In this document: piece after piece, positions 1 to 64,000 of the stretch | Layout of the letters: every line of letters starts with the position of its first letter | Numbering within the stretch: position 1 is the stretch's first letter | Translations under genes and position numbers: made by a program | Origin: Sphingosinicella sp. | GTDB taxonomy: Bacteria > Pseudomonadota > Alphaproteobacteria > Sphingomonadales > Sphingomonadaceae | Length of the DNA stretch: 64,000 bases | Reading direction: 5' to 3' | Assembly (NCBI RefSeq): GCF_013911755.1 | Contig: NZ_JACESP010000008.1 | Span: 62,001 to 126,000, forward strand | Notes under the pieces: generated by a model | The model's input: only the letters and a program-made list of their open reading frames with translations | What the model was told of the DNA's origin: nothing | Database searches by the model: none

Positions 1-381
1 AATGCATGGCGCGCGGACCTGAAGCTCCTCGACACGATGGCGCGCGGCGATGTGCGGCAGGCGCGTGCTATCCTCGATGAGGCCGAGCGTGTCCGCAGCG
101 ATCCCGCGTACCGCGCCGACCGGTTCGTCGCGGAATGGACAAAGCTCAGGAAGCAGCAGGAGCACGCCCGGTTCTGGGGCGAGGAGCACAAGCTCCCGAA
201 GATCAACGCGGGCATGGCGGGACTTGCGAAGAGCCTCGAACGCGATGCGCAGATGGAATCCCTGCTGCGTCCTCGTGCCCGCGAACTCGGGCTCGGTATC
301 GGCATGGAACCGGCGCGCGGGCTGTCCCGGGAGCTCTCAGACTGGTTCGGCCTCTCGCGCGGGCGGGGTCTTAGCCGTTAG
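1..381 (+). CDS. C-terminal end of a Ti-type conjugative relaxase (TraA/MobA-like), cut by the window edge
   Basis: The frame is open at the left edge, so only the last 126 residues are present; the ATG at 37 is internal. The segment is charged and helical and has the repeated layout typical of TraA relaxase tails in sphingomonad plasmids and ICEs: an ILDEAERVRSDPAYRADRF stretch, an AGLAKSLERDAQMESLLR stretch, and a GRGLSR end. Relaxases nick oriT and lead the transferred strand, but the catalytic and helicase domains would lie left of the window. The next gene starts nine bases after the stop and is DUF6118, the usual partner in these modules. The family call rests on remembered resemblance of the tail only. 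Confidence 0.6.
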   Translation, partial: NAWRADLKLLDTMARGDVRQARAILDEAERVRSDPAYRADRFVAEWTKLRKQQEHARFWGEEHKLPKINAGMAGLAKSLERDAQMESLLRPRARELGLGIGMEPARGLSRELSDWFGLSRGRGLSR

Positions 382-390
382 GTTCAGACC

Positions 391-897
391 ATGGCAACCG
401 ACTCATCCCCGGCAGAGGCGTTCGAGGCGCTCAGGCGCGAGGTGGCGCTGCTCCGCCGCGCGCTCGAAGGGCTCGCCGCCGAGCAGAAGGCGCAGCCCGA
501 TTACAGCGGCGTGCTCACGGGCATCGGGGAGCGGATCAAGGAACAGAACGCAACGCTCGGCGCTATGGCCAAGGCGCCTGCGCTTCAGCTGACCCCCGAG
601 GCGATCGGACAGCACATCCTGCGCGCCAGCCAACAGGTGCGCGCAGAGGAAGCCCGGCTGCTCGGGCACGCGCAGAACGGTATGGCGGCAGCAGCGCGTC
701 AGATCGAGAGCGCGCTTGCCACCGCGCGGACGGCGCAGGACCAGCAGCGAGCCGTCAAATGGTACGCAGCGGCCGGCGCTTTCGTCGGCGCAGTGCTTAT
801 GCTGTTGGCATCGCTGATTGCGCCGGTTCTAGAGGCGCAAATTCAAGACGTCGCAGTCACCACCAATGCGATTGATGCCTCATATCGGGGGCATTAG
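391..897 (+). CDS. DUF6118 family protein, probably truncated at the C-terminus
   Basis: A 168-residue protein of unknown function. An N-terminal amphipathic or coiled region (about residues 5-125) is followed by one membrane segment near residues 128-147 (AGAFVGAVLMLLASLIAPVL). DUF6118 proteins sit next to relaxase or type IV secretion genes on sphingomonad mobile elements. Known members usually continue after the membrane helix into a conserved cytoplasmic tail. Here the frame turns into an unrelated 20-residue tail (from about base 838) and stops, and the DNA beyond it is AT-rich. I read this as a breakpoint: the element end or a deletion junction lies near 835-900. An ATG at 391 with a purine-rich leader (AGGTTCAG) fits the start. 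Confidence 0.6.
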   Translation: MATDSSPAEAFEALRREVALLRRALEGLAAEQKAQPDYSGVLTGIGERIKEQNATLGAMAKAPALQLTPEAIGQHILRASQQVRAEEARLLGHAQNGMAAAARQIESALATARTAQDQQRAVKWYAAAGAFVGAVLMLLASLIAPVLEAQIQDVAVTTNAIDASYRGH

Positions 898-1439
898 GAG
901 GGACATCTTGTACAAATACATTCTTTAAATATTTGATTTTACATTGTGATTATTAAAATTTCACTTTCCTCCGTCTCCGCCAAGAAGGGACTGTAAGCAT
1001 TTGCTTTTTCACAGAAACTTGTAATTTCGGTCTGTAGTGCCAACTTGGCGCCAACTCTCGCGCCTCGTCGCAGGTTTTAGTGGGAGGGTCCCACACGCAC
1101 TGATTCGCGCTTTAGTTTTTATTTTAATCGTCCGCACATATTGTTCAGTCGAGTGTGGACTCCAAGCGGGCGCGGAACTGGGGCAAGGCTCGCCCGAAAT
1201 CAGCAAGACCGGCAAACTTCTCCGCTTCGCGAGCTCGGTAGTGGACGTGAGAGCGGCATTGCTTGCGCCCGGGCGCGTTCTCATCTGCGCACGACGGAAA
1301 TTTCCGGTTGTTTCGCTGGATTCCTGCTCCAACTTCGGAACTCTTCGACGTCCCCCAACATTGAACGACGGATGGAACAGCCCAACCTACTCGACGGCTC
1401 CGCAATGCTCTGCAGCGCGCGGCGTTACTAGGGTTCGCG
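898..1439. other. 540-bp gap without a convincing gene; AT-rich left half
   Basis: Bases 905-1020 are clearly AT-rich compared with everything around them (runs such as TTTAAATATTTGATTTTACA). Open frames exist further right but have no ribosome-binding site, no family resemblance, and codon content unlike the neighbours. The gap separates conjugation-type genes from chromosomal-looking genes and may hold a recombination junction. No tRNA, inverted repeat or transposon end was recognised. Confidence 0.5.
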
Positions 1440-2138
1440 TTGCGCCCCGTCATTCTTTTTACGGTTCTTTGTGCGGGCGCCTTGCTCGCCGTCAGCTATT
1501 TGTCGGAACGTTACCCCGAGCATTTGCCTTGGACCCCGCTTAAACTCACACAGCCGATCGGATACTTCACGCCCTTCAAGCTCGCTCAGAGCCGGACGGA
1601 TTTTGCCGCGTGTCGTGAACTGCTCACAGAAGCAGGCGTCCCTCACATGATTTTGCCGCCCGTCCACCAAGGCTCAGTGTGCGGTTACACAGATGGAGTT
1701 CGCAGCACTGGCAGGGTCGGTATTCGCTATTCGCCCACCGTTTCTGCATCCTGTGTGGTTGTGGCAGGGCTTCACGTGTGGGAGCGCGAGGTCGTACAGC
1801 CCGCTGCGAGGCGACATTTCGGGCGACCAGTTTCCGACGTAAAGACATTTGGAACCTACGCTTGCCGGCGTATCGGCGGCGGCTCCCGAGGCCGCTACTC
1901 CCAACACGCTCACGCTAATGCGATCGATATTGCCGCTTTCACCCTTGAGAATGGGCCGGATGTGAGCATTGCCGCCGACTGGCACGGGGGCGGAGCAGAA
2001 GCCGCTTTCCTTAGGGAGGTGCGGGACGGGGCCTGTCGCCTTTTTGGTACGACTTTATCCCCCGATTATAATGCCGCGCACCACGACCACCTCCATATTG
2101 ACCAAACAGCACGAGGCGGGTCCACGGTTTGCCGATAG
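1440..2138 (+). CDS. Extensin-like C-terminal domain protein, membrane-anchored
   Basis: A 232-residue protein with one N-terminal membrane segment (residues 3-20), then the LPWTPLKLTQPIGYFTPFKL stretch seen at the front of alphaproteobacterial extensin-family proteins. The extensin-like C domain follows, with a conserved Cys (TDFAACRELL), a YACRRIGGG segment, SQHAHANAIDIAAF and HHDHLHID. The His/Asp pattern of SQHAHANAIDIA and HDHLH resembles metal-dependent peptidases of the D-Ala-D-Ala carboxypeptidase fold, so a cell-wall role is inferred. The start is TTG at 1440; the frame is open back to 1365 but no ATG or GTG is available there. It appears monocistronic. Confidence 0.75.
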   Translation: MRPVILFTVLCAGALLAVSYLSERYPEHLPWTPLKLTQPIGYFTPFKLAQSRTDFAACRELLTEAGVPHMILPPVHQGSVCGYTDGVRSTGRVGIRYSPTVSASCVVVAGLHVWEREVVQPAARRHFGRPVSDVKTFGTYACRRIGGGSRGRYSQHAHANAIDIAAFTLENGPDVSIAADWHGGGAEAAFLREVRDGACRLFGTTLSPDYNAAHHDHLHIDQTARGGSTVCR

Positions 2139-2232
2139 CCCCGTCGTACGCCGACTTCGCTCGTAAGAGGACTGTTTCTTTGTCCAGAGTGCTTGCAGCC
2201 TTCTGTGAAGTCGCGGCCCACAGAGCTGCCTA

Positions 2233-2430
2233 TCACGCGGGAATGCGCCGGCCCACTGCAGGAGGCAGTTCTTGGGGCGTTTCGTGCGGCCTATCCTGGT
2301 CGGGTTCGTGGGGTACGATTTCGGGCGGGCTCTTTAATGGCTCATCCGGGGGAACAACCGGCGGCGGGGTTTCGGGCGGCGATTGCGGCTCGATCTTGTC
2401 CGGCTCTGGCAATCCCGGGTGCGTGGCCAT
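2233..2430 (-). CDS. Small proline-rich protein, function unknown
   Basis: A 65-residue protein dominated by Pro, Glu and Asp (PPETPPPVVPPDEP and similar), with no membrane segment or signal. It begins two bases after the stop of the DUF2171 gene, so the two are almost certainly co-transcribed from the EcfG-type promoter near 2798. Short Pro/Glu-rich proteins of this sort are common in sphingomonads and are probably disordered. No function can be assigned. An overlapping plus-strand frame (2129-2599) is Gly/Ser-rich only because it is the antisense of this gene. Confidence 0.55.
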   Translation of the reverse strand: MATHPGLPEPDKIEPQSPPETPPPVVPPDEPLKSPPEIVPHEPDQDRPHETPQELPPAVGRRIPA

Positions 2431-2432
2431 TT

Positions 2433-2699
2433 TTATCGATTCCGATCGGCAATTGACCTGCCGTCTTCTTCCTCTTCCAGAAGAACCGCATTGTCCCCGT
2501 TTGCCGATAGCCGTACCTTCCCGTTTTCTACCGCCGCGACCAGTCCTGCGGAAACGTAATGATGATGATTGCCGTGCGACCCGCTGTCCGCTTTCGTGAG
2601 CTTAATACGGTCACCCTCAACCTGGTCGACCGTGCCAATGTGCACCCCATCGGCGCCGACCACTTCCATGTGCTCGGCAATTTTGTTGAGGTCGGTCAT
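2433..2699 (-). CDS. DUF2171 domain protein
   Basis: An 88-residue soluble protein with the DUF2171 pattern: an opening I..HMEVVGADGVHIGTVDQVEGDRIKLTK, then G.HHHYVSAGLV and an acidic tail (VLLEEEEDGRS). The fold resembles PRC-barrel proteins, and members are often stress-induced; the exact role is unknown. First gene of a two-gene unit with the proline-rich protein. A GGAAC-N17-CGTT element 74-99 bases upstream fits direct control by an EcfG-type sigma factor. Length is normal for the family. Confidence 0.8.
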   Translation of the reverse strand: MTDLNKIAEHMEVVGADGVHIGTVDQVEGDRIKLTKADSGSHGNHHHYVSAGLVAAVENGKVRLSANGDNAVLLEEEEDGRSIADRNR

Positions 2700-2772
2700 C
2701 TCTTATTCCTTTCCAGTGTCGGCAAATCCAACGCCCGCTCGGGTCTCGCCATTTGCTCAAAGATGCATCCGA

Positions 2773-2798
2773 AACGCGCCCAAGGGGCATATCGTTCC
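2773..2798 (-). promoter_or_regulatory. EcfG-type promoter, GGAAC-N17-CGTT, for DUF2171
   Basis: On the minus strand GGAAC (2798-2794) and CGTT (2776-2773) are separated by 17 bases. This matches the known alphaproteobacterial general-stress-response consensus. It lies in the gap between BrkB and DUF2171 and points at DUF2171. Confidence 0.7.
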
Positions 2799-2831
2799 TC
2801 TCGGATCCCCCTCCTACAACGTTGCTGACCG

Positions 2832-3827
2832 TCATGATCGCGTGTTCCGAGACAAACCGGACGACGGATAGATATTCGCAGCCACGCTCATGTCGGCGAC
2901 AACGGCGCCGCGCCGCCCGAGGGGACGCGGGACACCCGTCGTGGTGTCGCAAGCGGTCTGACGCTCTGCCTCGGCATTGACGAGTCCGCCTAGGAGTACC
3001 GCATAGGCGGACACATAAAGCCAGACGAGCAAAACCACGACGGCCCCCAGCGATCCGTACGTGGCCTGATAGGAAGCGAATTCGGCGACATAGAGACCAA
3101 ATCCCAGCGTCGCAGCCAGCCACAACAGCGTGGCCAGAACCGACCCGAGCGTCAACCACCGCCAGTGCGCGTCTGCCCGGTGCGGCGCAAAGCGGTACAT
3201 GGCGGCAATGGTAAAACTGCACAGGAGCGCGGCGGAAAACCAGGTGACGCCTCGCATTGCGTGCGCTGCAACGGGTCCAAACCCCTGCGCGAGCTCTCGC
3301 GCAAAACCGAGAGCCGAGGCCGCGAGCAGACCAAAGATGCCGAGGAGCACAGCCCCCACCACCAGAACCGCTGAAACGGCCGCACTGCGAACGATGCCCC
3401 GCACATCCTGCTCATCGTAAATCACATTGAGCGCCGCCATCACGGCGCGCGCCGCCCGGCTCGCACCAAAGATCGAGATGCCGAGGGCAATCGCTAGACC
3501 AAACCCCTTTTGCGCCGCCGCGGCGCGCGTGAGATTGAGCAATTGCTCGTAGATCAGCCGCGCCGCGTCCATTGGCACGAGATCGATGATGAGGCGCATA
3601 TGGGCCGCGACTGTGGCCGGATCCGCGACGAGCCCGTAGCTCATCACCAGCGCCCCCAGCAGCGGCACGAATGACAGGAACGCGTAGAAGGCCACACCCG
3701 CTGCCATGAGCGAGAAATTGTCCGCTCTATTGCGACGCCAAACACGCAGAAGGATTTCACGCCAAGCCCGCGCCGGGAAAGCGAGAGGGGTGCTCGCCGT
3801 GGCGCCGCGTTCGGAAGGGGTCGGCAC
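2832..3827 (-). CDS. YihY/BrkB family membrane protein
   Basis: A 331-residue integral membrane protein with the YihY/BrkB layout: a short cytoplasmic N-terminus, the ARAWREILLRVWRRNRADNFSLMAAGVAFYAFLSFVPL signature (residues about 21-56), and about six membrane segments to residue 280. A conserved YGSLGAVVVLLVWLYVSAYAVLLGG near residues 240-265 precedes a charged tail. The molecular role is unsettled; the old annotation as ribonuclease BN is wrong, and transport or envelope stress is suspected. The gene starts four bases after the flavodoxin stop, so both form one operon. Length is typical. Confidence 0.85.
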   Translation of the reverse strand: MPTPSERGATASTPLAFPARAWREILLRVWRRNRADNFSLMAAGVAFYAFLSFVPLLGALVMSYGLVADPATVAAHMRLIIDLVPMDAARLIYEQLLNLTRAAAAQKGFGLAIALGISIFGASRAARAVMAALNVIYDEQDVRGIVRSAAVSAVLVVGAVLLGIFGLLAASALGFARELAQGFGPVAAHAMRGVTWFSAALLCSFTIAAMYRFAPHRADAHWRWLTLGSVLATLLWLAATLGFGLYVAEFASYQATYGSLGAVVVLLVWLYVSAYAVLLGGLVNAEAERQTACDTTTGVPRPLGRRGAVVADMSVAANIYPSSGLSRNTRS

Positions 3828-3831
3828 CTGC

Positions 3832-4443
3832 TCAGATTCCGGGGTACGTCTCGTCCTTCAACGCGGCGGCAAGGTGAACCGCGTTGGATGCAAGTGTCTC
3901 GGCCATCTGCCGCACAGTCTGTGGGAGCTGCTTGAGATCCTGGAAATCCGTCTTGCCCATGGCTTCCCCCACCCAGTAACAGGCGGCGTTCGCCGGCAAG
4001 GTCCACCCGACATCATTCAACGCCTGGAAAAGCTGCGCTGTCACGGCATGCGCGCCGTCCTCATTGCCGACAATCGCGACGACGGCCACCTTGCCGCTGG
4101 ACGGCATACGACCTTTATCATCCGTTTCCCCCAGAAACGCGTCCATGCGTTCGAGCACGCGCTTGGCGACGCTGCTTGCCTGTCCAAGCCAAATGGGGGT
4201 TCCGAAGACAAGTATGTCGGCACCGAGAATACGGGTCCGCATGTCAGGCCAGGCATCGCCCTGCCCCTCGTCCGATGTGACACCGGCGCGCACGTCGTGC
4301 GCCGCAACACGGATCGTGCTGGCAATTGCCACGTCACGAGCCCTGAGTGCGTCCGTAACAACGCCGATCATGACATCGGTCGAACTTGTGGTGGTCTCTT
4401 CGCTTTTCAGCGTACAGTTGAGCGGCTGAGCGCGCAGCTTCAT
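3832..4443 (-). CDS. Flavodoxin-like NADPH-dependent FMN reductase family protein
   Basis: A 203-residue soluble protein of the flavodoxin-like fold. The N-terminal phosphate-loop strand is atypical (LNCTLKSEETTTSSTDVMI), but the later elements are clear: ILGADILVFGTPIWLGQASSVAKRVLERMD near residues 90-119 and VAVVAIVGNEDGAHAVTAQLFQAL near 134-157. It probably binds FMN and reduces a quinone or similar acceptor. It leads the operon with BrkB. A degenerate GGAAC-N15-GGTT motif at 4472-4495 could be a stress promoter but departs from the consensus in spacing and in one -10 base. Confidence 0.75.
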   Translation of the reverse strand: MKLRAQPLNCTLKSEETTTSSTDVMIGVVTDALRARDVAIASTIRVAAHDVRAGVTSDEGQGDAWPDMRTRILGADILVFGTPIWLGQASSVAKRVLERMDAFLGETDDKGRMPSSGKVAVVAIVGNEDGAHAVTAQLFQALNDVGWTLPANAACYWVGEAMGKTDFQDLKQLPQTVRQMAETLASNAVHLAAALKDETYPGI

Positions 4444-4559
4444 AAAGATGACTCCTGCTAACCGATCTAGAAACCATCGGCGTGGCAGATGTTCCCTGAC
4501 TCTGGATCAGCGTTCGCAGGTGCAGGATAAGCTCTGCGGGTCAGACGGTGCGGGCGACA

Positions 4560-5231
4560 TCAGACACGATTTTGATCCGAAGTGGCAGCCTCCCGTATGC
4601 GCGGCTTGAAGGTGATGACGCGGTAAACATAAAAAACAAGCAGCCCACCCATGATGGCCGCACTGACAGGTCCCAGGTATTTTTCAATCTGCGTATATTC
4701 TGAACCCAGCCAGAACCCGCCGGCCGCCAGAAGGCTTGTCCAGATGCCCGCCCCTAAAATGGTGAGCAGCGCAAAGCGCAGCGGCCGCATCTCGAAAATT
4801 CCGGCCGGAATGGAGACGAGCGTGCGAAGCCCCGGGACCACGTGCGCCAGCGGCACAGCCCATTTGCAGTGACGCGTGAACCAATCTTCGAGATCGTCGA
4901 TCTGCGCGGCCGAAATCGTCAGCCAACGACCATGCCGGCTCGCTAAGCGGCGCAGCCGATGCCCGCCCAATCTGCGGGCCAGAGTGTACCAGAGAAAGGC
5001 GCCTGCGGTGGTTCCGATGATACCCGCCACAATCACGCCGACAATAATGAGATCACCCGACCCCGACGTGAACCCAGCAAGCGGCATGACAAGTTCGGAA
5101 GGAATCGGCGGAAACACGTTCTCGGCGAGCATGAGAAGCGCGACCCCCGCATAGCCGAGGTCCTCGATGAGTTGTGTGATCCAGTCGTTTATCGCCGTGT
5201 TCCTGAAATGTGCGGGACGTTTAACGATCAA
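4560..5231 (-). CDS. DedA family (SNARE-associated/VTT) membrane protein
   Basis: A 223-residue DedA protein. It has the hallmark ENVFPPIPSELVMPLAGF (about residues 38-55), the F.GAFLWYTLARRLGG segment, and HVVPGLRTLVSIPAGIFEM containing the conserved R-x-x-x-P-x-G-x-F motif. About five membrane segments are visible. DedA proteins act as phospholipid scramblases or undecaprenyl-phosphate/lipid recyclers. The start is a TTG at 5231; no ATG or GTG precedes the conserved region. It lies 31 bases after the small oxidase-linked membrane protein, so it may be the last gene of the caa3 operon. Confidence 0.85.
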   Translation of the reverse strand: MIVKRPAHFRNTAINDWITQLIEDLGYAGVALLMLAENVFPPIPSELVMPLAGFTSGSGDLIIVGVIVAGIIGTTAGAFLWYTLARRLGGHRLRRLASRHGRWLTISAAQIDDLEDWFTRHCKWAVPLAHVVPGLRTLVSIPAGIFEMRPLRFALLTILGAGIWTSLLAAGGFWLGSEYTQIEKYLGPVSAAIMGGLLVFYVYRVITFKPRIREAATSDQNRV

Positions 5232-5262
5232 TTCATGACGGCGTTACGAGTTCCCGCCGCCG

Positions 5263-5544
5263 TCACACGAGAGCGGCCGGCAGCGCTTGCCAGAGTATTG
5301 CAACGACGGAGAGTGAAACGCCAAGAAGCGCGAGCGAGCGCATCCAGCGGGTGAGTTCGACGTCCGCCTGCACTGAGACGACGCGCACGAACAACAGCGC
5401 ATTCAACACAAGACACAGCAGGGTGACGGCGACGGTCAGCAGTCGCGCGGTGTCGCTCGTGAGAAAAATGCTGGCAACTGCATAGAGCGCGAAAAAATGA
5501 AGCGCCCAGACCAGAAGCCCACCAAGGAAAAGCGTCCACGACAT
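5263..5544 (-). CDS. Small membrane protein of the caa3 oxidase operon
   Basis: Ninety-three residues starting MSWTLFLGGLLVWALHFF. The ATG overlaps the oxidase stop (TGATG), which fixes this start. Three membrane segments are predicted (about residues 5-25, 30-52, 65-90). Position, size and hydrophobicity suggest an accessory or assembly subunit of the oxidase (a subunit IV-like role), but no family was recognised. The His-Phe-Phe in helix 1 is the only polar feature inside the membrane. Translational coupling implies an equimolar or regulated relation to the oxidase. Confidence 0.65.
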   Translation of the reverse strand: MSWTLFLGGLLVWALHFFALYAVASIFLTSDTARLLTVAVTLLCLVLNALLFVRVVSVQADVELTRWMRSLALLGVSLSVVAILWQALPAALV

Positions 5545-8078
5545 CAGGCCGCGCCCGGAAAGAGCCGTGTCAGCGAAGCGGCAAGGCCGCCTTGCGCGCC
5601 GGTGTAGGCCAGAAAGAGCACGACGAGATCCATCGTGTTGCAACGGGGGCGGACCAGCAAACCCCGCGCATTCCGCGCCGAAACATAGGCAGCCATGAGC
5701 ATGCAGACGGCGATAAGCGCGCCCTGCTGCGCAAGAAAGGCGGAGACCACGGCCCCCTGCCCGCTTGCGCTCGGCGCGAGCCCGGCTTCAGTCCAACTTC
5801 GGATATCCAACGCGAAGGTCCCAAGCAGCAGAACGGCCGCGCACACGACGAGGACACCGGGCGTCCAGAGATGCGTTGCCGGCCGCGCGAGCATTCGCCG
5901 GGCAAACAATGCGAGGCCCGCGCCGCCACCGTATCCGGCGAGCAGTGGCACAAGCGACGCCGGTGGCGGCGGAGGCGTCCAGAAGGCGGGATGGATACCG
6001 TAGAGATACAGATAGGCGAACGCCGTCATGACAAACATCATGCCGATCACGATGAGGAGGATCACCATCGCCCACCAGCCGTGACTGTCGGAGCCCGTGC
6101 GATACGTCGGCACGCGAACCCCCGCACCGATATCGACCTCATCTGCTTCCACTTCGCGGTCAGTGTCCCAAAGCCATCGCATCATGGCGAGCACGCCGAG
6201 TACACCCGCCGCGAAGCCCGGCGTATAAGCCTGGACGGTGAGAAGGAGGAAGAACGCGGCCGTGAAGATCGCTGCGAGCAGTGGCCACGCCGATGGGCCA
6301 GGCATGATCTGGAGATATTGCGGCTCAGCACGCAGCGGGCTGGTGATCAGCGTTTCACGCCGGCCGGTTGCAGTGCCCGGGAGGAAATAGCGTCCCTCCG
6401 CTACGTCTCGCGGGAGATCAGGATCATCCCACAGGGGCTCGCGGCTCCTCACCACAGGAATGCTTCGCGCCGAGTAGAGACCTGCTGGCAGCCATTCGAG
6501 CGTCCCCCCGCCGTAGACGTTTCCAGCCCCGCCTTCCACTGTGAAGCGGAAGTTCCGTGCCGCATCCACGAGGAAGACGAGCACGCCAGCGGCAATCGTG
6601 AAGGCGCCCACCGTCGAGACAAGATTGGTGAGCTCGAGATCACGGCCAGGCAAATAGGTATAGACCCGGCGTGGCATGCCCATCATCCCAGTGAGATGCA
6701 TCGGCAGAAACGTCACCTGCATGCCGATGAACATCAGCCAGAATGCCCATTTTCCCCAGGTTTCCGAGAGCGCCCGACGGCTCGTCATCGGTGTCCAGTA
6801 ATAGAAGGCCGCGAACATCGGGAAAACCATGCCACCAATCAGGACATAGTGGAGATGCGCGACGATGAAATAGCTGTCGTGCGCCTGCCAATCGAACGGC
6901 ACGAGCGCTACCATCACGCCGGTGAGCCCACCCATCACGAAGGTGACGAGGCCGCCGAGAAGAAACAATGTCGGCGTGTTGAAGCGCGGTTTGCCCAGCG
7001 CGAACGTCGCGATCCAGGAAAACACCTGGATGCCGGCCGGGATGCTAACCGCCATGCTCGCGGCCGAAAAGAAGCCGACTGACAGTGTCGGCATGCCCGT
7101 GGTGAACATATGGTGCGACCAGACGCCGAAGCTGATGAATCCCGTAGCGAGAAAGGCGAGAACCACGAGAGTGTGCCCGACCTGCGGCGTTCGCGCGAGC
7201 GCGACAACCATCATCGAAACAAGGCCCGATGCGGGAAGAAAAATAATGTAGACTTCGGGGTGCCCGAAAAACCAGAACAGATGTTGCCAGAGCAGGGGGT
7301 CGCCCCCGCGCGTCGCATCGAAGAACGGCCAGTTGAACGCGCGCTCGAGTTCCAGAAGCAGGGTACCGAGGATGACGGCCGGAAATGCGATGATGATCAT
7401 CACGGCAAAGACGAGCATCGCCCACGCGTAGACGGGCATCTTTTCGAGCGTCATCCCCGGCGCACGTGTGCGCAGCACGCCGACAATGATCTCGATCGCG
7501 CCCGCGATCGCCGAAATCTCGATAAAGCCGATCCCGAGCAGCCAGAAATCGGCGTTGATGCCCGGCGAATAGGTCGTGCTGGTGAGCGGCGGATACATGA
7601 ACCAGCCGCCGCTCGGTGCGAGGCCGACAAAGAGCGATGCGAAGAAGCAGAGGCCGCCCACAAAATAGGCCCAGAACGCGTAGGCAGAGAGACGCGGAAA
7701 TGGCAGGTCGCGCGCCGCAAGCATCTGGGGCAGCAGCAGAACGCCGAGGGCTTCCATTGCCGGCACCGCAAACAGAAACATCATCACGGTGCCGTGCATC
7801 GTGAAGAACTGGTTGTAGGTTTCCGGCGGCAGCATGCCCTGAAGCGGCAGAGCGAGCTGGACCCGCATCGCGAGTGCCAGAATGCCTGCGAGCAGGAAAA
7901 ACAGAAATGCCGTAGCGACGTAGAAAAACCCGATATAGTTGTTATTGACTGCGGTCAGCAGTTCCCATCCCTGGGGAGCACGCCAGACGTGTTCGAGCGC
8001 CTCGAGCTCGCCTTTTGGACGCGCCTCGCTGGAGGGCAGGCGTTTGTAGGCCGCCGGATCGAACCCGGTTTCGCTCAC
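5544..8078 (-). CDS. ctaD: Cytochrome c oxidase subunit I fused to a subunit III-like domain (caa3 type)
   Basis: An 844-residue polytopic protein. The first about 560 residues are haem-copper oxidase subunit I: MHGTVMMFLFAVPAMEA with a haem-ligand His, GHPEVYIIFLPASG with H273, E275 and Y277 (CuB ligand, proton-channel Glu and cross-linked Tyr of A1-type oxidases), WSHHMFTTG, and FIVAHLHYVLIGG with the haem ligands. After a linker near residues 520-580 about seven more hydrophobic helices follow (about 590-840), including a subunit III-like half. Subunit I+III fusions are known in caa3 oxidases. The gene overlaps coxB upstream by four bases and the small membrane gene downstream by one. It reduces O2 and pumps protons. 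Confidence 0.92.
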   Translation of the reverse strand: MSETGFDPAAYKRLPSSEARPKGELEALEHVWRAPQGWELLTAVNNNYIGFFYVATAFLFFLLAGILALAMRVQLALPLQGMLPPETYNQFFTMHGTVMMFLFAVPAMEALGVLLLPQMLAARDLPFPRLSAYAFWAYFVGGLCFFASLFVGLAPSGGWFMYPPLTSTTYSPGINADFWLLGIGFIEISAIAGAIEIIVGVLRTRAPGMTLEKMPVYAWAMLVFAVMIIIAFPAVILGTLLLELERAFNWPFFDATRGGDPLLWQHLFWFFGHPEVYIIFLPASGLVSMMVVALARTPQVGHTLVVLAFLATGFISFGVWSHHMFTTGMPTLSVGFFSAASMAVSIPAGIQVFSWIATFALGKPRFNTPTLFLLGGLVTFVMGGLTGVMVALVPFDWQAHDSYFIVAHLHYVLIGGMVFPMFAAFYYWTPMTSRRALSETWGKWAFWLMFIGMQVTFLPMHLTGMMGMPRRVYTYLPGRDLELTNLVSTVGAFTIAAGVLVFLVDAARNFRFTVEGGAGNVYGGGTLEWLPAGLYSARSIPVVRSREPLWDDPDLPRDVAEGRYFLPGTATGRRETLITSPLRAEPQYLQIMPGPSAWPLLAAIFTAAFFLLLTVQAYTPGFAAGVLGVLAMMRWLWDTDREVEADEVDIGAGVRVPTYRTGSDSHGWWAMVILLIVIGMMFVMTAFAYLYLYGIHPAFWTPPPPPASLVPLLAGYGGGAGLALFARRMLARPATHLWTPGVLVVCAAVLLLGTFALDIRSWTEAGLAPSASGQGAVVSAFLAQQGALIAVCMLMAAYVSARNARGLLVRPRCNTMDLVVLFLAYTGAQGGLAASLTRLFPGAA

Positions 8079-9016
8079 GTCTGCGCCTCGAGATAAATCG
8101 CAAGCGCTTCCAGTTCCTTGCCGCTGAGCACCTTGTACGGCGGCATCCGGTTGCCCGGCTTGATCGCCTGACTATCCCCGATCCAGCCCATCATCGTGCC
8201 CCGATTGTTGGGCAGGATCCCCGCCCCCAGCGACCGGCGCGAACCGACGTGTGTGAGATCGGGACCAGCCGTTCCGTTCGCGGTGCCAGCGATGCGGTGG
8301 CAGGCCGCGCAACCGCTTGAGCGAAACAGCTCCGCTCCCGCAGTTTCCCGTGCGCGCGCCTTGGGAGCACTCCGTTCCGCCATCAGACGTTCGAATGCCG
8401 CCGGCGTGTGCGCGACCACGACGAACCCCATCAGAGCGTGCGGACCCCCGCAATATTCAGCGCATTGCCCGCCGAATACCCCGGGGGCCGTCGCCTCGAT
8501 CTGCATGATGTTGCGGCGGCCCGGGATCATGTCGAGCTTGCCCGACAGACGCGGTACCCAGAAGCTGTGAATGACATCGTTCGATTCGAGTTCGACGACG
8601 ACGGGCCGGCCCGCGGGAATGTGAAGCTCGTTGGCGTCGCGCATTTGAACGCGCCCGTCCGCGCCGAGATAGTCGACACGCCACCACCACATTTCTCCCG
8701 TTACGCGCACGCGCATAGCGCCGTCCGCGGGCGATGCCGTGAGGTGCCGCGTAAGGGTCAGCCCGTAAATCAGCAGGGCCGTCAGCACGACGACGGGAAA
8801 AACGATCCCACCCGCCCAAATGACCGCCTTGCCGCCGAGCCGTGCCCGCAAGCGCTGCGATCCGAACAGCGCTGCCCACAGCGCAGCCAGCACGATAATG
8901 AGCACGAGGATCGCCATGGCGACCAGCACCCAAGATAGGGTCGCGATCGATCCAGCATAGGGGCCCGCCGGATCGAAAACCGGCGGCGGCCAGCCGGCGA
9001 GCGCCTCAGGCGTCAT
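8075..9016 (-). CDS. ctaC: Cytochrome c oxidase subunit II with fused C-terminal cytochrome c domain
   Basis: A 313-residue protein starting at ATG 9016 (MTPEALAGWPPP); an upstream frame start at 9043 would overlap the preceding gene more. Two membrane helices (about 26-51 and 65-90) precede the CuA cupredoxin domain. H151 lies in IHSFWVPRLSGK, and the CuA cysteines C185 and C189 lie in GGQCAEYCGG with E187 between them. A fused class I cytochrome c domain follows, with haem site CAACH at 236-240 and a distal Met in NRMPPYKVL. This is the diagnostic build of a caa3 oxidase, which takes electrons directly from c-type cytochromes. Confidence 0.92.
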   Translation of the reverse strand: MTPEALAGWPPPVFDPAGPYAGSIATLSWVLVAMAILVLIIVLAALWAALFGSQRLRARLGGKAVIWAGGIVFPVVVLTALLIYGLTLTRHLTASPADGAMRVRVTGEMWWWRVDYLGADGRVQMRDANELHIPAGRPVVVELESNDVIHSFWVPRLSGKLDMIPGRRNIMQIEATAPGVFGGQCAEYCGGPHALMGFVVVAHTPAAFERLMAERSAPKARARETAGAELFRSSGCAACHRIAGTANGTAGPDLTHVGSRRSLGAGILPNNRGTMMGWIGDSQAIKPGNRMPPYKVLSGKELEALAIYLEAQT

Positions 9017-9377
9017 CGAGCGTATAAAGATAGGCGGCCACATCCGCTGCTTCCCTTTCGCTCAGCGGCATTGCCGGCATCGTGGTATCCGCAAGCAGCG
9101 CAGGCGCATTGCGGACAAAGCGGGCGAGCAGGTCCGGACGGTTCGGCAGGCGGCCGGCGATGAGCCCCTGCCGGGCAAAGCCGGCCAATGCTGGGCCGAC
9201 GCTGCCCTCCGGCCAGGAAATCCCGGGAACGCGGTGACAACTCGCGCAACCAACGCGCGTCATGACAGCGCGTCCCCGCTCCACATTTGCCTGCGGCAGC
9301 GCATGCCGTGCGTCAGGCGGCGGCGCGCAGGCGAGAACAGCCGGCAAGAAAATCCATGCTGCCCACGCGTTTGGCAC
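9006..9377 (-). CDS. Monohaem cytochrome c lipoprotein, first gene of the caa3 operon
   Basis: With a GTG start at 9377 the product is 123 residues. A short hydrophobic leader ends in a lipobox-like AVLAC (AAWIFLPAVLACAPPPD), so it is probably a membrane-tethered lipoprotein. One haem site is present: GCASCHRVPG, with a candidate distal Met in TTMPAMPLSEREAADVAAYL. It overlaps the subunit II gene by 11 bases and probably delivers electrons to it. The frame is open up to 9617, but a start above 9444 would lie upstream of the promoter described here and antisense to the divergent cytochrome. I therefore prefer 9377; ATG 9470 is the alternative. Confidence 0.7.
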   Translation of the reverse strand: MPNAWAAWIFLPAVLACAPPPDARHALPQANVERGRAVMTRVGCASCHRVPGISWPEGSVGPALAGFARQGLIAGRLPNRPDLLARFVRNAPALLADTTMPAMPLSEREAADVAAYLYTLDDA

Positions 9378-9417
9378 CCGTGTCCCCAATGTTGCACCTG
9401 TCAAGTCGTCGCAAGGC

Positions 9418-9444
9418 GGAACCAATTCAGCTGGCGGAGGTTCC
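9418..9444. promoter_or_regulatory. Symmetrical divergent EcfG-type promoter between two cytochrome operons
   Basis: A 27-base element reads GGAACC-N15-GGTTCC. On the plus strand it is GGAAC (9418-9422)-N16-GGTT (9439-9442). On the minus strand it is GGAAC (9444-9440)-N16-GGTT (9423-9420). Each -35 overlaps the opposing -10, so one site could serve both the caa3 operon and the divergent dihaem cytochrome. The -10 differs from consensus CGTT at the first base. An alternative reading is an operator dyad for an unknown regulator. Confidence 0.5.
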
Positions 9445-9453
9445 GCAGAAATC

Positions 9454-10215
9454 GTGTTCGCCCCGTCCATCAGCCCAGGAAGTCTTTCCACCCTGTGCCT
9501 GGTGTTTGCGACGGGCTGCGGCATCGCCGAGCGTACCGCTGCCGACCGCTTTACCGAGACCGGCGAACTGATTGCGCTCAGCGGCGGCGACGCAGGCGCC
9601 GCGAATGCCTGCTTCACCTGTCATGGTCGCGACGGCCAGGGCAACGGTGCCGACACCCCCCGTCTCGCCGCGATCGATGCAGGCTACCTTGCTGCGCAGC
9701 TCGAGGCCTATGCAAGCGGCAGGCGCAAAAATGCCCGCATGGAAAACATCGCGCGCAAGCTGACGCTGGATGAATTGCGGATGGTCGCCGCTTATTATGC
9801 CTCGCTTCCCGCTCCGGTTCGCGTAGGCACGTCTTCCGATGGACGCGGTCGGAAGCTCTATCATGAGGGCGATTCCCGCCGCGGCATTCCCGCCTGCGTA
9901 ACATGCCACGGAGCCGATGGGAGCGGCGTCGGTTCCGCTAACCCGCCACTCAGCGGTCAACCGGCCGCCTATCTTGCCGAACAGATTGCCGCATGGCAAC
10001 GCAGCGATCGGCGCAACGACCCCGAAAATCTGATGTTGGACATCAGCCGGCGCCTTTCTCCAGAAGAGGCCGAGGCTGTCTCGGCGTATGCTGCTGCTCT
10101 GCCTTTGGGTCCTCCTCGTCCGGAATCTCGGGGAGCATCCCTCGAAGGACATCGTGGCGATCCCAGAAATGATGTTTCAGTGCCGCTGCCACGTGCAGCG
10201 GCACCAGGACGGTGA
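9454..10215 (+). CDS. Dihaem cytochrome c (c4-like), probable lipoprotein
   Basis: A 253-residue protein read from GTG 9454. The leader PGSLSTLCLVFATGCG ends in a lipobox-like Cys but lacks a basic n-region, so the exact start is uncertain. Two class I cytochrome c domains are seen. ACFTCHGRDGQG (about residue 50) is followed by ARMENIARKLTLDELRMVAAYY, and ACVTCHGADGSG (about residue 150) by NLMLDISRRLSPEEAEAVSAYAA; each provides CxxCH and a candidate distal Met. The layout matches cytochrome c4, an electron shuttle to terminal oxidases. The last about 57 residues overlap the 3' end of the convergent cytochrome b gene and are low-complexity, so the functional protein may effectively end near base 10110. 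Confidence 0.75.
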   Translation: MFAPSISPGSLSTLCLVFATGCGIAERTAADRFTETGELIALSGGDAGAANACFTCHGRDGQGNGADTPRLAAIDAGYLAAQLEAYASGRRKNARMENIARKLTLDELRMVAAYYASLPAPVRVGTSSDGRGRKLYHEGDSRRGIPACVTCHGADGSGVGSANPPLSGQPAAYLAEQIAAWQRSDRRNDPENLMLDISRRLSPEEAEAVSAYAAALPLGPPRPESRGASLEGHRGDPRNDVSVPLPRAAAPGR

Positions 10216-10714
10216 GTACAACGACAAGAACAAGGTGTATGTCCTCGGCAATGTCCATAATCTGCCAGCGCAGGACCAGCGGCAGCGAGTCGAACGGCAG
10301 CTGAGGCCACGGAACCACGCCTGCAAGATAGAGCGGCCCCGGCTCGGCGATCGCCGACCACATGACCCAACCGCTCAAGGGCAACCCGAAGAAGCAGACG
10401 TAAAACACCAGATGCGTGATATGGGCGAATTTGGTCTGCCAACCCAGCCGGTCCGCATCATTGACCGGCCCTGGAATCATCAATCTCCACACCCCCCGGC
10501 CAATCGCGAGGACGAGGATCACCAGACCTACGGCGCTGTGGACCTCATAGCCGGCCAGTTTGCCGCCGCCTGGCGGAAGAAATCCCACATAGGCGCCCCA
10601 GCCGAGTTGAAAGATCACGAGCGCTGCCATGACCCAGTGGAAGGCGATGCCCACGGGTGAATAGCGGCTGCGTTCGGTATGCCGCTTCGCCCAGCGTCGA
10701 AGTGCCGCGATCAC
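10043..10714 (-). CDS. Cytochrome b561-type (Ni/Fe-hydrogenase b-like) membrane protein
   Basis: A 223-residue protein with four membrane helices and paired haem-ligand histidines: AFHWVMAALVIFQLGW (helix 1), YEVHSAVGLVILVLAIGR (helix 2), FAHITHLVFYVCFFGLPLSGW (helix 3) and IAEDIHLVLVVVLTVLVPLHVAAALKHHF (helix 4). It should bind two b haems and pass electrons between quinone and a periplasmic partner. Its start overlaps the CtaG stop by four bases. The charged tail (PDEEDPKAEQQH) overlaps the dihaem cytochrome gene on the other strand by 173 bases. Confidence 0.85.
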   Translation of the reverse strand: MIAALRRWAKRHTERSRYSPVGIAFHWVMAALVIFQLGWGAYVGFLPPGGGKLAGYEVHSAVGLVILVLAIGRGVWRLMIPGPVNDADRLGWQTKFAHITHLVFYVCFFGLPLSGWVMWSAIAEPGPLYLAGVVPWPQLPFDSLPLVLRWQIMDIAEDIHLVLVVVLTVLVPLHVAAALKHHFWDRHDVLRGMLPEIPDEEDPKAEQQHTPRQPRPLLEKGAG

Positions 10715-11439
10715 GAACGCCCCACCACCTGCTCACTGGCGACCCAGCGCATGAATACATACAGGGCCGCAGCGAGATAGAGGCCAGCGGCCGGCACCCA
10801 CATTATGAGCCCGGCGAGTTGCTGATCCTCGAGCGGCGACAGGCCCCACACCTGCGGTCCGAGAAGATGCGGCGCATAAAACGGATAACTGCTGAATGTC
10901 AGCAACGCGCCGAGCAGTCCCATCTGCACCATGGCCATCAGCAGTGCCGCGACAGCGTGGAGCGCGGGTGCACGCTGTACTGCGGCCCAGAAACCGGCTG
11001 CGCTGCCGAGCAAGGTAACTTGCATCACCCAATAGGCCGCGTCGTGCGAAAGCGCCCATGAATAGGCGGCGGGCGCATGCCAGAACCAGAAGATAGCGAC
11101 ATGCGCTGCGGTCCAAATGCCGACTGCAGGGCGCTTCGCCCCGGGCCATGCCACCGCGAGCAGCGGCGCCAGCACCGCCGTGAGCAACACGTGGTGGACC
11201 GCTCTTGCCGAGAACAGCGCGGACGTGAGCGCACATAGCGGTGAGACAAACAGCACGGCGGCAAGCGCTGTCGCGCCCAAAAGATTCAGACGCGCCGCCT
11301 CATCAGTTCGCCGCCAGACGATCCCGACAACGAGCAGGAGAGAAATAAGGACGAGCGGATCCATGTTCCACCGCTGCCATATTTCGGCAGGCGCCGGCGC
11401 CGCGCCGCAATAGGGAAACCAGGGATGCGTGATGTCCAA
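10711..11439 (-). CDS. ctaG: CtaG-like (Caa3_CtaG) cytochrome c oxidase assembly protein
   Basis: A 242-residue protein from TTG 11439, chosen because GGGGAG sits eight bases upstream and the product then opens with WFPYCGAAPAPAEIWQRWN, the conserved leader of alphaproteobacterial members. Seven membrane segments follow. Conserved elements are VHHVLLTAVLAPLLAVAWP, FWFWHAPAAYSWAL and the acidic GLSPLEDQQLAGLIMWVPAG near the end. Caa3_CtaG proteins are needed to assemble caa3-type oxidases (they are not the Cox11-type CtaG), which matches the oxidase 1.7 kb away. It lies in a minus-strand operon between PAP2 and the b-type cytochrome. Confidence 0.85.
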   Translation of the reverse strand: MDITHPWFPYCGAAPAPAEIWQRWNMDPLVLISLLLVVGIVWRRTDEAARLNLLGATALAAVLFVSPLCALTSALFSARAVHHVLLTAVLAPLLAVAWPGAKRPAVGIWTAAHVAIFWFWHAPAAYSWALSHDAAYWVMQVTLLGSAAGFWAAVQRAPALHAVAALLMAMVQMGLLGALLTFSSYPFYAPHLLGPQVWGLSPLEDQQLAGLIMWVPAAGLYLAAALYVFMRWVASEQVVGRS

Positions 11440-11465
11440 CGTCGCTGCTCCCCTGCCCTGATCCG

Positions 11466-12077
11466 TTATGCGTGAACCCCGGCCGTGCCGCGCGGTTCCG
11501 AGCACACCGGGCGCGAAGGCCTGCTTAGCCGCTCGGCCAGAAAGCCGAGAAGCACGCCCGCGGCGACGTCGCTCGCGAAATGCGCCTTTCGCGGCAGCTG
11601 CAGCAAGCCGACGATTAGCGCGCCCGTCAACGCCAGCGGTGCCCGTTCTGGAAACACGTGAGCAAATGCCCGCGCGACGGCGACAGCGCCAGCCGTATGC
11701 CCCGAGGGAAAGGATTGGAGCGCGTGGGAAGACGACGTTCCCGGCTCCATCCTGTATGTCCGGTCTTCAAGCAGCGCTGTCGGCCGCGTGCGGTTGACGC
11801 TGCGCTTCCCGAGCGTCTTCAGAACGATCGCGACAAGTTCGGCGCGCGCCATGCGGAAACCTGCGTCGGCGACACGCCGCTTCGATGCGGCGATGCCGTA
11901 CAGCGCCGTCAGTGCGGCAATGCCGAGCAGTGGGGCCTCGTCGCCGATCTTGCCTATATTTCCGAGTACTCGTCCGGCGGGGCTGTCGTAGAATCCGGCA
12001 GCTGAGTGCGTAATGGCGATATCGACCTTCTCAATGCGGTTGAGCGGCGCATCTTCCATGCCAATGTCCCCGGTCAC
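11466..12077 (-). CDS. PAP2 superfamily phosphatase
   Basis: A 203-residue protein with the three PAP2 motifs: KRSVNRTRP (K-x6-RP, about residue 90), FPSGHTAGAV (PSGH, about residue 123) and RKAHFASDVAAG (R-x5-H-x3-D, about residue 162). Several hydrophobic segments make it membrane-bound. It probably hydrolyses a lipid phosphate such as undecaprenyl pyrophosphate or phosphatidate. The GTG start overlaps the stop of the sorbosone dehydrogenase (GTGA). Its place in an operon of redox genes is unexplained. Confidence 0.85.
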   Translation of the reverse strand: MTGDIGMEDAPLNRIEKVDIAITHSAAGFYDSPAGRVLGNIGKIGDEAPLLGIAALTALYGIAASKRRVADAGFRMARAELVAIVLKTLGKRSVNRTRPTALLEDRTYRMEPGTSSSHALQSFPSGHTAGAVAVARAFAHVFPERAPLALTGALIVGLLQLPRKAHFASDVAAGVLLGFLAERLSRPSRPVCSEPRGTAGVHA

Positions 12078-13372
12078 TGGGCGACCGGCGATGCGGCAAC
12101 CGGAGCAACGCGCCAGACCGTGTTCGACAGATCGTCGGCAACGAACAGCGCTCCCCGCGGATCAACCGCGACGCCGACGGGACGCCCACGGGCCTCACCA
12201 TCGCTCAGGAACCCCGTGACGAAATCCACCGGCTTTCCGGCCGGACGCCCCTCTCGGAATCGCACGAAGACGACCTTGTAACCGCTGAACGATCGACGGT
12301 TCCAACTGCCATGCTCGCCGACAAATACGCCCTCGGCGAACGCCTGACCCAGCGCCGGCATGGAGAAGGCGAGACCGAGCGGAGCGACGTGCGAACCCAG
12401 GCTGTAGTCTGGGCGGACCGCCGACGCGACCATTTGCGAATCCTGTGGATGAACGCGCGGATCAACGTGCTGCCCCCAATAGCTGTAGGGCCAACCGTAG
12501 AACGCGCCTTCGCGAACCGCGGTCATGTAATCCGGAACGAGGTTCGCGCCGAGCTCGTCGCGTTCGTTCACCGCCGCCCAAAGACGCCCCGTTCGCGGCT
12601 CAATCGCCAGCGCGCTCGGATTGCGGAGACCCGTGGCATAGGGGCGGTGTGCGCCGTCCTCAGGGTCGATCTCCCAGATCATCGCGCGGTCGACTTCGGC
12701 GGCCATCCCCCTCTCCGTGATGTTGCTGTTGGAGCCGATCCCGACGTAGAGGCGGGATCCATCCGGCGAAGCCGCGAGCGCTTTCGTCCAGTGATGGTTC
12801 AGCGCCGAAGGAAGGTCTGTAACCTTCCTGCCGGCAGCCGTTATCCGGGTCTGCCCTGGCGTATAAGGATAACGGTAAAGTGCGTCCTGATTGGCAACGT
12901 AGAGTGAGCCGTCGACGTAAGCGAGACCATAAGGCGCGTTCAAGTCGTCCAACAGTATCGTTCGCAGTTCAGCGCGGCCATCCCCGTTCGTATCGCGGAG
13001 CAGCGTGATCCTGTCGCCGCCCTCCACATCGCTATGTCCACGGCCTTTGATGATGCCAGCGATCACGTCCTTGGGACGGAGCTTTGGGGCCCCACCGCCG
13101 CTACCTTCGGCAACCAGAATGTCCCCATTGGGGGCAACCAGAATTTGCCGTGGTATACGCAGATCGGTCGCGAGCGCAGTGATCACATAGCCGTCCGGTA
13201 CAGTCGGCAGGGCGCCCCTCCAACTTGCCGGGGTTGCGATCTGCATGGCCGGAACCAGGCCCGTCTGCTGCTCTGGAAGCCGCGGCTCGCCACCGTACTG
13301 GGCCACGTCACCTTCACTGCCGCACGCGGCAAGCGAGGCTACACACAGAGCTGCGTATAGGAATTTTCCCAT
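12074..13372 (-). CDS. PQQ-dependent sugar (sorbosone/glucose) dehydrogenase-like lipoprotein
   Basis: A 432-residue exported protein. The leader MGKFLYAALCVASLAACGSEG ends in a clear lipobox (SLAAC). The rest is the six-bladed beta-propeller of soluble glucose/L-sorbosone dehydrogenases, with repeated RQILVAPNGDILVAE, YGLAYVDGSLYVAN, LYVGIGSNSN, LRNPSALAIEP and HGSWNRRSFSGYKV segments. The family oxidises aldoses or sorbosone with PQQ and passes electrons to c-type cytochromes. With CtaG, cytochrome b and the caa3 oxidase alongside, a periplasmic sugar-oxidation chain is a reasonable inference. PQQ biosynthesis genes are not in the window. Confidence 0.85.
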   Translation of the reverse strand: MGKFLYAALCVASLAACGSEGDVAQYGGEPRLPEQQTGLVPAMQIATPASWRGALPTVPDGYVITALATDLRIPRQILVAPNGDILVAEGSGGGAPKLRPKDVIAGIIKGRGHSDVEGGDRITLLRDTNGDGRAELRTILLDDLNAPYGLAYVDGSLYVANQDALYRYPYTPGQTRITAAGRKVTDLPSALNHHWTKALAASPDGSRLYVGIGSNSNITERGMAAEVDRAMIWEIDPEDGAHRPYATGLRNPSALAIEPRTGRLWAAVNERDELGANLVPDYMTAVREGAFYGWPYSYWGQHVDPRVHPQDSQMVASAVRPDYSLGSHVAPLGLAFSMPALGQAFAEGVFVGEHGSWNRRSFSGYKVVFVRFREGRPAGKPVDFVTGFLSDGEARGRPVGVAVDPRGALFVADDLSNTVWRVAPVAASPVAQ

Positions 13373-13785
13373 CAGACTGAGTCCCCCTGCCCTGCCGAAA
13401 AGGTCAGCCAGGCCGCTGCGATCGCCAACGCCGCGGTGAGAACAGAAAGAAACAAACCGGTTCCGGTGACCGAGTACCAGGCATCACGGCTGTGAAGGAG
13501 GATGTTGATAAGGCCCGTTACGAACATTGCGAGCCACAAAAGTACGATCACGATCGCGCGCCTGCGCCGAGTGCGCGCAATATCCACAATCGCCCATGCC
13601 AACGTCGGCACACCCGTCAGGAGACCGCCCACGATGAGCCATGCTGAAAAATTCGACCACTGAATCTCTGCCGTTTGCAGATAGGCTACATCCGCCGGAA
13701 TCACGCTCGCAAACAGCGCGAGGGGGAAAGCAACGACGATGGCCTGCAACGGATGCGGACGCTGTGGCGAAACCCCCGATCTCAT
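13372..13785 (-). CDS. DUF2231-like small membrane protein
   Basis: A 137-residue protein beginning at ATG 13785 (MRSGVSPQRPHPLQAIVVAFPLALF), the normal start for the family; the frame continues upstream only into non-conserved codons. The HPLQ...FPLALF motif followed by four membrane helices is typical of DUF2231. These proteins often accompany periplasmic sugar or alcohol dehydrogenases and cytochromes, and may act in redox coupling, but no activity has been shown. The stop overlaps the dehydrogenase ATG (TGATG). It is the first gene of the operon 13785-10043. Confidence 0.75.
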   Translation of the reverse strand: MRSGVSPQRPHPLQAIVVAFPLALFASVIPADVAYLQTAEIQWSNFSAWLIVGGLLTGVPTLAWAIVDIARTRRRRAIVIVLLWLAMFVTGLINILLHSRDAWYSVTGTGLFLSVLTAALAIAAAWLTFSAGQGDSV

Positions 13786-13917
13786 GCGTGTGCTCCTTTG
13801 ATGCTCGGGCGCACAGGTCGCGTCTGCGGTACACGTGGCCCTGCATGGCCAACCGACCGGGCGCACAAAAGTTGCATAGCACCTTTAATTTGTCCGGAAA
13901 TTCCGCACTTGCGCAAA

Positions 13918-13941
13918 GGAACTATCGGCTGTGCCGACGTT
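13918..13941 (+). promoter_or_regulatory. EcfG-type promoter, GGAAC-N15-CGTT
   Basis: GGAAC (13918-13922) and CGTT (13938-13941) lie 35 bases upstream of the small gene at 13977. The spacer is 15, one shorter than the usual 16-17. Both boxes are otherwise perfect. Confidence 0.5.
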
Positions 13942-13976
13942 TAAGAGCGGCATCTACGCTTTTCGGGAGAAGAACG

Positions 13977-14195
13977 ATGTCCAAAGCACGGTCACCACAG
14001 CAATCCAAAGCGACACATTCGCTACCCCGGCGAGGGCCGCTCGGCGACACCATTCCCGAAAGTGAGGACTATGGAACCGTCGAAGGTGGTGAGCCTCAAG
14101 AGCGCGTCGAGAAGCGCCCCAACATTGGAACAGTGAAACCGGATGAATATCCCGACCCTGCGCGTCTCGAGAAGGGAAACCCACGCAGCCGTTGA
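13977..14195 (+). CDS. Small conserved acidic protein of unknown function
   Basis: A 72-residue soluble, probably disordered protein. It has a basic Ser-rich opening (MSKARSPQQSK) and a Glu/Pro-rich core (GDTIPESEDYGTVEGGEPQERVE). The ATG at 13977 has a good GGGAGA leader. Proteins with this PESEDYGTVEGGEP pattern seem to recur in sphingomonads beside stress genes, but no function is known. An EcfG-type promoter stands just upstream, and the gene ends at a large hairpin shared with the convergent hemerythrin gene. Confidence 0.6.
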   Translation: MSKARSPQQSKATHSLPRRGPLGDTIPESEDYGTVEGGEPQERVEKRPNIGTVKPDEYPDPARLEKGNPRSR

Positions 14196-14212
14196 GCTCC
14201 TTTGCCGTTCAG

Positions 14213-14266
14213 GTGCGGTTACTGCCGGGGAAAAAGCGCTGTTGCCCGGCAATACCCAACCCGCAC
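14213..14266. terminator. Nested hairpin between convergent genes
   Basis: The outer stem GTGCGG (14213-14218) pairs with CCGCAC (14261-14266). The inner stem TGCCGGG (14223-14229) pairs with CCCGGCA (14245-14251). It lies exactly between two convergent stops (14195 and 14280). There is no clear T-tract on either side, so termination is inferred from position and structure only. Confidence 0.4.
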
Positions 14267-14279
14267 GCCGCTTGATGTC

Positions 14280-14849
14280 TCAGGCGAGTTTCATGCCTTC
14301 AAGATTCATAACATAGGTAAGATGCTTGTTCCCCGCCTCGCCCAGCGCCTTGTGAAGCTCGGGAAACAAACGGCTTTCCTCGTCCTCCATGTGCGCTTCC
14401 AGCTCGCCGCGGAACGCCCTGACCTTCTCGGACCATTGTGGCTGATCGCTCGGCAACTCGGACAGTTCGAACAACTTCTGTTTCACGTAGCCGTGCTCGT
14501 GATTGAGATGGTCAGCCGCTTCAACATCGCCGTGCTGCCGCAATGCCGGATAGACGACGTTTTCCTCCTGAAATGCATGATGCGCCAATGCCGACTTCAG
14601 CTTTCGCAACAAGGTGCGGCGCTGCAGCCTGTCTCCATTGTCGGTGCGCTCGATCGCATCGAAAATTCTTAGCACCGCACGGTGCTCAGTTTTGAGGCCA
14701 TCCAGCCAGTCCCCCTTTACAGCCGTCATCGATTGCACGGCAGCCTTGCGACCCATGGTTGCGGCCAATCCCGCCAGCAGGCCCGCTGCAGCAGCGCCAA
14801 ACATCGCGCCGCGTCCGTAGTGAGGTGGGGTGTTAGGTACGTCGTGCAT
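14280..14849 (-). CDS. Hemerythrin-like (HHE domain) protein with N-terminal membrane anchor
   Basis: A 189-residue protein with a hydrophobic Gly/Ala-rich N-terminal stretch (residues 13-32), then a four-helix HHE domain. Iron-binding positions are visible: LKTEHRAVLRIFDAIE, KSALAHHAFQEENVVYPAL, LNHEHGYVKQKLFEL and ELEAHMEDEESRLFPEL. Such domains bind a di-iron centre and sense or scavenge O2, NO or peroxide. It has its own upstream gap (14850-14925). Its surroundings (SRPBCC, DUF421, ADH) are stress genes. Length is normal for anchored sphingomonad members. Confidence 0.85.
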   Translation of the reverse strand: MHDVPNTPPHYGRGAMFGAAAAGLLAGLAATMGRKAAVQSMTAVKGDWLDGLKTEHRAVLRIFDAIERTDNGDRLQRRTLLRKLKSALAHHAFQEENVVYPALRQHGDVEAADHLNHEHGYVKQKLFELSELPSDQPQWSEKVRAFRGELEAHMEDEESRLFPELHKALGEAGNKHLTYVMNLEGMKLA

Positions 14850-14925
14850 TTCAGGTCTCCTTTTCTCTATTCATTTCAACGAGTGGTCCCCGCGCGGCTC
14901 CCACTCGCTGCATCGGTAGTCGGGA

Positions 14926-16137
14926 CTAAAGAGCTGGAACCGTGTTCCCTCCGCCGAGCGGCAAATCCGGCTTCAATATGATCTTCGTTGCCTGGTCCTG
15001 TTCGTCATGGAAAAGCCTGTACCCTTCCGGACCCTCGTCGAGCGGAAGGCGATGGCTGATGAGGAATGTGGTATCGAGCTTGTCCTCGGCGATCGCCGCA
15101 TAGAGCGCAGGCAAATAACGCTGCACGTGGGTCTGGCCCGTTTTCAGCGTCAGGCCCTTCTCCATAAGTGCGCCGAGCGGAAATTTGTCCACAAAGCCGC
15201 CGTACACCGCCGGCATCGATACGCGTCCGCCCTTTCGACACGCAATGATCACCTGGCGGATTGCATGCGCACGATCTGTCCCGAGGAACGTCGAAACCTT
15301 GATCTGATCGAGGATGTTGTCGGCAAACGCGCCATGCACCTCAAGCCCGACACAGTCGATGCAAGCGTCGGGACCGATACCCCCCGTCATTTCCATCAGC
15401 GCCTCGTAGGTCTTCGTGGTTTCGAAATTTATGATCTCGGCGCCGAACTGGCGCGCGAGTTCGAGCCGGTTTGGAAAGTGATCGATCGCGATCACGCGCT
15501 CCGCGCCCATCACGAAAGCGCTCTGGATCGCAAACAGTCCCACCGGACCACAACCCCAGACAGCAACGGTGTCACCCGGTTCGATCTCGGCGTTCTCGGC
15601 AGCCATCCAGCCGGTCGGCAGAATGTCAGTCAGGAACAATACCTTCTCGTCCGGGATGCTGTCGTCTGGAATGACGAATGGTCCCACATCCGAATAGGGC
15701 ACCCTCACAAGCTCAGCCTGCCCGCCGGCATATCCGCCGGTCATGTGACTATAGCCGAACAGCCCTGCCATCGGATGGCCATAGAGTTCGCGGGCGATGT
15801 CCTGATTGTCCGCAGGATTCGAATTGCCGCAGGCGGAAAACTGCTGCTTCGAACAATGATAGCATGCGCCACAGCTGATCGTGAACGGAACCACGACGCG
15901 CTGCCCGATTTGAAGCGTGCTGCCCGACCCCACGTCTACCACTTCCCCCATGAATTCGTGGCCGAGGATGTCTCCGGCCTTCATCGTTGGAATGTAACCG
16001 TCGTAAAGGTGCAGGTCAGACCCACAGATCGCCGTGGAGGTCACGCGGATGATCGCGTCGCGGGGGTTCACGATTTCGGGATCGTCAACCGTCTCGACGC
16101 GGATATCATGTTTGCCATGCCAGGTGACAGCGCGCAT
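14926..16137 (-). CDS. Zinc-dependent alcohol dehydrogenase (MDR family, formaldehyde/threonine DH-like)
   Basis: A 403-residue medium-chain dehydrogenase. Catalytic zinc motifs are present: [12 protein letters not shown] (Cys about 38), [12 protein letters not shown] (His-Glu about 61) and a later Glu. A structural zinc set lies in [16 protein letters not shown] (about 92-107). The Rossmann fold shows [15 protein letters not shown] (about 190) and [14 protein letters not shown]. The family oxidises alcohols, polyols or aldehydes with NAD(P); glutathione-independent formaldehyde dehydrogenase-like members look most similar. It starts two bases after the SRPBCC stop, so both share the stress-type promoter at 16733-16757. 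Confidence 0.85.
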
Positions 16138-16139
16138 CG

Positions 16140-16700
16140 TTATGCCTCCAGCTCTTTTGCGAGCATCTCGCGATTCATTGCATTGGTGGAGATTTCTCCC
16201 GTCTCCATAAGCTGCTTGAAACGCCGCAAATCGCGCCGGGCCTGAAGGCGGGGCTCGCGCTGAAACAGCTTGGCGACCAGCCTTCCGGCCAGGCCAGCGG
16301 GAGGATCATAGGCGATGATGGCCCGTACAACGGTGCCGCGCAGCCCCGCGTCGATGAATTCGACTTTGCCGCTGTTATCGATGTCAGCCCCTTCGGCCGA
16401 TTGCCAGGTTATCGCTTGCCCCGGAATATCTTCGGTTATGATTGAATCCCACTCCACGGTCTTTCCCGCAGGTGCTTTCACGCGCCAGCGGGAACGCCGG
16501 TCGTCAATACAGGTTATCGACTCGATATTGTCCATGAAGACGGCCAAGTTCTCGAGATTGCGCCAGAAATCATAGAGCTCCTCCCGCGGTCTGTTGATCG
16601 TCACGGTTTCCGCCAGAAGTGCCCGGTCGGGCTTCGACGTCTTCGACGTCGTAATAGGCGCATCGTCGCGCGGTGGGTCGGCCTGACGCGTTTCCGGCAT
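16140..16700 (-). CDS. SRPBCC (polyketide cyclase/START-like) family protein
   Basis: A 186-residue soluble protein read from ATG 16700, preceded by GGAG at a six-base spacing; an in-frame ATG lies at 16712. The cyclase-like core runs [32 protein letters not shown]...[23 protein letters not shown]...[19 protein letters not shown]. This is the family pattern seen in stress-cluster proteins formerly called cyclase/dehydrase. A lipid or hydrophobic ligand is probable but unknown. First gene of the unit with the zinc alcohol dehydrogenase; divergent from DUF421. Confidence 0.8.
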
Positions 16701-16732
16701 CTTCGTCTCCATGTATGAGAGTCTCGGATGCC

Positions 16733-16757
16733 AACCGCTGTCCGCCCCCATGGTTCC
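16733..16757 (-). promoter_or_regulatory. EcfG-type promoter, GGAAC-N16-GGTT, for SRPBCC-ADH
   Basis: Minus strand: GGAAC at 16757-16753 and GGTT at 16736-16733, spacer 16. The -10 differs from CGTT by its first base. It lies 33 bases before the SRPBCC ATG and is divergent from the perfect EcfG promoter at 16830-16854. Confidence 0.55.
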
Positions 16758-16829
16758 GCCGTTCGTCGCGATCCGCAACGTAGTGACGTCCTCGCGTTTC
16801 GCGTTCACGCCTACCCCGGCCTGACGAGC

Positions 16830-16854
16830 GGAACTCGGCCGCCTCAACATCGTT
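16830..16854 (+). promoter_or_regulatory. EcfG-type promoter, GGAAC-N16-CGTT, for DUF421-DUF202
   Basis: GGAAC at 16830-16834 and CGTT at 16851-16854 with a 16-base spacer match the consensus exactly. The predicted transcript start (about 16860) makes the GTG at 16861 an unlikely start and supports ATG 16915. Confidence 0.75.
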
Positions 16855-16914
16855 ACTTATGTGCGTATTCTACGGCCTCTCACGCATCACAACGCCCGCA
16901 GAAACAATTTGCAT

Positions 16915-17418
16915 ATGCTGTTCGACAACTACCACGGCCTCTTACGAGTCGCAGTCATCTCGGTGATGGCCTACGCAGCACTGGTCTTCGTACTTCGCTT
17001 TGCGGGGAAACGGGCGCTTGCAAAACTGAATGCCTACGACCTCGTCGTCACGATCGCCCTAGGGTCCACATTAGCCACTGTGCTGCTGACAAGAAATGTC
17101 GCATTTGCGGAAGGGTTTCTGGCCTTTTTCATGCTCGCCCTGCTGCAGTGGTGCGTCGCCCGCCTGTCTATAGCCTCCCCCCGGTTTCGTAGCCTTATTC
17201 GTAGCCAGCCACGATTGTTGCTGAGCGACGGCCAATATCAACATGATGCCATGGTAGACGAACGCGTCACGGCATCCGAAGTCGATGCGGCCATCCGAAA
17301 AGCTGGTGTAGGCCGACGAGAACGGATTGCTGCCGTCGTGCTTGAAACGGATGGAAGCATGAGCGTGATCGAGAAGGACGACAAACCGTCCACCGTACTA
17401 GGCGACGTGAAGCGTTAG
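16915..17418 (+). CDS. DUF421 (YetF/YcaP) membrane protein
   Basis: A 167-residue protein from ATG 16915 (MLFDNYHGLLRVAVISVMAY), which matches the family N-terminus. Three membrane helices span about residues 8-80 and contain RFAGKRALAKLNAYDLVVTIALGSTLATVLL, the DUF421 signature. A cytosolic domain follows with PRLLLSDGQYQHDAMVDERVTASEVDAAIR and VVLETDGSMSVI. Function is unknown; Bacillus YetF relatives are linked to envelope stress. A perfect stress-type promoter precedes it and a DUF202 gene follows after 21 bases. Confidence 0.85.
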   Translation: MLFDNYHGLLRVAVISVMAYAALVFVLRFAGKRALAKLNAYDLVVTIALGSTLATVLLTRNVAFAEGFLAFFMLALLQWCVARLSIASPRFRSLIRSQPRLLLSDGQYQHDAMVDERVTASEVDAAIRKAGVGRRERIAAVVLETDGSMSVIEKDDKPSTVLGDVKR

Positions 17419-17439
17419 GACCCAAAAACAGGAGGCTTC

Positions 17440-17811
17440 GTGGATCGTGACGACAATCCTGCGCGTGATCGCACCGATCTTGCCGAGGATCGTACTTTAC
17501 TCGCCCACGAGCGCTCATACGCTGGATGGATAAGAACGGGAATGGCGTCTTTGGGGATCGGGCTGGGGCTGAACGCACTCTTCCGATCACTCGAGCCGAC
17601 TTGGGTAGCGAAAGCCATCGCGACCGGGTTTTTCCTAATGGCCGTCTTCATTTTCATCTCGGCGCAGCGGCGGGCCTGCCGTGTTCTCGAGCGCCTTCAC
17701 GCGCACTGGATTTCGGAACTCCGTTCGGTCCGGATTCGCCTGCTCACCTGGGTACTTGTCAGCGTCACCTGCGTGCTGATCGTGGCCATATGGCTACTCG
17801 TTCCCGCCTAA
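17440..17811 (+). CDS. YidH/DUF202 family membrane protein
   Basis: A 123-residue protein. The GTG start at 17440 is preceded by a strong AGGAGG. The N-terminal cytosolic part carries the family motif TDLAEDRTLLAHERSYAGWIRTGMASLGIGLGL (about 11-43). Three membrane segments follow (about 33-50, 58-78, 100-121). DUF202 proteins are small inner-membrane proteins of unknown role. It is the second gene of the unit with DUF421 and presumably stress-induced with it. Confidence 0.85.
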   Translation: MDRDDNPARDRTDLAEDRTLLAHERSYAGWIRTGMASLGIGLGLNALFRSLEPTWVAKAIATGFFLMAVFIFISAQRRACRVLERLHAHWISELRSVRIRLLTWVLVSVTCVLIVAIWLLVPA

Positions 17812-17820
17812 GCAAACCTG

Positions 17821-18480
17821 CTATTGCGGGGCCAGCGTTTGGGCGACACGCATGGCGTCATCTCGAATACGCAGTAAATGCTCGGTTTCCACAGGCCTGT
17901 AGCGCCCAGCGTACCTCATCAGCGCAGGCACATTTCCATATTTTTCATATTGTTCGTGGAGTTGAACCATATCTTCGAAAGCGGCCTCCTGCTGACGTCG
18001 ATAAAGTTGCTGCAAGCGGGTTCCCGTGGCGCCGCGGAGTTCATCAAGCTGCTCTGCCTGTTCCTGATTGACCGTTTCCGGAACCAGAGATGCGTGGCCG
18101 CTTGCCTTCGCCGCCGTGCGGAGGTCTTCCAACGCAGCCGTGTGCGTCGCTTGAAGCTCTTGCGCGAACGCCTTCATCGCCGGAGGTAAATCCCCCTTGG
18201 CCACAATTCGAGCGGCTTCCACCTGGTACAGGCTCGCCTGCGCGACTCGCAGGACGTAGTCGCGCGCAGACGACAAGGGTTCGCTCACGCCGGTTTCGGC
18301 GATGCGGTCCCGCGTCGCATTCAAGGCAGCTTCGGCGCCCTCCGGCGTGCGGGCAGGCACGGCGCCCGGTCCCCCGCGATCACCTTCGTCCGCCGTTTGC
18401 GCGGCGGTTCCGGAATCCGAGCCGCTTTGACCACAGCCCGCAAGCGCCGCGGTTAGAATGAGAAGTATGTGAATACGCAT
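17821..18480 (-). CDS. DUF4142 domain lipoprotein (copy 1)
   Basis: A 219-residue exported protein from ATG 18480. The leader MRIHILLILTAALAGCGQSG has a textbook lipobox (LAGC); the frame extends five codons upstream without need. After a Ser/Gly/Glu-rich linker comes the ferritin-like DUF4142 helical bundle: DYVLRVAQASLYQVEAARIVAKGDLPPAMKAFAQELQATHTAALEDLR and on to MVQLHEQYEKYGNVPALMRYAG. Function is unknown; the fold resembles ferritin-like DUF305/DUF4142 bundles. It ends nine bases from the convergent DUF202 stop. A related lipoprotein lies at 25197-25805. Confidence 0.8.
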   Translation of the reverse strand: MRIHILLILTAALAGCGQSGSDSGTAAQTADEGDRGGPGAVPARTPEGAEAALNATRDRIAETGVSEPLSSARDYVLRVAQASLYQVEAARIVAKGDLPPAMKAFAQELQATHTAALEDLRTAAKASGHASLVPETVNQEQAEQLDELRGATGTRLQQLYRRQQEAAFEDMVQLHEQYEKYGNVPALMRYAGRYRPVETEHLLRIRDDAMRVAQTLAPQ

Positions 18481-18684
18481 GACCGGGTAACGCAACGCGA
18501 TGGAAATAGTTCATACCCGGTGTTCATTCATCTTGACCGCATCGATCGCGGAAGGGGGGTACGCAGTTCGTCGCAAAACTCATGTGATGTTTCGGATGCT
18601 CCGGAACGGATCGAAATTCCGTGCGCTCATGGGTGCATAAGACACTGAGGCCTCTGTGAAGGTCTGAGACCAACGGAGATTTGT

Positions 18685-19470
18685 ATGGCAAGACCTTTCG
18701 CCGTCATTACCGGAGCTTCAACGGGCATCGGGTTCGAGCTGGCACGGATCGCCACCGGCAGCGGGTACGATGTCCTCGTTGTGGCAGATGAAGCACTGGT
18801 GGAAGCGGCCGCAGATGATCTGCGGCGCACGGGGACGGACGTGACCTGGCTACAGACCGATCTTGCCACGCTGGAGGGTGTCGACCGCCTGCTCGAGTCC
18901 GTGGGAGGGCGCCGGATTGATGTCTTGTGCGCGAACGCAGGACGGGGACTCGGCCGATGCTTCCTTGATCAGGACCCGGACGACTGGCGCCGCGTCATCA
19001 ACACCAATGTGGTCGGCACTGTCTATCTTTTGCAGAACGTGCTGCGCCAGATGGTGAACCAGGGCAGCGGCCGGGTGCTCGTCACCGGATCGATTGCGGG
19101 CTTCATTCCGGGCAGTTTTCAGGCCGTCTACAACGGCACGAAAGCCTTCATCGACAGTTTCGCGGATGCCATTCGCAATGAGCTGAAGGAATTCGACGGT
19201 ATCACCATAACGACATTGATGCCCGGCCCTACCGACACGGCCTTTTTCGAACGCGCCGACATGATGGACACGAAGGTCGGGGTCGATCCGGACAAGGCCG
19301 ATCCCAAGAAAGTCGCGCGAGACGGATGGGATGGGATGATCGAAGGCAAGGATAATATCGTCTCAGGCTGGAAAAACAAACTCCAGGTGGCCGCCGCACA
19401 TGTAACACCCCCAGGCGTTATGGCCGAGCAGCATCGCCGCATGGCCGAGCCGGGCACAGCCAACAGCTGA
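18685..19470 (+). CDS. Short-chain dehydrogenase/reductase (SDR)
   Basis: A 261-residue classical SDR. The nucleotide-binding TGASTGIGFELA is at residues 10-21, the NAG motif (LCANAGRG) near 88, catalytic Ser in VTGSIAGF near 138, and the YxxxK pair in VYNGTKAFIDSF near 149-153. Substrate is unknown. It appears monocistronic. A degenerate GGAAC-N16-CGCT sits at 18603-18627, a possible but imperfect stress promoter. A second, unrelated-sequence SDR lies convergent just downstream. Confidence 0.85.
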   Translation: MARPFAVITGASTGIGFELARIATGSGYDVLVVADEALVEAAADDLRRTGTDVTWLQTDLATLEGVDRLLESVGGRRIDVLCANAGRGLGRCFLDQDPDDWRRVINTNVVGTVYLLQNVLRQMVNQGSGRVLVTGSIAGFIPGSFQAVYNGTKAFIDSFADAIRNELKEFDGITITTLMPGPTDTAFFERADMMDTKVGVDPDKADPKKVARDGWDGMIEGKDNIVSGWKNKLQVAAAHVTPPGVMAEQHRRMAEPGTANS

Positions 19471-19509
19471 GGTGTCCGTTCGATTTCGCCCAACCCTGCT
19501 CAAGAAGCT

Positions 19510-20265
19510 TTAAGGATGCTCAAGCCGAGTCTCGACGCGCATCAGTGAGACCGCTGTTCTGCGCGGCTGTGAGAGCATGAAGTGAACGGCAACCGCAATA
19601 TCTTCCGCGCGGAGCATTTTGTCCTCGTTTATAAGCTCTGCCTGCTTTCCAGCGGGAAAATCCGGATATTGGAAATCGGCTCCGGTAAACCCGGGTTCGA
19701 CGAGGCCGACCTTGATATCCCGCTCGGCAAGTTCCTGGCGCAGAGACTGCGCGAAGCCCTGAATGCCGGCTTTCGCCGCAACGTAAACCGAAGTGCCCAT
19801 TTTTCTCGATACCGCTGACATGGATCCTATGAATATGATATCGCTGCCGGGCTCCATCCGATCCGCTGCCAGCATAGCGGTCGCGAGATAGGCTGTGAAA
19901 TCCGTTTCGATCTGATATCGCATGGCATCCTCCGCCGTGTCAGCGAGAGCTTCCGCCGGGACGGCGGCATTAACAACGGCGATATCAACCCCGCCGAGCC
20001 ATTCCTCCGCCGCATCGAAAAATCGCCGCAGCTCTGCTGCGTCCGAAACATCCAGCGCAAGGCCCTCCCCCACCCCTACCTCGCGAATGCGCGCAAGCGC
20101 ATCTTCGAGATGTTGTGGTGTACGACCGCAAACAAAGACTTTTACCCCGTAGCTCGCCAGCAAGACGGCGACAGCCCGGCCGATACCCGTTGTGCCGCCC
20201 GTTATGACCGCCCTCCGGGCGCCGAGAGGGGGTTGATACGTATGAGCATCCTCGCGATTCGTCAT
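19510..20265 (-). CDS. Short-chain dehydrogenase/reductase (SDR)
   Basis: A 251-residue SDR with TGGTTGIGRAVAVLLASYG (residues about 21-39), VVNAAVPAEALADT at the NAG position (N-A-A), catalytic Ser in FIGSMSAVSRKMG and VYVAAKAGIQGF carrying the YxxxK pair. The C-terminus includes EDIAVAVHFMLSQPRRTAVSLMRVETR, typical of short SDRs. Substrate is unknown. A GGAAC-N16-CGTC element at 20290-20314 may be a stress promoter. The ATG at 20265 is preceded by AAGGAGACC. Confidence 0.85.
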   Translation of the reverse strand: MTNREDAHTYQPPLGARRAVITGGTTGIGRAVAVLLASYGVKVFVCGRTPQHLEDALARIREVGVGEGLALDVSDAAELRRFFDAAEEWLGGVDIAVVNAAVPAEALADTAEDAMRYQIETDFTAYLATAMLAADRMEPGSDIIFIGSMSAVSRKMGTSVYVAAKAGIQGFAQSLRQELAERDIKVGLVEPGFTGADFQYPDFPAGKQAELINEDKMLRAEDIAVAVHFMLSQPRRTAVSLMRVETRLEHP

Positions 20266-20289
20266 TTGCAGGTCTCCTTGGCAATACGG

Positions 20290-20314
20290 GACGCACGACG
20301 CCGAGCCATGTTCC
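20290..20314 (-). promoter_or_regulatory. Possible EcfG-type promoter, GGAAC-N16-CGTC, for the SDR
   Basis: Minus strand: perfect GGAAC at 20314-20310, spacer 16, and CGTC at 20293-20290 (last -10 base differs). It lies 25 bases before the SDR start, a plausible leader length. Confidence 0.35.
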
Positions 20315-20390
20315 GCGACGATTGTCCTCTCGTCGCAAATGCCACCGATGGGCAGGCGTCGATCGCCTGGCGCCTCGCGCGGAAAGCCGT

Positions 20391-20415
20391 GGAACGCAAC
20401 TGCGTCAGGCTCGTT
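20391..20415 (+). promoter_or_regulatory. EcfG-type promoter, GGAAC-N16-CGTT
   Basis: GGAAC at 20391-20395 and CGTT at 20412-20415 with a 16-base spacer match the consensus exactly. It lies about 100 bases upstream of the repeat-containing small gene and would also drive DUF892 and possibly the MFS gene. Confidence 0.7.
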
Positions 20416-20516
20416 GCTTGGTCGATGTCAACAACAACCTGCGGCGCCGTCAACACTATGGACCGGGGCAATCCGGATATCGGGCGCAAGAGCAGATAGC
20501 AGGCAAGGAGACGCAC

Positions 20517-20753
20517 ATGAGCGGCGACAGTGAGTACGAGCCCAAAGACTCCAGAAATGTTACGGGTCAGGCCCACACCAAGGATGGCCGCTGGAGCGGA
20601 GATGAACAGCCGGCAGGGCACGGCAGCGAATACGAACCGCGCGATTCCAGAAATGTAACAGGGACGGCATCCTCTCCGGATGGGCGGTGGACGAACAAGA
20701 AACGGAAATCCGAACAGGCGGATGGAGATTCCGGCAATCCCGACACGGAGTGA
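20517..20753 (+). CDS. Small hydrophilic protein with a duplicated SEYEP-DSRNVTG motif
   Basis: A 78-residue soluble, disordered-looking protein. A unit SEYEPKDSRNVTG followed by a short spacer and DGRW occurs twice (about residues 5-27 and 36-58; the second copy has R for K), then a basic-acidic tail. The ATG at 20517 follows AAGGAG at six bases, and the frame above it is non-coding in character. No family was recognised; composition resembles stress-induced hydrophilins. It leads a probable operon with a ferritin-like DUF892 gene and is preceded by a perfect EcfG-type promoter. Confidence 0.65.
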   Translation: MSGDSEYEPKDSRNVTGQAHTKDGRWSGDEQPAGHGSEYEPRDSRNVTGTASSPDGRWTNKKRKSEQADGDSGNPDTE

Positions 20754-20777
20754 CGATAGCATTACAGGAGAACGCGG

Positions 20778-21272
20778 ATGAAGACGGCTAGGGAGCGCGT
20801 GGTGGAGTGGCTTCGCGATGCTCATGCGATGGAGGAGCAGGCGCATACTATGCTCGGCAAGACTGCGCAGCAGATCGACGGACATCCGAATTTCCGGGCA
20901 GGATTGGACGCGCACGGAAAGCATAGCGCCAGACAAGCGGCGCAATTGAAATCGTGCCTTGAAACTCTGGGCGAAAGCACCTCGGCCGTGAAAACCGTGA
21001 CGGGCCAGATATCGGCTTTCGCGCAAACGCTGAGTGGATACATTGTCGGTGATGAGCCCGTAAAGGCGGTATTGGCATCAGCCACATTTGCGCACATGGA
21101 AGCCACTTCATACCGAATCCTCGTCGCCGCCGCTGCGGAAGCCGGGATGAACGAAGTCGCCGCTGTCTGCCGTCCGCTTCTGACGGAAGAACATCAATTC
21201 GTCCGCTGGCTTGACGACCAGGCAGATATCGTCACGCGAGATTATCTGGACGCCAACGCCGCCGGAGGCTGA
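20778..21272 (+). CDS. Ferritin-like DUF892 (YciE/YciF) family protein
   Basis: A 164-residue helical protein. The segments WLRDAHAMEEQAHTMLGKTA, LDAHGKHSARQAAQLKSCLETLG, ATFAHMEATSYRILVAAAAEAG and LLTEEHQFVRWLDDQ place Glu and His residues at the spacing of ferritin-like DUF892 proteins, which are stress-induced di-iron-type bundles. It starts 24 bases after the repeat-containing small gene and probably shares its stress promoter. Length matches the family. Confidence 0.75.
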   Translation: MKTARERVVEWLRDAHAMEEQAHTMLGKTAQQIDGHPNFRAGLDAHGKHSARQAAQLKSCLETLGESTSAVKTVTGQISAFAQTLSGYIVGDEPVKAVLASATFAHMEATSYRILVAAAAEAGMNEVAAVCRPLLTEEHQFVRWLDDQADIVTRDYLDANAAGG

Positions 21273-21311
21273 CCGCGAGCGCGTCATTCGGAGGACATTC
21301 AGGTCCATGTT

Positions 21312-22829
21312 GTGAACCTTGCTCCGCAGCCGAATGTCAGCGACGCCGAACGCGAACGCGGCGTGCGGCTGCTGGTGGTGGAGGCGGCCTTTTCAAGCGG
21401 CACGAGTGCACTCACCAGCGGCGTGATTCTCACGGCCTTTGCCCTCCATCTTGGCGCATCCAATCTGTGGGTCGGCATTCTTGCGAGCGCCCCCTTTCTC
21501 ACCCAGCTGCTTCAGCTGCCCGCAATTCTCGTCGTCGAGCGAGTGCGCGCGCGCAAACGTATCGCGGTGCTTTCCAGCGTTGTCGGCCGATCGATGCTGC
21601 TTTTGATGGCAGGAACCGCATTCTTTTCCGGGACGATGCCGCTTCTGGTATTTCTTCTCGCCCAATACGTCCTTTGCGGACTTGGCGCGTTGGGCGGCTG
21701 CGCGTGGAACGCGTGGATTCGTGATCTGGCACCCGAAGGCCGGCTCGGGCGTGTCTTCGCACGGCGGACAGCGTGGACGGCAGCTGTCAGTCTCGCCGCA
21801 GGCATCGCGGCGGCGCTCATTCTGGAACACACCGCGGATGGCTCTTTCGAGCGTAGCTTTGCCTTCGCCGGAATGTTCGTCGCAGGCTGCATCAGCGGTT
21901 TCATCAGCGCCGGGATTGTGGGCCGGATGCCCGAGCCCGAGATGCCCCCGCAAACGCGGCGCGCGAGCTTTCTCGATCTTCTGGGCGCGCCCTTTGCGGA
22001 CATCAATTTCAGACGGTTGCTAGGGTTTACAGTCAGCTGGCAGTTCGCCGTCAACTTCGCAACGCCGTTTTTCACGGTCTTCATCGTCCAGCAGCTCGGC
22101 TTCGATGTCAGTCTCGTTATGATCTTGAGCGCGGGTAGCCAACTTACGAACCTTGTGGCACTCCGTTTCTGGGGCACGCTCAGCGATAGGTTTTCGAATA
22201 AATCCGTGCTGCTCGTTTCCGCTCCGGCCTACATCGCCGGCATCGTCGCGATGGCTGGCGCATCGCAATCGACAGACAGCACGTTCGTAATCGCCTGGCT
22301 TGCCGCCCTCCACCTGTTGATGGGCGCCGCTGTTGCCGGCGTAACTCTGGCGTCCACGAATGTCGCGCTCAAGCTTTCACCGCGCGGTGAGGCAACCGCA
22401 TATGTCGCTGCAAATGCGCTTGCGACCGCACTGGCCGCCGGCCTCGCTCCGATCGTCGGTGGGATCCTCGCCGACTTCTTCGCAAGCCGGCAACTTGAGC
22501 TCCTCTTCCGCTGGACAAGCCCACACGGCGCCGTCATCTTCCCGCTGCGCCTCAGCCACTGGGACTTCTATTTTCTGATTGCAGGCGCGATCGGACTCTA
22601 TGCCGTCCATCGCCTCACCCTGGTCGCGGAAGAAGGCGAGATCGACAGGCGCGAAATGGTAAGCGAGGTCATCCTGCATGCGCGTCGATCTATCCGAAAT
22701 GCGTCGGGTATCGCCGGTCTCCGTGCGGCAACCGAGCTGCCATCCGCGTTGCTTCGCGATGCGCGCGTCCTGTTCCGCCTCGCACGGGCCCGGGGCCAGA
22801 TGGAAAGCGCGCGCACTCTGGAGCAATGA
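21312..22829 (+). CDS. Major facilitator superfamily transporter
   Basis: A 505-residue membrane protein with about 12 helices and an extended cytosolic C-terminus (about 440-505). The MFS-type loop after helix 2 is weak, but VALRFWGTLSDRFSNKSVLLVS (about residues 280-300) is a clear motif A-like loop between helices 8 and 9. Early helices contain SGTSALTSGVILTAFALHLGASNLWVGILASAP, found in uncharacterised MFS proteins. Substrate is unknown. The start is GTG 21312, 39 bases after DUF892; it may be co-transcribed with it. Confidence 0.8.
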   Translation: MNLAPQPNVSDAERERGVRLLVVEAAFSSGTSALTSGVILTAFALHLGASNLWVGILASAPFLTQLLQLPAILVVERVRARKRIAVLSSVVGRSMLLLMAGTAFFSGTMPLLVFLLAQYVLCGLGALGGCAWNAWIRDLAPEGRLGRVFARRTAWTAAVSLAAGIAAALILEHTADGSFERSFAFAGMFVAGCISGFISAGIVGRMPEPEMPPQTRRASFLDLLGAPFADINFRRLLGFTVSWQFAVNFATPFFTVFIVQQLGFDVSLVMILSAGSQLTNLVALRFWGTLSDRFSNKSVLLVSAPAYIAGIVAMAGASQSTDSTFVIAWLAALHLLMGAAVAGVTLASTNVALKLSPRGEATAYVAANALATALAAGLAPIVGGILADFFASRQLELLFRWTSPHGAVIFPLRLSHWDFYFLIAGAIGLYAVHRLTLVAEEGEIDRREMVSEVILHARRSIRNASGIAGLRAATELPSALLRDARVLFRLARARGQMESARTLEQ

Positions 22830-22903
22830 ACGACGAAGAACGATCTACCGCACGCTCAGCAAGCGCGGTATGATCCAGCGATCGGCAGCATAACTACTGC
22901 GCA

Positions 22904-25126
22904 TTACTGCCATGTGATCACAAGGCTGCCCTGGGCCGGCACGCGGTAGTCGATCCGGTCTGCCGAATGGCTTATCGCTTCGAGCACCTCTCCCGTGGTC
23001 AGCGACACGTCGACCTTTGGCAGACGTCGGCGTTTTCGCCGAACGAGACTTAAACCCGCCGCGCAATGTTCGCCGCCGTGAAGGGTCATGGTGTATGTCC
23101 GCTCGCCGGTTCGCTCGAGCGCATGGACGAATTGATCGCAGTAGAGCCGGAAGGCGGCGCCCTCGATATCGTGAAATGCACGCGTGGCGAAGATGAGGGC
23201 GGCTCCAGCCCCATAGACTTCCTGACCGACTTGCCCGGCCGGCTGGCCATCAGGATAGATATCTTCCAACGGAAAGCTCAGTTTGCGGTCAATATGGCCG
23301 TTGCCTTCCCGCTGCTCGTCGGAAATGGCTTCGGGCGGAAGCGTGTCTGGATAGTAATACCACGCACGGTCGAGGGCATATCTGCAATATTCGGCGATCA
23401 GCATTCGCGCCGCCGGCTCCACGCCGGGTCCCGCATCGTTCAGATAGTGTTCGAAGGCCACGAACGAATCGAAACATTCGTATATGGCCATGTAAGGCGC
23501 ATCCTGCAGACACGTCACGCCCAGGAAATTGCGATAATGAACGGCGCGTTCAATTTCACTTTCCCAGATCGCGCAATTGTGCAGAAAACTCGCGAGATAG
23601 ACGTAACTTTGCTCGCGATAGACTTCCCGGTCCGTGATGCGCCATAGCCGCATACATGCTGCAGCGCCCCAGGCAGTCAGATTCGCCTGATAGTTGATGT
23701 TGAACCGGAGACCGACCGCCGCATCGATCGCCTTGCGTGCCTCGTCGAGATATTGCTTGTCGTCGGTAAGCGTAAACGCCTGCAGCATGACCCACGCATA
23801 GACGCCCGCCACATCGGTCTGGCCCCGTCCATCGGCGCCGGCTTCGGCCGTGATCACCGAAAAGTTCGTCACCTTGTACTGAACGGGCCATTTGTAATCA
23901 AAATGCCGTGCGGCCCGGATTCCAAAGCCTACAGACTTCAAAAATAGTCTCCGAGCACTCGCATCGCCATCGAGCACAAGGATGCCGAGATTGAGAAGTG
24001 GGTGATAGAGATACCAGCTATCGACCGCATCCGCGTCCTTGTCGTCTCCGACGTTTGGCAAATAACGCCGAAGTGTTTTCAGTCGGGCATCGTAGAACTT
24101 CCCGAGACCGGCCTTGAAAGCGGCTTCGAGCGGATGTGCCTTGCGATTCCATTTCCCCCAAGCATGAATGGCGGCGACCAGCGACATCTGGACCATGACA
24201 TCGGGATATTCAGCATTCGTGTAGGGACGGACATACCGATGACCGTAATGACGGACGGTTGCTTCTGGAGCGTGCGACAAGTCATGAAGCGTTCGCTCTC
24301 CGCGCCAGATCCAGTCACGAAATTCGTATGTGGGCAGGTCAAGCATTTGATAGGCTGCGCCCAGCATCTGCAGAAACTGCCGCGCGGAATCGCGCTCGTC
24401 CATGGGTTCGTCGAAGCGAAAGACAAGGATCGCATCAGAGATCGTGAACTGAATACCGGCAGGGAGCGGGTCGGTTGGCGGCGTCCCACTCTGCGGCGGT
24501 GTCGGTAGAAGATAGCCAAGTTCCGGCCATTCTCCGCCCACGGCCCCATCGGGCTTTGTCTTCGTAGCCCGATAATAGTCGTTCATCGCTGTGAGATTCT
24601 GGAAATAGAGAATATTGCCGAACGCTGGTTCCGAAATCCGGAAATACAGCAATCCGGCGTTTAGGCCGCGCTGCGCCGCCTCAACGTGACCGGTCGCGCC
24701 AAGTGGATCGCCCCGCGCGTCTAACGGATAGAGGTCGCGCGGCATGAACGGTACGAGCATCGCAACCCTCGGCGTGAAGCGCACTGTCATGCGGAACTTG
24801 GTCAGCACACCTGCCCCAAGGCTGAACATCGCGACATGCTCGCCCATTGCGCTCAGAATTCTGAGACGAACGACTTCGTCGGACTCCGGCGATAGCACCG
24901 TACAGGAAAAATCTTCCGGAAGAAAAGCAACGCGGAGCGCTACCCCCCCGCGCTTTTCCCGCCGAATGAAAGCCCAAATGGAATCACCGCCGGCACACAA
25001 TTCGACGGTCAAGTCATCCTTTTTGAAATCGAGCAAATGTCGCATGCTTTGCTCGGCAAGCGCATGTTGCAGCGCCACCACGTACGGGCTCACCCCCGGC
25101 GAGTGCCGACCGGCCGTTGGGCTCAT
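22904..25126 (-). CDS. Large protein of unknown function, possible six-hairpin glycosidase-like fold
   Basis: A 740-residue cytosolic protein without signal or membrane segments. The N-terminal about 200 residues look beta-rich. From about 270 onward are repeated helical pairs rich in Trp, Tyr and His (DAVDSWYLYHPLLNLGIL, WPVQYKVTNFSVITAEAG, YREQSYVYLASFLHNCAIWESE, RYALDRAWYYYPDTLP), suggestive of an (alpha/alpha)6 toroid as in several glycoside hydrolases and lyases. I recognise no family. A GH130-like protein and a glycosyltransferase lie 2-6 kb away, which supports but does not prove a carbohydrate role. It may use the ATG at 25126; no clear ribosome-binding site was noted. Confidence 0.6.
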   Translation of the reverse strand: MSPTAGRHSPGVSPYVVALQHALAEQSMRHLLDFKKDDLTVELCAGGDSIWAFIRREKRGGVALRVAFLPEDFSCTVLSPESDEVVRLRILSAMGEHVAMFSLGAGVLTKFRMTVRFTPRVAMLVPFMPRDLYPLDARGDPLGATGHVEAAQRGLNAGLLYFRISEPAFGNILYFQNLTAMNDYYRATKTKPDGAVGGEWPELGYLLPTPPQSGTPPTDPLPAGIQFTISDAILVFRFDEPMDERDSARQFLQMLGAAYQMLDLPTYEFRDWIWRGERTLHDLSHAPEATVRHYGHRYVRPYTNAEYPDVMVQMSLVAAIHAWGKWNRKAHPLEAAFKAGLGKFYDARLKTLRRYLPNVGDDKDADAVDSWYLYHPLLNLGILVLDGDASARRLFLKSVGFGIRAARHFDYKWPVQYKVTNFSVITAEAGADGRGQTDVAGVYAWVMLQAFTLTDDKQYLDEARKAIDAAVGLRFNINYQANLTAWGAAACMRLWRITDREVYREQSYVYLASFLHNCAIWESEIERAVHYRNFLGVTCLQDAPYMAIYECFDSFVAFEHYLNDAGPGVEPAARMLIAEYCRYALDRAWYYYPDTLPPEAISDEQREGNGHIDRKLSFPLEDIYPDGQPAGQVGQEVYGAGAALIFATRAFHDIEGAAFRLYCDQFVHALERTGERTYTMTLHGGEHCAAGLSLVRRKRRRLPKVDVSLTTGEVLEAISHSADRIDYRVPAQGSLVITWQ

Positions 25127-25196
25127 AACATAAGCGCCATCTGTTCCAATGTTGTTCTACGTCCCAGACGATACCACTTCACAACGCTGGGTATCC

Positions 25197-25805
25197 TCAT
25201 GGCTTGAGACCCCGCGCCTCCTCGAGATGCCCCTCCACGACAGAGGCGGTTTCATTCGCGAATGCCTTGAGCGCCGGCTCTGTACCCGACACCGCATAGT
25301 TGCGCAGCATCTTCAGGGCATTCTGGTGGGCGTCTACCTGCTCGGCGCTGTAAGCCTTGTCGAATGCCGCGCCTTCTAATGCCCGTAGCGCCTCGAGTTT
25401 TTCCGCCATTACGGGGTCCGGCGTCTCGGCCGGCGATACAACGCCTTGCGCCTTGCTTACCGCTTGCTTCAATTTCGCTGTCGATTGAGTGTGTGCGTCT
25501 ATCATAGTCTGGGCAAAGGCCTTGACTTCGTCGGATGCGCCCCGCGACAGCGCGATGCGGGCTCCTTCGATCTCGAAGGCATCGCTTGCGGCGGCCGCAT
25601 TCGCGAATTCCTGCGCCGATTGTGGTAACGCCGCGTCCAGAGCGCCGTCCGGCGCCATCACAGTCGTTGGATCGGCGGGTTTCGTAGTTAAACCCGAATC
25701 AGCCTCCCGGTCGGGGGACGGGTCTGGCGCATTCTCGTTTGCGGGTTTTTCATTGCACCCGGCAATGCCCAGCGCGACAACGGCAAGAACAATGCTCTTC
25801 TTCAT
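25197..25805 (-). CDS. DUF4142 domain lipoprotein (copy 2)
   Basis: A 202-residue exported protein from ATG 25805. The leader MKKSIVLAVVALGIAGCNEK has a clear lipobox (IAGC). A Pro/Asp-rich linker is followed by the DUF4142 helical bundle: AQEFANAAAASDAFEIEGARIALSRGASDEVKAFAQTMIDAHTQSTAKLK ... QVDAHQNALKMLRNYAVSGTEPALKAFANE. It differs substantially from the copy at 17821 in sequence but has the same design. A perfect EcfG-type promoter lies 31-56 bases upstream. Function is unknown; probably periplasmic, membrane-tethered and stress-induced. Confidence 0.8.
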   Translation of the reverse strand: MKKSIVLAVVALGIAGCNEKPANENAPDPSPDREADSGLTTKPADPTTVMAPDGALDAALPQSAQEFANAAAASDAFEIEGARIALSRGASDEVKAFAQTMIDAHTQSTAKLKQAVSKAQGVVSPAETPDPVMAEKLEALRALEGAAFDKAYSAEQVDAHQNALKMLRNYAVSGTEPALKAFANETASVVEGHLEEARGLKP

Positions 25806-25836
25806 GACAACGACTCCCAAGACCATTCTTGACCGA

Positions 25837-25861
25837 AACGTTGGTGCGTCCCGCCTGTTCC
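25837..25861 (-). promoter_or_regulatory. EcfG-type promoter, GGAAC-N16-CGTT, for DUF4142 copy 2
   Basis: Minus strand: GGAAC at 25861-25857 and CGTT at 25840-25837, spacer 16, exact consensus. It is 32 bases from the lipoprotein start. Confidence 0.7.
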
Positions 25862-25941
25862 CCGCCCCTGCACGATCGGCCTGCAGGAGATCGAGATTTC
25901 GATACCATTGCAGGGGATGAAACGATCGGATGGCGGGCGGC

Positions 25942-25967
25942 GGAAACCTCTGCGTCGGTCATCCGTT
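25942..25967 (+). promoter_or_regulatory. Possible EcfG-type promoter, GGAAA-N17-CGTT, for the GntA-like operon
   Basis: One mismatch in the -35 (GGAAA), a 17-base spacer and a perfect CGTT, ending 40 bases upstream of the GntA-like ATG. It is divergent from the DUF4142 promoter at 25837-25861. Confidence 0.35.
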
Positions 25968-26007
25968 CCTGCACGGCAATCAATTCAGGCCGAAGGCATC
26001 AGGCGCA

Positions 26008-26682
26008 ATGACAGTCGTTACCAACCCGGCAGAGCTTGAAGAGGGTCTGTACCATCGCATTTCCGATCCCTCCTTTCCCTGCGTCGGCGCTAAGTCGGCG
26101 ATGGCGCGAGGCACGCTCAGCGTATTGACCTGCTATTCCCTCACAAGTGGATGGGATGACCTCCGAATCCATCAAACCTTGCTGCACTGGGCTGCCGACT
26201 ATCGCTCCCGGCCTGACGGCTTGCGGAGCCTTGCCGTGGTGTTTGGCGGACCTGCCTCGCTTAATGAGCAGGAATTCGAAGCCGCGATGTGGGAACGCAT
26301 CCAGTCCTTTGCTGACAAGGACCACTGGCTGGGCCAGCCCTACGATCGCCGCGTCAGCGCGGACCCGGACGATCCCCATTTTTCGCTGAGTTTCGGGGGT
26401 GAAGCGTTTTTCGTCGTCGGCCTGCATCCCCATGCGTCGCGCCCTGCCCGGCGCTTCCCTTCGCCCACGCTCGTCTTCAACCTGCATGAGCAGTTCGAGC
26501 AACTGCGTGAGGAAGGCAAGTATGAGGGCATGCGCGAAAAGATCCTGGAACGGGATCGCGCACTCGCCGGCGACATCAACCCCATGCTTGCGCGCCACGG
26601 GGAAAAGAGCGAGGCACGGCAATATAGTGGCCGCCAGGTCCCGCCAGATTGGCGCTGCCCATTCAGGGACCCCCGGGCATGA
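26008..26682 (+). CDS. YqcI/YcgG family haem-dependent N-hydroxylase (GntA/DcsA-like)
   Basis: A 224-residue soluble protein from ATG 26008. Family marks include SFPCVGAKSAMARGTLSV (about 23-40), VVFGGPASLNEQEFEAAMWERIQSFAD, FVVGLHPHASRPARRFPSPTLVFNLHEQFEQLRE with a likely haem-ligand His, and the terminal CPFRDP. Characterised relatives (DcsA in cycloserine and GntA in guanitoxin biosynthesis) hydroxylate a guanidine nitrogen of arginine or enduracididine derivatives. The stop overlaps the next gene's ATG (ATGA), so it is co-translated with a DUF1989 protein. Substrate here is unknown. Confidence 0.8.
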   Translation: MTVVTNPAELEEGLYHRISDPSFPCVGAKSAMARGTLSVLTCYSLTSGWDDLRIHQTLLHWAADYRSRPDGLRSLAVVFGGPASLNEQEFEAAMWERIQSFADKDHWLGQPYDRRVSADPDDPHFSLSFGGEAFFVVGLHPHASRPARRFPSPTLVFNLHEQFEQLREEGKYEGMREKILERDRALAGDINPMLARHGEKSEARQYSGRQVPPDWRCPFRDPRA

Positions 26683-27272
26683 CCGAACCTATCGTAATTC
26701 CGCCCCGCCACGGCACCGCGTTCATTCTGCACGCCGGCGAAACCCTGGAGGTGATCGACCCGCTCGGCGAGCAGGTCAGCGATATGCTCGCGTTCAGTCG
26801 TGCCGATGTCCGTGAGCTGATCTCCAATGGCCGCACCTTTGACTACGAAGAAACCATCAGCCTCACGGTGGGCAATCGCCTCTGGTCTAATCGGTCTCGT
26901 CCGATGTTGGAGATTGTCGCCGACAGTGTCGGCCGGCACGATTTCCTGCTTACGCCGTGCAGCGAAGCCACCTTTCGACATTTCTATCCCGCAAAACCCG
27001 TTTACCGCGGCTGCATGGGCAATCTCGTGTCTGCCCTGCAATCCTATGATGTCACCGAAGACGCGATCCCGACCGCCTTCAACATCTTCATGAACGTTGT
27101 CGTCGACGGTCAGACCGGGCGCCTGCAGGTCCTCCCCCCGACAAGCAAGCCCGGGGACAGCATCCGCTTCCGCGCGCTCATGGATCTCGTCATCGGCCTG
27201 ACCGCCTGTTCAGCCTACGCGTCCAATGGCGGCAGCTTTAAGCCGATCCATTATCGCGTCGTGCCAGAATGA
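26679..27272 (+). CDS. DUF1989 (urea carboxylase-associated) family protein
   Basis: A 197-residue protein from ATG 26679 (MTEPIVIPPRHGTAFILHAGE). Its DUF1989 features are LEVIDPLGEQVSDMLAFSR, SNGRTFDYEETISLTVGNRLWSN, FLLTPCSEATFRHFY, RGCMGNLVSAL with the conserved Cys, and IPTAFNIFMNVVVDGQTGRLQVLPPTSKPGD. The family is metal-binding and occurs beside urea carboxylase/guanidine or aminomethyltransferase genes. It overlaps the GntA-like gene by four bases, so the two likely act on the same nitrogen compound. It is convergent with the glycosyltransferase seven bases away. Confidence 0.8.
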   Translation: MTEPIVIPPRHGTAFILHAGETLEVIDPLGEQVSDMLAFSRADVRELISNGRTFDYEETISLTVGNRLWSNRSRPMLEIVADSVGRHDFLLTPCSEATFRHFYPAKPVYRGCMGNLVSALQSYDVTEDAIPTAFNIFMNVVVDGQTGRLQVLPPTSKPGDSIRFRALMDLVIGLTACSAYASNGGSFKPIHYRVVPE

Positions 27273-27279
27273 TCGTTTC

Positions 27280-28278
27280 TCATTTCGCTTTGCCGATGCG
27301 CGCCTGCAACGCGCTCACCGGTGTCGCGGCGTGTTTCAACCGCGTTGTCCGGTAACGAACACCGCCAAGCAACAGACGGGTAAGGAGCGCTGCCCACGAT
27401 GTCACCGCACGCTCGGCAATCCACGCCGGCGCCCAAAGCGCGCTCGTCGCGGGATAGGCCTTGCGGCCGCCGTCTTTCCGGCGTCCGGCCTCTGCTGCGG
27501 CAATGCCGAGGGCGGCGAGCGCCAGCAGGGCCGGCATCCCCTTTTTTCGCGCCAGCCAGATGCTGGCCGGAAGCACCGTCAGCTGGGCGGCTAAGCGCAC
27601 CGGTCTCGCCCATTCGTCATAGGCCTGGCGCGTGCGCTGCGAAAGAAAATGCCGCGCACTTGGAGGCCTGCGGGCAACGAATAGGTCGAGCTCAACGGCT
27701 TCCCGTCCCCCGGCCGCCTTCACCGTGCGTACCATTTCCAGATTTTCAAACAGCACCTCGCCGCTGTACCCCCCGGCATCCAGAAGCACAGACCTGCGAA
27801 CACCCAACGTCCCAGGCCAATCCCCGCCGGACAGACGATTAAGCAGACTGCGCGCCGTATCCCAGCGGGCATGCCAGGGCAAGGGCACGAACATATTCTG
27901 GGGTCGAACAACATCGTAAGCCGACAGCAGATCGGTCATGCGCCCGATTTCAGCCCTCCGATACCGAATGTCGTCGTCAGCCACGATCACGGCTTCGTGT
28001 CTGGCGCACGCCAGCCCTGTCATGACGCCTGCGACCTTGCCGTTCGTCGTGCGGATCGACGGGCGTATATGCCGGACATAATTGCCCCAGGCATTCGCGT
28101 GCGCGTCGAAAATGGCATTTTCCGAACCATCGACCACAACGACATCGTCGATCGTTCGGCTGAGACGGCGCAGATACCCGCCCAGCACCCGAGCCTGTGA
28201 GACATGCGAAGCGATCGGAAGCACATAGCTTGCCGCGATCGGTGGCTCGCCTACACGCCATTTCGTTATGTTGGGCAT
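27280..28278 (-). CDS. Glycosyltransferase family 2-like protein
   Basis: A 332-residue protein with a GT-A fold: ASYVLPIASHVSQARVLGGYLRRLSRTIDDVVVVDGSE at the start, DDDIRYRRAEIGRM (about 118-131) as the metal-binding DxD region, and a Gly/Asn/Asp-containing GDWPGTLGVRRSVLLDAGGY acceptor segment. A short C-terminal hydrophobic stretch (about 225-260) may anchor it to the membrane. Donor and acceptor are unknown. It lies between the DUF1989 gene (convergent) and the GH130-like gene (divergent, 95 bp away). Confidence 0.75.
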   Translation of the reverse strand: MPNITKWRVGEPPIAASYVLPIASHVSQARVLGGYLRRLSRTIDDVVVVDGSENAIFDAHANAWGNYVRHIRPSIRTTNGKVAGVMTGLACARHEAVIVADDDIRYRRAEIGRMTDLLSAYDVVRPQNMFVPLPWHARWDTARSLLNRLSGGDWPGTLGVRRSVLLDAGGYSGEVLFENLEMVRTVKAAGGREAVELDLFVARRPPSARHFLSQRTRQAYDEWARPVRLAAQLTVLPASIWLARKKGMPALLALAALGIAAAEAGRRKDGGRKAYPATSALWAPAWIAERAVTSWAALLTRLLLGGVRYRTTRLKHAATPVSALQARIGKAK

Positions 28279-28373
28279 GGACTCGCAACGAAGCCGATCT
28301 GGATTGGTTTCATGTCAGCGGGAGTGCTTGAACACAATCTCTCCCCAGACACGGGACGAACAGGAGAAGCCGT

Positions 28374-29492
28374 ATGGAATTTACCGTTGATCGTCTTGTC
28401 TTTGGGCCCGACGACGTCGATCTCACGCGCTCCCCGCTTGCAGGGCACCTAGGAGTCGAGACATATGTGCTTGGCGCCTTTAATCCCGGCCTCACCCGCC
28501 TGCCCTCCGGTAATCTCCTCATGATGGTGCGGGTAGCAGAGGCTCTGCGGGATCCCATCGTAAATGGCTATGTTCACAGCATTCGCTGGGAGGATGGCCG
28601 CTACGTGCTTGACGCCTGGCCACTCGACCTCTGCGATACTGCGGACCCCCGCAAGTTCATGGTGCGCAGCGGCGCCTGGCGTGTCATGGCGCTGACATCC
28701 CTCTCATGGCTCTTGCCGGTCGAACTTGCGCCCGACTCGCTGGAGGTGGTTGCCGTTCATTATGATCGGGCCATCGCTCCACACGCCTCTTTTCAATGCT
28801 ACGGCGTTGAAGATGCTCGAATTAGCCGGGTCGGCGGGCGATGGCTCATGACGACCTGCTCGGTAAGCCCGGAACGCCATTCAACGACGCTCTACAGTTC
28901 GAATGATGGTCTTCATTGGTGCTTCGAAGACATTGTCCTCGATCACCAGAACAAGGATATGTTAATCTTCGAGGGCTTGATCGACGGCACACACTGGGCG
29001 CTGACACGCCCGCTGGGCGACCTGTATTTCGCCTATCCGCCGCACTGTCCGTGGCGCGCGGGTCCTTCAATCAATTTTGCGACATCGCCCGATGCGCTCC
29101 ACTGGAAGCCGCACGTCAACCCCGGAATTCGTCCGCGCGCCGATACCGTGGCATCCGCACGCATCGGCGGTGGTACGCCCCCGATTCTCACCAGCAAGGG
29201 CTGGCTTACCCTGTGGCATGGTGTCGAACCCAAGGAGATCGTGGGTATCTACCGCACCTATTGGTCATTGCTCGCCGCCGATGACCCTTCGCGCATACTC
29301 TCGACAGAGACCGCACCGCTGCTGGAGGCAAACGCCGAGCTCACCCAACCGCTCGAGGACAAGATGTACGTCCGCGACGTCGTCTTCTCCACGGGTATCG
29401 TTGAAGATGGTGACGATTTTGTCGTCGCCTCCGGGGAGGCTGACCTTGCCTGCCGGATGACACGCATTCCTCGGACATGCTTCGGACTATGA
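28374..29492 (+). CDS. GH130-like five-bladed propeller protein (glycosidase/phosphorylase family)
   Basis: A 372-residue cytosolic protein; ATG 28374 has AGGAG upstream. The blade pattern resembles GH130 mannoside phosphorylases: AFNPGLTRLPSGNLLMMVRVAE, CYGVEDARISRVGGRWLMTT (containing the typical ED-R motif), FEGLIDGTHWALTRP, HVNPGIRPRADTVASARIGGGTPPILTSKGWLTLWHGVE and a terminal VRDVVFSTG. GH130 enzymes phosphorolyse or hydrolyse beta-mannosides. Catalytic residues cannot be assigned with certainty by eye. The divergent glycosyltransferase suggests turnover of a mannose-containing glycan. Confidence 0.75.
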   Translation: MEFTVDRLVFGPDDVDLTRSPLAGHLGVETYVLGAFNPGLTRLPSGNLLMMVRVAEALRDPIVNGYVHSIRWEDGRYVLDAWPLDLCDTADPRKFMVRSGAWRVMALTSLSWLLPVELAPDSLEVVAVHYDRAIAPHASFQCYGVEDARISRVGGRWLMTTCSVSPERHSTTLYSSNDGLHWCFEDIVLDHQNKDMLIFEGLIDGTHWALTRPLGDLYFAYPPHCPWRAGPSINFATSPDALHWKPHVNPGIRPRADTVASARIGGGTPPILTSKGWLTLWHGVEPKEIVGIYRTYWSLLAADDPSRILSTETAPLLEANAELTQPLEDKMYVRDVVFSTGIVEDGDDFVVASGEADLACRMTRIPRTCFGL

Positions 29493-29585
29493 GTATCTCC
29501 GCCGTTTCCGCACGCGCGGACATACCGCAGGAGCCCAGGGAGATAGCGTATCTGGAGCAGCATCTCGCGCCGTAAGCGCCTTCGC

Positions 29586-29611
29586 GGAACCACCCTTCCC
29601 CCCCGTGCGTA
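29586..29611 (+). promoter_or_regulatory. Possible EcfG-type promoter, GGAAC-N17-CGTA
   Basis: A perfect -35 box at 29586-29590, spacer 17, -10 CGTA at 29608-29611 (last base differs). It ends 28 bases before the thioredoxin-reductase-like gene. Confidence 0.35.
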
Positions 29612-29639
29612 GGGGAGCGCGGCTATCGGCGGGAGGAAC

Positions 29640-30584
29640 ATGATGAATAATCCTGAGACGTGCTGGGACATTGTCGTCATTGGAGCCGGCCCGGCTGGGC
29701 TCACGGCCGCGCTTTATTTGGCTCGCTATCGCCGCAAGGTGCTCGTCGTGCATGACGGCAACAGCCGCGCGCTGCGCATTCCCACGACCCACAATGCACC
29801 AGGATTCCCCGAGGGGATCGACGGCCCGTTGCTGATCGAACGCATGAGCCGGCACGCGGCGGCTTACGGCGCATGTACCCAAAAGGCCGAGATTATTGAT
29901 ATCGAGCGGTCGGCGGACAGCTTTCGGATGCGGTCCTCCGACGGCAGGGTGTGGGAGAGCCGGGCCGTCGTCCTTGCCAGCGGCATCCTCCTCAATCAGG
30001 TCGATCTCGCCGAGGATGTCCACGACGCCGCATTGCGCGCGGGCGTACTTCGCTACTGTCCGATCTGCGACGGATTTGAACACACGGACCAACGAATCGG
30101 TGTGATCGGCTGCGACAGCGATGGCGCCGCTGAAGCCCTGTTCCTGCGGCAATACTCGCCGGACATCACCCTGATGCCGCTGAGCCATCCCGCACTGTCC
30201 GAGGAGCAGGCTTCCGAACTTGCCCGCGCGGGCATCGTTGTGAAAACAGGCGCACTTCACGCGCTGAACCCCGGGCCGGACGGTATGGAGGTTCATCTCG
30301 AGGGCGAGGCTGCGCCGCTCCTCTTCGGTGTGATTTACCCGGCCCTCGGAAGCCGGCCACGTGCCGAGCTCGCTGTGCGAATCGGCATTGAACTGGAAGC
30401 CGAAGGGTGCGTTCCGGTGCGCTCGATCCGCGGCCGATGTGTTCCTGGCGTGTTTGCGGCAGGCGACGTCGTCGAAGGCCTCGATCAGATCAGTGTGGCA
30501 ATGGGCCATGGCGCCCTGGCGGCGACCAGCGCGCACAACTGGCTCCGCGAGCAGGATCGGCAAACGCTTCAGGCGGCGTGCTAG
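29640..30584 (+). CDS. Thioredoxin reductase-like FAD/NAD(P) oxidoreductase
   Basis: A 314-residue flavoprotein; two adjacent ATGs (29640, 29643) follow GGGAGG. FAD-binding GAGPAGLTAALYLARYRRKVLVV is at about 11-33, the redox pair CPICDGFE near residue 140, a second dinucleotide site IGVIGCDSDGAAEALFL near 155, and the C-terminal GVFAAGDVVEGLDQISVAMGHGALAA. This is the thioredoxin reductase design. NADPH specificity and partner are uncertain, since no thioredoxin gene is adjacent. A possible stress promoter precedes it. Confidence 0.85.
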   Translation: MMNNPETCWDIVVIGAGPAGLTAALYLARYRRKVLVVHDGNSRALRIPTTHNAPGFPEGIDGPLLIERMSRHAAAYGACTQKAEIIDIERSADSFRMRSSDGRVWESRAVVLASGILLNQVDLAEDVHDAALRAGVLRYCPICDGFEHTDQRIGVIGCDSDGAAEALFLRQYSPDITLMPLSHPALSEEQASELARAGIVVKTGALHALNPGPDGMEVHLEGEAAPLLFGVIYPALGSRPRAELAVRIGIELEAEGCVPVRSIRGRCVPGVFAAGDVVEGLDQISVAMGHGALAATSAHNWLREQDRQTLQAAC

Positions 30585-30788
30585 TCTACCGGAAGGTTGA
30601 AATGCCCGCCCGCACCAGCGCGGCCCGGTATGAGGAAGCGCCGGAACGATTCCAAGGGTTGGAAGGTTGTGTCTGGAAGGGGCGCGGCGCACCCACGCGA
30701 GCGCATCGGACGACGGTCTTCAGGCTGCCGATCGTTCAATATTGGCTGAAAATTTTCATTCCTGAACACCGTGTTAAGGAGGGGTACG

Positions 30789-32306
30789 ATGGCACCACGC
30801 CTGCCCGACATCGAGGGCGCAGAGACTGCGGAAAAGCGGGCGCTGACCGGGGTGGTCGGATTGGATGATGTTCTTGGGGGCGCTCTGGAACGCGGCTGCC
30901 TGTTTCTTCTGGAAGGAAGTCCCGGCACCGGAAAGACGACCGTCGCGACCCAGTTCCTGATCGAGGGTGCGGCTCGCGGTGAGCGTTGTCTCTACATCAC
31001 GCTTTCGGAAACAGAGAAGGAGATGCGAAAAAGCGCGCGGTCGCACGCATGGGATCTTGCCGGGATCACGATATTTGAGCTCGTGCCGCCCGCCAGCCTG
31101 CTCGACGACGAGCACCAGCAGAGCCTGCTTTACTCGTCCGACCTCGAACTTGGCGAAACAACGCAACGCATAATCTCGGCGTTCGAAGCTTTGAAACCGG
31201 ACCGCGTCGTGCTGGACAGTCTCTCGGAGATCCGGCTGCTCGCGCAAAGTTCGCTGCGGTACCGCCGGCAGATTTTAGCTCTAAAGCACTTCTTCGCGCT
31301 TCACCATGTCACCGTGCTGATGCTCGACGATCTGACGGCTGAAGTCGCCGACAAGACCGTGCATAGCGTGGCTCATGCCGTGATCCGGCTCGAGGAACTA
31401 TCGCCGCACTACGGACCTGAACGTCGGCGGCTGCGGGTTGTCAAATATCGCGGTCACAAGTTTCGCGGCGGATTTCATGACTTTGTCATCAACACGGGGG
31501 GCGTGCGCGTTTTCCCACGCCTCGTTTCGGGGGAACACAAGGGGAGCTTCACGCGTGACACGCTTCCGAGTTCGTCCGCGGAACTCGACGCATTGCTCGG
31601 GGGCGGCATCGATCGCGGATCGAGCGTTCTCGTCCTCGGACCTGCCGGCACTGGAAAGTCCCTGCTCGCGCTCACCTTCGTTCTCGCGGCGATCGAGCGA
31701 GGCGAACGCGCTGCCATGTTCATTTTCGACGAGGAGTTGGGCGTCCTGTTTGCACGGGCTAAGGGCCTTGGTATCGACATGCAGTCAATGGTCGATGACG
31801 GCGCACTCCTCATCGAACAGGTCGATGCGGCACAATTGTCACCCGGTGAGTTCACACAGCGCGTTCGTGACGACATCGAAACAAATGGGGTCTGCACGGT
31901 CGTTATAGACAGCCTCACCGGCTACCAGGCCGCGATGCCGGAAGAAAGCGCGTTGGTCCTCCATATGCGCGAACTCCTGCAATATTTGAATCGCCAGGGT
32001 GCGACGACATTCCTGACGGTTGCGCAGCATGGCCTGGTCGGCGACATGAAGGCGCCGGTCGATGTGACCTATCTGGCGGATACAATCATCCTGCTTCGCT
32101 ACTTCGAGGCATCAGGCAGGGTCAAACGCGCGATGTCCGTCATCAAGAAGCGAACGGGTGTCCACGAAAATACCATCCGGGAATATCGGATCGGCGGTGA
32201 TCGCGGTCTCGAGTTGGGTCCACCCCTGGTCGGCCTTCAGGGGGTGCTGCACGGCGTGCCCACGTTCACGGGAGACCGATCGCCCCTGCTCGACGAGCGC
32301 CCGTGA
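30789..32306 (+). CDS. KaiC-like tandem RecA-domain ATPase
   Basis: A 505-residue protein; ATG 30789 follows AAGGAGG. Two RecA/KaiC domains are seen: Walker A GSPGTGKTTVATQF near residue 43 with a catalytic Glu-Glu-like region and VLDSLSEIRLL, and Walker A GPAGTGKSLLALTF near residue 284 with VVIDSLTGYQAAM. The C-terminus is short, without the autophosphorylation tail of cyanobacterial KaiC. Such stand-alone KaiC homologues pair with histidine kinases in many bacteria. The stop overlaps the GTG start of the hybrid kinase, so the two are translationally coupled. Role is probably signal timing or stress adaptation. Confidence 0.85.
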   Translation: MAPRLPDIEGAETAEKRALTGVVGLDDVLGGALERGCLFLLEGSPGTGKTTVATQFLIEGAARGERCLYITLSETEKEMRKSARSHAWDLAGITIFELVPPASLLDDEHQQSLLYSSDLELGETTQRIISAFEALKPDRVVLDSLSEIRLLAQSSLRYRRQILALKHFFALHHVTVLMLDDLTAEVADKTVHSVAHAVIRLEELSPHYGPERRRLRVVKYRGHKFRGGFHDFVINTGGVRVFPRLVSGEHKGSFTRDTLPSSSAELDALLGGGIDRGSSVLVLGPAGTGKSLLALTFVLAAIERGERAAMFIFDEELGVLFARAKGLGIDMQSMVDDGALLIEQVDAAQLSPGEFTQRVRDDIETNGVCTVVIDSLTGYQAAMPEESALVLHMRELLQYLNRQGATTFLTVAQHGLVGDMKAPVDVTYLADTIILLRYFEASGRVKRAMSVIKKRTGVHENTIREYRIGGDRGLELGPPLVGLQGVLHGVPTFTGDRSPLLDERP

Positions 32307-34351
32307 TCCCTCATCTCTCAGAAAGCGCACTCGTCCTGGCGCCTCATGGCCGCGATGCAGGGATCGCAGCCGCCGTGCTCACCGAAGCGGAAGTGCGTAC
32401 CGTCGTTTGCGATTCACTCGCGGAGCTTCAGCGGAGGCTCCAACGTGGAGCCGGCTTTGCGCTCCTGACCGAGGAAAGCCTCCGCGGAGCCGACCTACGT
32501 GCACTTTCGGGATGGATTCGGTCACAGGCTGAATGGTCCGATTTTCCGTTCGTTCTCGTGACGCACAGGGGTGGTGGGCTTGAGCGCAATCCCTCCGCCA
32601 AGCGCTTTCTTGAGCTGCTCGGGAACGTCACGTTTCTCGAGCGGCCATTTCACCCGACGACGCTCGTCAGTCTCGCCCAATCGGCTCTGCGAGGTCGCCG
32701 GCGTCAGTACGAAGCTCGTGCCCGACTGGAGGCGCTTCACCGCGGCGCGGAAAAGTATCGCTCGTTGTTCGAATCGATCGACGCGGGTTTTTGCATCATC
32801 CAGATGATATACGACGACGCCGGCAGGCCGATCGACTATGTATTTCTCGAAACCAACCCTGCCTTCGAGAAGCAGTCGGGTCTCGTGGACGCCGTGGGAC
32901 GCTCGATGCGCGCGCTCGTCCCCGCTCACGAGCGAAAATGGTTCGACATATATGGCGAGGTCGCGGCGACCGGAAACAAGGTGCGCTTCGAGGAGCATGC
33001 CGAGGCGCTCGGCAATATTTGGTATGATGTCTACGCATTCCGTGTGGGCGATCCGTCTGCACAGCAGGTCGCCGTTCTTTTCAACAATATTTCCGCTCGC
33101 CGCGAAATGGAACAGGCACTACGCGAGAATGAAGACAGACTGCGCCGTTTGAACGAGACGCTCGAGGCGCGCGTTACCGAGCGCACTGCCGAACTCGCCA
33201 CAACCGAAAACGCGCTGCGGCAATCGCAGAAGCTTGAAGCCATCGGACAACTTACCGGCGGCGTCGCTCACGACTTCAACAATCTCCTCATGGCGATTAT
33301 GAGCAGCCTGGCACTGCTGCGAAGGCGCGTGCCCGATCATCCGACGGTCCATCGCCTGATCGACAATGCCTTGCAGGGCGCCGAGCGGGGCGCCGCGTTG
33401 ACCCAGCGCATGCTGGCCTTCGCAAGGCGGCAAGATCTCGCGGCAGAACGCCTTGATGTGCCAGAACTCGTCAACGATCTCGCCGAACTCGTCGGGCGCA
33501 CGCTTGGACCTGCATGGCCTCTGGAACTGCACTTCACGGCCGATCTGCCTGCGGTGTTCGCTGATACCAACCAGCTGGAGATGGCGCTCCTCAACCTCGC
33601 GGTCAATGCCCGTGACGCGATGCCGGGCGGTGGTACCATCCGTATAACGGCCGAAAAGCGCGAATTGCCCGATGCAGACATCGCCGGCGTTCATTCCGGC
33701 ACGTATATCGGGCTTTCAGTGATCGACACCGGGCACGGAATGGATTCAACAACGCTGGAACGCGCAACCGAACCGTTCTTCACGACCAAGGGAGTCGGCA
33801 AGGGCACAGGGCTCGGGCTTTCCATGATCCACGGCCTTGCGAGACAGCTGGGCGGCACGTTTACGCTGAAGAGTGCTCCGGGCGAAGGCACGACTGCGAC
33901 GCTCTGGCTCCCCGTCGCGGCTGGCGTCGCTGGCGAACAGAGGCCAGTCTCACCGCCCCCTGCGGACGCGGAGCCTGCCGTTGGCCGTCTCAAGGTGCTT
34001 GCAGTGGATGACGACAGCCTGGTTCTTCTCAACACGTCCGCGCTTCTTGACGATCTCGGGCACCATGTTCTCGAAGCATCCTCCGGAGGCGAAGCACTGA
34101 AGCTTATTCAGCGCCATCCCGACATCGACCTTCTCATTACAGACCAGGCGATGCCCAACATGACCGGTACTCAGCTCGTCGAACACGTCGCGGATCTTCG
34201 GCCCGCATTGCCCGTCATTCTCGCGACTGGATACGGCGAAGTGCCGCCGGGGTTTGAAGACAGGATCATCAAGCTCGGCAAGCCTTTCAGCCAGAAACTG
34301 CTCAAGCAGGCTGTCGCCAAGGCCATAGGGCGCACTCATGCTGAGACCTAG
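32303..34351 (+). CDS. Hybrid histidine kinase (REC-like, PAS, HisKA, HATPase, REC)
   Basis: A 682-residue cytosolic kinase starting at GTG 32303. An N-terminal receiver-like domain without an obvious phospho-Asp (about 1-130) is followed by a PAS domain (YRSLFESIDAGFCIIQMIYDD, about 150-280) and a coiled coil. The HisKA H-box GVAHDFNNLL has His323. The ATPase has NLAVNARDAMPGGG, DTGHGM, and GKGTGLGLSMIHGL. A C-terminal receiver has D614 in LLITDQAMPNMTG and a Lys in IKLGKPF. No transmembrane segment is present, so the signal is internal, possibly the KaiC partner's nucleotide state. The output regulator is not adjacent. Confidence 0.88.
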   Translation: MIPHLSESALVLAPHGRDAGIAAAVLTEAEVRTVVCDSLAELQRRLQRGAGFALLTEESLRGADLRALSGWIRSQAEWSDFPFVLVTHRGGGLERNPSAKRFLELLGNVTFLERPFHPTTLVSLAQSALRGRRRQYEARARLEALHRGAEKYRSLFESIDAGFCIIQMIYDDAGRPIDYVFLETNPAFEKQSGLVDAVGRSMRALVPAHERKWFDIYGEVAATGNKVRFEEHAEALGNIWYDVYAFRVGDPSAQQVAVLFNNISARREMEQALRENEDRLRRLNETLEARVTERTAELATTENALRQSQKLEAIGQLTGGVAHDFNNLLMAIMSSLALLRRRVPDHPTVHRLIDNALQGAERGAALTQRMLAFARRQDLAAERLDVPELVNDLAELVGRTLGPAWPLELHFTADLPAVFADTNQLEMALLNLAVNARDAMPGGGTIRITAEKRELPDADIAGVHSGTYIGLSVIDTGHGMDSTTLERATEPFFTTKGVGKGTGLGLSMIHGLARQLGGTFTLKSAPGEGTTATLWLPVAAGVAGEQRPVSPPPADAEPAVGRLKVLAVDDDSLVLLNTSALLDDLGHHVLEASSGGEALKLIQRHPDIDLLITDQAMPNMTGTQLVEHVADLRPALPVILATGYGEVPPGFEDRIIKLGKPFSQKLLKQAVAKAIGRTHAET

Positions 34352-34559
34352 CGAGGTCGCGGCTCATCATGGCAGGAAGGGCGCCCGATCAACCATCGCA
34401 ATTTTCGTGAAACGGCAGTGCCGCAGCGTGCGCTTATCAGCGCGAAGTTTGGTCGCGTATCCGCCGCTACCCCCCGGGCTTTCGGCTTATTGAACAATAG
34501 CACCGCCCGGCCGCAGACGAACGCCCGCTGGTGATGCCGGCTTTTTATTTCGTAGGCGC

Positions 34560-34584
34560 GGAACGCTTCGACGTTCGACACATT
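34560..34584 (+). promoter_or_regulatory. Possible EcfG-type promoter, GGAAC-N16-CATT, for DUF1328
   Basis: The -35 is perfect and the spacer is 16; the -10 is CATT rather than CGTT. It ends 36 bases before the DUF1328 start. Weak evidence on its own. Confidence 0.3.
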
Positions 34585-34620
34585 GTTTCGTGAGGAGCCA
34601 TTCAATAAAAGGAGCGCGCG

Positions 34621-34794
34621 TTGATTAAGTGGGCCATCATTTTCGCCATCGCCGCATTAGTGCTCGGTGTTCTGGGCTTCGGCGGGCTCGCCGGCGCCTC
34701 GATGGGTATTGCCAAATTCTTATTCGTCGCAGCCCTGATTGTGGCCGTTATCTTCCTCGTGCTGGGTGTTACCGCTGCGAAAAAGATCACGTGA
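34621..34794 (+). CDS. DUF1328 (YtjA) small membrane protein
   Basis: A 57-residue protein starting at TTG 34621 with AAGGAG six bases upstream. The sequence MIKWAIIFAIAALVLGVLGF, followed by a GLAGASMGIAKFLF stretch and VIFLVLGV, is the full DUF1328 pattern: two membrane helices with a small Gly/Ala turn. Function is unknown; members are widespread and often stress-linked. A clean intrinsic terminator follows 30 bases after the stop, so it is probably monocistronic. Confidence 0.85.
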   Translation: MIKWAIIFAIAALVLGVLGFGGLAGASMGIAKFLFVAALIVAVIFLVLGVTAAKKIT

Positions 34795-34824
34795 AGATCC
34801 AGTCGATCGACCATTTGATAAGAG

Positions 34825-34856
34825 CGCCCGGCCCATTGTGCCGGGCGTTCTTTATT
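34825..34856 (+). terminator. Rho-independent terminator after DUF1328
   Basis: Stem CGCCCGGC (34825-34832) pairs with GCCGGGCG (34840-34847) around a seven-base loop, followed by TTCTTTATT. Confidence 0.85.
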
Positions 34857-34892
34857 CGCGACCGGCCATGGGGCTTTCCGGCGCCTGCAGCG

Positions 34893-35105
34893 TTAGGGTA
34901 GTCGTGCGTTGAGTTCCCTTCGCGCGGCCGTGTCCCCGGCCCGGCGTTCTGCGTTGGGTTCGGCGGCGCGTGCGCTGGCTTCGGTCGCCTGCCGACCATA
35001 CCGTTCGGCCAACTCCAGATGGATGCGTCGGGCTTGGGGATCATTGCTGGCTTCGGCCATCATACGGCAATGCGATGCGCGCATCCGGAGATAATCAGAT
35101 GACAT
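34893..35105 (-). CDS. Small helical protein of unknown function
   Basis: A 70-residue soluble protein, MSSDYLRMRASHCRMMAEAS followed by DPQARRIHLELAERYGRQATE. This resembles a common group of short alphaproteobacterial proteins with a YRxRAxECRxxAE-x-DP-x-R-x-LxxLAExYE pattern, all uncharacterised. It forms one or two amphipathic helices and an Ala/Arg-rich tail. ATG 35105 has a purine-rich leader (AGGAGAAGCGACG). It is convergent with the DUF1328 terminator. Confidence 0.6.
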   Translation of the reverse strand: MSSDYLRMRASHCRMMAEASNDPQARRIHLELAERYGRQATEASARAAEPNAERRAGDTAARRELNARLP

Positions 35106-35437
35106 CGTCGCTTCTCCTGCTGGAATTCAAGGGCAGCTTCTCCCGAGGTCAGTCGAGACCGGCTCAATAGGTTCAAGGAATCGACTCGGCCTCCTTAACA
35201 CACGGCGGGCGCTGTCCCGAATCAGGACAGGCTGATTTGCGATGAACCGTTCATCGCGTTCGTCCTCGTCCCCTTTTCCTTGTCATAACGCCCCCATGCC
35301 GCGCTCGATGACCAGCTTGCGCCGCCGCAGCAAAGGGCGCCGCCGCGTCGGGCGGGCTGCTCTAACCCGACCTTCGCGCGCGCCCAGAGCGAACTGAACC
35401 AAAGCCCGCCTGATCCGTTGAACGGCCGGAGGCCGCA
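35106..35437. other. 330-bp gap between divergent genes
   Basis: No gene recognised. The right end (35395-35419) carries TGAAC-N16-CGTT, one mismatch from an EcfG-type promoter, 19 bases before the DUF305 ATG. Short frames here are Arg/Ser-rich and lack ribosome-binding sites. Confidence 0.4.
35395..35419 (+). promoter_or_regulatory. Possible EcfG-type promoter, TGAAC-N16-CGTT, for DUF305
   Basis: One mismatch in the -35 box, a 16-base spacer and a perfect CGTT. It lies 19 bases upstream of the DUF305 start codon. Confidence 0.4.
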
Positions 35438-36019
35438 ATGGATCACGATCCGAAGATGGGCATGGGATGGGGACGCTTCGCGGCGATGATCGCGACGTCG
35501 ACCGTCGTTATGTTCCTCCTGATGTACCAGCTCGTGTATGGCTGGGACCATGCGCTGTTCAGCCTGACACGGTTTATCGCTTCTCTTGTAATGGGCTGTG
35601 TCATGACAGCGGTGATGCTTGCTTTCATGTGGCGCATGTACCGGCCCGAGAAAGCAAAAATTGCAGTGCTTGCCACGGCTGTTATCGCGGGCGTGACGCT
35701 GCTTGCCGTGAACCGTAGCCAGGCCCTTATCGGCGACACGAGCTTCATGAAGGCGATGATCCCGCATCATTCGATAGCCATCAACAATGCACGAAAAGCT
35801 GATCTTCGTGACCCGCGCGTGCGCTACCTCGCAGATCGCATCACGCGCGATCAGGTGAAGGAAATTGCTGAAATGAAGATGCTGGTTCGCGACATCGAAA
35901 AAAATGGTAGGCGTGCAAACGCACCGCTGGCGGCCGGCCCTGCGACGTTGACAGCCGATGGCGCAAAAGAGGCTCAGGATTTGGTGAGCGGCAGGTTGCT
36001 TATAGACGAACCTTTATAG
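35438..36019 (+). CDS. DUF305 domain protein with N-terminal membrane helices
   Basis: A 193-residue protein. Three membrane segments (about 13-32, 45-65, 73-91) precede a ferritin-like DUF305 stretch: SFMKAMIPHHSIAINNARKADLRDPRVRYLADRITRDQVKEIAEMKMLVRDIE. The MIPHHSxAI motif is diagnostic. DUF305 proteins are often metal-linked (copper, silver) and periplasmic, but the role is not settled. ATG 35438 follows GGCCGGAGG. It appears to be monocistronic. Confidence 0.85.
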   Translation: MDHDPKMGMGWGRFAAMIATSTVVMFLLMYQLVYGWDHALFSLTRFIASLVMGCVMTAVMLAFMWRMYRPEKAKIAVLATAVIAGVTLLAVNRSQALIGDTSFMKAMIPHHSIAINNARKADLRDPRVRYLADRITRDQVKEIAEMKMLVRDIEKNGRRANAPLAAGPATLTADGAKEAQDLVSGRLLIDEPL

Positions 36020-36202
36020 CAACGGCGGCGGGATTGCCTCGCCATGCCATCGCATTCCTGCATGACTATCTTAAGCCTGTCGGCCCCTGCCCCCTTGCCA
36101 TGCCGGCTGTACCGCTATCGACATGGCACCGCCTATGCCGCCGCGCCACGCTTGTTTACGTGAAATACGGTTTGCGAAATTTTCCAGCGCAGCGCAGGGC
36201 TC

Positions 36203-38275
36203 CTATTTGGGCGCGCCGCTATACCCCGCCGCCTCTCGCAACTCTGCGGCATCCATCACATAACCATCGCTGACCACGGTCGTGACGCGTCGGAGCGCAC
36301 CGAACTCGGTCGAGACGTCGCCGTCCACCAGGACCATGTCGGCCTCCTTCCCCACCGCGATCGAGCCGGTGCGCGTGTCTGCGCCGACGACGCGCGCCGG
36401 GACGATGGTCGCGCTCTGTAGCGCTTCGGCGGGGGTGAACCCGGCCTGCTTATAGATTTCGAGCTCGCGGACGAGCTCGATCCCCCAGCCGTCCGTGCCG
36501 GCGACGATCGGTACGCCGGCCTTGTGGAGCCGACCGACGAGCTCCACCATCTTCGCATAGCTGCGGCGATAATCGTCTCGCGTCAGTCCCTCGACCAGCG
36601 GATAGCCGCCGGCGGTGAACTGCGAGCGTTCGAGCACGGGGGAGACGATGCCCATGTAGGGCGCGTAAGCCGGATGGGGCTTTCCGCCATCGTGCGTGAG
36701 CATCCCTTCGAAGATGACGATGGTGGGGTCCACCTGTGTCTTGCGGCGGGCGAGATCGGCGATGAAGCCCGACATCAGCGGGCCATCGAGATCGACATCC
36801 TTGAAGTAGCGCGCCGGCCCCTCCATGCGCTGGCGGGTGTTCGCCTTGTCGATCACCGCGCGCGGCATCGCCTCCATCACCACGAAATTGAGGTGAGTGA
36901 GCTCGTCGTAGCCGGCGGCGACGGCCTCGCTCGGCTTCATCGTGGCGGGCACATGGCCGTGCACGTGGAGGCCGAGGCGGTGCGCCTCCGCTGCCGCAGG
37001 CGCGATCCACGCGGGGTTCATCGATGTGTAGAACTTCACGCCCCAGAGGCCCGCATCCTTGATGCGGCGCACGGCGGCGACAGTTTCCTCCGCGCTACTC
37101 ACCACCTCGGCCCCCTGCGCGGCGAGCGGATCCTTCTTGTCCACGATGGCGGAGATGAAGGGCTCTCCCATCAGGAGTTTGCCCGCGGCGCGGCGCTTCA
37201 CCACGTCCACCGCGCGGTCGAAGGTGGTGCCGGGGCTGCGGAAGCTGGTGATTCCATTCGCGATGTTGCTGAGCACGCTCCAGTCGTCGCCGATGTGGAG
37301 GTGGCTATCCCATATGCCGGGCACCAGCGTCTTGCCGCGACCATCGATGATGCGCGCGCCGGCGGGGGCTTTCAGCGATCCCGCCGCGCCGATGGCCGCG
37401 ATCTTGCCGTCCCTCGCCAGAACCGCGCGGTTTGCAAGGAACGCGCCCTTGTCTGCATCGAAGAGCTGGACGTTATCGAAGAGGACCGGGGCTTTCGCGG
37501 CGGGATCAAGGAAGCGCCTGGCGATGCCCGCGACAGCCTCTGCCGTGGCAGCGTCCTGCGCGTCGCGAAGCTGGCGCAGCGCACCCTCGTAGCCCGCCGG
37601 GAGCAGCGAGATGTAGCTGACCTCGCCAAAATAGCGCTTGTTTTCGTCAAGCCACACGGGAACCGGCGAGGGCATGACGCCGCTGATAAAGGCGAGCTGG
37701 ACTGTCTTGGGGCCGGAGGGGCCCTCGATCGTCTCCGTGCCGCCGAAGGTCATGCGGCCCTTGCCGCTCGGCAGGAAATCAAGGCCCTTGTCGCCCGCCG
37801 CCGCGAGCGCCTCGATGAGCGGAGCGCCCGCGATGCCGACGCCGCCCGCGGGGATGTACCAGCCTCCGGCCGGGGCCTCGCCTGCGTCGTTCGCGGTCTT
37901 CCAGGTCGCGCGGCCGTTTTCGACGCGGTACGCCTCGGCCGCGTCTCCCGACATGGTGACGCCGCGCACAGTCAGCGCCTCGATCGTGCCGCCGGGGCCG
38001 AACGTCGTCACCTGATCCATCTCGGTGATCCAGCCGCGCAGCTCCTGCGACCAGCGATAGGCCGTGCGGCCACCCTCAAGCTGCCAGCGCCACTGGCTGC
38101 CGTGCTGGCCCGCCTCGGACACGACGACATAGTGCGCCGCGTCCGCGGGCGGCTTCAGCAGCTGATCCTTCGGGACGGGCTTCGACTGCGGGGCTGGCGC
38201 GGGCGCGTCATGCGCACGTGCGGAGGCAAGAGCGGCAGACGCCAGCAGCGCCGCAATCAGAACCAAGCGCATCAT
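36203..38275 (-). CDS. Secreted amidohydrolase-family protein
   Basis: A 690-residue protein from ATG 38275, chosen for GGGGAGACCG just upstream and for the signal peptide MMRLVLIAALLASAALASARA; the frame runs 225 bases further upstream without support. The N-terminal about 300 residues are an extra beta-rich domain. The amidohydrolase barrel follows: HLHIGDD (metal His-x-His, about residue 320), GLHVHGHVPA and LTHLNFVVME in mid-barrel, and GTDGWG (metal Asp) near 595. It is probably periplasmic; substrate is unknown (peptide-like or cyclic amide). Its GC-rich codon use differs slightly from the next cluster. Confidence 0.85.
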   Translation of the reverse strand: MMRLVLIAALLASAALASARAHDAPAPAPQSKPVPKDQLLKPPADAAHYVVVSEAGQHGSQWRWQLEGGRTAYRWSQELRGWITEMDQVTTFGPGGTIEALTVRGVTMSGDAAEAYRVENGRATWKTANDAGEAPAGGWYIPAGGVGIAGAPLIEALAAAGDKGLDFLPSGKGRMTFGGTETIEGPSGPKTVQLAFISGVMPSPVPVWLDENKRYFGEVSYISLLPAGYEGALRQLRDAQDAATAEAVAGIARRFLDPAAKAPVLFDNVQLFDADKGAFLANRAVLARDGKIAAIGAAGSLKAPAGARIIDGRGKTLVPGIWDSHLHIGDDWSVLSNIANGITSFRSPGTTFDRAVDVVKRRAAGKLLMGEPFISAIVDKKDPLAAQGAEVVSSAEETVAAVRRIKDAGLWGVKFYTSMNPAWIAPAAAEAHRLGLHVHGHVPATMKPSEAVAAGYDELTHLNFVVMEAMPRAVIDKANTRQRMEGPARYFKDVDLDGPLMSGFIADLARRKTQVDPTIVIFEGMLTHDGGKPHPAYAPYMGIVSPVLERSQFTAGGYPLVEGLTRDDYRRSYAKMVELVGRLHKAGVPIVAGTDGWGIELVRELEIYKQAGFTPAEALQSATIVPARVVGADTRTGSIAVGKEADMVLVDGDVSTEFGALRRVTTVVSDGYVMDAAELREAAGYSGAPK

Positions 38276-38375
38276 CGGTCTCCCCATGTGCCAAGCACGG
38301 CAATATGTGGGAGCTAAGGGCAACATGCGCCGCAAAGCAAGCGTCGACCGTAAGGCCAGCCACCCTCGCTCACGT

Positions 38376-38398
38376 TTTTGATCCGATGGCTCGAGTCC
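38376..38398 (+). repeat. Left copy of an imperfect 23-bp direct repeat flanking the catabolic cluster
   Basis: It begins TTTTGATCCGATGG and ends CTCGAGTCC. It matches 51472-51494 at 19 of 23 positions, and all four differences are transitions. It lies between the amidohydrolase and the LLM monooxygenase stop. The ending resembles a tRNA T-arm (TTCGAGTCC), as in many integrase attachment sites. Confidence 0.5.
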
Positions 38399-38420
38399 GG
38401 AAGTGACCCCCAAGCGTGCC

Positions 38421-39566
38421 TCAAAGTCCTGTTTCGTAAAGAGAGGAAGTGCCTCCCCTTTGCCGAACATCATTCTCGACAAGACTTGGCAACACATCAT
38501 GTGCCAGTCGCTGCAAGACGTCGATATAGTCGATCGCGCTGAAGATCACGCCATCGATGCCGGCATTGGCCATGCTTATGAGCTTCGCCGCCGCAGTCTG
38601 CGCATCACCGACAATTGGCGTTCCGGAACCGAGCGCCACCGTGCGCCGCATGAAGCGCATATGTTCCGAATCCTCGGCGACGCCGTTTTCGCGTGCCAGC
38701 GTTGAAATGAAGCCGTCGATGGCGGCGTGGTCCGCCCGGTCTTCGGAATAGTAGCGCAGATAGTCGGCCGCCTCGGCATCCGTGTCCTTCAGCACGAGCT
38801 GAGCATTGGTCCAGACCTGAACATCCCGACCATATTCGTCTCGCGCCAGCGCTTTGTATTTATTGACCTGAACCCGCCACTGATCGGGGTTCTCGCCGAA
38901 GAGACCTATAAGGCCTATGTTCGAATGGCGCGCCGCGAAGCGCATGCCGGTCTCAGAGAAGCCGGCATTCATGATCGGTACCGCACTGCCCTGCAAGGGC
39001 TGTGGGCGAGAGAGCGCGCCCTTCATGCTGAACCAGCGGCTGTCGACATCGAACTCGTGCGTTTCCGACCACAGGCGGCGGATCAGTTCCAGCCATTCCG
39101 CGAGATACTGATAGCGCTCTTCATGATCGAGCATCTCGATGCCAAACATCTCGAACTCGCGGCGATTCCAGCCGCCAACGACGTTCATGCCGAAACGGCC
39201 ACCTGAAATCGCATCGATCGTCGCCGCCTGCTTCGCGACGATCAGCGGATGCACGGTTGGCGCATGCGTGGTCGCAAAAATCCCGATACGGCGCGTCGCC
39301 TGCGCGATCGCAGCGGCATAGGTGAAAGGCTCGATTACATCGTGCGAGGCGTGCCCAAAGTCTCCGTCCACATAGCCTTTCCAGCGCGCGATGGGTACGA
39401 TGGCTTCAAGTCCGGTCTCGTCAGCCAGCTGCGCAATACGCAGACACTCTGCCCAGTTCGGCTTGAACAGTTCCGGCACGGTCGTAAGGGCCGGCATGGT
39501 GTTGGCACAGAATACACCAAGTTTGAGCCTGTTGTCGGAGTAAACGGGATGGTGCGAAACCGTCAT
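38421..39566 (-). CDS. LLM-class flavin-dependent monooxygenase
   Basis: A 381-residue luciferase-like (LLM) barrel. It opens with RLKLGVFCANTMPALTTVPE and contains IAQLADETGLEAIVPIARWKGY, IGIFATTHAPTVHPLIVAKQAATIDAISGGRFGMNVVGGW (the family signature), GTPIVGDAQTAAAKLI and GIDGVIFSAIDYIDVLQRL. Members use FMNH2 from a separate reductase to attack C-S, C-N or amide bonds, or ketones; RutA/SsuD-like enzymes are nearest in feel. It is the last gene of the operon from 43115 and overlaps the acyl-CoA ligase stop by four bases. Confidence 0.85.
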   Translation of the reverse strand: MTVSHHPVYSDNRLKLGVFCANTMPALTTVPELFKPNWAECLRIAQLADETGLEAIVPIARWKGYVDGDFGHASHDVIEPFTYAAAIAQATRRIGIFATTHAPTVHPLIVAKQAATIDAISGGRFGMNVVGGWNRREFEMFGIEMLDHEERYQYLAEWLELIRRLWSETHEFDVDSRWFSMKGALSRPQPLQGSAVPIMNAGFSETGMRFAARHSNIGLIGLFGENPDQWRVQVNKYKALARDEYGRDVQVWTNAQLVLKDTDAEAADYLRYYSEDRADHAAIDGFISTLARENGVAEDSEHMRFMRRTVALGSGTPIVGDAQTAAAKLISMANAGIDGVIFSAIDYIDVLQRLAHDVLPSLVENDVRQRGGTSSLYETGL

Positions 39567-41200
39567 TGCGCCAGAGCCTCGCGGCGGACGCGTATCCCGG
39601 CTTTCTCACGGTCCCATGTGTCCGCAGTCAAACCCTCTTTTCGCAGATCACCCTTGAGCACTTTGGCTGACGGCGTCTTCGGCAAAGCACTCATCACGCG
39701 GATATAGCGCGGCACCATGAAATAGGGCATGCGCGCCACAAGGAACTCCGTCAGCTCCGTCATATCGATCGTGCTGCCAGGCACGGGCGCCACCACGACC
39801 ATCACCTCATCTTCCGAATACTCGCTGGGCACCCCGATCGCGGCGCACTCGCGCACGGAGGGGTGCGCGCAGACTTCCGCCTCCACTTCAAACGAAGAAA
39901 TGTTCTCGCCGCGGCGGCGGATCGCATCCTTCATGCGGTCGACGAAATAGAAATAGCCATCTTCGTCCATGCGAAACGCGTCGCCAGTGTGGAACCAACC
40001 GTTTCGCCACGCCTCCGCCGTCGCTACCGGATTTGCGTTGTAACCACTGTTCATGCCCCATGGACGGTCAGTGCGGACGAGCATCTCGCCGACTTCCCCC
40101 ACCGGAACCTCGCAGTCGTTCGCATCGACGAGTCGCACATCGACATCGGGGCGCGGACGCCCGCAGGTCCCCCGCTTTGTCGGATTTGCTTCTGACACGA
40201 TCGGAGAAGAAATCTCCGTCATATTGAAGATCGTGTAGATATCGATACCGAACCGCGCCTTGAACGTCGGCGCGTCATCGGTGAACGGCACCATGAACGC
40301 AAGCTTCACCTTGTGGTCCCGGTCCCGGTCCGAAGGCGGCTGCTTGATGAGGAACGTCGCCATCACGCCGAGCAGGAAGACGACCGTGGTTTCCGTTTTT
40401 CGCACCACATCCCAGAACGTATCCGTCGAGTAGCTGTTGACCACCGCAACGGATGCGCCGCGCGCGAGCATTACGAACGGCGGACCCATGCCGCCGATAT
40501 GGAAAATCGGAGCAACGGTCATGTAGCGGTCGTCTTCCGTCACCATCGGCCAGCTTTCGGGGCCGGCGTTGGAGAACATGTGAAGATACGACGACAGCAC
40601 ACCTTTCGAAGGGCCCGTTGTCCCCGATGTGTAGATGATCGACTGAATGTCCCATGGATTGATCGGCCGCTCGAGCGGCAGCAGGTCGGCTTCTGTACCG
40701 GAGAGATCGCCGAAGCGGCACGTTGGCAGGCCGAAATCCGTGGCCTCAAGATCGGTCGTCAACACGGCACGCTCAAGTCCGGCGATGTCAATCTCTGAAA
40801 GGCGCGGTGCGAGTTCCGGGTGGACGACGATCACCTTGGCGCCGGAATTCGCCACGACATGCGCCAGCAGCGCGCCGCGGTACGCCGTGTTGAACGGCAC
40901 GAATACCGCGCCGATGTAATTAATGGCATAGAACACGAGCAGCGCATCGGGTCCGTTTGGAAGCCAGACCGCGACGTGATCGCCCTGCCGGATTCCAAGC
41001 GCCTGCAGGCCCGCGGCTTTCTCGATCACGCGCCTGCGAAGGTCGCGAAAGCTCCACTCCTCGCCGTCTTCGAAGATGACATGGGTCTTGTCCGGGCGCT
41101 CCACCGCCCAGCGATCCACGAGATAGCGTAGAACACACTGGTTCCTGTTCGGAATGCGTGGATCGTGAAAATCACGCGCGGCATCCTTCGGGTCCGCCAT
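39563..41200 (-). CDS. AMP-dependent acyl-CoA ligase (fatty-acid/CaiC-like)
   Basis: A 545-residue ANL-superfamily enzyme. ATP-binding A3 motif IIYTSGTTGPSKGVLSS is near residue 194, followed by NMTEISSPI. The adenylate motif GWFHTGDAFRMDEDGYFYFVDRMKDAIRRRGENISSFEVE is near 395-434, and the C-terminal LPKTPSAKVLKGDLR carries the catalytic Lys. It forms an acyl-CoA from a carboxylic acid. In context it likely activates an intermediate released by the oxygenases. It lies 80 bases downstream of TetR, in the same direction. Confidence 0.9.
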   Translation of the reverse strand: MADPKDAARDFHDPRIPNRNQCVLRYLVDRWAVERPDKTHVIFEDGEEWSFRDLRRRVIEKAAGLQALGIRQGDHVAVWLPNGPDALLVFYAINYIGAVFVPFNTAYRGALLAHVVANSGAKVIVVHPELAPRLSEIDIAGLERAVLTTDLEATDFGLPTCRFGDLSGTEADLLPLERPINPWDIQSIIYTSGTTGPSKGVLSSYLHMFSNAGPESWPMVTEDDRYMTVAPIFHIGGMGPPFVMLARGASVAVVNSYSTDTFWDVVRKTETTVVFLLGVMATFLIKQPPSDRDRDHKVKLAFMVPFTDDAPTFKARFGIDIYTIFNMTEISSPIVSEANPTKRGTCGRPRPDVDVRLVDANDCEVPVGEVGEMLVRTDRPWGMNSGYNANPVATAEAWRNGWFHTGDAFRMDEDGYFYFVDRMKDAIRRRGENISSFEVEAEVCAHPSVRECAAIGVPSEYSEDEVMVVVAPVPGSTIDMTELTEFLVARMPYFMVPRYIRVMSALPKTPSAKVLKGDLRKEGLTADTWDREKAGIRVRREALAQ

Positions 41201-41280
41201 GGAAACTCCCCTCGTCCGTTTGTTCGTTGTTGCGGTTGGAAACGCTCCAACCGATGTGCACGCAGTCTTGCGCGCCAGCC

Positions 41281-41949
41281 TCAGTCGAGGCCAATCAGCC
41301 GCATGCAGGCGTGGGATACCTGCTCGATCACATCTTCGCGCTTGCGGCGGCTACCCCGCCAGTAGCAGTTGGGGATCCACGACAGCAGGCCGCCCATCCA
41401 AACCGACATCGCGGCAGCGTCATGCATCTTCACGAGACCGTCCGCCCGGCACTGCTCCACAAGGTGCGCGATCCTGAGATCGAACTCGTGGCGCAGCCGT
41501 AGAATCTGCTGCGCATCGACGTTGGTGAGGCTTTTCATCTCGCGCTGGTAGACGACGATATATTCCATGCGATCGATGATGATCGCGGCCACCTCGTGAA
41601 GTGCTGCCCGTAGACGATCGACCGAGTTTCCGGGCGCCGCCGCAGCGCGGTCCAGCGCATCCAGAGATTCCGTTACGCCCACAGCGCAAACAGAGGCCAG
41701 AATCTCGGCCTTGTTCTTGTAGTAGGTGTAAAGGTACGGCTTGGTGACGTTCAGCTCGTCTGCCACCATGTCGAGCGTTGCCGTTTCATAGCCTTTCTCG
41801 TGAAACAAGCGACTCGCAACCTCCAGGATACCCTGCCGCTTCAGCGCAACAACATCTGGCTTGGACATACGGCGCCCCCGAGGCCGTGCCTGACGCGATG
41901 CAGTCGCCGGCGGGACTTCGACCGTTCTGCTGCGTGTTGCTCTCTTCAT
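41281..41949 (-). CDS. TetR/AcrR family transcriptional regulator of the catabolic cluster
   Basis: A 222-residue regulator with a basic, disordered N-terminal extension; ATG 41868 is an alternative start giving 195 residues. The TetR helix-turn-helix reads GILEVASRLFHEKGYETATLDMVADELNVTKPYLYTYYKNKAEIL (about 40-84). The remainder is an all-helical ligand domain with two Trp residues near the end. It overlaps the Fe-ADH stop by four bases, so it is expressed from that operon. It is the best candidate to bind the ATACT-N4-AGTAT palindromes in the cluster, likely as a repressor released by a CoA ester or substrate. Confidence 0.88.
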   Translation of the reverse strand: MKRATRSRTVEVPPATASRQARPRGRRMSKPDVVALKRQGILEVASRLFHEKGYETATLDMVADELNVTKPYLYTYYKNKAEILASVCAVGVTESLDALDRAAAAPGNSVDRLRAALHEVAAIIIDRMEYIVVYQREMKSLTNVDAQQILRLRHEFDLRIAHLVEQCRADGLVKMHDAAAMSVWMGGLLSWIPNCYWRGSRRKREDVIEQVSHACMRLIGLD

Positions 41950-43115
41950 GCGGCCCTTCTCAGGATTTCCAGTATATCGTCGGGCGACCGCACCGGACGT
42001 GGATTGGTCCGCCCCCAGATATCAAGCATGGTATATTCGGCAACTCGTTGGAAGCAATCTTCGCCAACACCCACGTCCGCCAGCGTGCGCGGCATGCCAA
42101 GCATTCGGATGAAACGGTCGAGCGCAGCGGAAGCCGTGCTTTCAGGTTCGCCAAGGCAGGCGCTGATCCGCTTCTGGCGGCTGTCATCGTATTCGGCGTT
42201 CCATGCGAGCACATAGGGCGACATCACGCAGGAGGTGTAGCCGTGCGGCACATCGCAGGTTCCGCCGAGAATATGGCCGATCGCATGGCTCGCGCCCATC
42301 GGAACGCCGCCGATGATGGAGATCATCGACTGCCAGGCGCCGACCTGACACTTCAGGCGCCCCTCGATATCACCGGAATCCCGCCTCACGCGGCTCAATC
42401 CCTCGACAAGAAGGCGCAGCGCGCTGTCCGCAAGCCCATCGGCGAAGTCGTTGGATTCGTAGGAGGCCAGCGTCTCCACCGCGTGATCGACCGCGCGCAC
42501 GCCGGTCGAAAACCACAGCCACTCGGGCGTATGCTGCGTCAGTTCCGGATCGAGCACCACGGCGATGGGCGCCATGTTGCGGTGTTCGTAGCCTTGCTTG
42601 TGCATCACCGCTTCATCCGTCGCCCCGGACAGGGCATTGAACTCGCCGCCCGAAAGCGTCGTGGGCACGCAGATCACGCGTACGTCGGGACCAACAGTGA
42701 TCGGGTTGATGACCTGCCCCTCGTCGGTGACATAGGTTCTGAGCGGCTCAAAGGCCTCCACCGTCCGCACATCATGCTTCAGCAGCAGCGCCATGATCTT
42801 GCCCGCGTCCGTCACCGATCCGCCGCCGATCGTGACGATCAAATCGGCATTGGCGGCACGCGCGGCATTCGCACCGGCAAGCACGCCCGATCGCGGCGCG
42901 TGCGGCTGTATGCCAGTCCAGGTTGCCGCGTGGCGCGCGCCAAGCGCAGCTTCGACATTGCGCACGGCATCCGTGGTGCTCGCAAGCGTTGTGCCAGCAA
43001 GAATAAACACGCGCTGCGCGCCCGCAAGCGCAGCCTGTTCCGCGACAGCCTCTGCAGCGGGCCGACCGATGACGACGCGCTCAGTCGAGGTGAAGCCCAT
43101 TGTCGTGCCAGTCAT
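41946..43115 (-). CDS. Iron-containing alcohol dehydrogenase (maleylacetate reductase-like)
   Basis: A 389-residue group III ADH. Dinucleotide motif IVTIGGGSVTDAGKIMALLL is near residues 93-112, then VPTTLSGGEFNALSGAT. Metal-binding histidines lie in RAVDHAVETLAS and GVPMGASHAIGHILGGTCDVPHGYTSCV. It probably interconverts an alcohol and ketone/aldehyde, or reduces an enoate like maleylacetate reductase. First gene of the operon ADH-TetR-ligase-LLM. The shared divergent promoter region with the CoA enzyme contains an operator palindrome. Confidence 0.88.
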   Translation of the reverse strand: MTGTTMGFTSTERVVIGRPAAEAVAEQAALAGAQRVFILAGTTLASTTDAVRNVEAALGARHAATWTGIQPHAPRSGVLAGANAARAANADLIVTIGGGSVTDAGKIMALLLKHDVRTVEAFEPLRTYVTDEGQVINPITVGPDVRVICVPTTLSGGEFNALSGATDEAVMHKQGYEHRNMAPIAVVLDPELTQHTPEWLWFSTGVRAVDHAVETLASYESNDFADGLADSALRLLVEGLSRVRRDSGDIEGRLKCQVGAWQSMISIIGGVPMGASHAIGHILGGTCDVPHGYTSCVMSPYVLAWNAEYDDSRQKRISACLGEPESTASAALDRFIRMLGMPRTLADVGVGEDCFQRVAEYTMLDIWGRTNPRPVRSPDDILEILRRAA

Positions 43116-43156
43116 GTCATTCTCCGCAGTTTTTCCGATGCTGGCATAACAAAATT

Positions 43157-43170
43157 CTACTGTCTAGTAT
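43157..43170. promoter_or_regulatory. Operator palindrome CTACT-GTCT-AGTAT in the ADH/CoA-enzyme divergent region
   Basis: The dyad TACT-N4-AGTA has one base of the five-base arm changed on the left. It lies 42 bases upstream of the Fe-ADH start and 111 bases upstream of the divergent CoA enzyme. Same design as the copies at 48999, 49132, 51163 and 51217. Confidence 0.6.
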
Positions 43171-43280
43171 ATTCAATGAAACCCCGCACTACCGAGGCGC
43201 GATCGACAGCTTGACAAAACCATACCCACGGGTAGGCGAAGATGCAGTGTAATCGCTGATACAACTGGGAATGGACGACC

Positions 43281-44447
43281 GTGGCAACAGAAAGCGACAA
43301 GAACGCGGCAGGGCCGTTGTCAGGCATTCGCATCGTGGAGTTCGCCGGCCTCGGACCCACACCCTTTGCGGCCATGCTTCTTGCGGATTACGGTGCCGAC
43401 GTGCTGCGGATTGACCGCAAGGGTCATGCCGCGCTCTCTCCCGGTGACGGCAGACAGGACTTTCTGAACCGCAGCCGCGCTTCGATCGCGCTCGACATCA
43501 AATCCGCCGATGGTTTCGCGCTTGCACGGCAACTGATCGGCAAGGCCGACGTCCTGCTCGAAGGCTATCGCCCCGGCGTGATGGAACGGTTGCAACTTGG
43601 TCCCAATGAGGCGTCTGCCCTCAATTCCCGGCTTATCTATGCACGCATGACAGGATGGGGCCAGAGCGGTCCCTTGGCGCACAAGGCGGGACACGATATC
43701 AACTATGTTGCGCTGACCGGGGGTCTCCACATGATGGGCAGCGCAGACGCCCCGCCCCCAGTCCCGCTCAATGTCGTCGGCGACTTCGGCGGCGGAGGGA
43801 TGCTGGTCGTTTCGGGCATCCTGGCGGCGCTCGTGGAGCGGCAATCGAGTGGACGCGGCCAGATCGTCGATGCTGCCATGATCGACGGCGCAGCCCTGCT
43901 GCTGACCCAGCTTTATGCGTGGAAGGCGATGGGATTCTGGTCGCCTGAGCGCGCCGCGAACCTTCTGGATGGCGGCGCTTATTTCTACCGCTGCTATGAA
44001 ACCGCAGACGGCTATGTTGCGGTCGGCGCGATCGAACCCCAGTTCCACGCCGCACTGATCACGGGGCTTGGCTTGAACCTTGAGGATTTTGCCAATCATA
44101 TGAACCGCGCTCTCTGGCGTGAACGTGCGCGGACACTTGAAGCGCTATTCAAAACGCGCACGCGTGATGAATGGATCACTATTTTAGAACCGTTCGACGC
44201 GTGTGTAACGCCGGTACTAACGCAGGACGAAGCGGTACGTCACCCCGCGAACGCAAGCCGAAGTGTCTTCACAGGTGTCAACCGTGCACAGCCCAATCCC
44301 GCTCCGCGGTTTTCACGCACGCCTGCGCAAATCCGCAGCGCGCCGACATTGCCCGGCGAAGGCGGCTATGCTGCACTGAAAGCGTGGGGCATCCCTGAAG
44401 TAGAGATCAATGCTCTCGTGGCCCGCAAGAGCCTTTCCGCTGAGTAG
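43281..44447 (+). CDS. CaiB/BaiF family CoA enzyme, alpha-methylacyl-CoA racemase-type
   Basis: A 388-residue family III CoA transferase fold; GTG start at 43281. N-terminal LSGIRIVEFAGLGPTPFAAMLLADYGADVLRIDR is the family signature. The pair H138 (in GHDINYVAL) and D168 (in VGDFGGGG) is separated by 30 residues, exactly as His126 and Asp156 of alpha-methylacyl-CoA racemase, so racemase chemistry on a 2-methyl-branched acyl-CoA is more likely than CoA transfer. This points to a branched, terpenoid- or steroid-side-chain-like substrate. It is the only plus-strand gene of the cluster. Confidence 0.88.
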   Translation: MATESDKNAAGPLSGIRIVEFAGLGPTPFAAMLLADYGADVLRIDRKGHAALSPGDGRQDFLNRSRASIALDIKSADGFALARQLIGKADVLLEGYRPGVMERLQLGPNEASALNSRLIYARMTGWGQSGPLAHKAGHDINYVALTGGLHMMGSADAPPPVPLNVVGDFGGGGMLVVSGILAALVERQSSGRGQIVDAAMIDGAALLLTQLYAWKAMGFWSPERAANLLDGGAYFYRCYETADGYVAVGAIEPQFHAALITGLGLNLEDFANHMNRALWRERARTLEALFKTRTRDEWITILEPFDACVTPVLTQDEAVRHPANASRSVFTGVNRAQPNPAPRFSRTPAQIRSAPTLPGEGGYAALKAWGIPEVEINALVARKSLSAE

Positions 44448-44460
44448 ACGCGATAAAGGC

Positions 44461-45711
44461 CTACCAGGCGACCTGAAGTTCGGTCAGACCGCGAAAGTGC
44501 ACACCGCGCCAGTGCGGGTCCTGGATATCGACACGCATCTCCGGCAATCGCCTTGCAAGCGTGGCAAGCCCGATCTCCCCTTCCAACCGCGCCAGTTCCG
44601 CGCCAACACAGAAATGAATGCCGCCGCCGAATGTCAGATGTCGAGGCCCTTCGCGCGCAATGTCGAAGACGTCCGGGTCCGCAAAAACACGCGGATCGCG
44701 GTTGCCCGCGCCCAGCATCGCCATTACGCGCTGCCCGGCCACGATCGTGTGCCCACCCAATGTCGTATCGGCAAAGGCCGTGCGATACGTCATGGTAAGC
44801 GAGCTTTCGAAACGCAGGATTTCCTCGGATGCGGATGCTGCAAGCGTTGGATCGTTCACAAGCCTCGCCCACTCTTCGGAATACCGGTGCAGTGTCAGCA
44901 GCCCGTTGCCGAGCATATGGGCGGTCGTTTCAAACCCCGCGCCGAACAGTGCGATTGCAACGGTTGTCATCTCCCATTCGGAGAGGCCATTGCCGCCATC
45001 CCGCGCGTTTAGAAGTGCCGTGGCGAGATCGTCGCGCGGCTCGATGCGCCTGCGATCGAAGACCTTCTTGAAGAAGCGTTCAAGGAACAGAATCTGATCG
45101 TTAGCCAGCTTCAACTCATCCGGCGGTAACGGCCGCATTTCGAGGACGAGGAAGCTGTCCTGAATCGCCTTATTGAGCGCCATGAGGAGATCGTCATCCG
45201 CCTCGTCTGCATCAATGCCCAGCATATCGCACATGACGGCCGTGGGAAGCTTGTAAGCGAAATCATGGATAAACTCCATGCGGCCGCGATCAAACACTGC
45301 GTCCAGAAGCCGGTCAGTGATCTCCTGAATACGCGGCCGCATGGCCTGCACGCGACGGGCCGTAAGCGCCTGGGTCACCAGACCGCGAAGCCGCGTATGC
45401 TTCGGTGGATCTTGAAACACGAACACATCAGCGAGCCAGCGGTACGCGGGATGCGACAACACGTCAAAGTCATCACCGTAGAGAAGGCGAATGTTCCGCT
45501 CGAAGTCCCCCTGACCGAAGTTCTGGCGATCCATCACGATCGCACGAATATCGTCGTAGCGTGTCACCACCCAATACCCATGGTCGGACCAATGCACTGG
45601 ATCGTGTTCGCGAAGCATCGCAAACGCCGGATAAGGATCGGCGAGCAATTCCGCATCGTTCGGATCCATCGCGAAACTGCGAAGCCAGCGCTCAGACGCG
45701 GTATCTGCCAT
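44461..45711 (-). CDS. Cytochrome P450
   Basis: A 416-residue soluble bacterial P450. The ATG overlaps the MBL hydrolase stop (TGATG), which sets the start. Motifs: I-helix IALFGAGFETTAHML (about 241-255), K-helix ExxR in SEEILRFES, and haem loop FGGGIHFCVGAELARLEGE with the Cys ligand (about 350-368). It needs ferredoxin and reductase partners, which are not adjacent. It would hydroxylate the cluster's substrate. Third gene of the operon TonB receptor-MBL-P450, convergent with the racemase-type gene 13 bases away. Confidence 0.92.
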   Translation of the reverse strand: MADTASERWLRSFAMDPNDAELLADPYPAFAMLREHDPVHWSDHGYWVVTRYDDIRAIVMDRQNFGQGDFERNIRLLYGDDFDVLSHPAYRWLADVFVFQDPPKHTRLRGLVTQALTARRVQAMRPRIQEITDRLLDAVFDRGRMEFIHDFAYKLPTAVMCDMLGIDADEADDDLLMALNKAIQDSFLVLEMRPLPPDELKLANDQILFLERFFKKVFDRRRIEPRDDLATALLNARDGGNGLSEWEMTTVAIALFGAGFETTAHMLGNGLLTLHRYSEEWARLVNDPTLAASASEEILRFESSLTMTYRTAFADTTLGGHTIVAGQRVMAMLGAGNRDPRVFADPDVFDIAREGPRHLTFGGGIHFCVGAELARLEGEIGLATLARRLPEMRVDIQDPHWRGVHFRGLTELQVAW

Positions 45712-46616
45712 CACGTAAGCCTTTCGGGGCTGTAGACCGGCCTGAACACCGAGCCCTCCGGCAAAACACGGACTGCGTGCACGCCGCCGAAATGCGCGGG
45801 AACGAGAAGTGACCCCATTTGCGCCGCTTCTTCGAGAACGGCACGGCGGCTTTCGCGCGCCATATCCTGATCCTCGCAAAACTGGCTGTTCCAGTCCGGA
45901 TTATGAATTTGAATCGGATGGTGAAGGACGTCGCCCACAAAAAGGGCGGAATCGCCCCGCGCAAGAACACGCATCGCCAGATGCCCCGGCGTATGACCCG
46001 CGACGGCAAACAGATCGATTCCGGGTAGGACTTCAAAACCGGATTCGGCCCACTCCACACGGTTTTGATCGATCAGCGGCTGAACACTGTCTTCGAACAC
46101 GCCGGCATTCACCGCCTTACCCGTCGCCGACGGCTCTGCGCTGGCATCATTCGGATCCCAGCAAGCACGATCACCCAGCGGCAGGATATATCGCGCATTA
46201 GGGAATGTCGCTTTCCAGCCTTCGTCCGAGCGTGTGGTGTTCCAGCCGACATGATCGATATGGAGATGCGAACAGACGACCGTGTCAATGTCACCGGGCT
46301 GGAAGCCCGCTGCGCTCAGCCGGGCCAGGAAATCCGTCTGCAGACCGCCGAAGATCGGAATTCCCGGCCGCTCCTTGTCGTTCCCCGCGCCGGTGTCGAA
46401 CAGAATCTTTTCGGCGCCGGTATCGATCAGCCAGCTTTGCAGGAAGCCGTAGATGAGCCCGGTTTCGGCCTGATGATAATCCGGCACAAGCTCGTGTTCG
46501 TGTGGCAGCCAATGCGCTTCGTCGAATCCCCGGAACATTGCGGAGGGCGGCGCGAAACCGCCCTGCCATTCCTCAATCCTGTGAAGCGTCATGTCTCCAA
46601 TGCGGAACCTGTTCAT
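45711..46616 (-). CDS. Metallo-beta-lactamase-fold hydrolase
   Basis: A 301-residue protein with the metal motif SHLHIDHVGWN (HxHxDH, about residue 116) and later ligands in AGHTPGHLAMRV and FVGDVLHHPIQI. No signal peptide is present. The layout resembles AHL-lactonase-like and quorum-quenching hydrolases, which open lactone rings. A Baeyer-Villiger-type monooxygenase in the same cluster would make lactones or esters, so lactone hydrolysis is a reasonable but unproven role. It is co-translated with the P450. Confidence 0.85.
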   Translation of the reverse strand: MNRFRIGDMTLHRIEEWQGGFAPPSAMFRGFDEAHWLPHEHELVPDYHQAETGLIYGFLQSWLIDTGAEKILFDTGAGNDKERPGIPIFGGLQTDFLARLSAAGFQPGDIDTVVCSHLHIDHVGWNTTRSDEGWKATFPNARYILPLGDRACWDPNDASAEPSATGKAVNAGVFEDSVQPLIDQNRVEWAESGFEVLPGIDLFAVAGHTPGHLAMRVLARGDSALFVGDVLHHPIQIHNPDWNSQFCEDQDMARESRRAVLEEAAQMGSLLVPAHFGGVHAVRVLPEGSVFRPVYSPERLT

Positions 46617-46688
46617 TCCCGGCGCCTCCCAAGCTGTCCGGGTCCGGACTACGGAACCCCCGACGTCCAGACCATGAAGATGCCGCGA

Positions 46689-48953
46689 TCAGAATGCGTA
46701 ACCTAGCGTGAACCCATAGGTACGCGGCGGGATGACCGAGCCGACTCGCACGAGCGCGAAAGTCGGCGCCGTTACGATGTTGTTGGAGATCGCGAACTTG
46801 TCCGTAAGGTTGCGCGCCCAGAGGCTCGCGGACAAGCCGCTTTCATGCTTGTAGGTGAGGTTCGCGTTCACAAGCGCATAGCCACCCTGTGCCGCATCCA
46901 TGTTATTGAACTCGGTGAAATAAACCTTGCTTTGATAGCTCATGTCCGCACCGAGCGTCAGCTCGCCCGGACCGACCTCGACCGTGTAATCAAAGCCCGC
47001 GCCAAACGAGAATTTCGGTGCATTTGGCAGGCGCTTGCCATCAAGATCCGCGAGAGCGGGGTCCGACGGGCACGGGTCGTAGGAGATACCCGGTCGACTG
47101 ACGGCCGCACCATAGTAGCCGTTGCAGAAATCCTGGAACTTCGCGTTGAGATAGGCGGCATAGGCATTGAGCGTCAGGTTTTCGTTCACACGCCCGCTGA
47201 GTTCAAGCTCGGCGCCATAATTCTTCGCCGCACCCGCATTGATCGTCTCCACGATGCTCTGCGCGTTGACGAAGCCCACCTGAAGATCGGTATAGTCGTA
47301 ATAGAACACAGCGCCGCTCAGCAGGATGCGGTTGTCGGCAAGCTGCTGCTTGAAGCCTGCCTCATAGTTCCACACGAATTCTGGATCGATCACGGAATTC
47401 GCACTGCCAACGTTGATAACACCGGATTTGAAGCCGCGCGTGACTGTACCGTAAATCAGCGTTTCGTCGGCCGGACGCCATTCGACGAGCAACTTCGGCG
47501 TGATCGCGCCCCACCCCTTCTTCCGGTCGGTGGGAATATCGATCCCCGCCGCCTCGAAAGTGAACTGGCCGACGCCTTTGCGCCGTTCATAGCTGTAACG
47601 CGCACCGGCCGTGACCCGCAGCTGCGACGTCAGATCGAACGCAGCCTGCGCGAAGACACCGTAAGACTTCGTATCGACCGTACCACGCTGGAAATAGTTG
47701 CCGTCGTCGAACGTGTCCGCCGGCAATCCGAAGAGAAGGCCGAGATTTACCGTCGGCACCTTCACTTCGCCGTAGAGCTCCTCCTCGAAATACATGGCAC
47801 CTGCGAGGATATCGAGGCCGCCACTCTTGTAATTCAGCAGCAGCTCCTGGCTGAACGAGTTGGCATCCTCCACGTAATTGTTCTGGCCATACATCCAGAC
47901 GTCCGAAACGTCGAGGTCGGTCCTGTTGAAACGCTTGAAGTCGCGGTACGCCGTGATCGACTTCAAGTTGAAATCACCGGCGTCCCATTCGACAAGAGCG
48001 GTATAATTCTCGCCGTTCCGCTTGTTGATCGGCTCCTCGTCGGAATAAATGTTCCGAAGATTCGGCTTCTCGCCGCGCGCGGCGTAATAGTCGAAGATGG
48101 TTTCACCGCCGAGCAGATTGTGCGGCAGCGAATCCGCCGGAACGATCGTCGGTCCGAAGTAGTGGAAGGCGTAGTTGTTGTCGTCTTCCTCATAGTGCTC
48201 GACGATGAGCGAGGCTGTCAGTTCAGACGACAAACGCGCCTCGAGAATCCCGCGCACCGCGTAGGCATCACGGTTGTCGACATCAGAGCCTGTGAAGAGG
48301 TTCTTGCCGTACCCGTCGCGTTTTTCCTTCTTGCCCGCGATCCTGAAGAGCAGCGTGTCTGACGCGATGGGGCCTCCAACAGCGCCTTCCAGCGTAACGG
48401 CATCGTAGTTGGCGTAAGTGCCGCGAATATAACCCGAAAAATCGTCGGTCGGTTTTGCTGTAATAAGGTTGATCGCGCCGCCCGTGGCGCCGCGTCCGTA
48501 GAGCGTTCCCTGCGGCCCCCGCAATACCTCGATCTGTGCGAGATCGTAGAAGCCGGCCAGCTGCGCCGCCGGCCGCGAGATCATCGCCCCGTCCTGAAGG
48601 AACGCCACGGCACCGTCGGCACCAAGATCGATGCTGGTCATGCCGATACCGCGAATGAACGTACGGTTCACACCGAATTGGTCGCCGATCGAGACGTTCG
48701 GCACCGAAGACTGCAAGTCACCGATGTCCTGGATTCCTCCCGGCCCAAGATCCTGAGAGGAAATGGCCGAGACCGCCGCCGCCGTATCAGCCAGCGATGT
48801 GTTCTGGCGAGTCGCCGTGATAACGATTTCCGAGTTCTGAGGCTCGCCGGTGCCATCCGCGCCTCCCGCCTGCTGCGCGAGGGCAACGCCGGAGAACGAC
48901 GCCGTCGTCAGCAGGCTCACACCGAACACAAATGCACATGAGTTCCGTCGCAT
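46689..48953 (-). CDS. TonB-dependent receptor of the catabolic cluster
   Basis: A 754-residue outer-membrane receptor with a signal peptide (about 1-26, ending SGVALAQQ). The TonB-box-like region EIVITATRQNTSLADT is followed by a plug domain (DIGDLQSSVPNVSIGDQFGVNRTFIRGIG...LRGPQGTLYGRGATGGAINLIT, about 60-165) and a 22-strand barrel ending in YGFTLGYAF with terminal Phe. Receptors of this form in sphingomonads import aromatic, terpenoid or other bulky substrates. It leads the operon with MBL and P450 and is preceded by two operator palindromes. Confidence 0.9.
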   Translation of the reverse strand: MRRNSCAFVFGVSLLTTASFSGVALAQQAGGADGTGEPQNSEIVITATRQNTSLADTAAAVSAISSQDLGPGGIQDIGDLQSSVPNVSIGDQFGVNRTFIRGIGMTSIDLGADGAVAFLQDGAMISRPAAQLAGFYDLAQIEVLRGPQGTLYGRGATGGAINLITAKPTDDFSGYIRGTYANYDAVTLEGAVGGPIASDTLLFRIAGKKEKRDGYGKNLFTGSDVDNRDAYAVRGILEARLSSELTASLIVEHYEEDDNNYAFHYFGPTIVPADSLPHNLLGGETIFDYYAARGEKPNLRNIYSDEEPINKRNGENYTALVEWDAGDFNLKSITAYRDFKRFNRTDLDVSDVWMYGQNNYVEDANSFSQELLLNYKSGGLDILAGAMYFEEELYGEVKVPTVNLGLLFGLPADTFDDGNYFQRGTVDTKSYGVFAQAAFDLTSQLRVTAGARYSYERRKGVGQFTFEAAGIDIPTDRKKGWGAITPKLLVEWRPADETLIYGTVTRGFKSGVINVGSANSVIDPEFVWNYEAGFKQQLADNRILLSGAVFYYDYTDLQVGFVNAQSIVETINAGAAKNYGAELELSGRVNENLTLNAYAAYLNAKFQDFCNGYYGAAVSRPGISYDPCPSDPALADLDGKRLPNAPKFSFGAGFDYTVEVGPGELTLGADMSYQSKVYFTEFNNMDAAQGGYALVNANLTYKHESGLSASLWARNLTDKFAISNNIVTAPTFALVRVGSVIPPRTYGFTLGYAF

Positions 48954-48998
48954 AACAGCACCTCCCCGATCGTCTTATGACTTATGTCGTCAATGAGT

Positions 48999-49012
48999 AT
49001 ACTTGTGAGTAG
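48999..49012. promoter_or_regulatory. Operator palindrome ATACT-TGTG-AGTAG upstream of the TonB receptor
   Basis: Arms of five bases with one mismatch at the outer base. It sits 46 bases before the receptor start, where it would overlap or flank the promoter. It forms a pair with the perfect copy at 49132. Confidence 0.6.
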
Positions 49013-49131
49013 TTTTTTGCAAGCGCCTTCGAAGTTCGGCCGTTTCCTATCAAAACGCGAGATTCAGGGCGAAAAACAGCCGTTTCTTCAATCCAGGCGC
49101 GGGACTGGTGGACCCTGACCCTCACAGGATC

Positions 49132-49145
49132 ATACTGTTGAGTAT
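49132..49145. promoter_or_regulatory. Operator palindrome ATACT-GTTG-AGTAT between BVMO and TonB receptor
   Basis: A perfect 5-4-5 dyad, 179 bases upstream of the receptor start and 28 bases past the BVMO stop. Confidence 0.6.
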
Positions 49146-49173
49146 AAACCGATTGAAGCGCGGCAGCGTTGTG

Positions 49174-51108
49174 TCAGCCGTTTTGGGTTCGATCGTGTTT
49201 GAAAACGAAATCGGCCGGATTAGCTTCCCGGGTCATCCGCCAGAAGGCATCGTTCCGCCATGGCGTGATCGCGACAATGCGGCCTCGCGCGTTTCGATAC
49301 CAGTTTTCCGTACCGGGATGCGTCCACACCAGCTTTTCGTGCGCGGCGTCGACCCGATCCGAATAGTCGGTATAAACGTCTTCCCTGACGTCGACGGCGA
49401 GCGCATTTTGCCGGACCATTTCCTCGACGATCCGTAGCGCATAATGCGTCTGGTTCTCGATCGAACGGATCATGCTGCCGCCATGGCCGGCCCCGACATT
49501 CGGACCAAGCAATATGAAAAAGTTGGGAAAACCGGCAACAACGGTGCCGAGATAAGCAGCGGCATTGTCACCATCCCAAAAGTCGCTGAGAACCCGGCCG
49601 CCGCGACCGACGACCTCGTAAGACCCCAGGACATTGGCAGCCTGAAAGCCGGTGGCGAGGATCAGTACGTCTGCCGACGCGCTCTCCCCACTGCCCGCAA
49701 CCAGCTTATCCCCTTGAACTTCCGCAAGCCTTTCCGGAATCAGACGAACATTTTCCCGTCGAAGCGTGCGGTACCAACCGTTGTCGAGCAGCATGCGCTT
49801 CGCAAACGGCGGGTAATCGGGTAAAACATGCGGCAGAAGATCCTGCCGATCTCCAAGCTCTTCAATCACATAGCGGGTGAAGTACTCGCGGTGACCATCA
49901 TTGATGGCATTGACGGCACGTTCAGGGTGCGCCCACTCGGGATCCCGAAATAATGTACCATGCACGCGATCGTTGAACGTCCACGACAGACGCTGCTCGC
50001 ACCACGCCCGGTACAGCGGCACGATTTGCAGCAGGTAGCGAACCCCTTCCGGCACAGGCTTCCTGAACTGTGGAAATGGGGCCGCCCACTGCTTCGAGCG
50101 CGCAAAAATCGTGAGTTCTGAGACACTTTCCGCAATCGCAGGCACGACCTGCATGGCAGATGCGCCGTTACCCACAACCGCAACGCGCTTTCCCGTCACG
50201 TCCAGGTCTTCCGGCCAATCGGAGGTGTGCACAACGCGCCCGGTGAAACTTTCGAGTCCCGGAATCTCCGGCACCAGCGGCATATTGAGTATGCCGACCG
50301 CGCTGAATACGAGATCGGCATAATGCTGCTCCGTGCCGCCATCCTTGTCGGTTACGCTCACCTTCCAGCGATTTTCGTTTTCAATCCATTCAGCCTTCTT
50401 AACGGTCGTCTCGAAGCTGACGCGATCGTAAAGCCCGTATTCAACCGCAGTTTCAACGAGATAGTTGGAAATCTCGCCCCGAAGCGGGAAATACTTGGAC
50501 CAGTCCGCTCCGCGGAACGAGAAGGTGTAGGTAAGGTTCGGCGTATCGACGCCACAACCCGGGTAACGGTTTTCCCACCAAGTGCCTCCGAACTGCGTGT
50601 TCTTCTCGAAGATCCGGCATTCTATGCCCATCTCGGCAAGCTTTATCGCTGCGCATATTCCGGAAACGCCCGCACCGATGACAATGGCGCTCAAAGGCCG
50701 CTGGGAACGAGGCGTCGACACCTCCCCTTCAAGCCTCATCGTCGCCGCGATGACATCGCCATATTCTTCCGGCACGTCCTCGACCATGGCAACGCTCAGC
50801 ATATGCGCAAGCTGGGCGTTAGAGGGGCGAGGCAGCGCAAGCTCGCCCCCTTTGAGCCAAGCGGTTATCGCTTCATAAGCCGCATCGCGAATTTGCCGCT
50901 GAAGCGCGTCGGGAAGTCCCGCGGAATCATTGTCATCAAGCCCTTTGCCGCGCTTCGGCGCAAACGGCGGCTGCAGCCATTTGGCATCGCCGGTCATCTG
51001 GAAGAGACACATGAGCAGAGAAGGTATGTTGCCCTCGTCGACACCCAAACGAAGTTTGGCATAGTCGACGCCTGCGTCCCCGGAAGGCCTGCCGGTAATC
51101 TTATCCAA
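49174..51108 (-). CDS. Flavin-containing Baeyer-Villiger-type monooxygenase
   Basis: A 644-residue enzyme with an extra N-terminal domain of about 130 residues, as in 4-hydroxyacetophenone monooxygenase-like BVMOs. FAD site GAGVSGICAAIKLAEMG (about 147-163) is followed by FGGTWWENRYPGCGVDTP, the BVMO fingerprint FTGRVVHTSDWPED (about 290-303), and NADPH site VAVVGNGASAMQVVPAIAE. The C-terminal FILLGPNVGAGHGGSMIRSIE is typical. It would insert oxygen next to a ketone, giving an ester or lactone for the MBL hydrolase. Two operator palindromes lie in its promoter region. Confidence 0.9.
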   Translation of the reverse strand: MDKITGRPSGDAGVDYAKLRLGVDEGNIPSLLMCLFQMTGDAKWLQPPFAPKRGKGLDDNDSAGLPDALQRQIRDAAYEAITAWLKGGELALPRPSNAQLAHMLSVAMVEDVPEEYGDVIAATMRLEGEVSTPRSQRPLSAIVIGAGVSGICAAIKLAEMGIECRIFEKNTQFGGTWWENRYPGCGVDTPNLTYTFSFRGADWSKYFPLRGEISNYLVETAVEYGLYDRVSFETTVKKAEWIENENRWKVSVTDKDGGTEQHYADLVFSAVGILNMPLVPEIPGLESFTGRVVHTSDWPEDLDVTGKRVAVVGNGASAMQVVPAIAESVSELTIFARSKQWAAPFPQFRKPVPEGVRYLLQIVPLYRAWCEQRLSWTFNDRVHGTLFRDPEWAHPERAVNAINDGHREYFTRYVIEELGDRQDLLPHVLPDYPPFAKRMLLDNGWYRTLRRENVRLIPERLAEVQGDKLVAGSGESASADVLILATGFQAANVLGSYEVVGRGGRVLSDFWDGDNAAAYLGTVVAGFPNFFILLGPNVGAGHGGSMIRSIENQTHYALRIVEEMVRQNALAVDVREDVYTDYSDRVDAAHEKLVWTHPGTENWYRNARGRIVAITPWRNDAFWRMTREANPADFVFKHDRTQNG

Positions 51109-51162
51109 CCTCTATTCCTCTCACAGCGCCGCCATCATAGGTGGCAATAGCGCGAATTTAAC

Positions 51163-51176
51163 ATACTTGCCAGTAT
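51163..51176. promoter_or_regulatory. Operator palindrome ATACT-TGCC-AGTAT upstream of the BVMO
   Basis: A perfect 5-4-5 dyad 55 bases before the BVMO start, in an AT-rich promoter-like stretch. Confidence 0.65.
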
Positions 51177-51180
51177 AATT

Positions 51181-51360
51181 TTATATAGAAACGCCGCGCA
51201 GCGTACCGTGATCGGAATACCATTTAGTATATTTAACGCATGTGCGCGCTCGCTCCAGGTTGCCCTGACAACCACCATGACCCAGCAGTTCCCTCTCAAG
51301 ACCGAGCTTGGGCGTCTCACGCGGTTTCGCGTTGCGGACCGCCAGCGCCGAGAGCCGCAT
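51181..51360 (-). pseudogene. Possible remnant of a tyrosine-recombinase (integrase) gene start
   Basis: The minus-strand frame from ATG 51360 begins MRLSALAVRNAKPRETPK. This strongly resembles the conserved opening of P4/DUF4102-type integrases (LTDxAIRNAKPREKPYK). After about 18 residues the resemblance ends and the frame stops at 59 residues, inside the BVMO promoter region. GAGGTGGTGCC precedes the ATG. The nearby att-like repeat (51472-51494) sits where integrase genes usually have their attachment site. Short match, so tentative. Confidence 0.35.
51217..51230. promoter_or_regulatory. Second operator palindrome ATACC-ATTT-AGTAT upstream of the BVMO
   Basis: Arms match at four of five positions. 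Centre-to-centre distance to the copy at 51163 is 54 bases, about five helical turns, compatible with cooperative binding. Confidence 0.45.
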
Positions 51361-51471
51361 GGCACCACCTCAGGAAGGCAACTCGATACCACGAAAAATT
51401 CCATTGTATCGTGCGGGATCGGCGAGTTTTGCCCGATGCAGCGCAGGCACCATGACCGGCACCAAGAGACC

Positions 51472-51494
51472 TTTTAACCCAATGGTTCGAGTCC
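51472..51494 (+). repeat. Right copy of the imperfect 23-bp direct repeat
   Basis: It begins TTTTAACCCAATGG and ends TTCGAGTCC, and matches the left copy at 19 of 23 positions in the same orientation. It lies 16 bases past the XRE regulator stop. Too short and irregular to be a tRNA: only eight bases separate the anticodon-like TTTTAA from the T-loop-like TTCGA. Confidence 0.5.
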
Positions 51495-51510
51495 ACGTGC
51501 TCGAAGCGAA

Positions 51511-52215
51511 TCAGCTCCCAAGTTCGTCATAACTGAGGAAAAACACCGGGCCGCCGTACGTCAGAATGTGCTCGTCATATGCACTTTCCTCGATCCGTCG
51601 TGTCTCGCAGATCGTCACGATTTCGTCATCGTCGAGCATATAAGGCGTATCGAAGTTCTTGAGGTGGACCATCTGACCAGCGGCGTTCCTGAACGCAAGC
51701 ACGGTCAGGGTGAACGCGATATCGCCGCCGAATATGCCGCTCTTTTCCCATGTTTCCGTCGTCATATCGACGGTTTCTCCGAATTGTCCGTAGATTCGGT
51801 TTCCCCTGAGGACCTCAACGACTGTACCCGTCTCCGCCGCAAAGCTGCGGCTGAAATCGAGGAAGCGGGCACCGGGACCGACGATACTCATCGGCGAGGG
51901 GGCATAAGCCATCCGAATCTGAAGCTGCTGTTTGAGGCAGGATGCATTCGAGGTTTGCAACATCGTGCGCATCCGATGGCGAAGCTGCAACGAGGGCAGG
52001 TCATGCCCGTTCTCCCATCGCGAAACCGACGCCTGTCGCACGCCAAGCTCTTCCGCCAGTGCGGCCTGAGAGAGGCCTGCCCTTCGGCGTAACTGCTTGA
52101 TCAGGTTGGGCCAGCGCCGCGATTCAGCAGGTCTATTCGTCGGCAGGTCGGGCCGCCATACGTTTCCATACGCTCCTGACCTCCAGTGTTCATGGTCGCG
52201 AAATTGATCAGTCAT
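51511..52215 (-). CDS. XRE-type regulator with a PAS-like C-terminal domain
   Basis: A 234-residue protein. The helix-turn-helix is LIKQLRRRAGLSQAALAEELGVRQASVSRWENGHDLPS (about residues 38-75). The C-terminal half (about 105-234) looks like a small sensor domain (ARFLDFSRSFAAETGTVVEVLRGNRIYGQFGETVD). It is divergent from the TonB receptor operon with 48 bases between starts, so it probably regulates that operon. The gap shows no ATACT-N4-AGTAT palindrome, which separates it from the TetR regulon. Confidence 0.8.
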   Translation of the reverse strand: MTDQFRDHEHWRSGAYGNVWRPDLPTNRPAESRRWPNLIKQLRRRAGLSQAALAEELGVRQASVSRWENGHDLPSLQLRHRMRTMLQTSNASCLKQQLQIRMAYAPSPMSIVGPGARFLDFSRSFAAETGTVVEVLRGNRIYGQFGETVDMTTETWEKSGIFGGDIAFTLTVLAFRNAAGQMVHLKNFDTPYMLDDDEIVTICETRRIEESAYDEHILTYGGPVFFLSYDELGS

Positions 52216-52263
52216 GCAGCAGCCCTAGGTGCCCCCTGAAGCAAAACGAACAGGTAGCCCCCT

Positions 52264-54219
52264 ATGACCGCGCATCGTTACATATCCGCGTTACTCGCCC
52301 TTCCCCTCTCCGCCGTCCTGGCGCCCTCCGCACACGCAGACGACGCCGCAACAGAAGACGAACAGATCATCGTCACCGCGATGCGCGGCAAGTCGAGCGC
52401 CGAGAGCGTCGCTGCGCGGACGGAAGTCATCACACGCGACCTCATCGAGCAGAAAGGCTACGTAACAGCCGCCGACGTGCTCAAGACGGTTCCCGGCCTC
52501 AGCGTCGTCCAAAGCGGCGGCGCCGGCACGCTGACCTCAGTCTTCTCGCGCGGTACAAATTCCAAGCATACGTTGGCACTCTTCGACGGCATCCGGATGA
52601 ACGATGCATCGACACCCAACGGTCAATTCAACTTCGGCTCGGATACGCTTGGCGACTTGGAGCGCGTCGAGGTCCTGCGTGGTCCTGCATCTGCTGTCTA
52701 CGGTTCAGATGCCATCGGCGGCGTCATCAACTTCATCCCGCGTATCGGCGGCAACGAAGCGTTTATGCCCTACGCCGAGGTTGCCGCGGGCAATCTCGAT
52801 ACATATCGGGGCCTTGCCGGTGCGCGCGGCTCAAGCGGCGTGCTCGCCTACGGTATCACGGGGGAATATTTCGAGACGGGCGGCTTCAACAACGTCGCCG
52901 CCCGCCTCGCCGACAATCTCGGCGAACGCGACGGCAGCAACTTTCTCACGCTGACAGCGAACGGCGAACTGAAGCTTACCGATGCGCTCATGGTGCGCGG
53001 GCTCGCTCGTTTCCGCCGAGCGAAGACTGACTTCGACGATGCCGCACTCGACCGCGAAGGCCGCAGTGGCACGGACCGCTATTTCGTATGGCGTATCGCA
53101 CCGCGGCTCACGCTGCTCGACGGCCGTTATCAGGGCGACCTCGAATTCGGACAGGTCGACAACAAACGGGTCGATCACAATAGCCCAGATACCAATAATG
53201 CCTTCGGCAGCCTCGACGCCAAATCGACCGGCCTCCGTACCTTCGCCGCATGGCGGAACCGCATCAGCTTTACGCCGATGGAAGGTGCAGAAGCTACGCT
53301 GTCCGGTGGCGTCGAATGGCAGAAGGAAAAGGTCCGCTCTTTGAGCGGCACCACGGAAACGCTGGCCCGCGCTGAAAAGCAGACAGCATTCTATGCGCTG
53401 GCACAGGTTTCGATGGCAGAGCGTGTGGAACTTAACGGATCACTCCGCCACGATGATCCGGAAGCGTTCAAATCTGTCACCACATGGAATTCCGGCGCTG
53501 TGCTTCGCCTGCCGGAGATCGGCGGCCGGGCTTATGTCGCCTACGGCAAGTCCTTCAAGGCACCGACACTGAGCGAGCGTTTCACGCAAAGCGCGTGGAA
53601 CATCGGTAATCCCGGTCTGCGCCCCGAGCACGGCAAATCTTTCGAAGCGGGTCTCGACGCGGGCACGGATATCGGCAGCAAGGGCTGGCTCGGCCTCACG
53701 GCTACCTATTTCGATACGAAGATCAGGAATCTCATCGAATACGACTCTGCTGCGCTCCAGAATCGTAACATCGGGCGCGCCGCGATCGACGGCTATGAGC
53801 TCAGCCTCACAGCACGTGCTGAAGGCGTTGCCGAGTTCAAGGTCAACTACACGCGCACCGATGCCGTCAACGATGCAACGGGGGACCGCCTGCTGCGGCG
53901 GCCCAAACATGGCTGGTCCGCCAGCCTGACTGTCACACCCACATCGGCGCTGTCGTTTTCGGTCGACTATTTCCGGCGCGGTGCGCGCGAGGATGTCCTC
54001 TACGAGAATACGAGCCCCTGGGGACCCGGCGGCGGTTATCTCGGAAACGGCACGGTTGCCGCCTATGATCTCGTCAACCTCTCGGCGCGCTACACCGTTT
54101 CGGAAGGCATCGAACTGTTCGCCAATCTAAGGAACGCGTTCGACGAAAGCTACGAGGAACCAGACAGCTACCGTGGGGCGCCGCGCACCTGGCAGCTCGG
54201 TGCCCGAGCACGTTTCTGA
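52264..54219 (+). CDS. TonB-dependent receptor (BtuB/CirA-like)
   Basis: A 651-residue outer-membrane receptor. A signal peptide (about 1-25, ending PSAHADD) is followed by the TonB box region EQIIVTAMRGKSSAESV, then a plug domain with ADVLKTVPGLSVVQSGGAGTLTSVFSRGTNSKHTLALFDGIRMND and VLRGPASAVYGSDAIGGVINF. The barrel ends in TWQLGARARF with terminal Phe. The compact size and plug resemble BtuB-type receptors, so cobalamin, a siderophore or an organophosphate chelate are possible. First gene of an operon with GDPD, b561 and a second receptor. Confidence 0.88.
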   Translation: MTAHRYISALLALPLSAVLAPSAHADDAATEDEQIIVTAMRGKSSAESVAARTEVITRDLIEQKGYVTAADVLKTVPGLSVVQSGGAGTLTSVFSRGTNSKHTLALFDGIRMNDASTPNGQFNFGSDTLGDLERVEVLRGPASAVYGSDAIGGVINFIPRIGGNEAFMPYAEVAAGNLDTYRGLAGARGSSGVLAYGITGEYFETGGFNNVAARLADNLGERDGSNFLTLTANGELKLTDALMVRGLARFRRAKTDFDDAALDREGRSGTDRYFVWRIAPRLTLLDGRYQGDLEFGQVDNKRVDHNSPDTNNAFGSLDAKSTGLRTFAAWRNRISFTPMEGAEATLSGGVEWQKEKVRSLSGTTETLARAEKQTAFYALAQVSMAERVELNGSLRHDDPEAFKSVTTWNSGAVLRLPEIGGRAYVAYGKSFKAPTLSERFTQSAWNIGNPGLRPEHGKSFEAGLDAGTDIGSKGWLGLTATYFDTKIRNLIEYDSAALQNRNIGRAAIDGYELSLTARAEGVAEFKVNYTRTDAVNDATGDRLLRRPKHGWSASLTVTPTSALSFSVDYFRRGAREDVLYENTSPWGPGGGYLGNGTVAAYDLVNLSARYTVSEGIELFANLRNAFDESYEEPDSYRGAPRTWQLGARARF

Positions 54220-54245
54220 TCCTCCCGACTCGAAGGTAAAAGCCA

Positions 54246-55193
54246 ATGCGTAAAGCGATCCTTAGTGCACTGCTGATCGGCAGCCTGACACCCTCGGCAG
54301 GTCTTGCTACCCCGGCGACACTTCCGGAACCGCGTGTCCCGGTCGCAAACCCGTTTGCATCCGTGCACGACCTCCTCGCCTGCACCCGCGGCATCGGCAC
54401 GCTGGTCAGCGCACATCGCGGCGGCGCCGCGCCTGGCTATCCCGAGAATGCAATTGAATCAGCGGCGCGGACGCTCACAGCGTTTCCAGCCCTGCTCGAA
54501 GTCGACGTGCGGCAGAGCCGCGATGGTGTGCTCGTGCTGATGCACGACGACACTCTCGACCGGACGACAACGGGAACGGGCGCGGTCGCGGACCACGATT
54601 GGGAGGCGCTGCGCACGCTTCGCCTCAAGGACAATGACGGGAATGAAACGGCATTCCAGATCCCGCAGCTCCGCGACATGGCGGTTTGGGCGAAGGGGCG
54701 CGGCCTGGTTCTCGCGGAAGTGAAGGTCAGCGAGACGCTGCCCCAGATCGTGAGAGAAATTCGCGAAGCAGGCGCGCAAGCGAACTTCATGCTGCTGATT
54801 AACAACCTCCCAGATGCAAAGCGGCTTCAGGCCCTCGATGACGAAATCAGTATGTCACTCGAAATTCCCGATGCAGCGGCATTGCAGCGCGTGAAGGAGG
54901 CAGGAATCGACATGCGGCGCGTCGTGCCTTGGACGGGTATCGGCAAACGCGACCGTTCCTTCTGGAACGCCCTGCATGCCGAGGGACACACCGTCTCCTA
55001 CGGCACCTTGTGGTATGTGGATGGCGCAATCGAAAACCTCGATCTGAAGGGCATCTATGCCGAGCTTGCGGCAGACGGTGTCGATCTTCTGGCGACCGAC
55101 CGGGCGCCCGCAGCCTACGCCGAAATCGCTCCGGTACGCTCGATCGAAACGGCGCTCCGCCAGTGCAAGGCCGTGCGGACAGTGGGTTGGTGA
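54246..55193 (+). CDS. Glycerophosphodiester phosphodiesterase family protein, exported
   Basis: A 315-residue protein with a signal peptide (MRKAILSALLIGSLTPSAGLA). The GDPD barrel retains its catalytic set: HRGGAAPGYPENAIESA (His-Arg and Glu), LEVDVRQSRDGVLVLMHDDTLDRTTTGTG (Glu-x-Asp metal ligands and catalytic His), and VLAEVKVSE. It cleaves glycerophosphodiesters to glycerol-3-phosphate and an alcohol, probably in the periplasm. It lies 26 bases after the TonB receptor, and its stop overlaps the b561 GTG. The receptor may import its substrate. Confidence 0.88.
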   Translation: MRKAILSALLIGSLTPSAGLATPATLPEPRVPVANPFASVHDLLACTRGIGTLVSAHRGGAAPGYPENAIESAARTLTAFPALLEVDVRQSRDGVLVLMHDDTLDRTTTGTGAVADHDWEALRTLRLKDNDGNETAFQIPQLRDMAVWAKGRGLVLAEVKVSETLPQIVREIREAGAQANFMLLINNLPDAKRLQALDDEISMSLEIPDAAALQRVKEAGIDMRRVVPWTGIGKRDRSFWNALHAEGHTVSYGTLWYVDGAIENLDLKGIYAELAADGVDLLATDRAPAAYAEIAPVRSIETALRQCKAVRTVGW

Positions 55194-55753
55194 GCATAGA
55201 CGACCGCGCAGAGCGGCGCTGGCCAAGCGCCATTGTTGCGGTGCACTGGGGGACGGGTCTCTTGGCGCTCACGGTTGCGGGGCTTGCGATCTATCTGCTC
55301 TCGCCGCCGGACTGGAGCCAGCCCTACATTGATCGCTACAAGGCGTGGATCGGCTGGCACAAACTCGGCGGCCTTCTGGTTCTCGGCCTTGCGCTCTTCT
55401 GGGCCGCTGTGCGCAGGCGGGCCGCACGCCCGCCCGCAATAGGCGGACCACCGGCACGGCTTGTGCATTCTGCCCTGCTCGTTCTCATCCTGGCACTGCC
55501 GGTCAGTGGCTATCTGATGGATGCTTTCGTGAACGCACGGCTCGAACTGCCATTCGGGATCGGCATACCGTCCCCTTTCGCCCGACATGATGGCCCAAGT
55601 ATCGCCCTCAGCTACTTACACAAATGGGGCGGCTGGTTCCTTGTCGGTCTCGCTGCTGCACATGCCATCGCAGCCATAGGCCACGCAATGCGACCTGAAG
55701 ATAGCGTGCTGCGTGCGATGATGCCGGGCTTCATCAAAGGGAAACGCCGTTGA
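55190..55753 (+). CDS. Cytochrome b561 family protein
   Basis: A 187-residue membrane protein. The GTG at 55190 overlaps the GDPD stop (GTGA), which fixes the start. Four helices carry the haem histidines: IVAVHWGTGLLALTVAGLAIYLL, IGWHKLGGLLVLGLALFWAAVRR, ARLVHSALLVLILALPVSGYLMD and SYLHKWGGWFLVGLAAAHAIAAIGHAM. It oxidises quinol or moves electrons across the membrane. Its role beside a phosphodiesterase and receptors is not obvious; a reductive step on an imported chelate is possible. Confidence 0.85.
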   Translation: MSIDDRAERRWPSAIVAVHWGTGLLALTVAGLAIYLLSPPDWSQPYIDRYKAWIGWHKLGGLLVLGLALFWAAVRRRAARPPAIGGPPARLVHSALLVLILALPVSGYLMDAFVNARLELPFGIGIPSPFARHDGPSIALSYLHKWGGWFLVGLAAAHAIAAIGHAMRPEDSVLRAMMPGFIKGKRR

Positions 55754-57750
55754 AGACTGCAGCTCTGGCGTTGGCCGCAGCACTTGGCGCGATGCCAGGC
55801 CGCGCGTGGTCAGCGAGCGATCTCGTTTTTGAACCCGCCTATTTTGAGCAGGCCGCGCCCGTGACCGCGTACGACATGGTGGTTCGCCTGCCCGGTTTCG
55901 TGATCGCGTCCGGCGACGCCGTTCGCGGCTATGCGGGCGCCGCCGGCAACGTTCTTGTGGATGGCGTGCGGCCTTCCACAAAGAGCCGCACGCTGGATGA
56001 TATTCTGAAGGCGATACCGGCAGGCCAAGTTGCGCGCATTGAACTCATCCGCACGGCGCGGCCGGGGATCGACCAGAAAGGCGCACAGCTTCTGGCGAAT
56101 GTTGTGCGGATTTCGGACACCTCTAATGTGCGTGCCTTCACGCTTTCGAACTACACCTATACCGATGGGACCACACGTCCGGCATTTCGCGCTGAAACAT
56201 CGCGGCGCGGCATCACGGGCGGTTGGGAAGCGTCGCTGCTGCTTTCGCGCAATCAGGACGAAAGCGGTAATGGCGAACGTGTGAAACGCAGTGCCTCAGG
56301 AGACGTTCTCGAACGCGCACGCATTTCTGTGGACTCCCCCATCCGCGGCGCGGAAGCGCGCATGGCTGCGGACCTTCCGCTGGCGGGAGGGACGGCGCGT
56401 GGCAATCTCTCGCTCACGCATCAGGATTATCGTACGCGAGAGACGCTGGCTTTTCTGGAAGCCAATATATTTGGGCCGAGTGCGCGAACGGATGATCGGG
56501 TCCGAACGAACAGCGGTGAACTCGGCGGAGAATGGTCGCGCCCCTTCGGAGACGTCAATACGAAACTGCTGGCGCTGGCGACACGCAAGGACATCGCGGT
56601 GCGTTCGACGAGCGATGATGGGGGCGCTTTGTCCGATTATATGTCCGACAGTGTCGCCGATGAACGCATATTGCGCGCAACGGTTGATCGCACGCCGGCA
56701 CGCGGGCCGTCTTGGGAAATCAGTGGTGAGGTCGCCTACAATGCGCTCGATAGCGTGAGCGCGCTGTCGGTTGCCGGCACACCTATCACCCTTCCCGGCG
56801 CAGATGTGACGATCACGGAATGGCGAGCGGACTTGTCGGCGTTGATGAAGCTGGCGGTTTCCTCGCGGCTCACGGCTGAAATGACCCTGCGCGGTGAGGG
56901 GTCGCGGCTCGGGCAGAAGGATCACAGCACTGGCTTCGACTATTCTCGGGAATTCGGATTTCTGAAACCGAAGCTGCTGCTGCGCTGGAGTCCCGGTGCG
57001 CGCGGACTGGTTCGCTTGCGGGTCGAGCGGGATGTCGGTCAGCTCGATTTCTCGGATTTCGCAAGCTCGGCATCGCTGATCGAAGGCACGGTGGACGCCG
57101 GAAATCTCGATCTGCGTCCTCAGACCGCCTGGGTGTTCGAGGCGGATGTCGAACGACGGTTCGGGACTGATGGGGCGCTTACGCTCGCCTATCGCCACGA
57201 ACGGATCGACAATGTGCTCGATCTCTTGCCTGTGGATGGCCTCGATGCGCCCGGCAACATTGGCGAGGGTACGGTCAATGCGGCAGTGCTCCGGTTCACA
57301 TGGCCGCTGGATACGGTTGGCCTCTCGGGCGGGCGCGTTTCGTTCAGCGGCGAATGGCGGCGCAGCAGTGTGCGCGATCCCGTAACTGGAGACCGGCGGC
57401 CGATCACCGCGCTGGCACCGTTCGAGAGTGAGATACATGCTTCGCTCGATCGCCCGAGGCTGCGGTCGACCTTTGCGCTTGACGTGTATTTCGGCCAGAA
57501 GCTGACCTATCGGAGGATCAACGAAGTGCGCCGAACCTTCGCTGATCCCTATGCCACCGTAAAATGGACGTTCGCCGCGACGCCGCAGCTTACCATCGAG
57601 ACCAGCGTGCAGAACGCCCTTTCCCGCAAGCATGATCGCGACCGCATCGTCTATACGGGGCCGCGCAGCGCCGACGATGTTCAGTTTACGGAGAACCGGT
57701 GGTACCGCGCAAAAACGGGGGCATTCATTTCTCTCCGTTACCAGCATTAA
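55750..57750 (+). CDS. TonB-dependent receptor-like protein with divergent plug
   Basis: A 666-residue exported protein starting at TTG 55750, overlapping the b561 stop (TTGA). After a signal peptide (about 1-22) a short plug-like region is seen: YDMVVRLPGFVIASGDAVRGYAGAAGNVLVDGVRPSTKSRTLDDILKAIPAGQVARIELIR. It lacks a clear TonB box, and the plug is shortened compared with normal receptors. A long barrel follows, ending KTGAFISLRYQH, not in an aromatic residue. It resembles the outer membrane beta-barrel/plug proteins of sphingomonads. Its ligand is unknown. Confidence 0.78.
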   Translation: MKTAALALAAALGAMPGRAWSASDLVFEPAYFEQAAPVTAYDMVVRLPGFVIASGDAVRGYAGAAGNVLVDGVRPSTKSRTLDDILKAIPAGQVARIELIRTARPGIDQKGAQLLANVVRISDTSNVRAFTLSNYTYTDGTTRPAFRAETSRRGITGGWEASLLLSRNQDESGNGERVKRSASGDVLERARISVDSPIRGAEARMAADLPLAGGTARGNLSLTHQDYRTRETLAFLEANIFGPSARTDDRVRTNSGELGGEWSRPFGDVNTKLLALATRKDIAVRSTSDDGGALSDYMSDSVADERILRATVDRTPARGPSWEISGEVAYNALDSVSALSVAGTPITLPGADVTITEWRADLSALMKLAVSSRLTAEMTLRGEGSRLGQKDHSTGFDYSREFGFLKPKLLLRWSPGARGLVRLRVERDVGQLDFSDFASSASLIEGTVDAGNLDLRPQTAWVFEADVERRFGTDGALTLAYRHERIDNVLDLLPVDGLDAPGNIGEGTVNAAVLRFTWPLDTVGLSGGRVSFSGEWRRSSVRDPVTGDRRPITALAPFESEIHASLDRPRLRSTFALDVYFGQKLTYRRINEVRRTFADPYATVKWTFAATPQLTIETSVQNALSRKHDRDRIVYTGPRSADDVQFTENRWYRAKTGAFISLRYQH

Positions 57751-57874
57751 ACAGCGAGTTCCGGATTCAGTCATCAAACGGGCACGGCAGCACATGCATC
57801 TGCCTCCGGCTCATTTCGCACGATCGCCATCAATGCTGATGTGTCTGCCGCGGTCATTTGGGCCGACCATCCCG

Positions 57875-60514
57875 TCAGTCCGGTTTTGGGTTTCTAATGA
57901 CAGCCCCTTCAGGAAACACGATCGTGAAAAGCGAGCCGCCCGCGTCCTGATTGCTGGCGGTTACCTCAAGGCCCATGGCATCCGCAAAGCCTTTCACGAT
58001 CGCAAGGCCGAGACCGCTGCCCCGGTCACGATCAGTGCCGGCCCCGGTTTCGAATACGGAAAAAGCCCCAGCGCCGGTTTCCGGCAGGCCCGACCCTGAA
58101 TCGCAGACGGACAGCGTCACCGCATCGGGCGTCCGTTTCCCTTCGATCACGATCCTGCCACCGCCGTGCTGGGTAGCGTTGGTGAGAAGATTGAGCAGGA
58201 TATGATGGAGCAGCGTCGGATCGGCTGAAACCAATGGCAGGTTTGCTGGCACCTTGAGGTCGATGCGACTCTGGGCGAGCAGCATCTTGAGGTCGTGAAT
58301 GGCGCTCGCCACAGCATCGGTGAGGTCAACGGCTTCCGGTCGGGGTTCGAGCCTGCCGGTGTCGATGCGGACCATGTCGAGCAGGTTGTCGAGGAAACGG
58401 CGGAGCCGCGCGATCTCGGCGCGTGCCACCGGCAGCGTTGAAGCGTCCGGGTGTTCGGCGGCGATCGCGTCGACCGCACCGGAAACGGACGTGAGCGGTG
58501 TGCGTAGATCGTGCCCGATAGAGGAGAGCAGCGCGGCGCGAAGCCGGTCGCGCTCCTTGAGCACGGTAACGGCGCGGAGCTCATCCTCGAGCTTTAGGCG
58601 CTCATGCGCCAGCGCCGCCTGCCCGAGCAGTGTGGAGAGCAGCACAGCGCGATCGGCGCTGACGGGTGCCCGACCGTCCTCGCTCGAAAGCCCAACGACG
58701 GCGAGCACGCCAAGCGCGGTCTTCAACGGATGGAACTGCCAATCGGCGGCGTTCAGCGTATCGGAGCCGGCGCCGGCGGGCTCGCCCCGGCTCCAGGCCC
58801 AGTCCGCTGCTGCCAGATCGATCGGGCCGAGCACGGCGCCTTCCGGAAACGACGCTCGTATCGCGAGACTGCCATTCTGTTCACACAGCAACAGGCTCCT
58901 GACACCGAGGATGCGCGCCATCTCGGCGCAGACAATACGGCTCGTCGACTCCCAGTCCGACGCCCGCGCCAGTGCCTGTCCGAAAGCGGCGACGGCGGCA
59001 TTTTCGTGCGCGCTTCGCGCGCCGAGCGTGGCGCGCGTCTTGAGGCGGCTGGCGATCTCAGCCGTGAAAATCGCGATGCCGAGCAATACGAACAGGGTGA
59101 GCACGCTCTGCGGATCGGCGATGGTGAAGGTATAAAGGGGTGGCAGAAAGAAGAAGTTGTAGGCGAGCGCCGACGCCATGCCCGCGACAATGCCGGGTCG
59201 GGATCCGAAACGCCCGGCTACAGCAATGACCGGCAGCAGATAGATGAGATCGACGCCGCCTGCACCGATCAACGGTTCGGCGATCTTGCAGAGCAACGTG
59301 GTGAAGCCGATGGCGACTGCGATAAGCGCGTAGTCGCGGGGCTTTCCCCACCCCTTGGCAGGCGCAGTCCGCGCTCGGACGGGGCCGCCTTCCGCCGGGA
59401 TGACGTGGATCGCGAGGCCGTCGCCGCTGCGCAGCATGGCGTTCACCACCGATCCGTGCCGCAGCTCAAACCACCAGCTACGCACCGACTTGCCGAGCAC
59501 AAGTTGCGTGGCGCGCATGCCTTCGAGGTGGGCGCGCAGCCCCTCGATCACGCTTTCGGCGGGGACCGTGGCGATCGTCGCGCCGAGGTTCGCGGCGAGG
59601 CGCAGCGCGTCGGCGACGCGGCGCTTGTCCGCCTCGTCGAAGGCGGCCGCGCGCGGCGTTTCGATGTAGACCGCCTGCCACGGCGCGCGGAGCGCATCGG
59701 CGAGCCGCTTGCCGACGCGCACCAGCGCCTCGCTGCCCGGCAATTCGCTGACCGCGACGAGAATGCGTTCGCCGGCGCCGAACGTGCCGGGCACGGCATG
59801 CGCGTCGAGATGCTCCAGCATCGCCTGATCGACCGTGAGCGCCGCGCGCCGCAGCGCCATTTCCCTGAGCGCCGAAAGATTCTGCTTCGAGAAGAAATGG
59901 CCGAGCGCGCGCGAGGCTTCGGCGGGGATGTAGACCTTGCCCTCCTTCAGCCGCTCGATGAGTTCGTCGGGCGGTAGGTCGACGACTTCGATCTCGGCGC
60001 CGTCGAAGACGCTGTCGGGCACCGTCTCGCGCACCCGAACGCGCGTGAAGCCGGCGACAACGTCGTTCAGGCTCTCGACGTGCTGGATGTTGAGCGTGGT
60101 GTAGACGTCGATCCCCGCATCGAGCAGCTCGGCCACGTCCTGCCAACGCTTTGGGTGGCGGCTGCCCTCGACGTTACTGTGCGCATATTCGTCGACGAGC
60201 GCCAGCGCCGGACGACGCGCCAGCACGGCATCGAGGTCCATCTCCTCGAGCATGTGGCCCTGATAGTCGATGCGGCTGCGGGGGATGACCTCGAACGGTT
60301 CGAGGAGCGCGGCGGTTTCCGCGCGGCCGTGCGTCTCAACGATCGCCACCACCGTGTCCACACCCGCCTTTAGGCGCGCGGCACCGCCACGAAGCATCTC
60401 GAATGTCTTGCCGACACCAGGCGCAGCGCCGAGGAATATCTTGAGCTTGCCGCGCGCTTCCCGCCGCGCGGCGCGCAGCAGAGCATCGGGTGAGGGACGA
60501 GACTCGCTATCCAT
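57875..60514 (-). CDS. kdpD: KdpD osmosensitive potassium-channel histidine kinase
   Basis: An 879-residue kinase from ATG 60514 (MDSESRPSPDALLRAARREA), the normal KdpD opening; the frame extends 19 codons further up without need. The N-terminal KdpD domain has Walker A FLGAAPGVGKTFEML near residue 28, ALVDEYAHSN and YTTLNIQHVESLNDVV. A universal-stress-like domain follows (about 225-345), then four membrane helices (about 370-480), a GAF domain, the H-box SSIGHDLRTPLTSVSG, and HATPase motifs (LLNLLTNATQHGGG, GSGLGLAIVKGFADAMG). It is divergent from kdpFAB. No kdpE response-regulator gene follows it. Confidence 0.92.
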   Translation of the reverse strand: MDSESRPSPDALLRAARREARGKLKIFLGAAPGVGKTFEMLRGGAARLKAGVDTVVAIVETHGRAETAALLEPFEVIPRSRIDYQGHMLEEMDLDAVLARRPALALVDEYAHSNVEGSRHPKRWQDVAELLDAGIDVYTTLNIQHVESLNDVVAGFTRVRVRETVPDSVFDGAEIEVVDLPPDELIERLKEGKVYIPAEASRALGHFFSKQNLSALREMALRRAALTVDQAMLEHLDAHAVPGTFGAGERILVAVSELPGSEALVRVGKRLADALRAPWQAVYIETPRAAAFDEADKRRVADALRLAANLGATIATVPAESVIEGLRAHLEGMRATQLVLGKSVRSWWFELRHGSVVNAMLRSGDGLAIHVIPAEGGPVRARTAPAKGWGKPRDYALIAVAIGFTTLLCKIAEPLIGAGGVDLIYLLPVIAVAGRFGSRPGIVAGMASALAYNFFFLPPLYTFTIADPQSVLTLFVLLGIAIFTAEIASRLKTRATLGARSAHENAAVAAFGQALARASDWESTSRIVCAEMARILGVRSLLLCEQNGSLAIRASFPEGAVLGPIDLAAADWAWSRGEPAGAGSDTLNAADWQFHPLKTALGVLAVVGLSSEDGRAPVSADRAVLLSTLLGQAALAHERLKLEDELRAVTVLKERDRLRAALLSSIGHDLRTPLTSVSGAVDAIAAEHPDASTLPVARAEIARLRRFLDNLLDMVRIDTGRLEPRPEAVDLTDAVASAIHDLKMLLAQSRIDLKVPANLPLVSADPTLLHHILLNLLTNATQHGGGRIVIEGKRTPDAVTLSVCDSGSGLPETGAGAFSVFETGAGTDRDRGSGLGLAIVKGFADAMGLEVTASNQDAGGSLFTIVFPEGAVIRNPKPD

Positions 60515-60675
60515 GGCGCCCGCAGATGTAGGCTGAAGTGGATGCGAACGCCACGGCGGTCCCGGCTTCACTATGAAATCTTAATGCCAAAGACCGGCAT
60601 TCGCCGTCGAACCTTAATGGCGGCAGCGCCTATCTCGTGAGCTGCGCCATGGAGGCGCTTACACGGAGATTCATC
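60515..60675. promoter_or_regulatory. Divergent kdpD / kdp structural operon promoter region
   Basis: 161 bases between the kdpD start and the first small kdp peptide. A KdpE-type operator would be expected here on general knowledge, but I could not identify boxes by eye. Confidence 0.4.
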
Positions 60676-60759
60676 ATGCCGGACCTGCCATGGCTCGCCC
60701 TGCTGGGCGGGCTGGTTCTTGCGACGCTGGCGCTCGTCCGCGTCTGCGACAACGCCTGA
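60676..60759 (+). CDS. 27-residue hydrophobic peptide upstream of kdpF
   Basis: ATG 60676 is preceded by GGAG at seven bases. The product, MPDLPWLALLGGLVLATLAL then VRVCDNA, is a single membrane helix with a short polar tail. Similar one-helix peptides appear to precede kdpF in related alphaproteobacteria. It is distinct from KdpF, which follows 11 bases later. It may be a second small subunit or a leader peptide. Confidence 0.6.
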   Translation: MPDLPWLALLGGLVLATLALVRVCDNA

Positions 60760-60770
60760 AGGCCTAGCCA

Positions 60771-60860
60771 ATGACGCTGCACCTGATCCTTGCCGGCGCT
60801 ACCGCGCTCGGGCTGCTCTTCTATCTCGTGGCCGCACTGCTGCGGCCCGAACGCTTTTGA
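60771..60860 (+). CDS. kdpF: KdpF small subunit of the K+-transporting ATPase
   Basis: A 29-residue single-helix peptide ([20 protein letters not shown] then AALLRPERF). The Leu-rich helix ending in LLRPERF is the KdpF hallmark and stabilises the KdpABC complex. It ends 13 bases before kdpA. Confidence 0.85.
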
Positions 60861-60873
60861 TCGGAACTTCCCG

Positions 60874-62577
60874 ATGACCTACCAGGGATGGGCGCTCATC
60901 GCGCTGTTCGTGGGCCTGCTGCTGGCCCTCACCAAGCCAATGGGCCTGTGGCTGTTCGCGCTTTACGAAGGCCGGCGGACACCGCTTCACCGCATTCTGG
61001 GGCCGGTTGAAAACGGCTTCTACAGGCTCGCGGGGATTGACCCCTCAGCGGAGCAGGGATGGCGGCGCTATGCGCTGCATCTCGTCCTGTTCAATCTCGC
61101 GCTCCTGCTGTTCACTTATGCCGTGCTGCGGCTTCAGGACATGCTGCCGCTGAACCCGCGCGGCCTCGCCGCGCTCGGGCCGGACGGCGCGATGAACACC
61201 TCGATCAGCTTCACCACCAACACCAACTGGCAGTGGTATTCGGGCGAAGCGGCGCTTTCGAACCTCGCTCAGATGCTCGGCCTCACCATCCAAAATTTCC
61301 TGTCGGCCGCGACAGGCATTGCGGTCGCCTTCGCTCTGTTCCGCGGCTTCGCACGGCGCGAGGCGACCACTGTCGGCAATGTGTGGGCAGATATCACGCG
61401 CATCACGCTCTATCTGCTGCTGCCGATCTCGTTCGTTTATGCGCTGTACCTGATCGCGAGCGGCGTACCGCAAACGCTCGCCGCATCGGTTGATGTCGTC
61501 ACGCTGGAAGGCGCGAAGCAGACGATCGCGCTTGGGCCGGTCGCCAGCCAGGAAGCGATCAAGATGCTCGGCACCAACGGCGGCGGTTTCTTCAACGCGA
61601 ACAGCGCGCACCCGTTCGAGAATCCGACTGCGCTGACGAACCTCGTGCAGATGCTGTCGATATTCGTGATCGGTGTCGGCCTCACGTGGACGTTCGGCAA
61701 GGCTGTGGGGAACACACGGCAGGGCTGGGCGATCCTCGTCGCCATGCTCGTGCTGTTCGTCGCGGGCGTGACCGTCGCCTACTCGCAGGAGGCCGCAGGC
61801 AATCCGATCCTGCACGGCCTCGGCATTTCCGGCGGCAACATGGAGGGCAAGGAAATTCGCTTCGGCATCGCCGCTTCGGCACTCTTTGCCGTCATCACGA
61901 CCGCTGCCTCGTGCGGCGCCGTCAATGCCATGCACGACAGCTTCACGCCGCTCGGCGGCATGATCCCGCTGTTCAACATACAGCTCGGCGAAGTCGTTGT
62001 GGGCGGCGTCGGCGCGGGCATCTACGGCTTCCTGCTGTTCGCCCTGCTCGCCGTGTTCGTCGCCGGACTGATGGTCGGGCGGACGCCCGAATATGTCGGC
62101 AAGAAGATCGAGGCGCGCGAGGTGAAGCTCGCCGTGCTCGCCATCGCCGTCCTGCCGCTCGCCATTCTCGGCTTCACGGCGCTAAGCGCGGTGAGCGCGG
62201 CGGGACTCGCGGGGCCTCTCAACAAGGGCCCGCACGGTTTTTCGGAAATCCTTTATGCCTTCACGTCGGCGGCCGGAAACAACGGCTCGGCCTTCGCGGG
62301 GCTCACGGCGGGCACGCCGTGGTACAACGCCCTTCTCGGCATCGCGATGTGGCTCGGGCGGTTCTTCGTGATCGTGCCCGTGCTCGCCATCGCGGGCAAC
62401 CTCGCCGCGAAGAAATACACACCCGCGACCGCCGGTTCGTTCCCCACCACTGGGGCGCTGTGGATCGGCCTCCTCATCGGGATCATCCTCATCGTCGGCG
62501 GCCTCACCTTCCTCCCCAGCCTAGTGCTCGGTCCGGTTGCGGACCATGTCGCGATGCTGCGCGGCGACCTCTTCTGA
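60874..62577 (+). CDS. kdpA: KdpA, potassium-binding subunit of the Kdp ATPase
   Basis: A 567-residue protein from ATG 60874 ([24 protein letters not shown]). About ten membrane helices carry four selectivity-filter-like P-loops: [14 protein letters not shown] (about 112), [20 protein letters not shown] (about 230), [17 protein letters not shown] (about 345) and [15 protein letters not shown] (about 465). It forms the high-affinity K+ channel-like subunit. It lies between kdpF and kdpB in the canonical order. Confidence 0.95.
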
Positions 62578-62589
62578 GGGACAACTCCC

Positions 62590-64000
62590 ATGACCAAATC
62601 CATGTTCTCTGCAGGCCTCGTGATCCCGGCGATGCGCGATGCGGTGCTGAAGCTTGATCCGCGCCAGCTCGTGCGCAATCCGGTGCTGTTCACCACGGCG
62701 GTTGTTGCGCTGCTCCTCGGCGTGCTCCTCGCGATCGGCGGCGAGCGTCTCTCCATGCCGTTCCAGATACAGCTCATCGTGTGGCTCTGGCTCACCGTAC
62801 TGTTCGGCACCTTTGCGGAAGCGCTTGCCGAAGGGCGCGGGCGGGCGCAGGCGGCGGCGCTGCGCGCCACCAAATCCGAACTCAAGGCGAAGCTGCTTGT
62901 CGGGGTCGGCGATATCTACGAGGTGGTCGGTGCCGCGCAGCTGCAGAAGGGTGAAATCGTTATTGTCGAAACCGGCGATCTGATCCCAGCCGACGGCGAG
63001 GTTATCGAGGGCGTCGCCTCGGTGAACGAAGCCGCGATTACCGGCGAGAGCGCTCCCGTGATCCGCGAGGCCGGCGGCGACCGCAGCGCCGTCACCGCGG
63101 GCACGCGCGTCATTTCGGACCGCATCAAGGTACGTGTCACGCAGGAGCCGGGGCATGGCTTTCTGGACCGGATGATCGCGCTCGTAGAAGGCGCCGAACG
63201 GAAAAAGACGCCCAACGAGATCGCGCTCACGATCCTGCTCGTCGGTCTCACGATCATCTTCCTGATCGCCGTGTCCACGATCCCCGGCTTTGCCGACTAT
63301 GCCGGCGGCAGCGTTCCGGTCGCGGTGCTCGCCGCACTGCTCATCACGCTCATCCCCACCACGATCGCCGCGCTTCTCTCCGCGATCGGCATCGCGGGCA
63401 TGGACCGGCTGGTGCGTTTCAACGTGCTCGCGAAATCCGGCCGCGCGGTGGAAGCTGCAGGCGATGTCGATGTGCTGCTGCTCGACAAGACGGGTACGAT
63501 CACCATCGGCGATCGCCAGGCAACGGCCTTCCGGCCGCTCTCGGGTATCGATGTGGAAACGCTGGCAAATGCCGCCACACTCGCCAGCCTTGCCGACGAG
63601 ACGCCGGAAGGGCGCTCGATCGTCGTGCTGGCGCGCGAGCGCTATGCCGTCGCCACACGCACGCTCCCGGCGGACGCGCGCGTAATCGCGTTCACGGCGC
63701 AGACGCGCGTGTCCGGGATCGAGGTTGCAGGCAGCATCATTCGGAAGGGCGCCGTCGATTCCATCCTGAAAGCGGAGCCTGCGCTTGCCGACACCCCTGC
63801 CGCCGTCGAACTCACGCGCATCACCAACGAGATCGCCCGTTCAGGCGCCACACCGCTTGCGGTCGTGCGGGACGGGCGTCTGCTCGGTGCGGTGGCACTA
63901 TCGGACGTCGTGAAGGCAGGCGTGCGCGAACGCTTCGCGGAGCTTCGCCGCATGGGCATCCGCACGGTGATGATCACCGGCGACAATCCACTTACCGCCG
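62590..64000 (+). CDS. kdpB: KdpB, catalytic P-type ATPase subunit, truncated by the window end
   Basis: The first 470 residues are present from ATG 62590; the gene runs off the right edge. Visible motifs are the actuator loop [11 protein letters not shown] (TGES, about 150), the membrane I-P-T-T segment [25 protein letters not shown], the phosphorylation site [13 protein letters not shown] with Asp299, and the nucleotide-domain FRPLSG and SIIRKGAV regions. The last visible part is [10 protein letters not shown]. It follows kdpA by 12 bases. KdpC is expected just outside. Confidence 0.95.

Follow-up and report, generated by a model that had tools for sequence, protein, structure and literature searches.

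How is a catabolic gene cluster of Sphingosinicella sp., spread over several transcription units, switched on and off as a whole? The window analysed here (a 64,000-nucleotide stretch of the genome) raised this question through a recurring palindromic dyad, ATACTNNNNAGTAT, which the original prediction placed before each unit of a nine-gene regulon with its own TetR gene. Our analysis supported the view that one operator family precedes every unit, is confined to the cluster and would be read by the in-cluster TetR (Table 1).

Table 1. Genes and putative operators of the Sphingosinicella cluster, in window coordinates.
Feature	Position	Strand	Remarks
Luciferase-like flavin monooxygenase (LLM), RutA/SfnG-like	38421..39566	-	in Fe-ADH operon
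Acyl-CoA ligase (AMP-binding)	39563..41200	-	in Fe-ADH operon
TetR-family regulator (TetR_N + TetR_C_24), proposed repressor	41281..41949	-	
Iron-containing alcohol dehydrogenase (Fe-ADH)	41946..43115	-	heads operon Fe-ADH-TetR-acyl-CoA ligase-LLM
Putative operator O1, CTACTGTCTAGTAT	43157..43170	.	core 42 bp before Fe-ADH start; equivalent in 3 other Sphingosinicella genomes
Putative operator O2, ATACCCACGGGTAG	43222..43235	.	core 46 bp before racemase gene; 65 bp from O1
Alpha-methylacyl-CoA racemase (CoA-transferase family III fold)	43281..44447	+	divergent from Fe-ADH
Cytochrome P450	44461..45711	-	FGGGIHFCVG
Metallo-beta-lactamase-fold (MBL) hydrolase, lactonase/organophosphorus-hydrolase-like	45711..46616	-	HLHIDH
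TonB-dependent receptor	46689..48953	-	heads operon TonB-MBL-P450
Putative operator O3, ATACTTGTGAGTAG	48999..49012	.	core 46 bp before TonB receptor gene
Putative operator O4, ATACTGTTGAGTAT	49132..49145	.	core 179 bp before TonB receptor gene
Type I Baeyer-Villiger monooxygenase (BVMO)	49174..51108	-	N-terminal extension of ~120-135 residues
Putative operator O5, ATACTTGCCAGTAT	51163..51176	.	core 55 bp before BVMO gene
Putative operator O6, ATACCATTTAGTAT	51217..51230	.	core 109 bp before BVMO gene

The proposed extent of nine genes agreed with the arrangement in operons. The amidohydrolase ORF that follows downstream (36203-38500) was rejected as a member, since matches of more than 60 bits were absent from all 25 loci from relatives, two of which (L069 and L070) reached 6-7 kb past the LLM gene. 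The pair predicted to diverge from a shared promoter region does so, with the partner described as a 'CoA enzyme' now recognised as an alpha-methylacyl-CoA racemase, and thus a pointer to a methyl-branched substrate. It aligned with solved racemases (E 5e-114 over residues 10-351, including GHDINY and GDFGGG), and we take its active-site His/Asp to correspond to H126/D156 of the mycobacterial enzyme. Type I BVMOs are recognised by the fingerprint FxGxxxHxxxW[PD] flanked by two Rossmann motifs; here FTGRVVHTSDWP at 288 lies between GAGVSG at 145 and GNGASA at 313. The regulator carried an N-terminal TetR_N helix-turn-helix domain (PF00440, E 3e-13, above the cut-off) and a C-terminal TetR_C_24 domain (PF17932, E 2e-16). 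Its AlphaFold model was helical with TetR-type proteins as top matches and, being poor (mean pLDDT 64.5), informs on fold class only; ranked first were 3dcf, an uncharacterised TetR, and DarR, whose structures contain c-di-AMP or cAMP, followed by regulators of the acyl-CoA type. Among the nearest solved folds were PfmR, FasR, FadR and AibR, TetR-fold proteins with acyl-CoA roles, whose similarity is remote (20-23% identity for PfmR, FasR and AibR, 15-16% for FadR, with 3dcf and DarR above them) and points to possible CoA-thioester sensing.

Allowing up to one mismatch, ATACTNNNNAGTAT matched the window at exactly the five positions predicted (43157, 48999, 49132, 51163 and 51217), two of them perfectly (49132 and 51163), against 0.14 matches expected by chance and with none of 100 shuffles reaching five. 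The genome of 3,633,286 bases (3.63 Mb) held 11 such dyads (8 for the reversed-pattern control), of which 5, including both perfect ones, fell in the cluster; in the six outside it, the mismatch always lay within TAC or GTA. A motif refined on relatives, MTACY-N4-RGTAK (MTACYNNNNRGTAK), scanned without mismatches, gave seven genomic sites, six of them in one 8 kb stretch of the cluster (26 for the control). The original prediction had hinged on the motif being rare away from the cluster, and neither scan disclosed a regulon elsewhere; chance, or a motif common throughout the genome, is ruled out by the window count, the shuffles and the genome scans. The sixth cluster site (43222-43235) had been overlooked, and with it each of the three promoter regions has a pair of operators. 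Its weight-matrix score was only 8.7, compared with 18-29 for the other five (2 of 94,793 control positions exceeded 8.7), and its support comes from its exact arms, position and conservation in relatives rather than from this value; C18:711, the seventh genomic site, scored 5.1. As predicted for the first five, all six sites are non-coding and lie in the promoter regions of Fe-ADH/racemase, the TonB receptor and the BVMO. Operators overlapped predicted promoters in 54 of 73 cases against 18.8 expected, a figure inflated by the AT-richness of the operator, and in the window alone the best promoter candidate overlapped an operator at only two of four units. In Desulfovibrio, a COG1378 protein has been proposed as regulator of lysine genes through the LysX box, GTGGTACTNNNNAGTACCAC (PMC545781). 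This box contains TACTNNNNAGTA; as the regulator named there is not of the TetR type and the genes are lysine genes, we took the resemblance to the dyad as coincidence.

Beyond the genus, the cluster recurred with reshuffled gene order in 13 genera of the same family, as well as on two named plasmids. We scanned 200 bp upstream of each gene for the core in 18 records from outside Sphingosinicella (16 genomes and 2 plasmids), finding it before Fe-ADH in all 18 (0.07 expected), the racemase in 11 of 14, the TonB receptor in 13 of 18, the BVMO in 7 of 17 (7 of the 10 without it being operon-internal), TetR in 8 of 18 and MBL in 3 of 15, and never before the acyl-CoA ligase (0/18), P450 (0/12) or LLM (0/3). 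In total, 60 of 133 genes had an upstream core, against 0.42 expected from shuffles and none for the reversed dyad; these counts are not blind, because the pattern was partly learned on the same genomes, nor can genomes of a single genus count as independent (the TetR of the EMRT-2 plasmid, for example, equals that of G379 over the aligned stretch). Thus, however the gene order shifts among these 13 genera, the sites stay with the promoters. The second site near Fe-ADH had a counterpart 64-67 bp from the first in three other Sphingosinicella genomes, and one at 61-65 bp in four genomes of three other genera. No mismatch fell on TAC or GTA in the 31 sites from which the matrix was built (at most one mismatch, 11 clusters, one in-gene site excluded), and 76 distinct sites had 46 different centres. 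In G011 and G313, a perfect but distal site lay in sequence that looks coding and was taken as chance. Within the genus, genomes with the cluster had 7, 8, 11 and 10 refined sites and those without it 2 and 3; outside the genus, counts were 3-10 in 16 carrier genomes and 0-13 in 15 genomes lacking TetR or Fe-ADH, so that whole-genome site counts mark the regulon within the genus only. At E<=1e-28, a wider search recovered 1 of 349 phylum genomes, the source genome itself, and therefore no further lineages.

Is the dyad read by the TetR encoded beside it? Orthologues with 34% identity in two other families had one core at 9 of 9 loci, before Fe-ADH in three of three and before TetR in six of six, ~90 bp from a candidate TetR start codon (15-92 bp from the earliest start). 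Since the sites move with the genes, since these orthologues have the core and since its strict form is missing from all three Fe-ADH homologues that come without this TetR (0/3), the in-cluster TetR is very probably the autoregulated repressor. The dyad could instead be a genuine operator bound by a regulator encoded elsewhere, either another TetR or a GntR-type protein, with the in-cluster TetR controlling something else. Such a regulator would fit the upstream core found at 2 of 20 aligned non-orthologous TetR genes of the genus, one of which (L018) has a nearly identical recognition helix. It would also fit G254, which keeps strong sites although its 33% TetR gene has none, and the R. wittichii DC-6 plasmid, where a relaxed TACG variant stands 89 bp before the earliest start of one of these three Fe-ADH homologues, with no TetR gene in the 13 kb covered; G299, also with a 33% TetR, had only one weak core. 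We nevertheless consider it unlikely: the core accompanies TetR down to 34% identity, even in f82, where beyond core and TetR only a generic acyl-CoA ligase (27%) is shared with the cluster, TetR genes that head a unit have it upstream in 8 of 9 cases (internal ones in 0 of 11), and its strict form is absent from the three TetR-less homologues.

Activation or dual regulation by TetR, rather than simple repression, seems less likely again. Distal second copies 107 to 179 bp before starts in the window, the 61-67 bp pair spacing before Fe-ADH in four genera and the naming of FasR, an NCBIfam relative, as an activator would suit it, but proximal copies frequently overlie the best -35/-10 candidates or fall inside them, the BVMO promoter TTGACT-N17-GATATT has the operator in its spacer (G379, G380 and G333), and at racemase/Fe-ADH two divergent promoters could by themselves account for the pair. 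That the dyad is a -10-like promoter element (TATACT), or chance, is highly improbable: the half-site TATACT/TATACC does coincide with candidate -10 elements of several TonB promoters, but two arms at fixed spacing around a free centre, the 8 kb clustering of six of seven refined genomic sites and the 60 of 133 count in relatives argue against it.

Repression by the in-cluster TetR, with the induction and pathway scheme built on it, is the reading in which we place good confidence. MTACY-N4-RGTAK would be the operator of this TetR, and in the absence of substrate TetR dimers on the pairs 43157/43222, 48999/49132 and 51163/51217 would block RNA polymerase, shutting four units: Fe-ADH-TetR-acyl-CoA ligase-LLM, the divergent racemase, TonB receptor-MBL hydrolase-P450, and BVMO. 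Being encoded second in the Fe-ADH operon, TetR would also repress its own synthesis. Basal uptake and the acyl-CoA ligase may then turn a pathway acid into its CoA thioester, and this product would release TetR and induce all nine genes. The pathway may proceed from TonB-dependent import through P450/Fe-ADH oxidation and Baeyer-Villiger insertion to lactone opening by the MBL hydrolase, followed by CoA activation, 2-methylacyl-CoA epimerisation and beta-oxidation encoded elsewhere. The compound degraded is probably a methyl-branched isoprenoid (terpenoid or sterol-like); genes at distant loci gave no fix on the substrate.

The closest precedent is MbdR of Azoarcus sp. CIB, a TetR repressor of 3-methylbenzoate catabolism that binds several operators (ATAC-N10-GTAT) over -10/-35 elements within one catabolic cluster. 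Its targets include its own gene and that of a CoA ligase, the enzyme that makes the inducing CoA thioester (PMC4424350). The two systems have in common the regulator type, the ATAC/GTAT half-site, several operators and a CoA ligase in the regulon. However, the Sphingosinicella spacing is ATAC-N6-GTAT, so the operator is not of the MbdR type, and the MbdR pathway is an anaerobic aromatic one. Solved MbdR (4uds) aligned with the in-cluster TetR only over residues 37-113 (E 8.5e-5).

Camphor clusters bring together a P450, an alcohol dehydrogenase, a luciferase-like monooxygenase, a CoA ligase, a type I BVMO (the class of OTEMO) and a TetR protein. The Sphingosinicella cluster has one protein of each type, by type and not by orthology, with the LLM closest to RutA/SfnG. 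In Pseudomonas putida, the TetR-type repressor CamR is encoded with P450 and alcohol dehydrogenase genes of this terpenoid ketone pathway, which has further monooxygenases including OTEMO; the description of CamR concerns camRDCAB, with further regulators believed to act on other cam genes (PMC6027186). In contrast, one operator family covers all units in Sphingosinicella, and its TonB receptor and racemase do not figure in the excerpted camphor account (PMC6027186).

In searches of an open-access literature library, no listed paper was recognisable as describing this cluster, in keeping with its prediction as undescribed. With the dyad, an uncharacterised pathway that also occurs in 13 other genera of this family gains a regulon of nine genes and a regulator-operator pair specific enough to be tested. 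The dyad is likewise an example of an operator kept with its genes despite repeated operon rearrangement. More tentatively, and with somewhat less than even confidence, a TetR subfamily dispersed among Alphaproteobacteria may read TACY-N4-RGTA and sense the CoA thioester of a methyl-branched isoprenoid acid, sphingomonads then having under its control an undescribed route that is complete from import across the outer membrane to racemisation of the acyl-CoA, its gene order reshuffled in more than 12 genera with operators kept. Knowing the inducer would reveal the substrate, connect a terpenoid- or sterol-like compound with a TonB-dependent receptor, and provide a sensor for that compound.

The palindrome ATACT-N4-AGTAT had been predicted, exactly or with one mismatch, at five places in the catabolic cluster, and a search for ATACTNNNNAGTAT with up to one mismatch returned exactly these five matches in the window against 0.14 expected. 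The motif was not common across the assembly (3,633,286 bases), where 11 ATACTNNNNAGTAT sites were found, five of them in the cluster and including the only two perfect ones, compared with eight for the reversed pattern at the same tolerance. The six sites outside the cluster each had their mismatch within TAC or GTA; none of the 31 sites of the weight matrix did. MTACYNNNNRGTAK, the form refined on relatives, had seven matches without mismatch in the whole genome (control, 26), six of them in the cluster. The original count of five was thus one short, having missed the site at 43222, with which each of three promoter regions holds a pair (see table). Matrix scores were 18-29 for the first five sites, 8.7 for the sixth, a value exceeded at 2 of 94,793 control positions, and 5.1 for the seventh genomic site, outside the cluster. 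We credit the sixth because its arms are exact and relatives have a site at the equivalent place. The observation is real, and its reading as a cluster-specific TetR regulon, now with six operators, holds up and is very probably correct. Directly beside the regulon, a second TonB receptor gene and the divergently transcribed gene of an XRE-type regulator have no operator site.

Genes, operators and neighbouring features of the window; core counts are genes with TACYNNNNRGTA within 200 bp upstream, out of the genes counted
Feature	Unit	Coordinates	Strand	Core, own genus	Core, other genera
Fe-ADH (iron-containing alcohol dehydrogenase)	1	41946..43115	-	4/4	18/18
TetR	1	41281..41949	-		8/18
Acyl-CoA ligase	1		-		0/18
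LLM (luciferase-like flavin monooxygenase)	1		-		0/3
Racemase (divergent from Fe-ADH)	2	43281..44447	+	4/4	11/14
TonB receptor	3	46689..48953	-	4/4	13/18
MBL (metallo-beta-lactamase-fold hydrolase)	3				3/15
P450	3				0/12
BVMO (Baeyer-Villiger monooxygenase)	4	49174..51108	-	3/3	7/17
Remaining genes, own genus				0/17	
Operator pair, 65 bp		43157 / 43222-43235			
Operator pair, 133 bp		48999 / 49132			
Operator pair, 54 bp		51163 / 51217			
XRE regulator/second TonB receptor		51511-54219			
Amidohydrolase ORF		36203-38500			

The nine genes form four units, as inferred from ORFs and protein families. The gene originally called a CoA enzyme, of CaiB/BaiF type, encodes an alpha-methylacyl-CoA racemase, judged by similarity to solved structures: residues 10-351 of its product, GHDINY and GDFGGG segments included, aligned with racemases at E 5e-114, with CoA transferases ranking after them (E 1e-35). 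The structures nearest to the MBL protein were organophosphorus hydrolases and a reconstructed dihydrocoumarin hydrolase/lactonase, and in the BVMO an N-terminal extension precedes the first Rossmann motif. Downstream of LLM, a large ORF for an amidohydrolase had no match in the cluster regions of relatives and was rejected as a member.

Of 397 genomes in the family, 22, from 16 of 96 genera, had a TetR orthologue (E<=1e-30), and four of six genomes of the own genus (Sphingosinicella, from named matches) had one at >=90% identity. Fe-ADH orthologues (E<=1e-100) were likewise found in 22 of the 397 genomes, and both together in 20 genomes of 14 genera. The gene set recurred in relatives in differing order, including on plasmids of Polymorphobacter sp. 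PAMC 29334 and Novosphingobium sp. EMRT-2. The latter's TetR matches that of genome G379 at every aligned position, so EMRT-2 and G379 are not independent. The EMRT-2 locus lies on the 757 kb pABRDHK22, so the cluster can be plasmid-borne, and catechol ortho-cleavage genes adjoin it there.

Within 200 bp upstream, the core preceded 15 of 32 gene starts in the own genus and 60 of 133 in other genera (16 genomes and two plasmids), against 0.42 expected from dinucleotide shuffles and none for the reversed dyad. Of the ten BVMO genes lacking it in other genera, seven are operon-internal, and a TACG-arm variant is present in G230 and G094 (misses at TonB and BVMO) and G237 (miss at TonB). Within 300 bp, duplicates and genome G254 included, the core stood before 62 of 77 first genes versus 9 of 81 internal ones, eight of these nine being TonB genes with their own site despite a close same-strand upstream gene. 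TetR genes heading a unit had it in 8/9 cases (exception G254), internal ones in 0/11. Among 76 distinct fixed-core sites, the outer position, which the search left unfixed, was A or C in 91%, and 46 different central tetramers occurred; judged from these sites, fixed arms around a free centre are the trace expected of a dimer contacting two arms. A perfect ATACTGGCCAGTAT near a dUTPase-like gene, kept in both genomes of genus g7 (L110:5435, L111:5076), apparently lies within coding sequence and was taken as chance.

The cluster TetR is very probably the binder. Two further alphaproteobacterial families had orthologues of ~34% identity (7 of 385 genomes in the first search, own genome among the seven; six of nine in the second family). 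One core preceded the neighbouring Fe-ADH gene in 3/3 genomes of genus g128, and TetR itself in all six TetR-bearing genomes of genus g177 (loci L120-L122, L126-L131), with three different centres; a putative start codon common to all six lies ~90 bp away, the earliest possible one 15-92 bp. Compared with all cluster proteins, L126-L128 had, besides TetR, only a generic acyl-CoA ligase similar; its gene directly follows TetR there, in a different unit. The strict core was absent upstream of three TetR-less Fe-ADH homologues (G118, G097 and Rhizorhabdus wittichii DC-6 plasmid pDC01); upstream of the pDC01 Fe-ADH, which has 60% identity and lacks a TetR gene within the 13 kb covered, a relaxed TACG variant lies 89 bp from the earliest start (L116, near 5837). 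Genomes of the own genus had 7, 8, 11 and 10 refined sites with the cluster versus two and three without, one of the latter being 78% complete; outside the genus such totals failed to tell carriers (3-10 in 16 genomes) from genomes lacking TetR or Fe-ADH (0-13 in 15).

Counting against exclusivity, the core also preceded two of the 20 non-orthologous TetR genes that were aligned from the genus, so the half-site may be common to a wider TetR subfamily. Both are distant paralogues (L016 in G004, L018 in G002), the latter with a recognition helix nearly identical to the cluster TetR's. G254 has very strong sites before its TonB receptor and BVMO-ligase unit (L087, 12769 and 17538), both in the matrix, and no site precedes its best TetR, at only 33% identity; in G299, with a TetR of 33% identity, the single core is weak.

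Operator and best -35/-10 candidate overlapped in 54 of the 73 upstream regions, compared with 18.8 for redrawn operator positions (maximum 33 in 2000 trials); the AT-richness of the operator makes this test partly circular. In the window, overlap occurred at the racemase and TonB units, not at Fe-ADH and BVMO. Among the clear cases, TTGACT-N17-GATATT precedes BVMO in G379, G380 and G333 with the operator within the spacer, and, upstream of TonB in G289, G333, G379 and G380, the operator itself contains TATACC -10 candidates. Such a geometry is consistent with repression.

By analogy, the closest precedent is MbdR, a repressor of the TetR family whose ATAC-N10-GTAT operators, several in one catabolic cluster, overlie promoter elements, and whose inducer is a CoA thioester that its own regulon produces (PMC4424350). 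The arms are the same, but they are spaced by N6 here, so we do not class the cluster TetR with MbdR. The camphor system has enzyme types in common with the cluster and likewise a TetR-type repressor, CamR (PMC6027186), and the motif strings led to one paper, on a different regulator (PMC545781). No description of the regulon turned up in searches of open-access papers. The nearest solved folds to a weak TetR model include PfmR, FasR, FadR and AibR (with isovaleryl-CoA), the uncharacterised 3dcf and DarR ranking first. We prefer a CoA thioester as the putative inducer because an acyl-CoA ligase is encoded in the operon and beside TetR in the distant genus. The cluster TetR would act like MbdR, the substrate is likely methyl-branched and isoprenoid-type because the cluster encodes a racemase, and the regulon is apparently new within a known kind of system.
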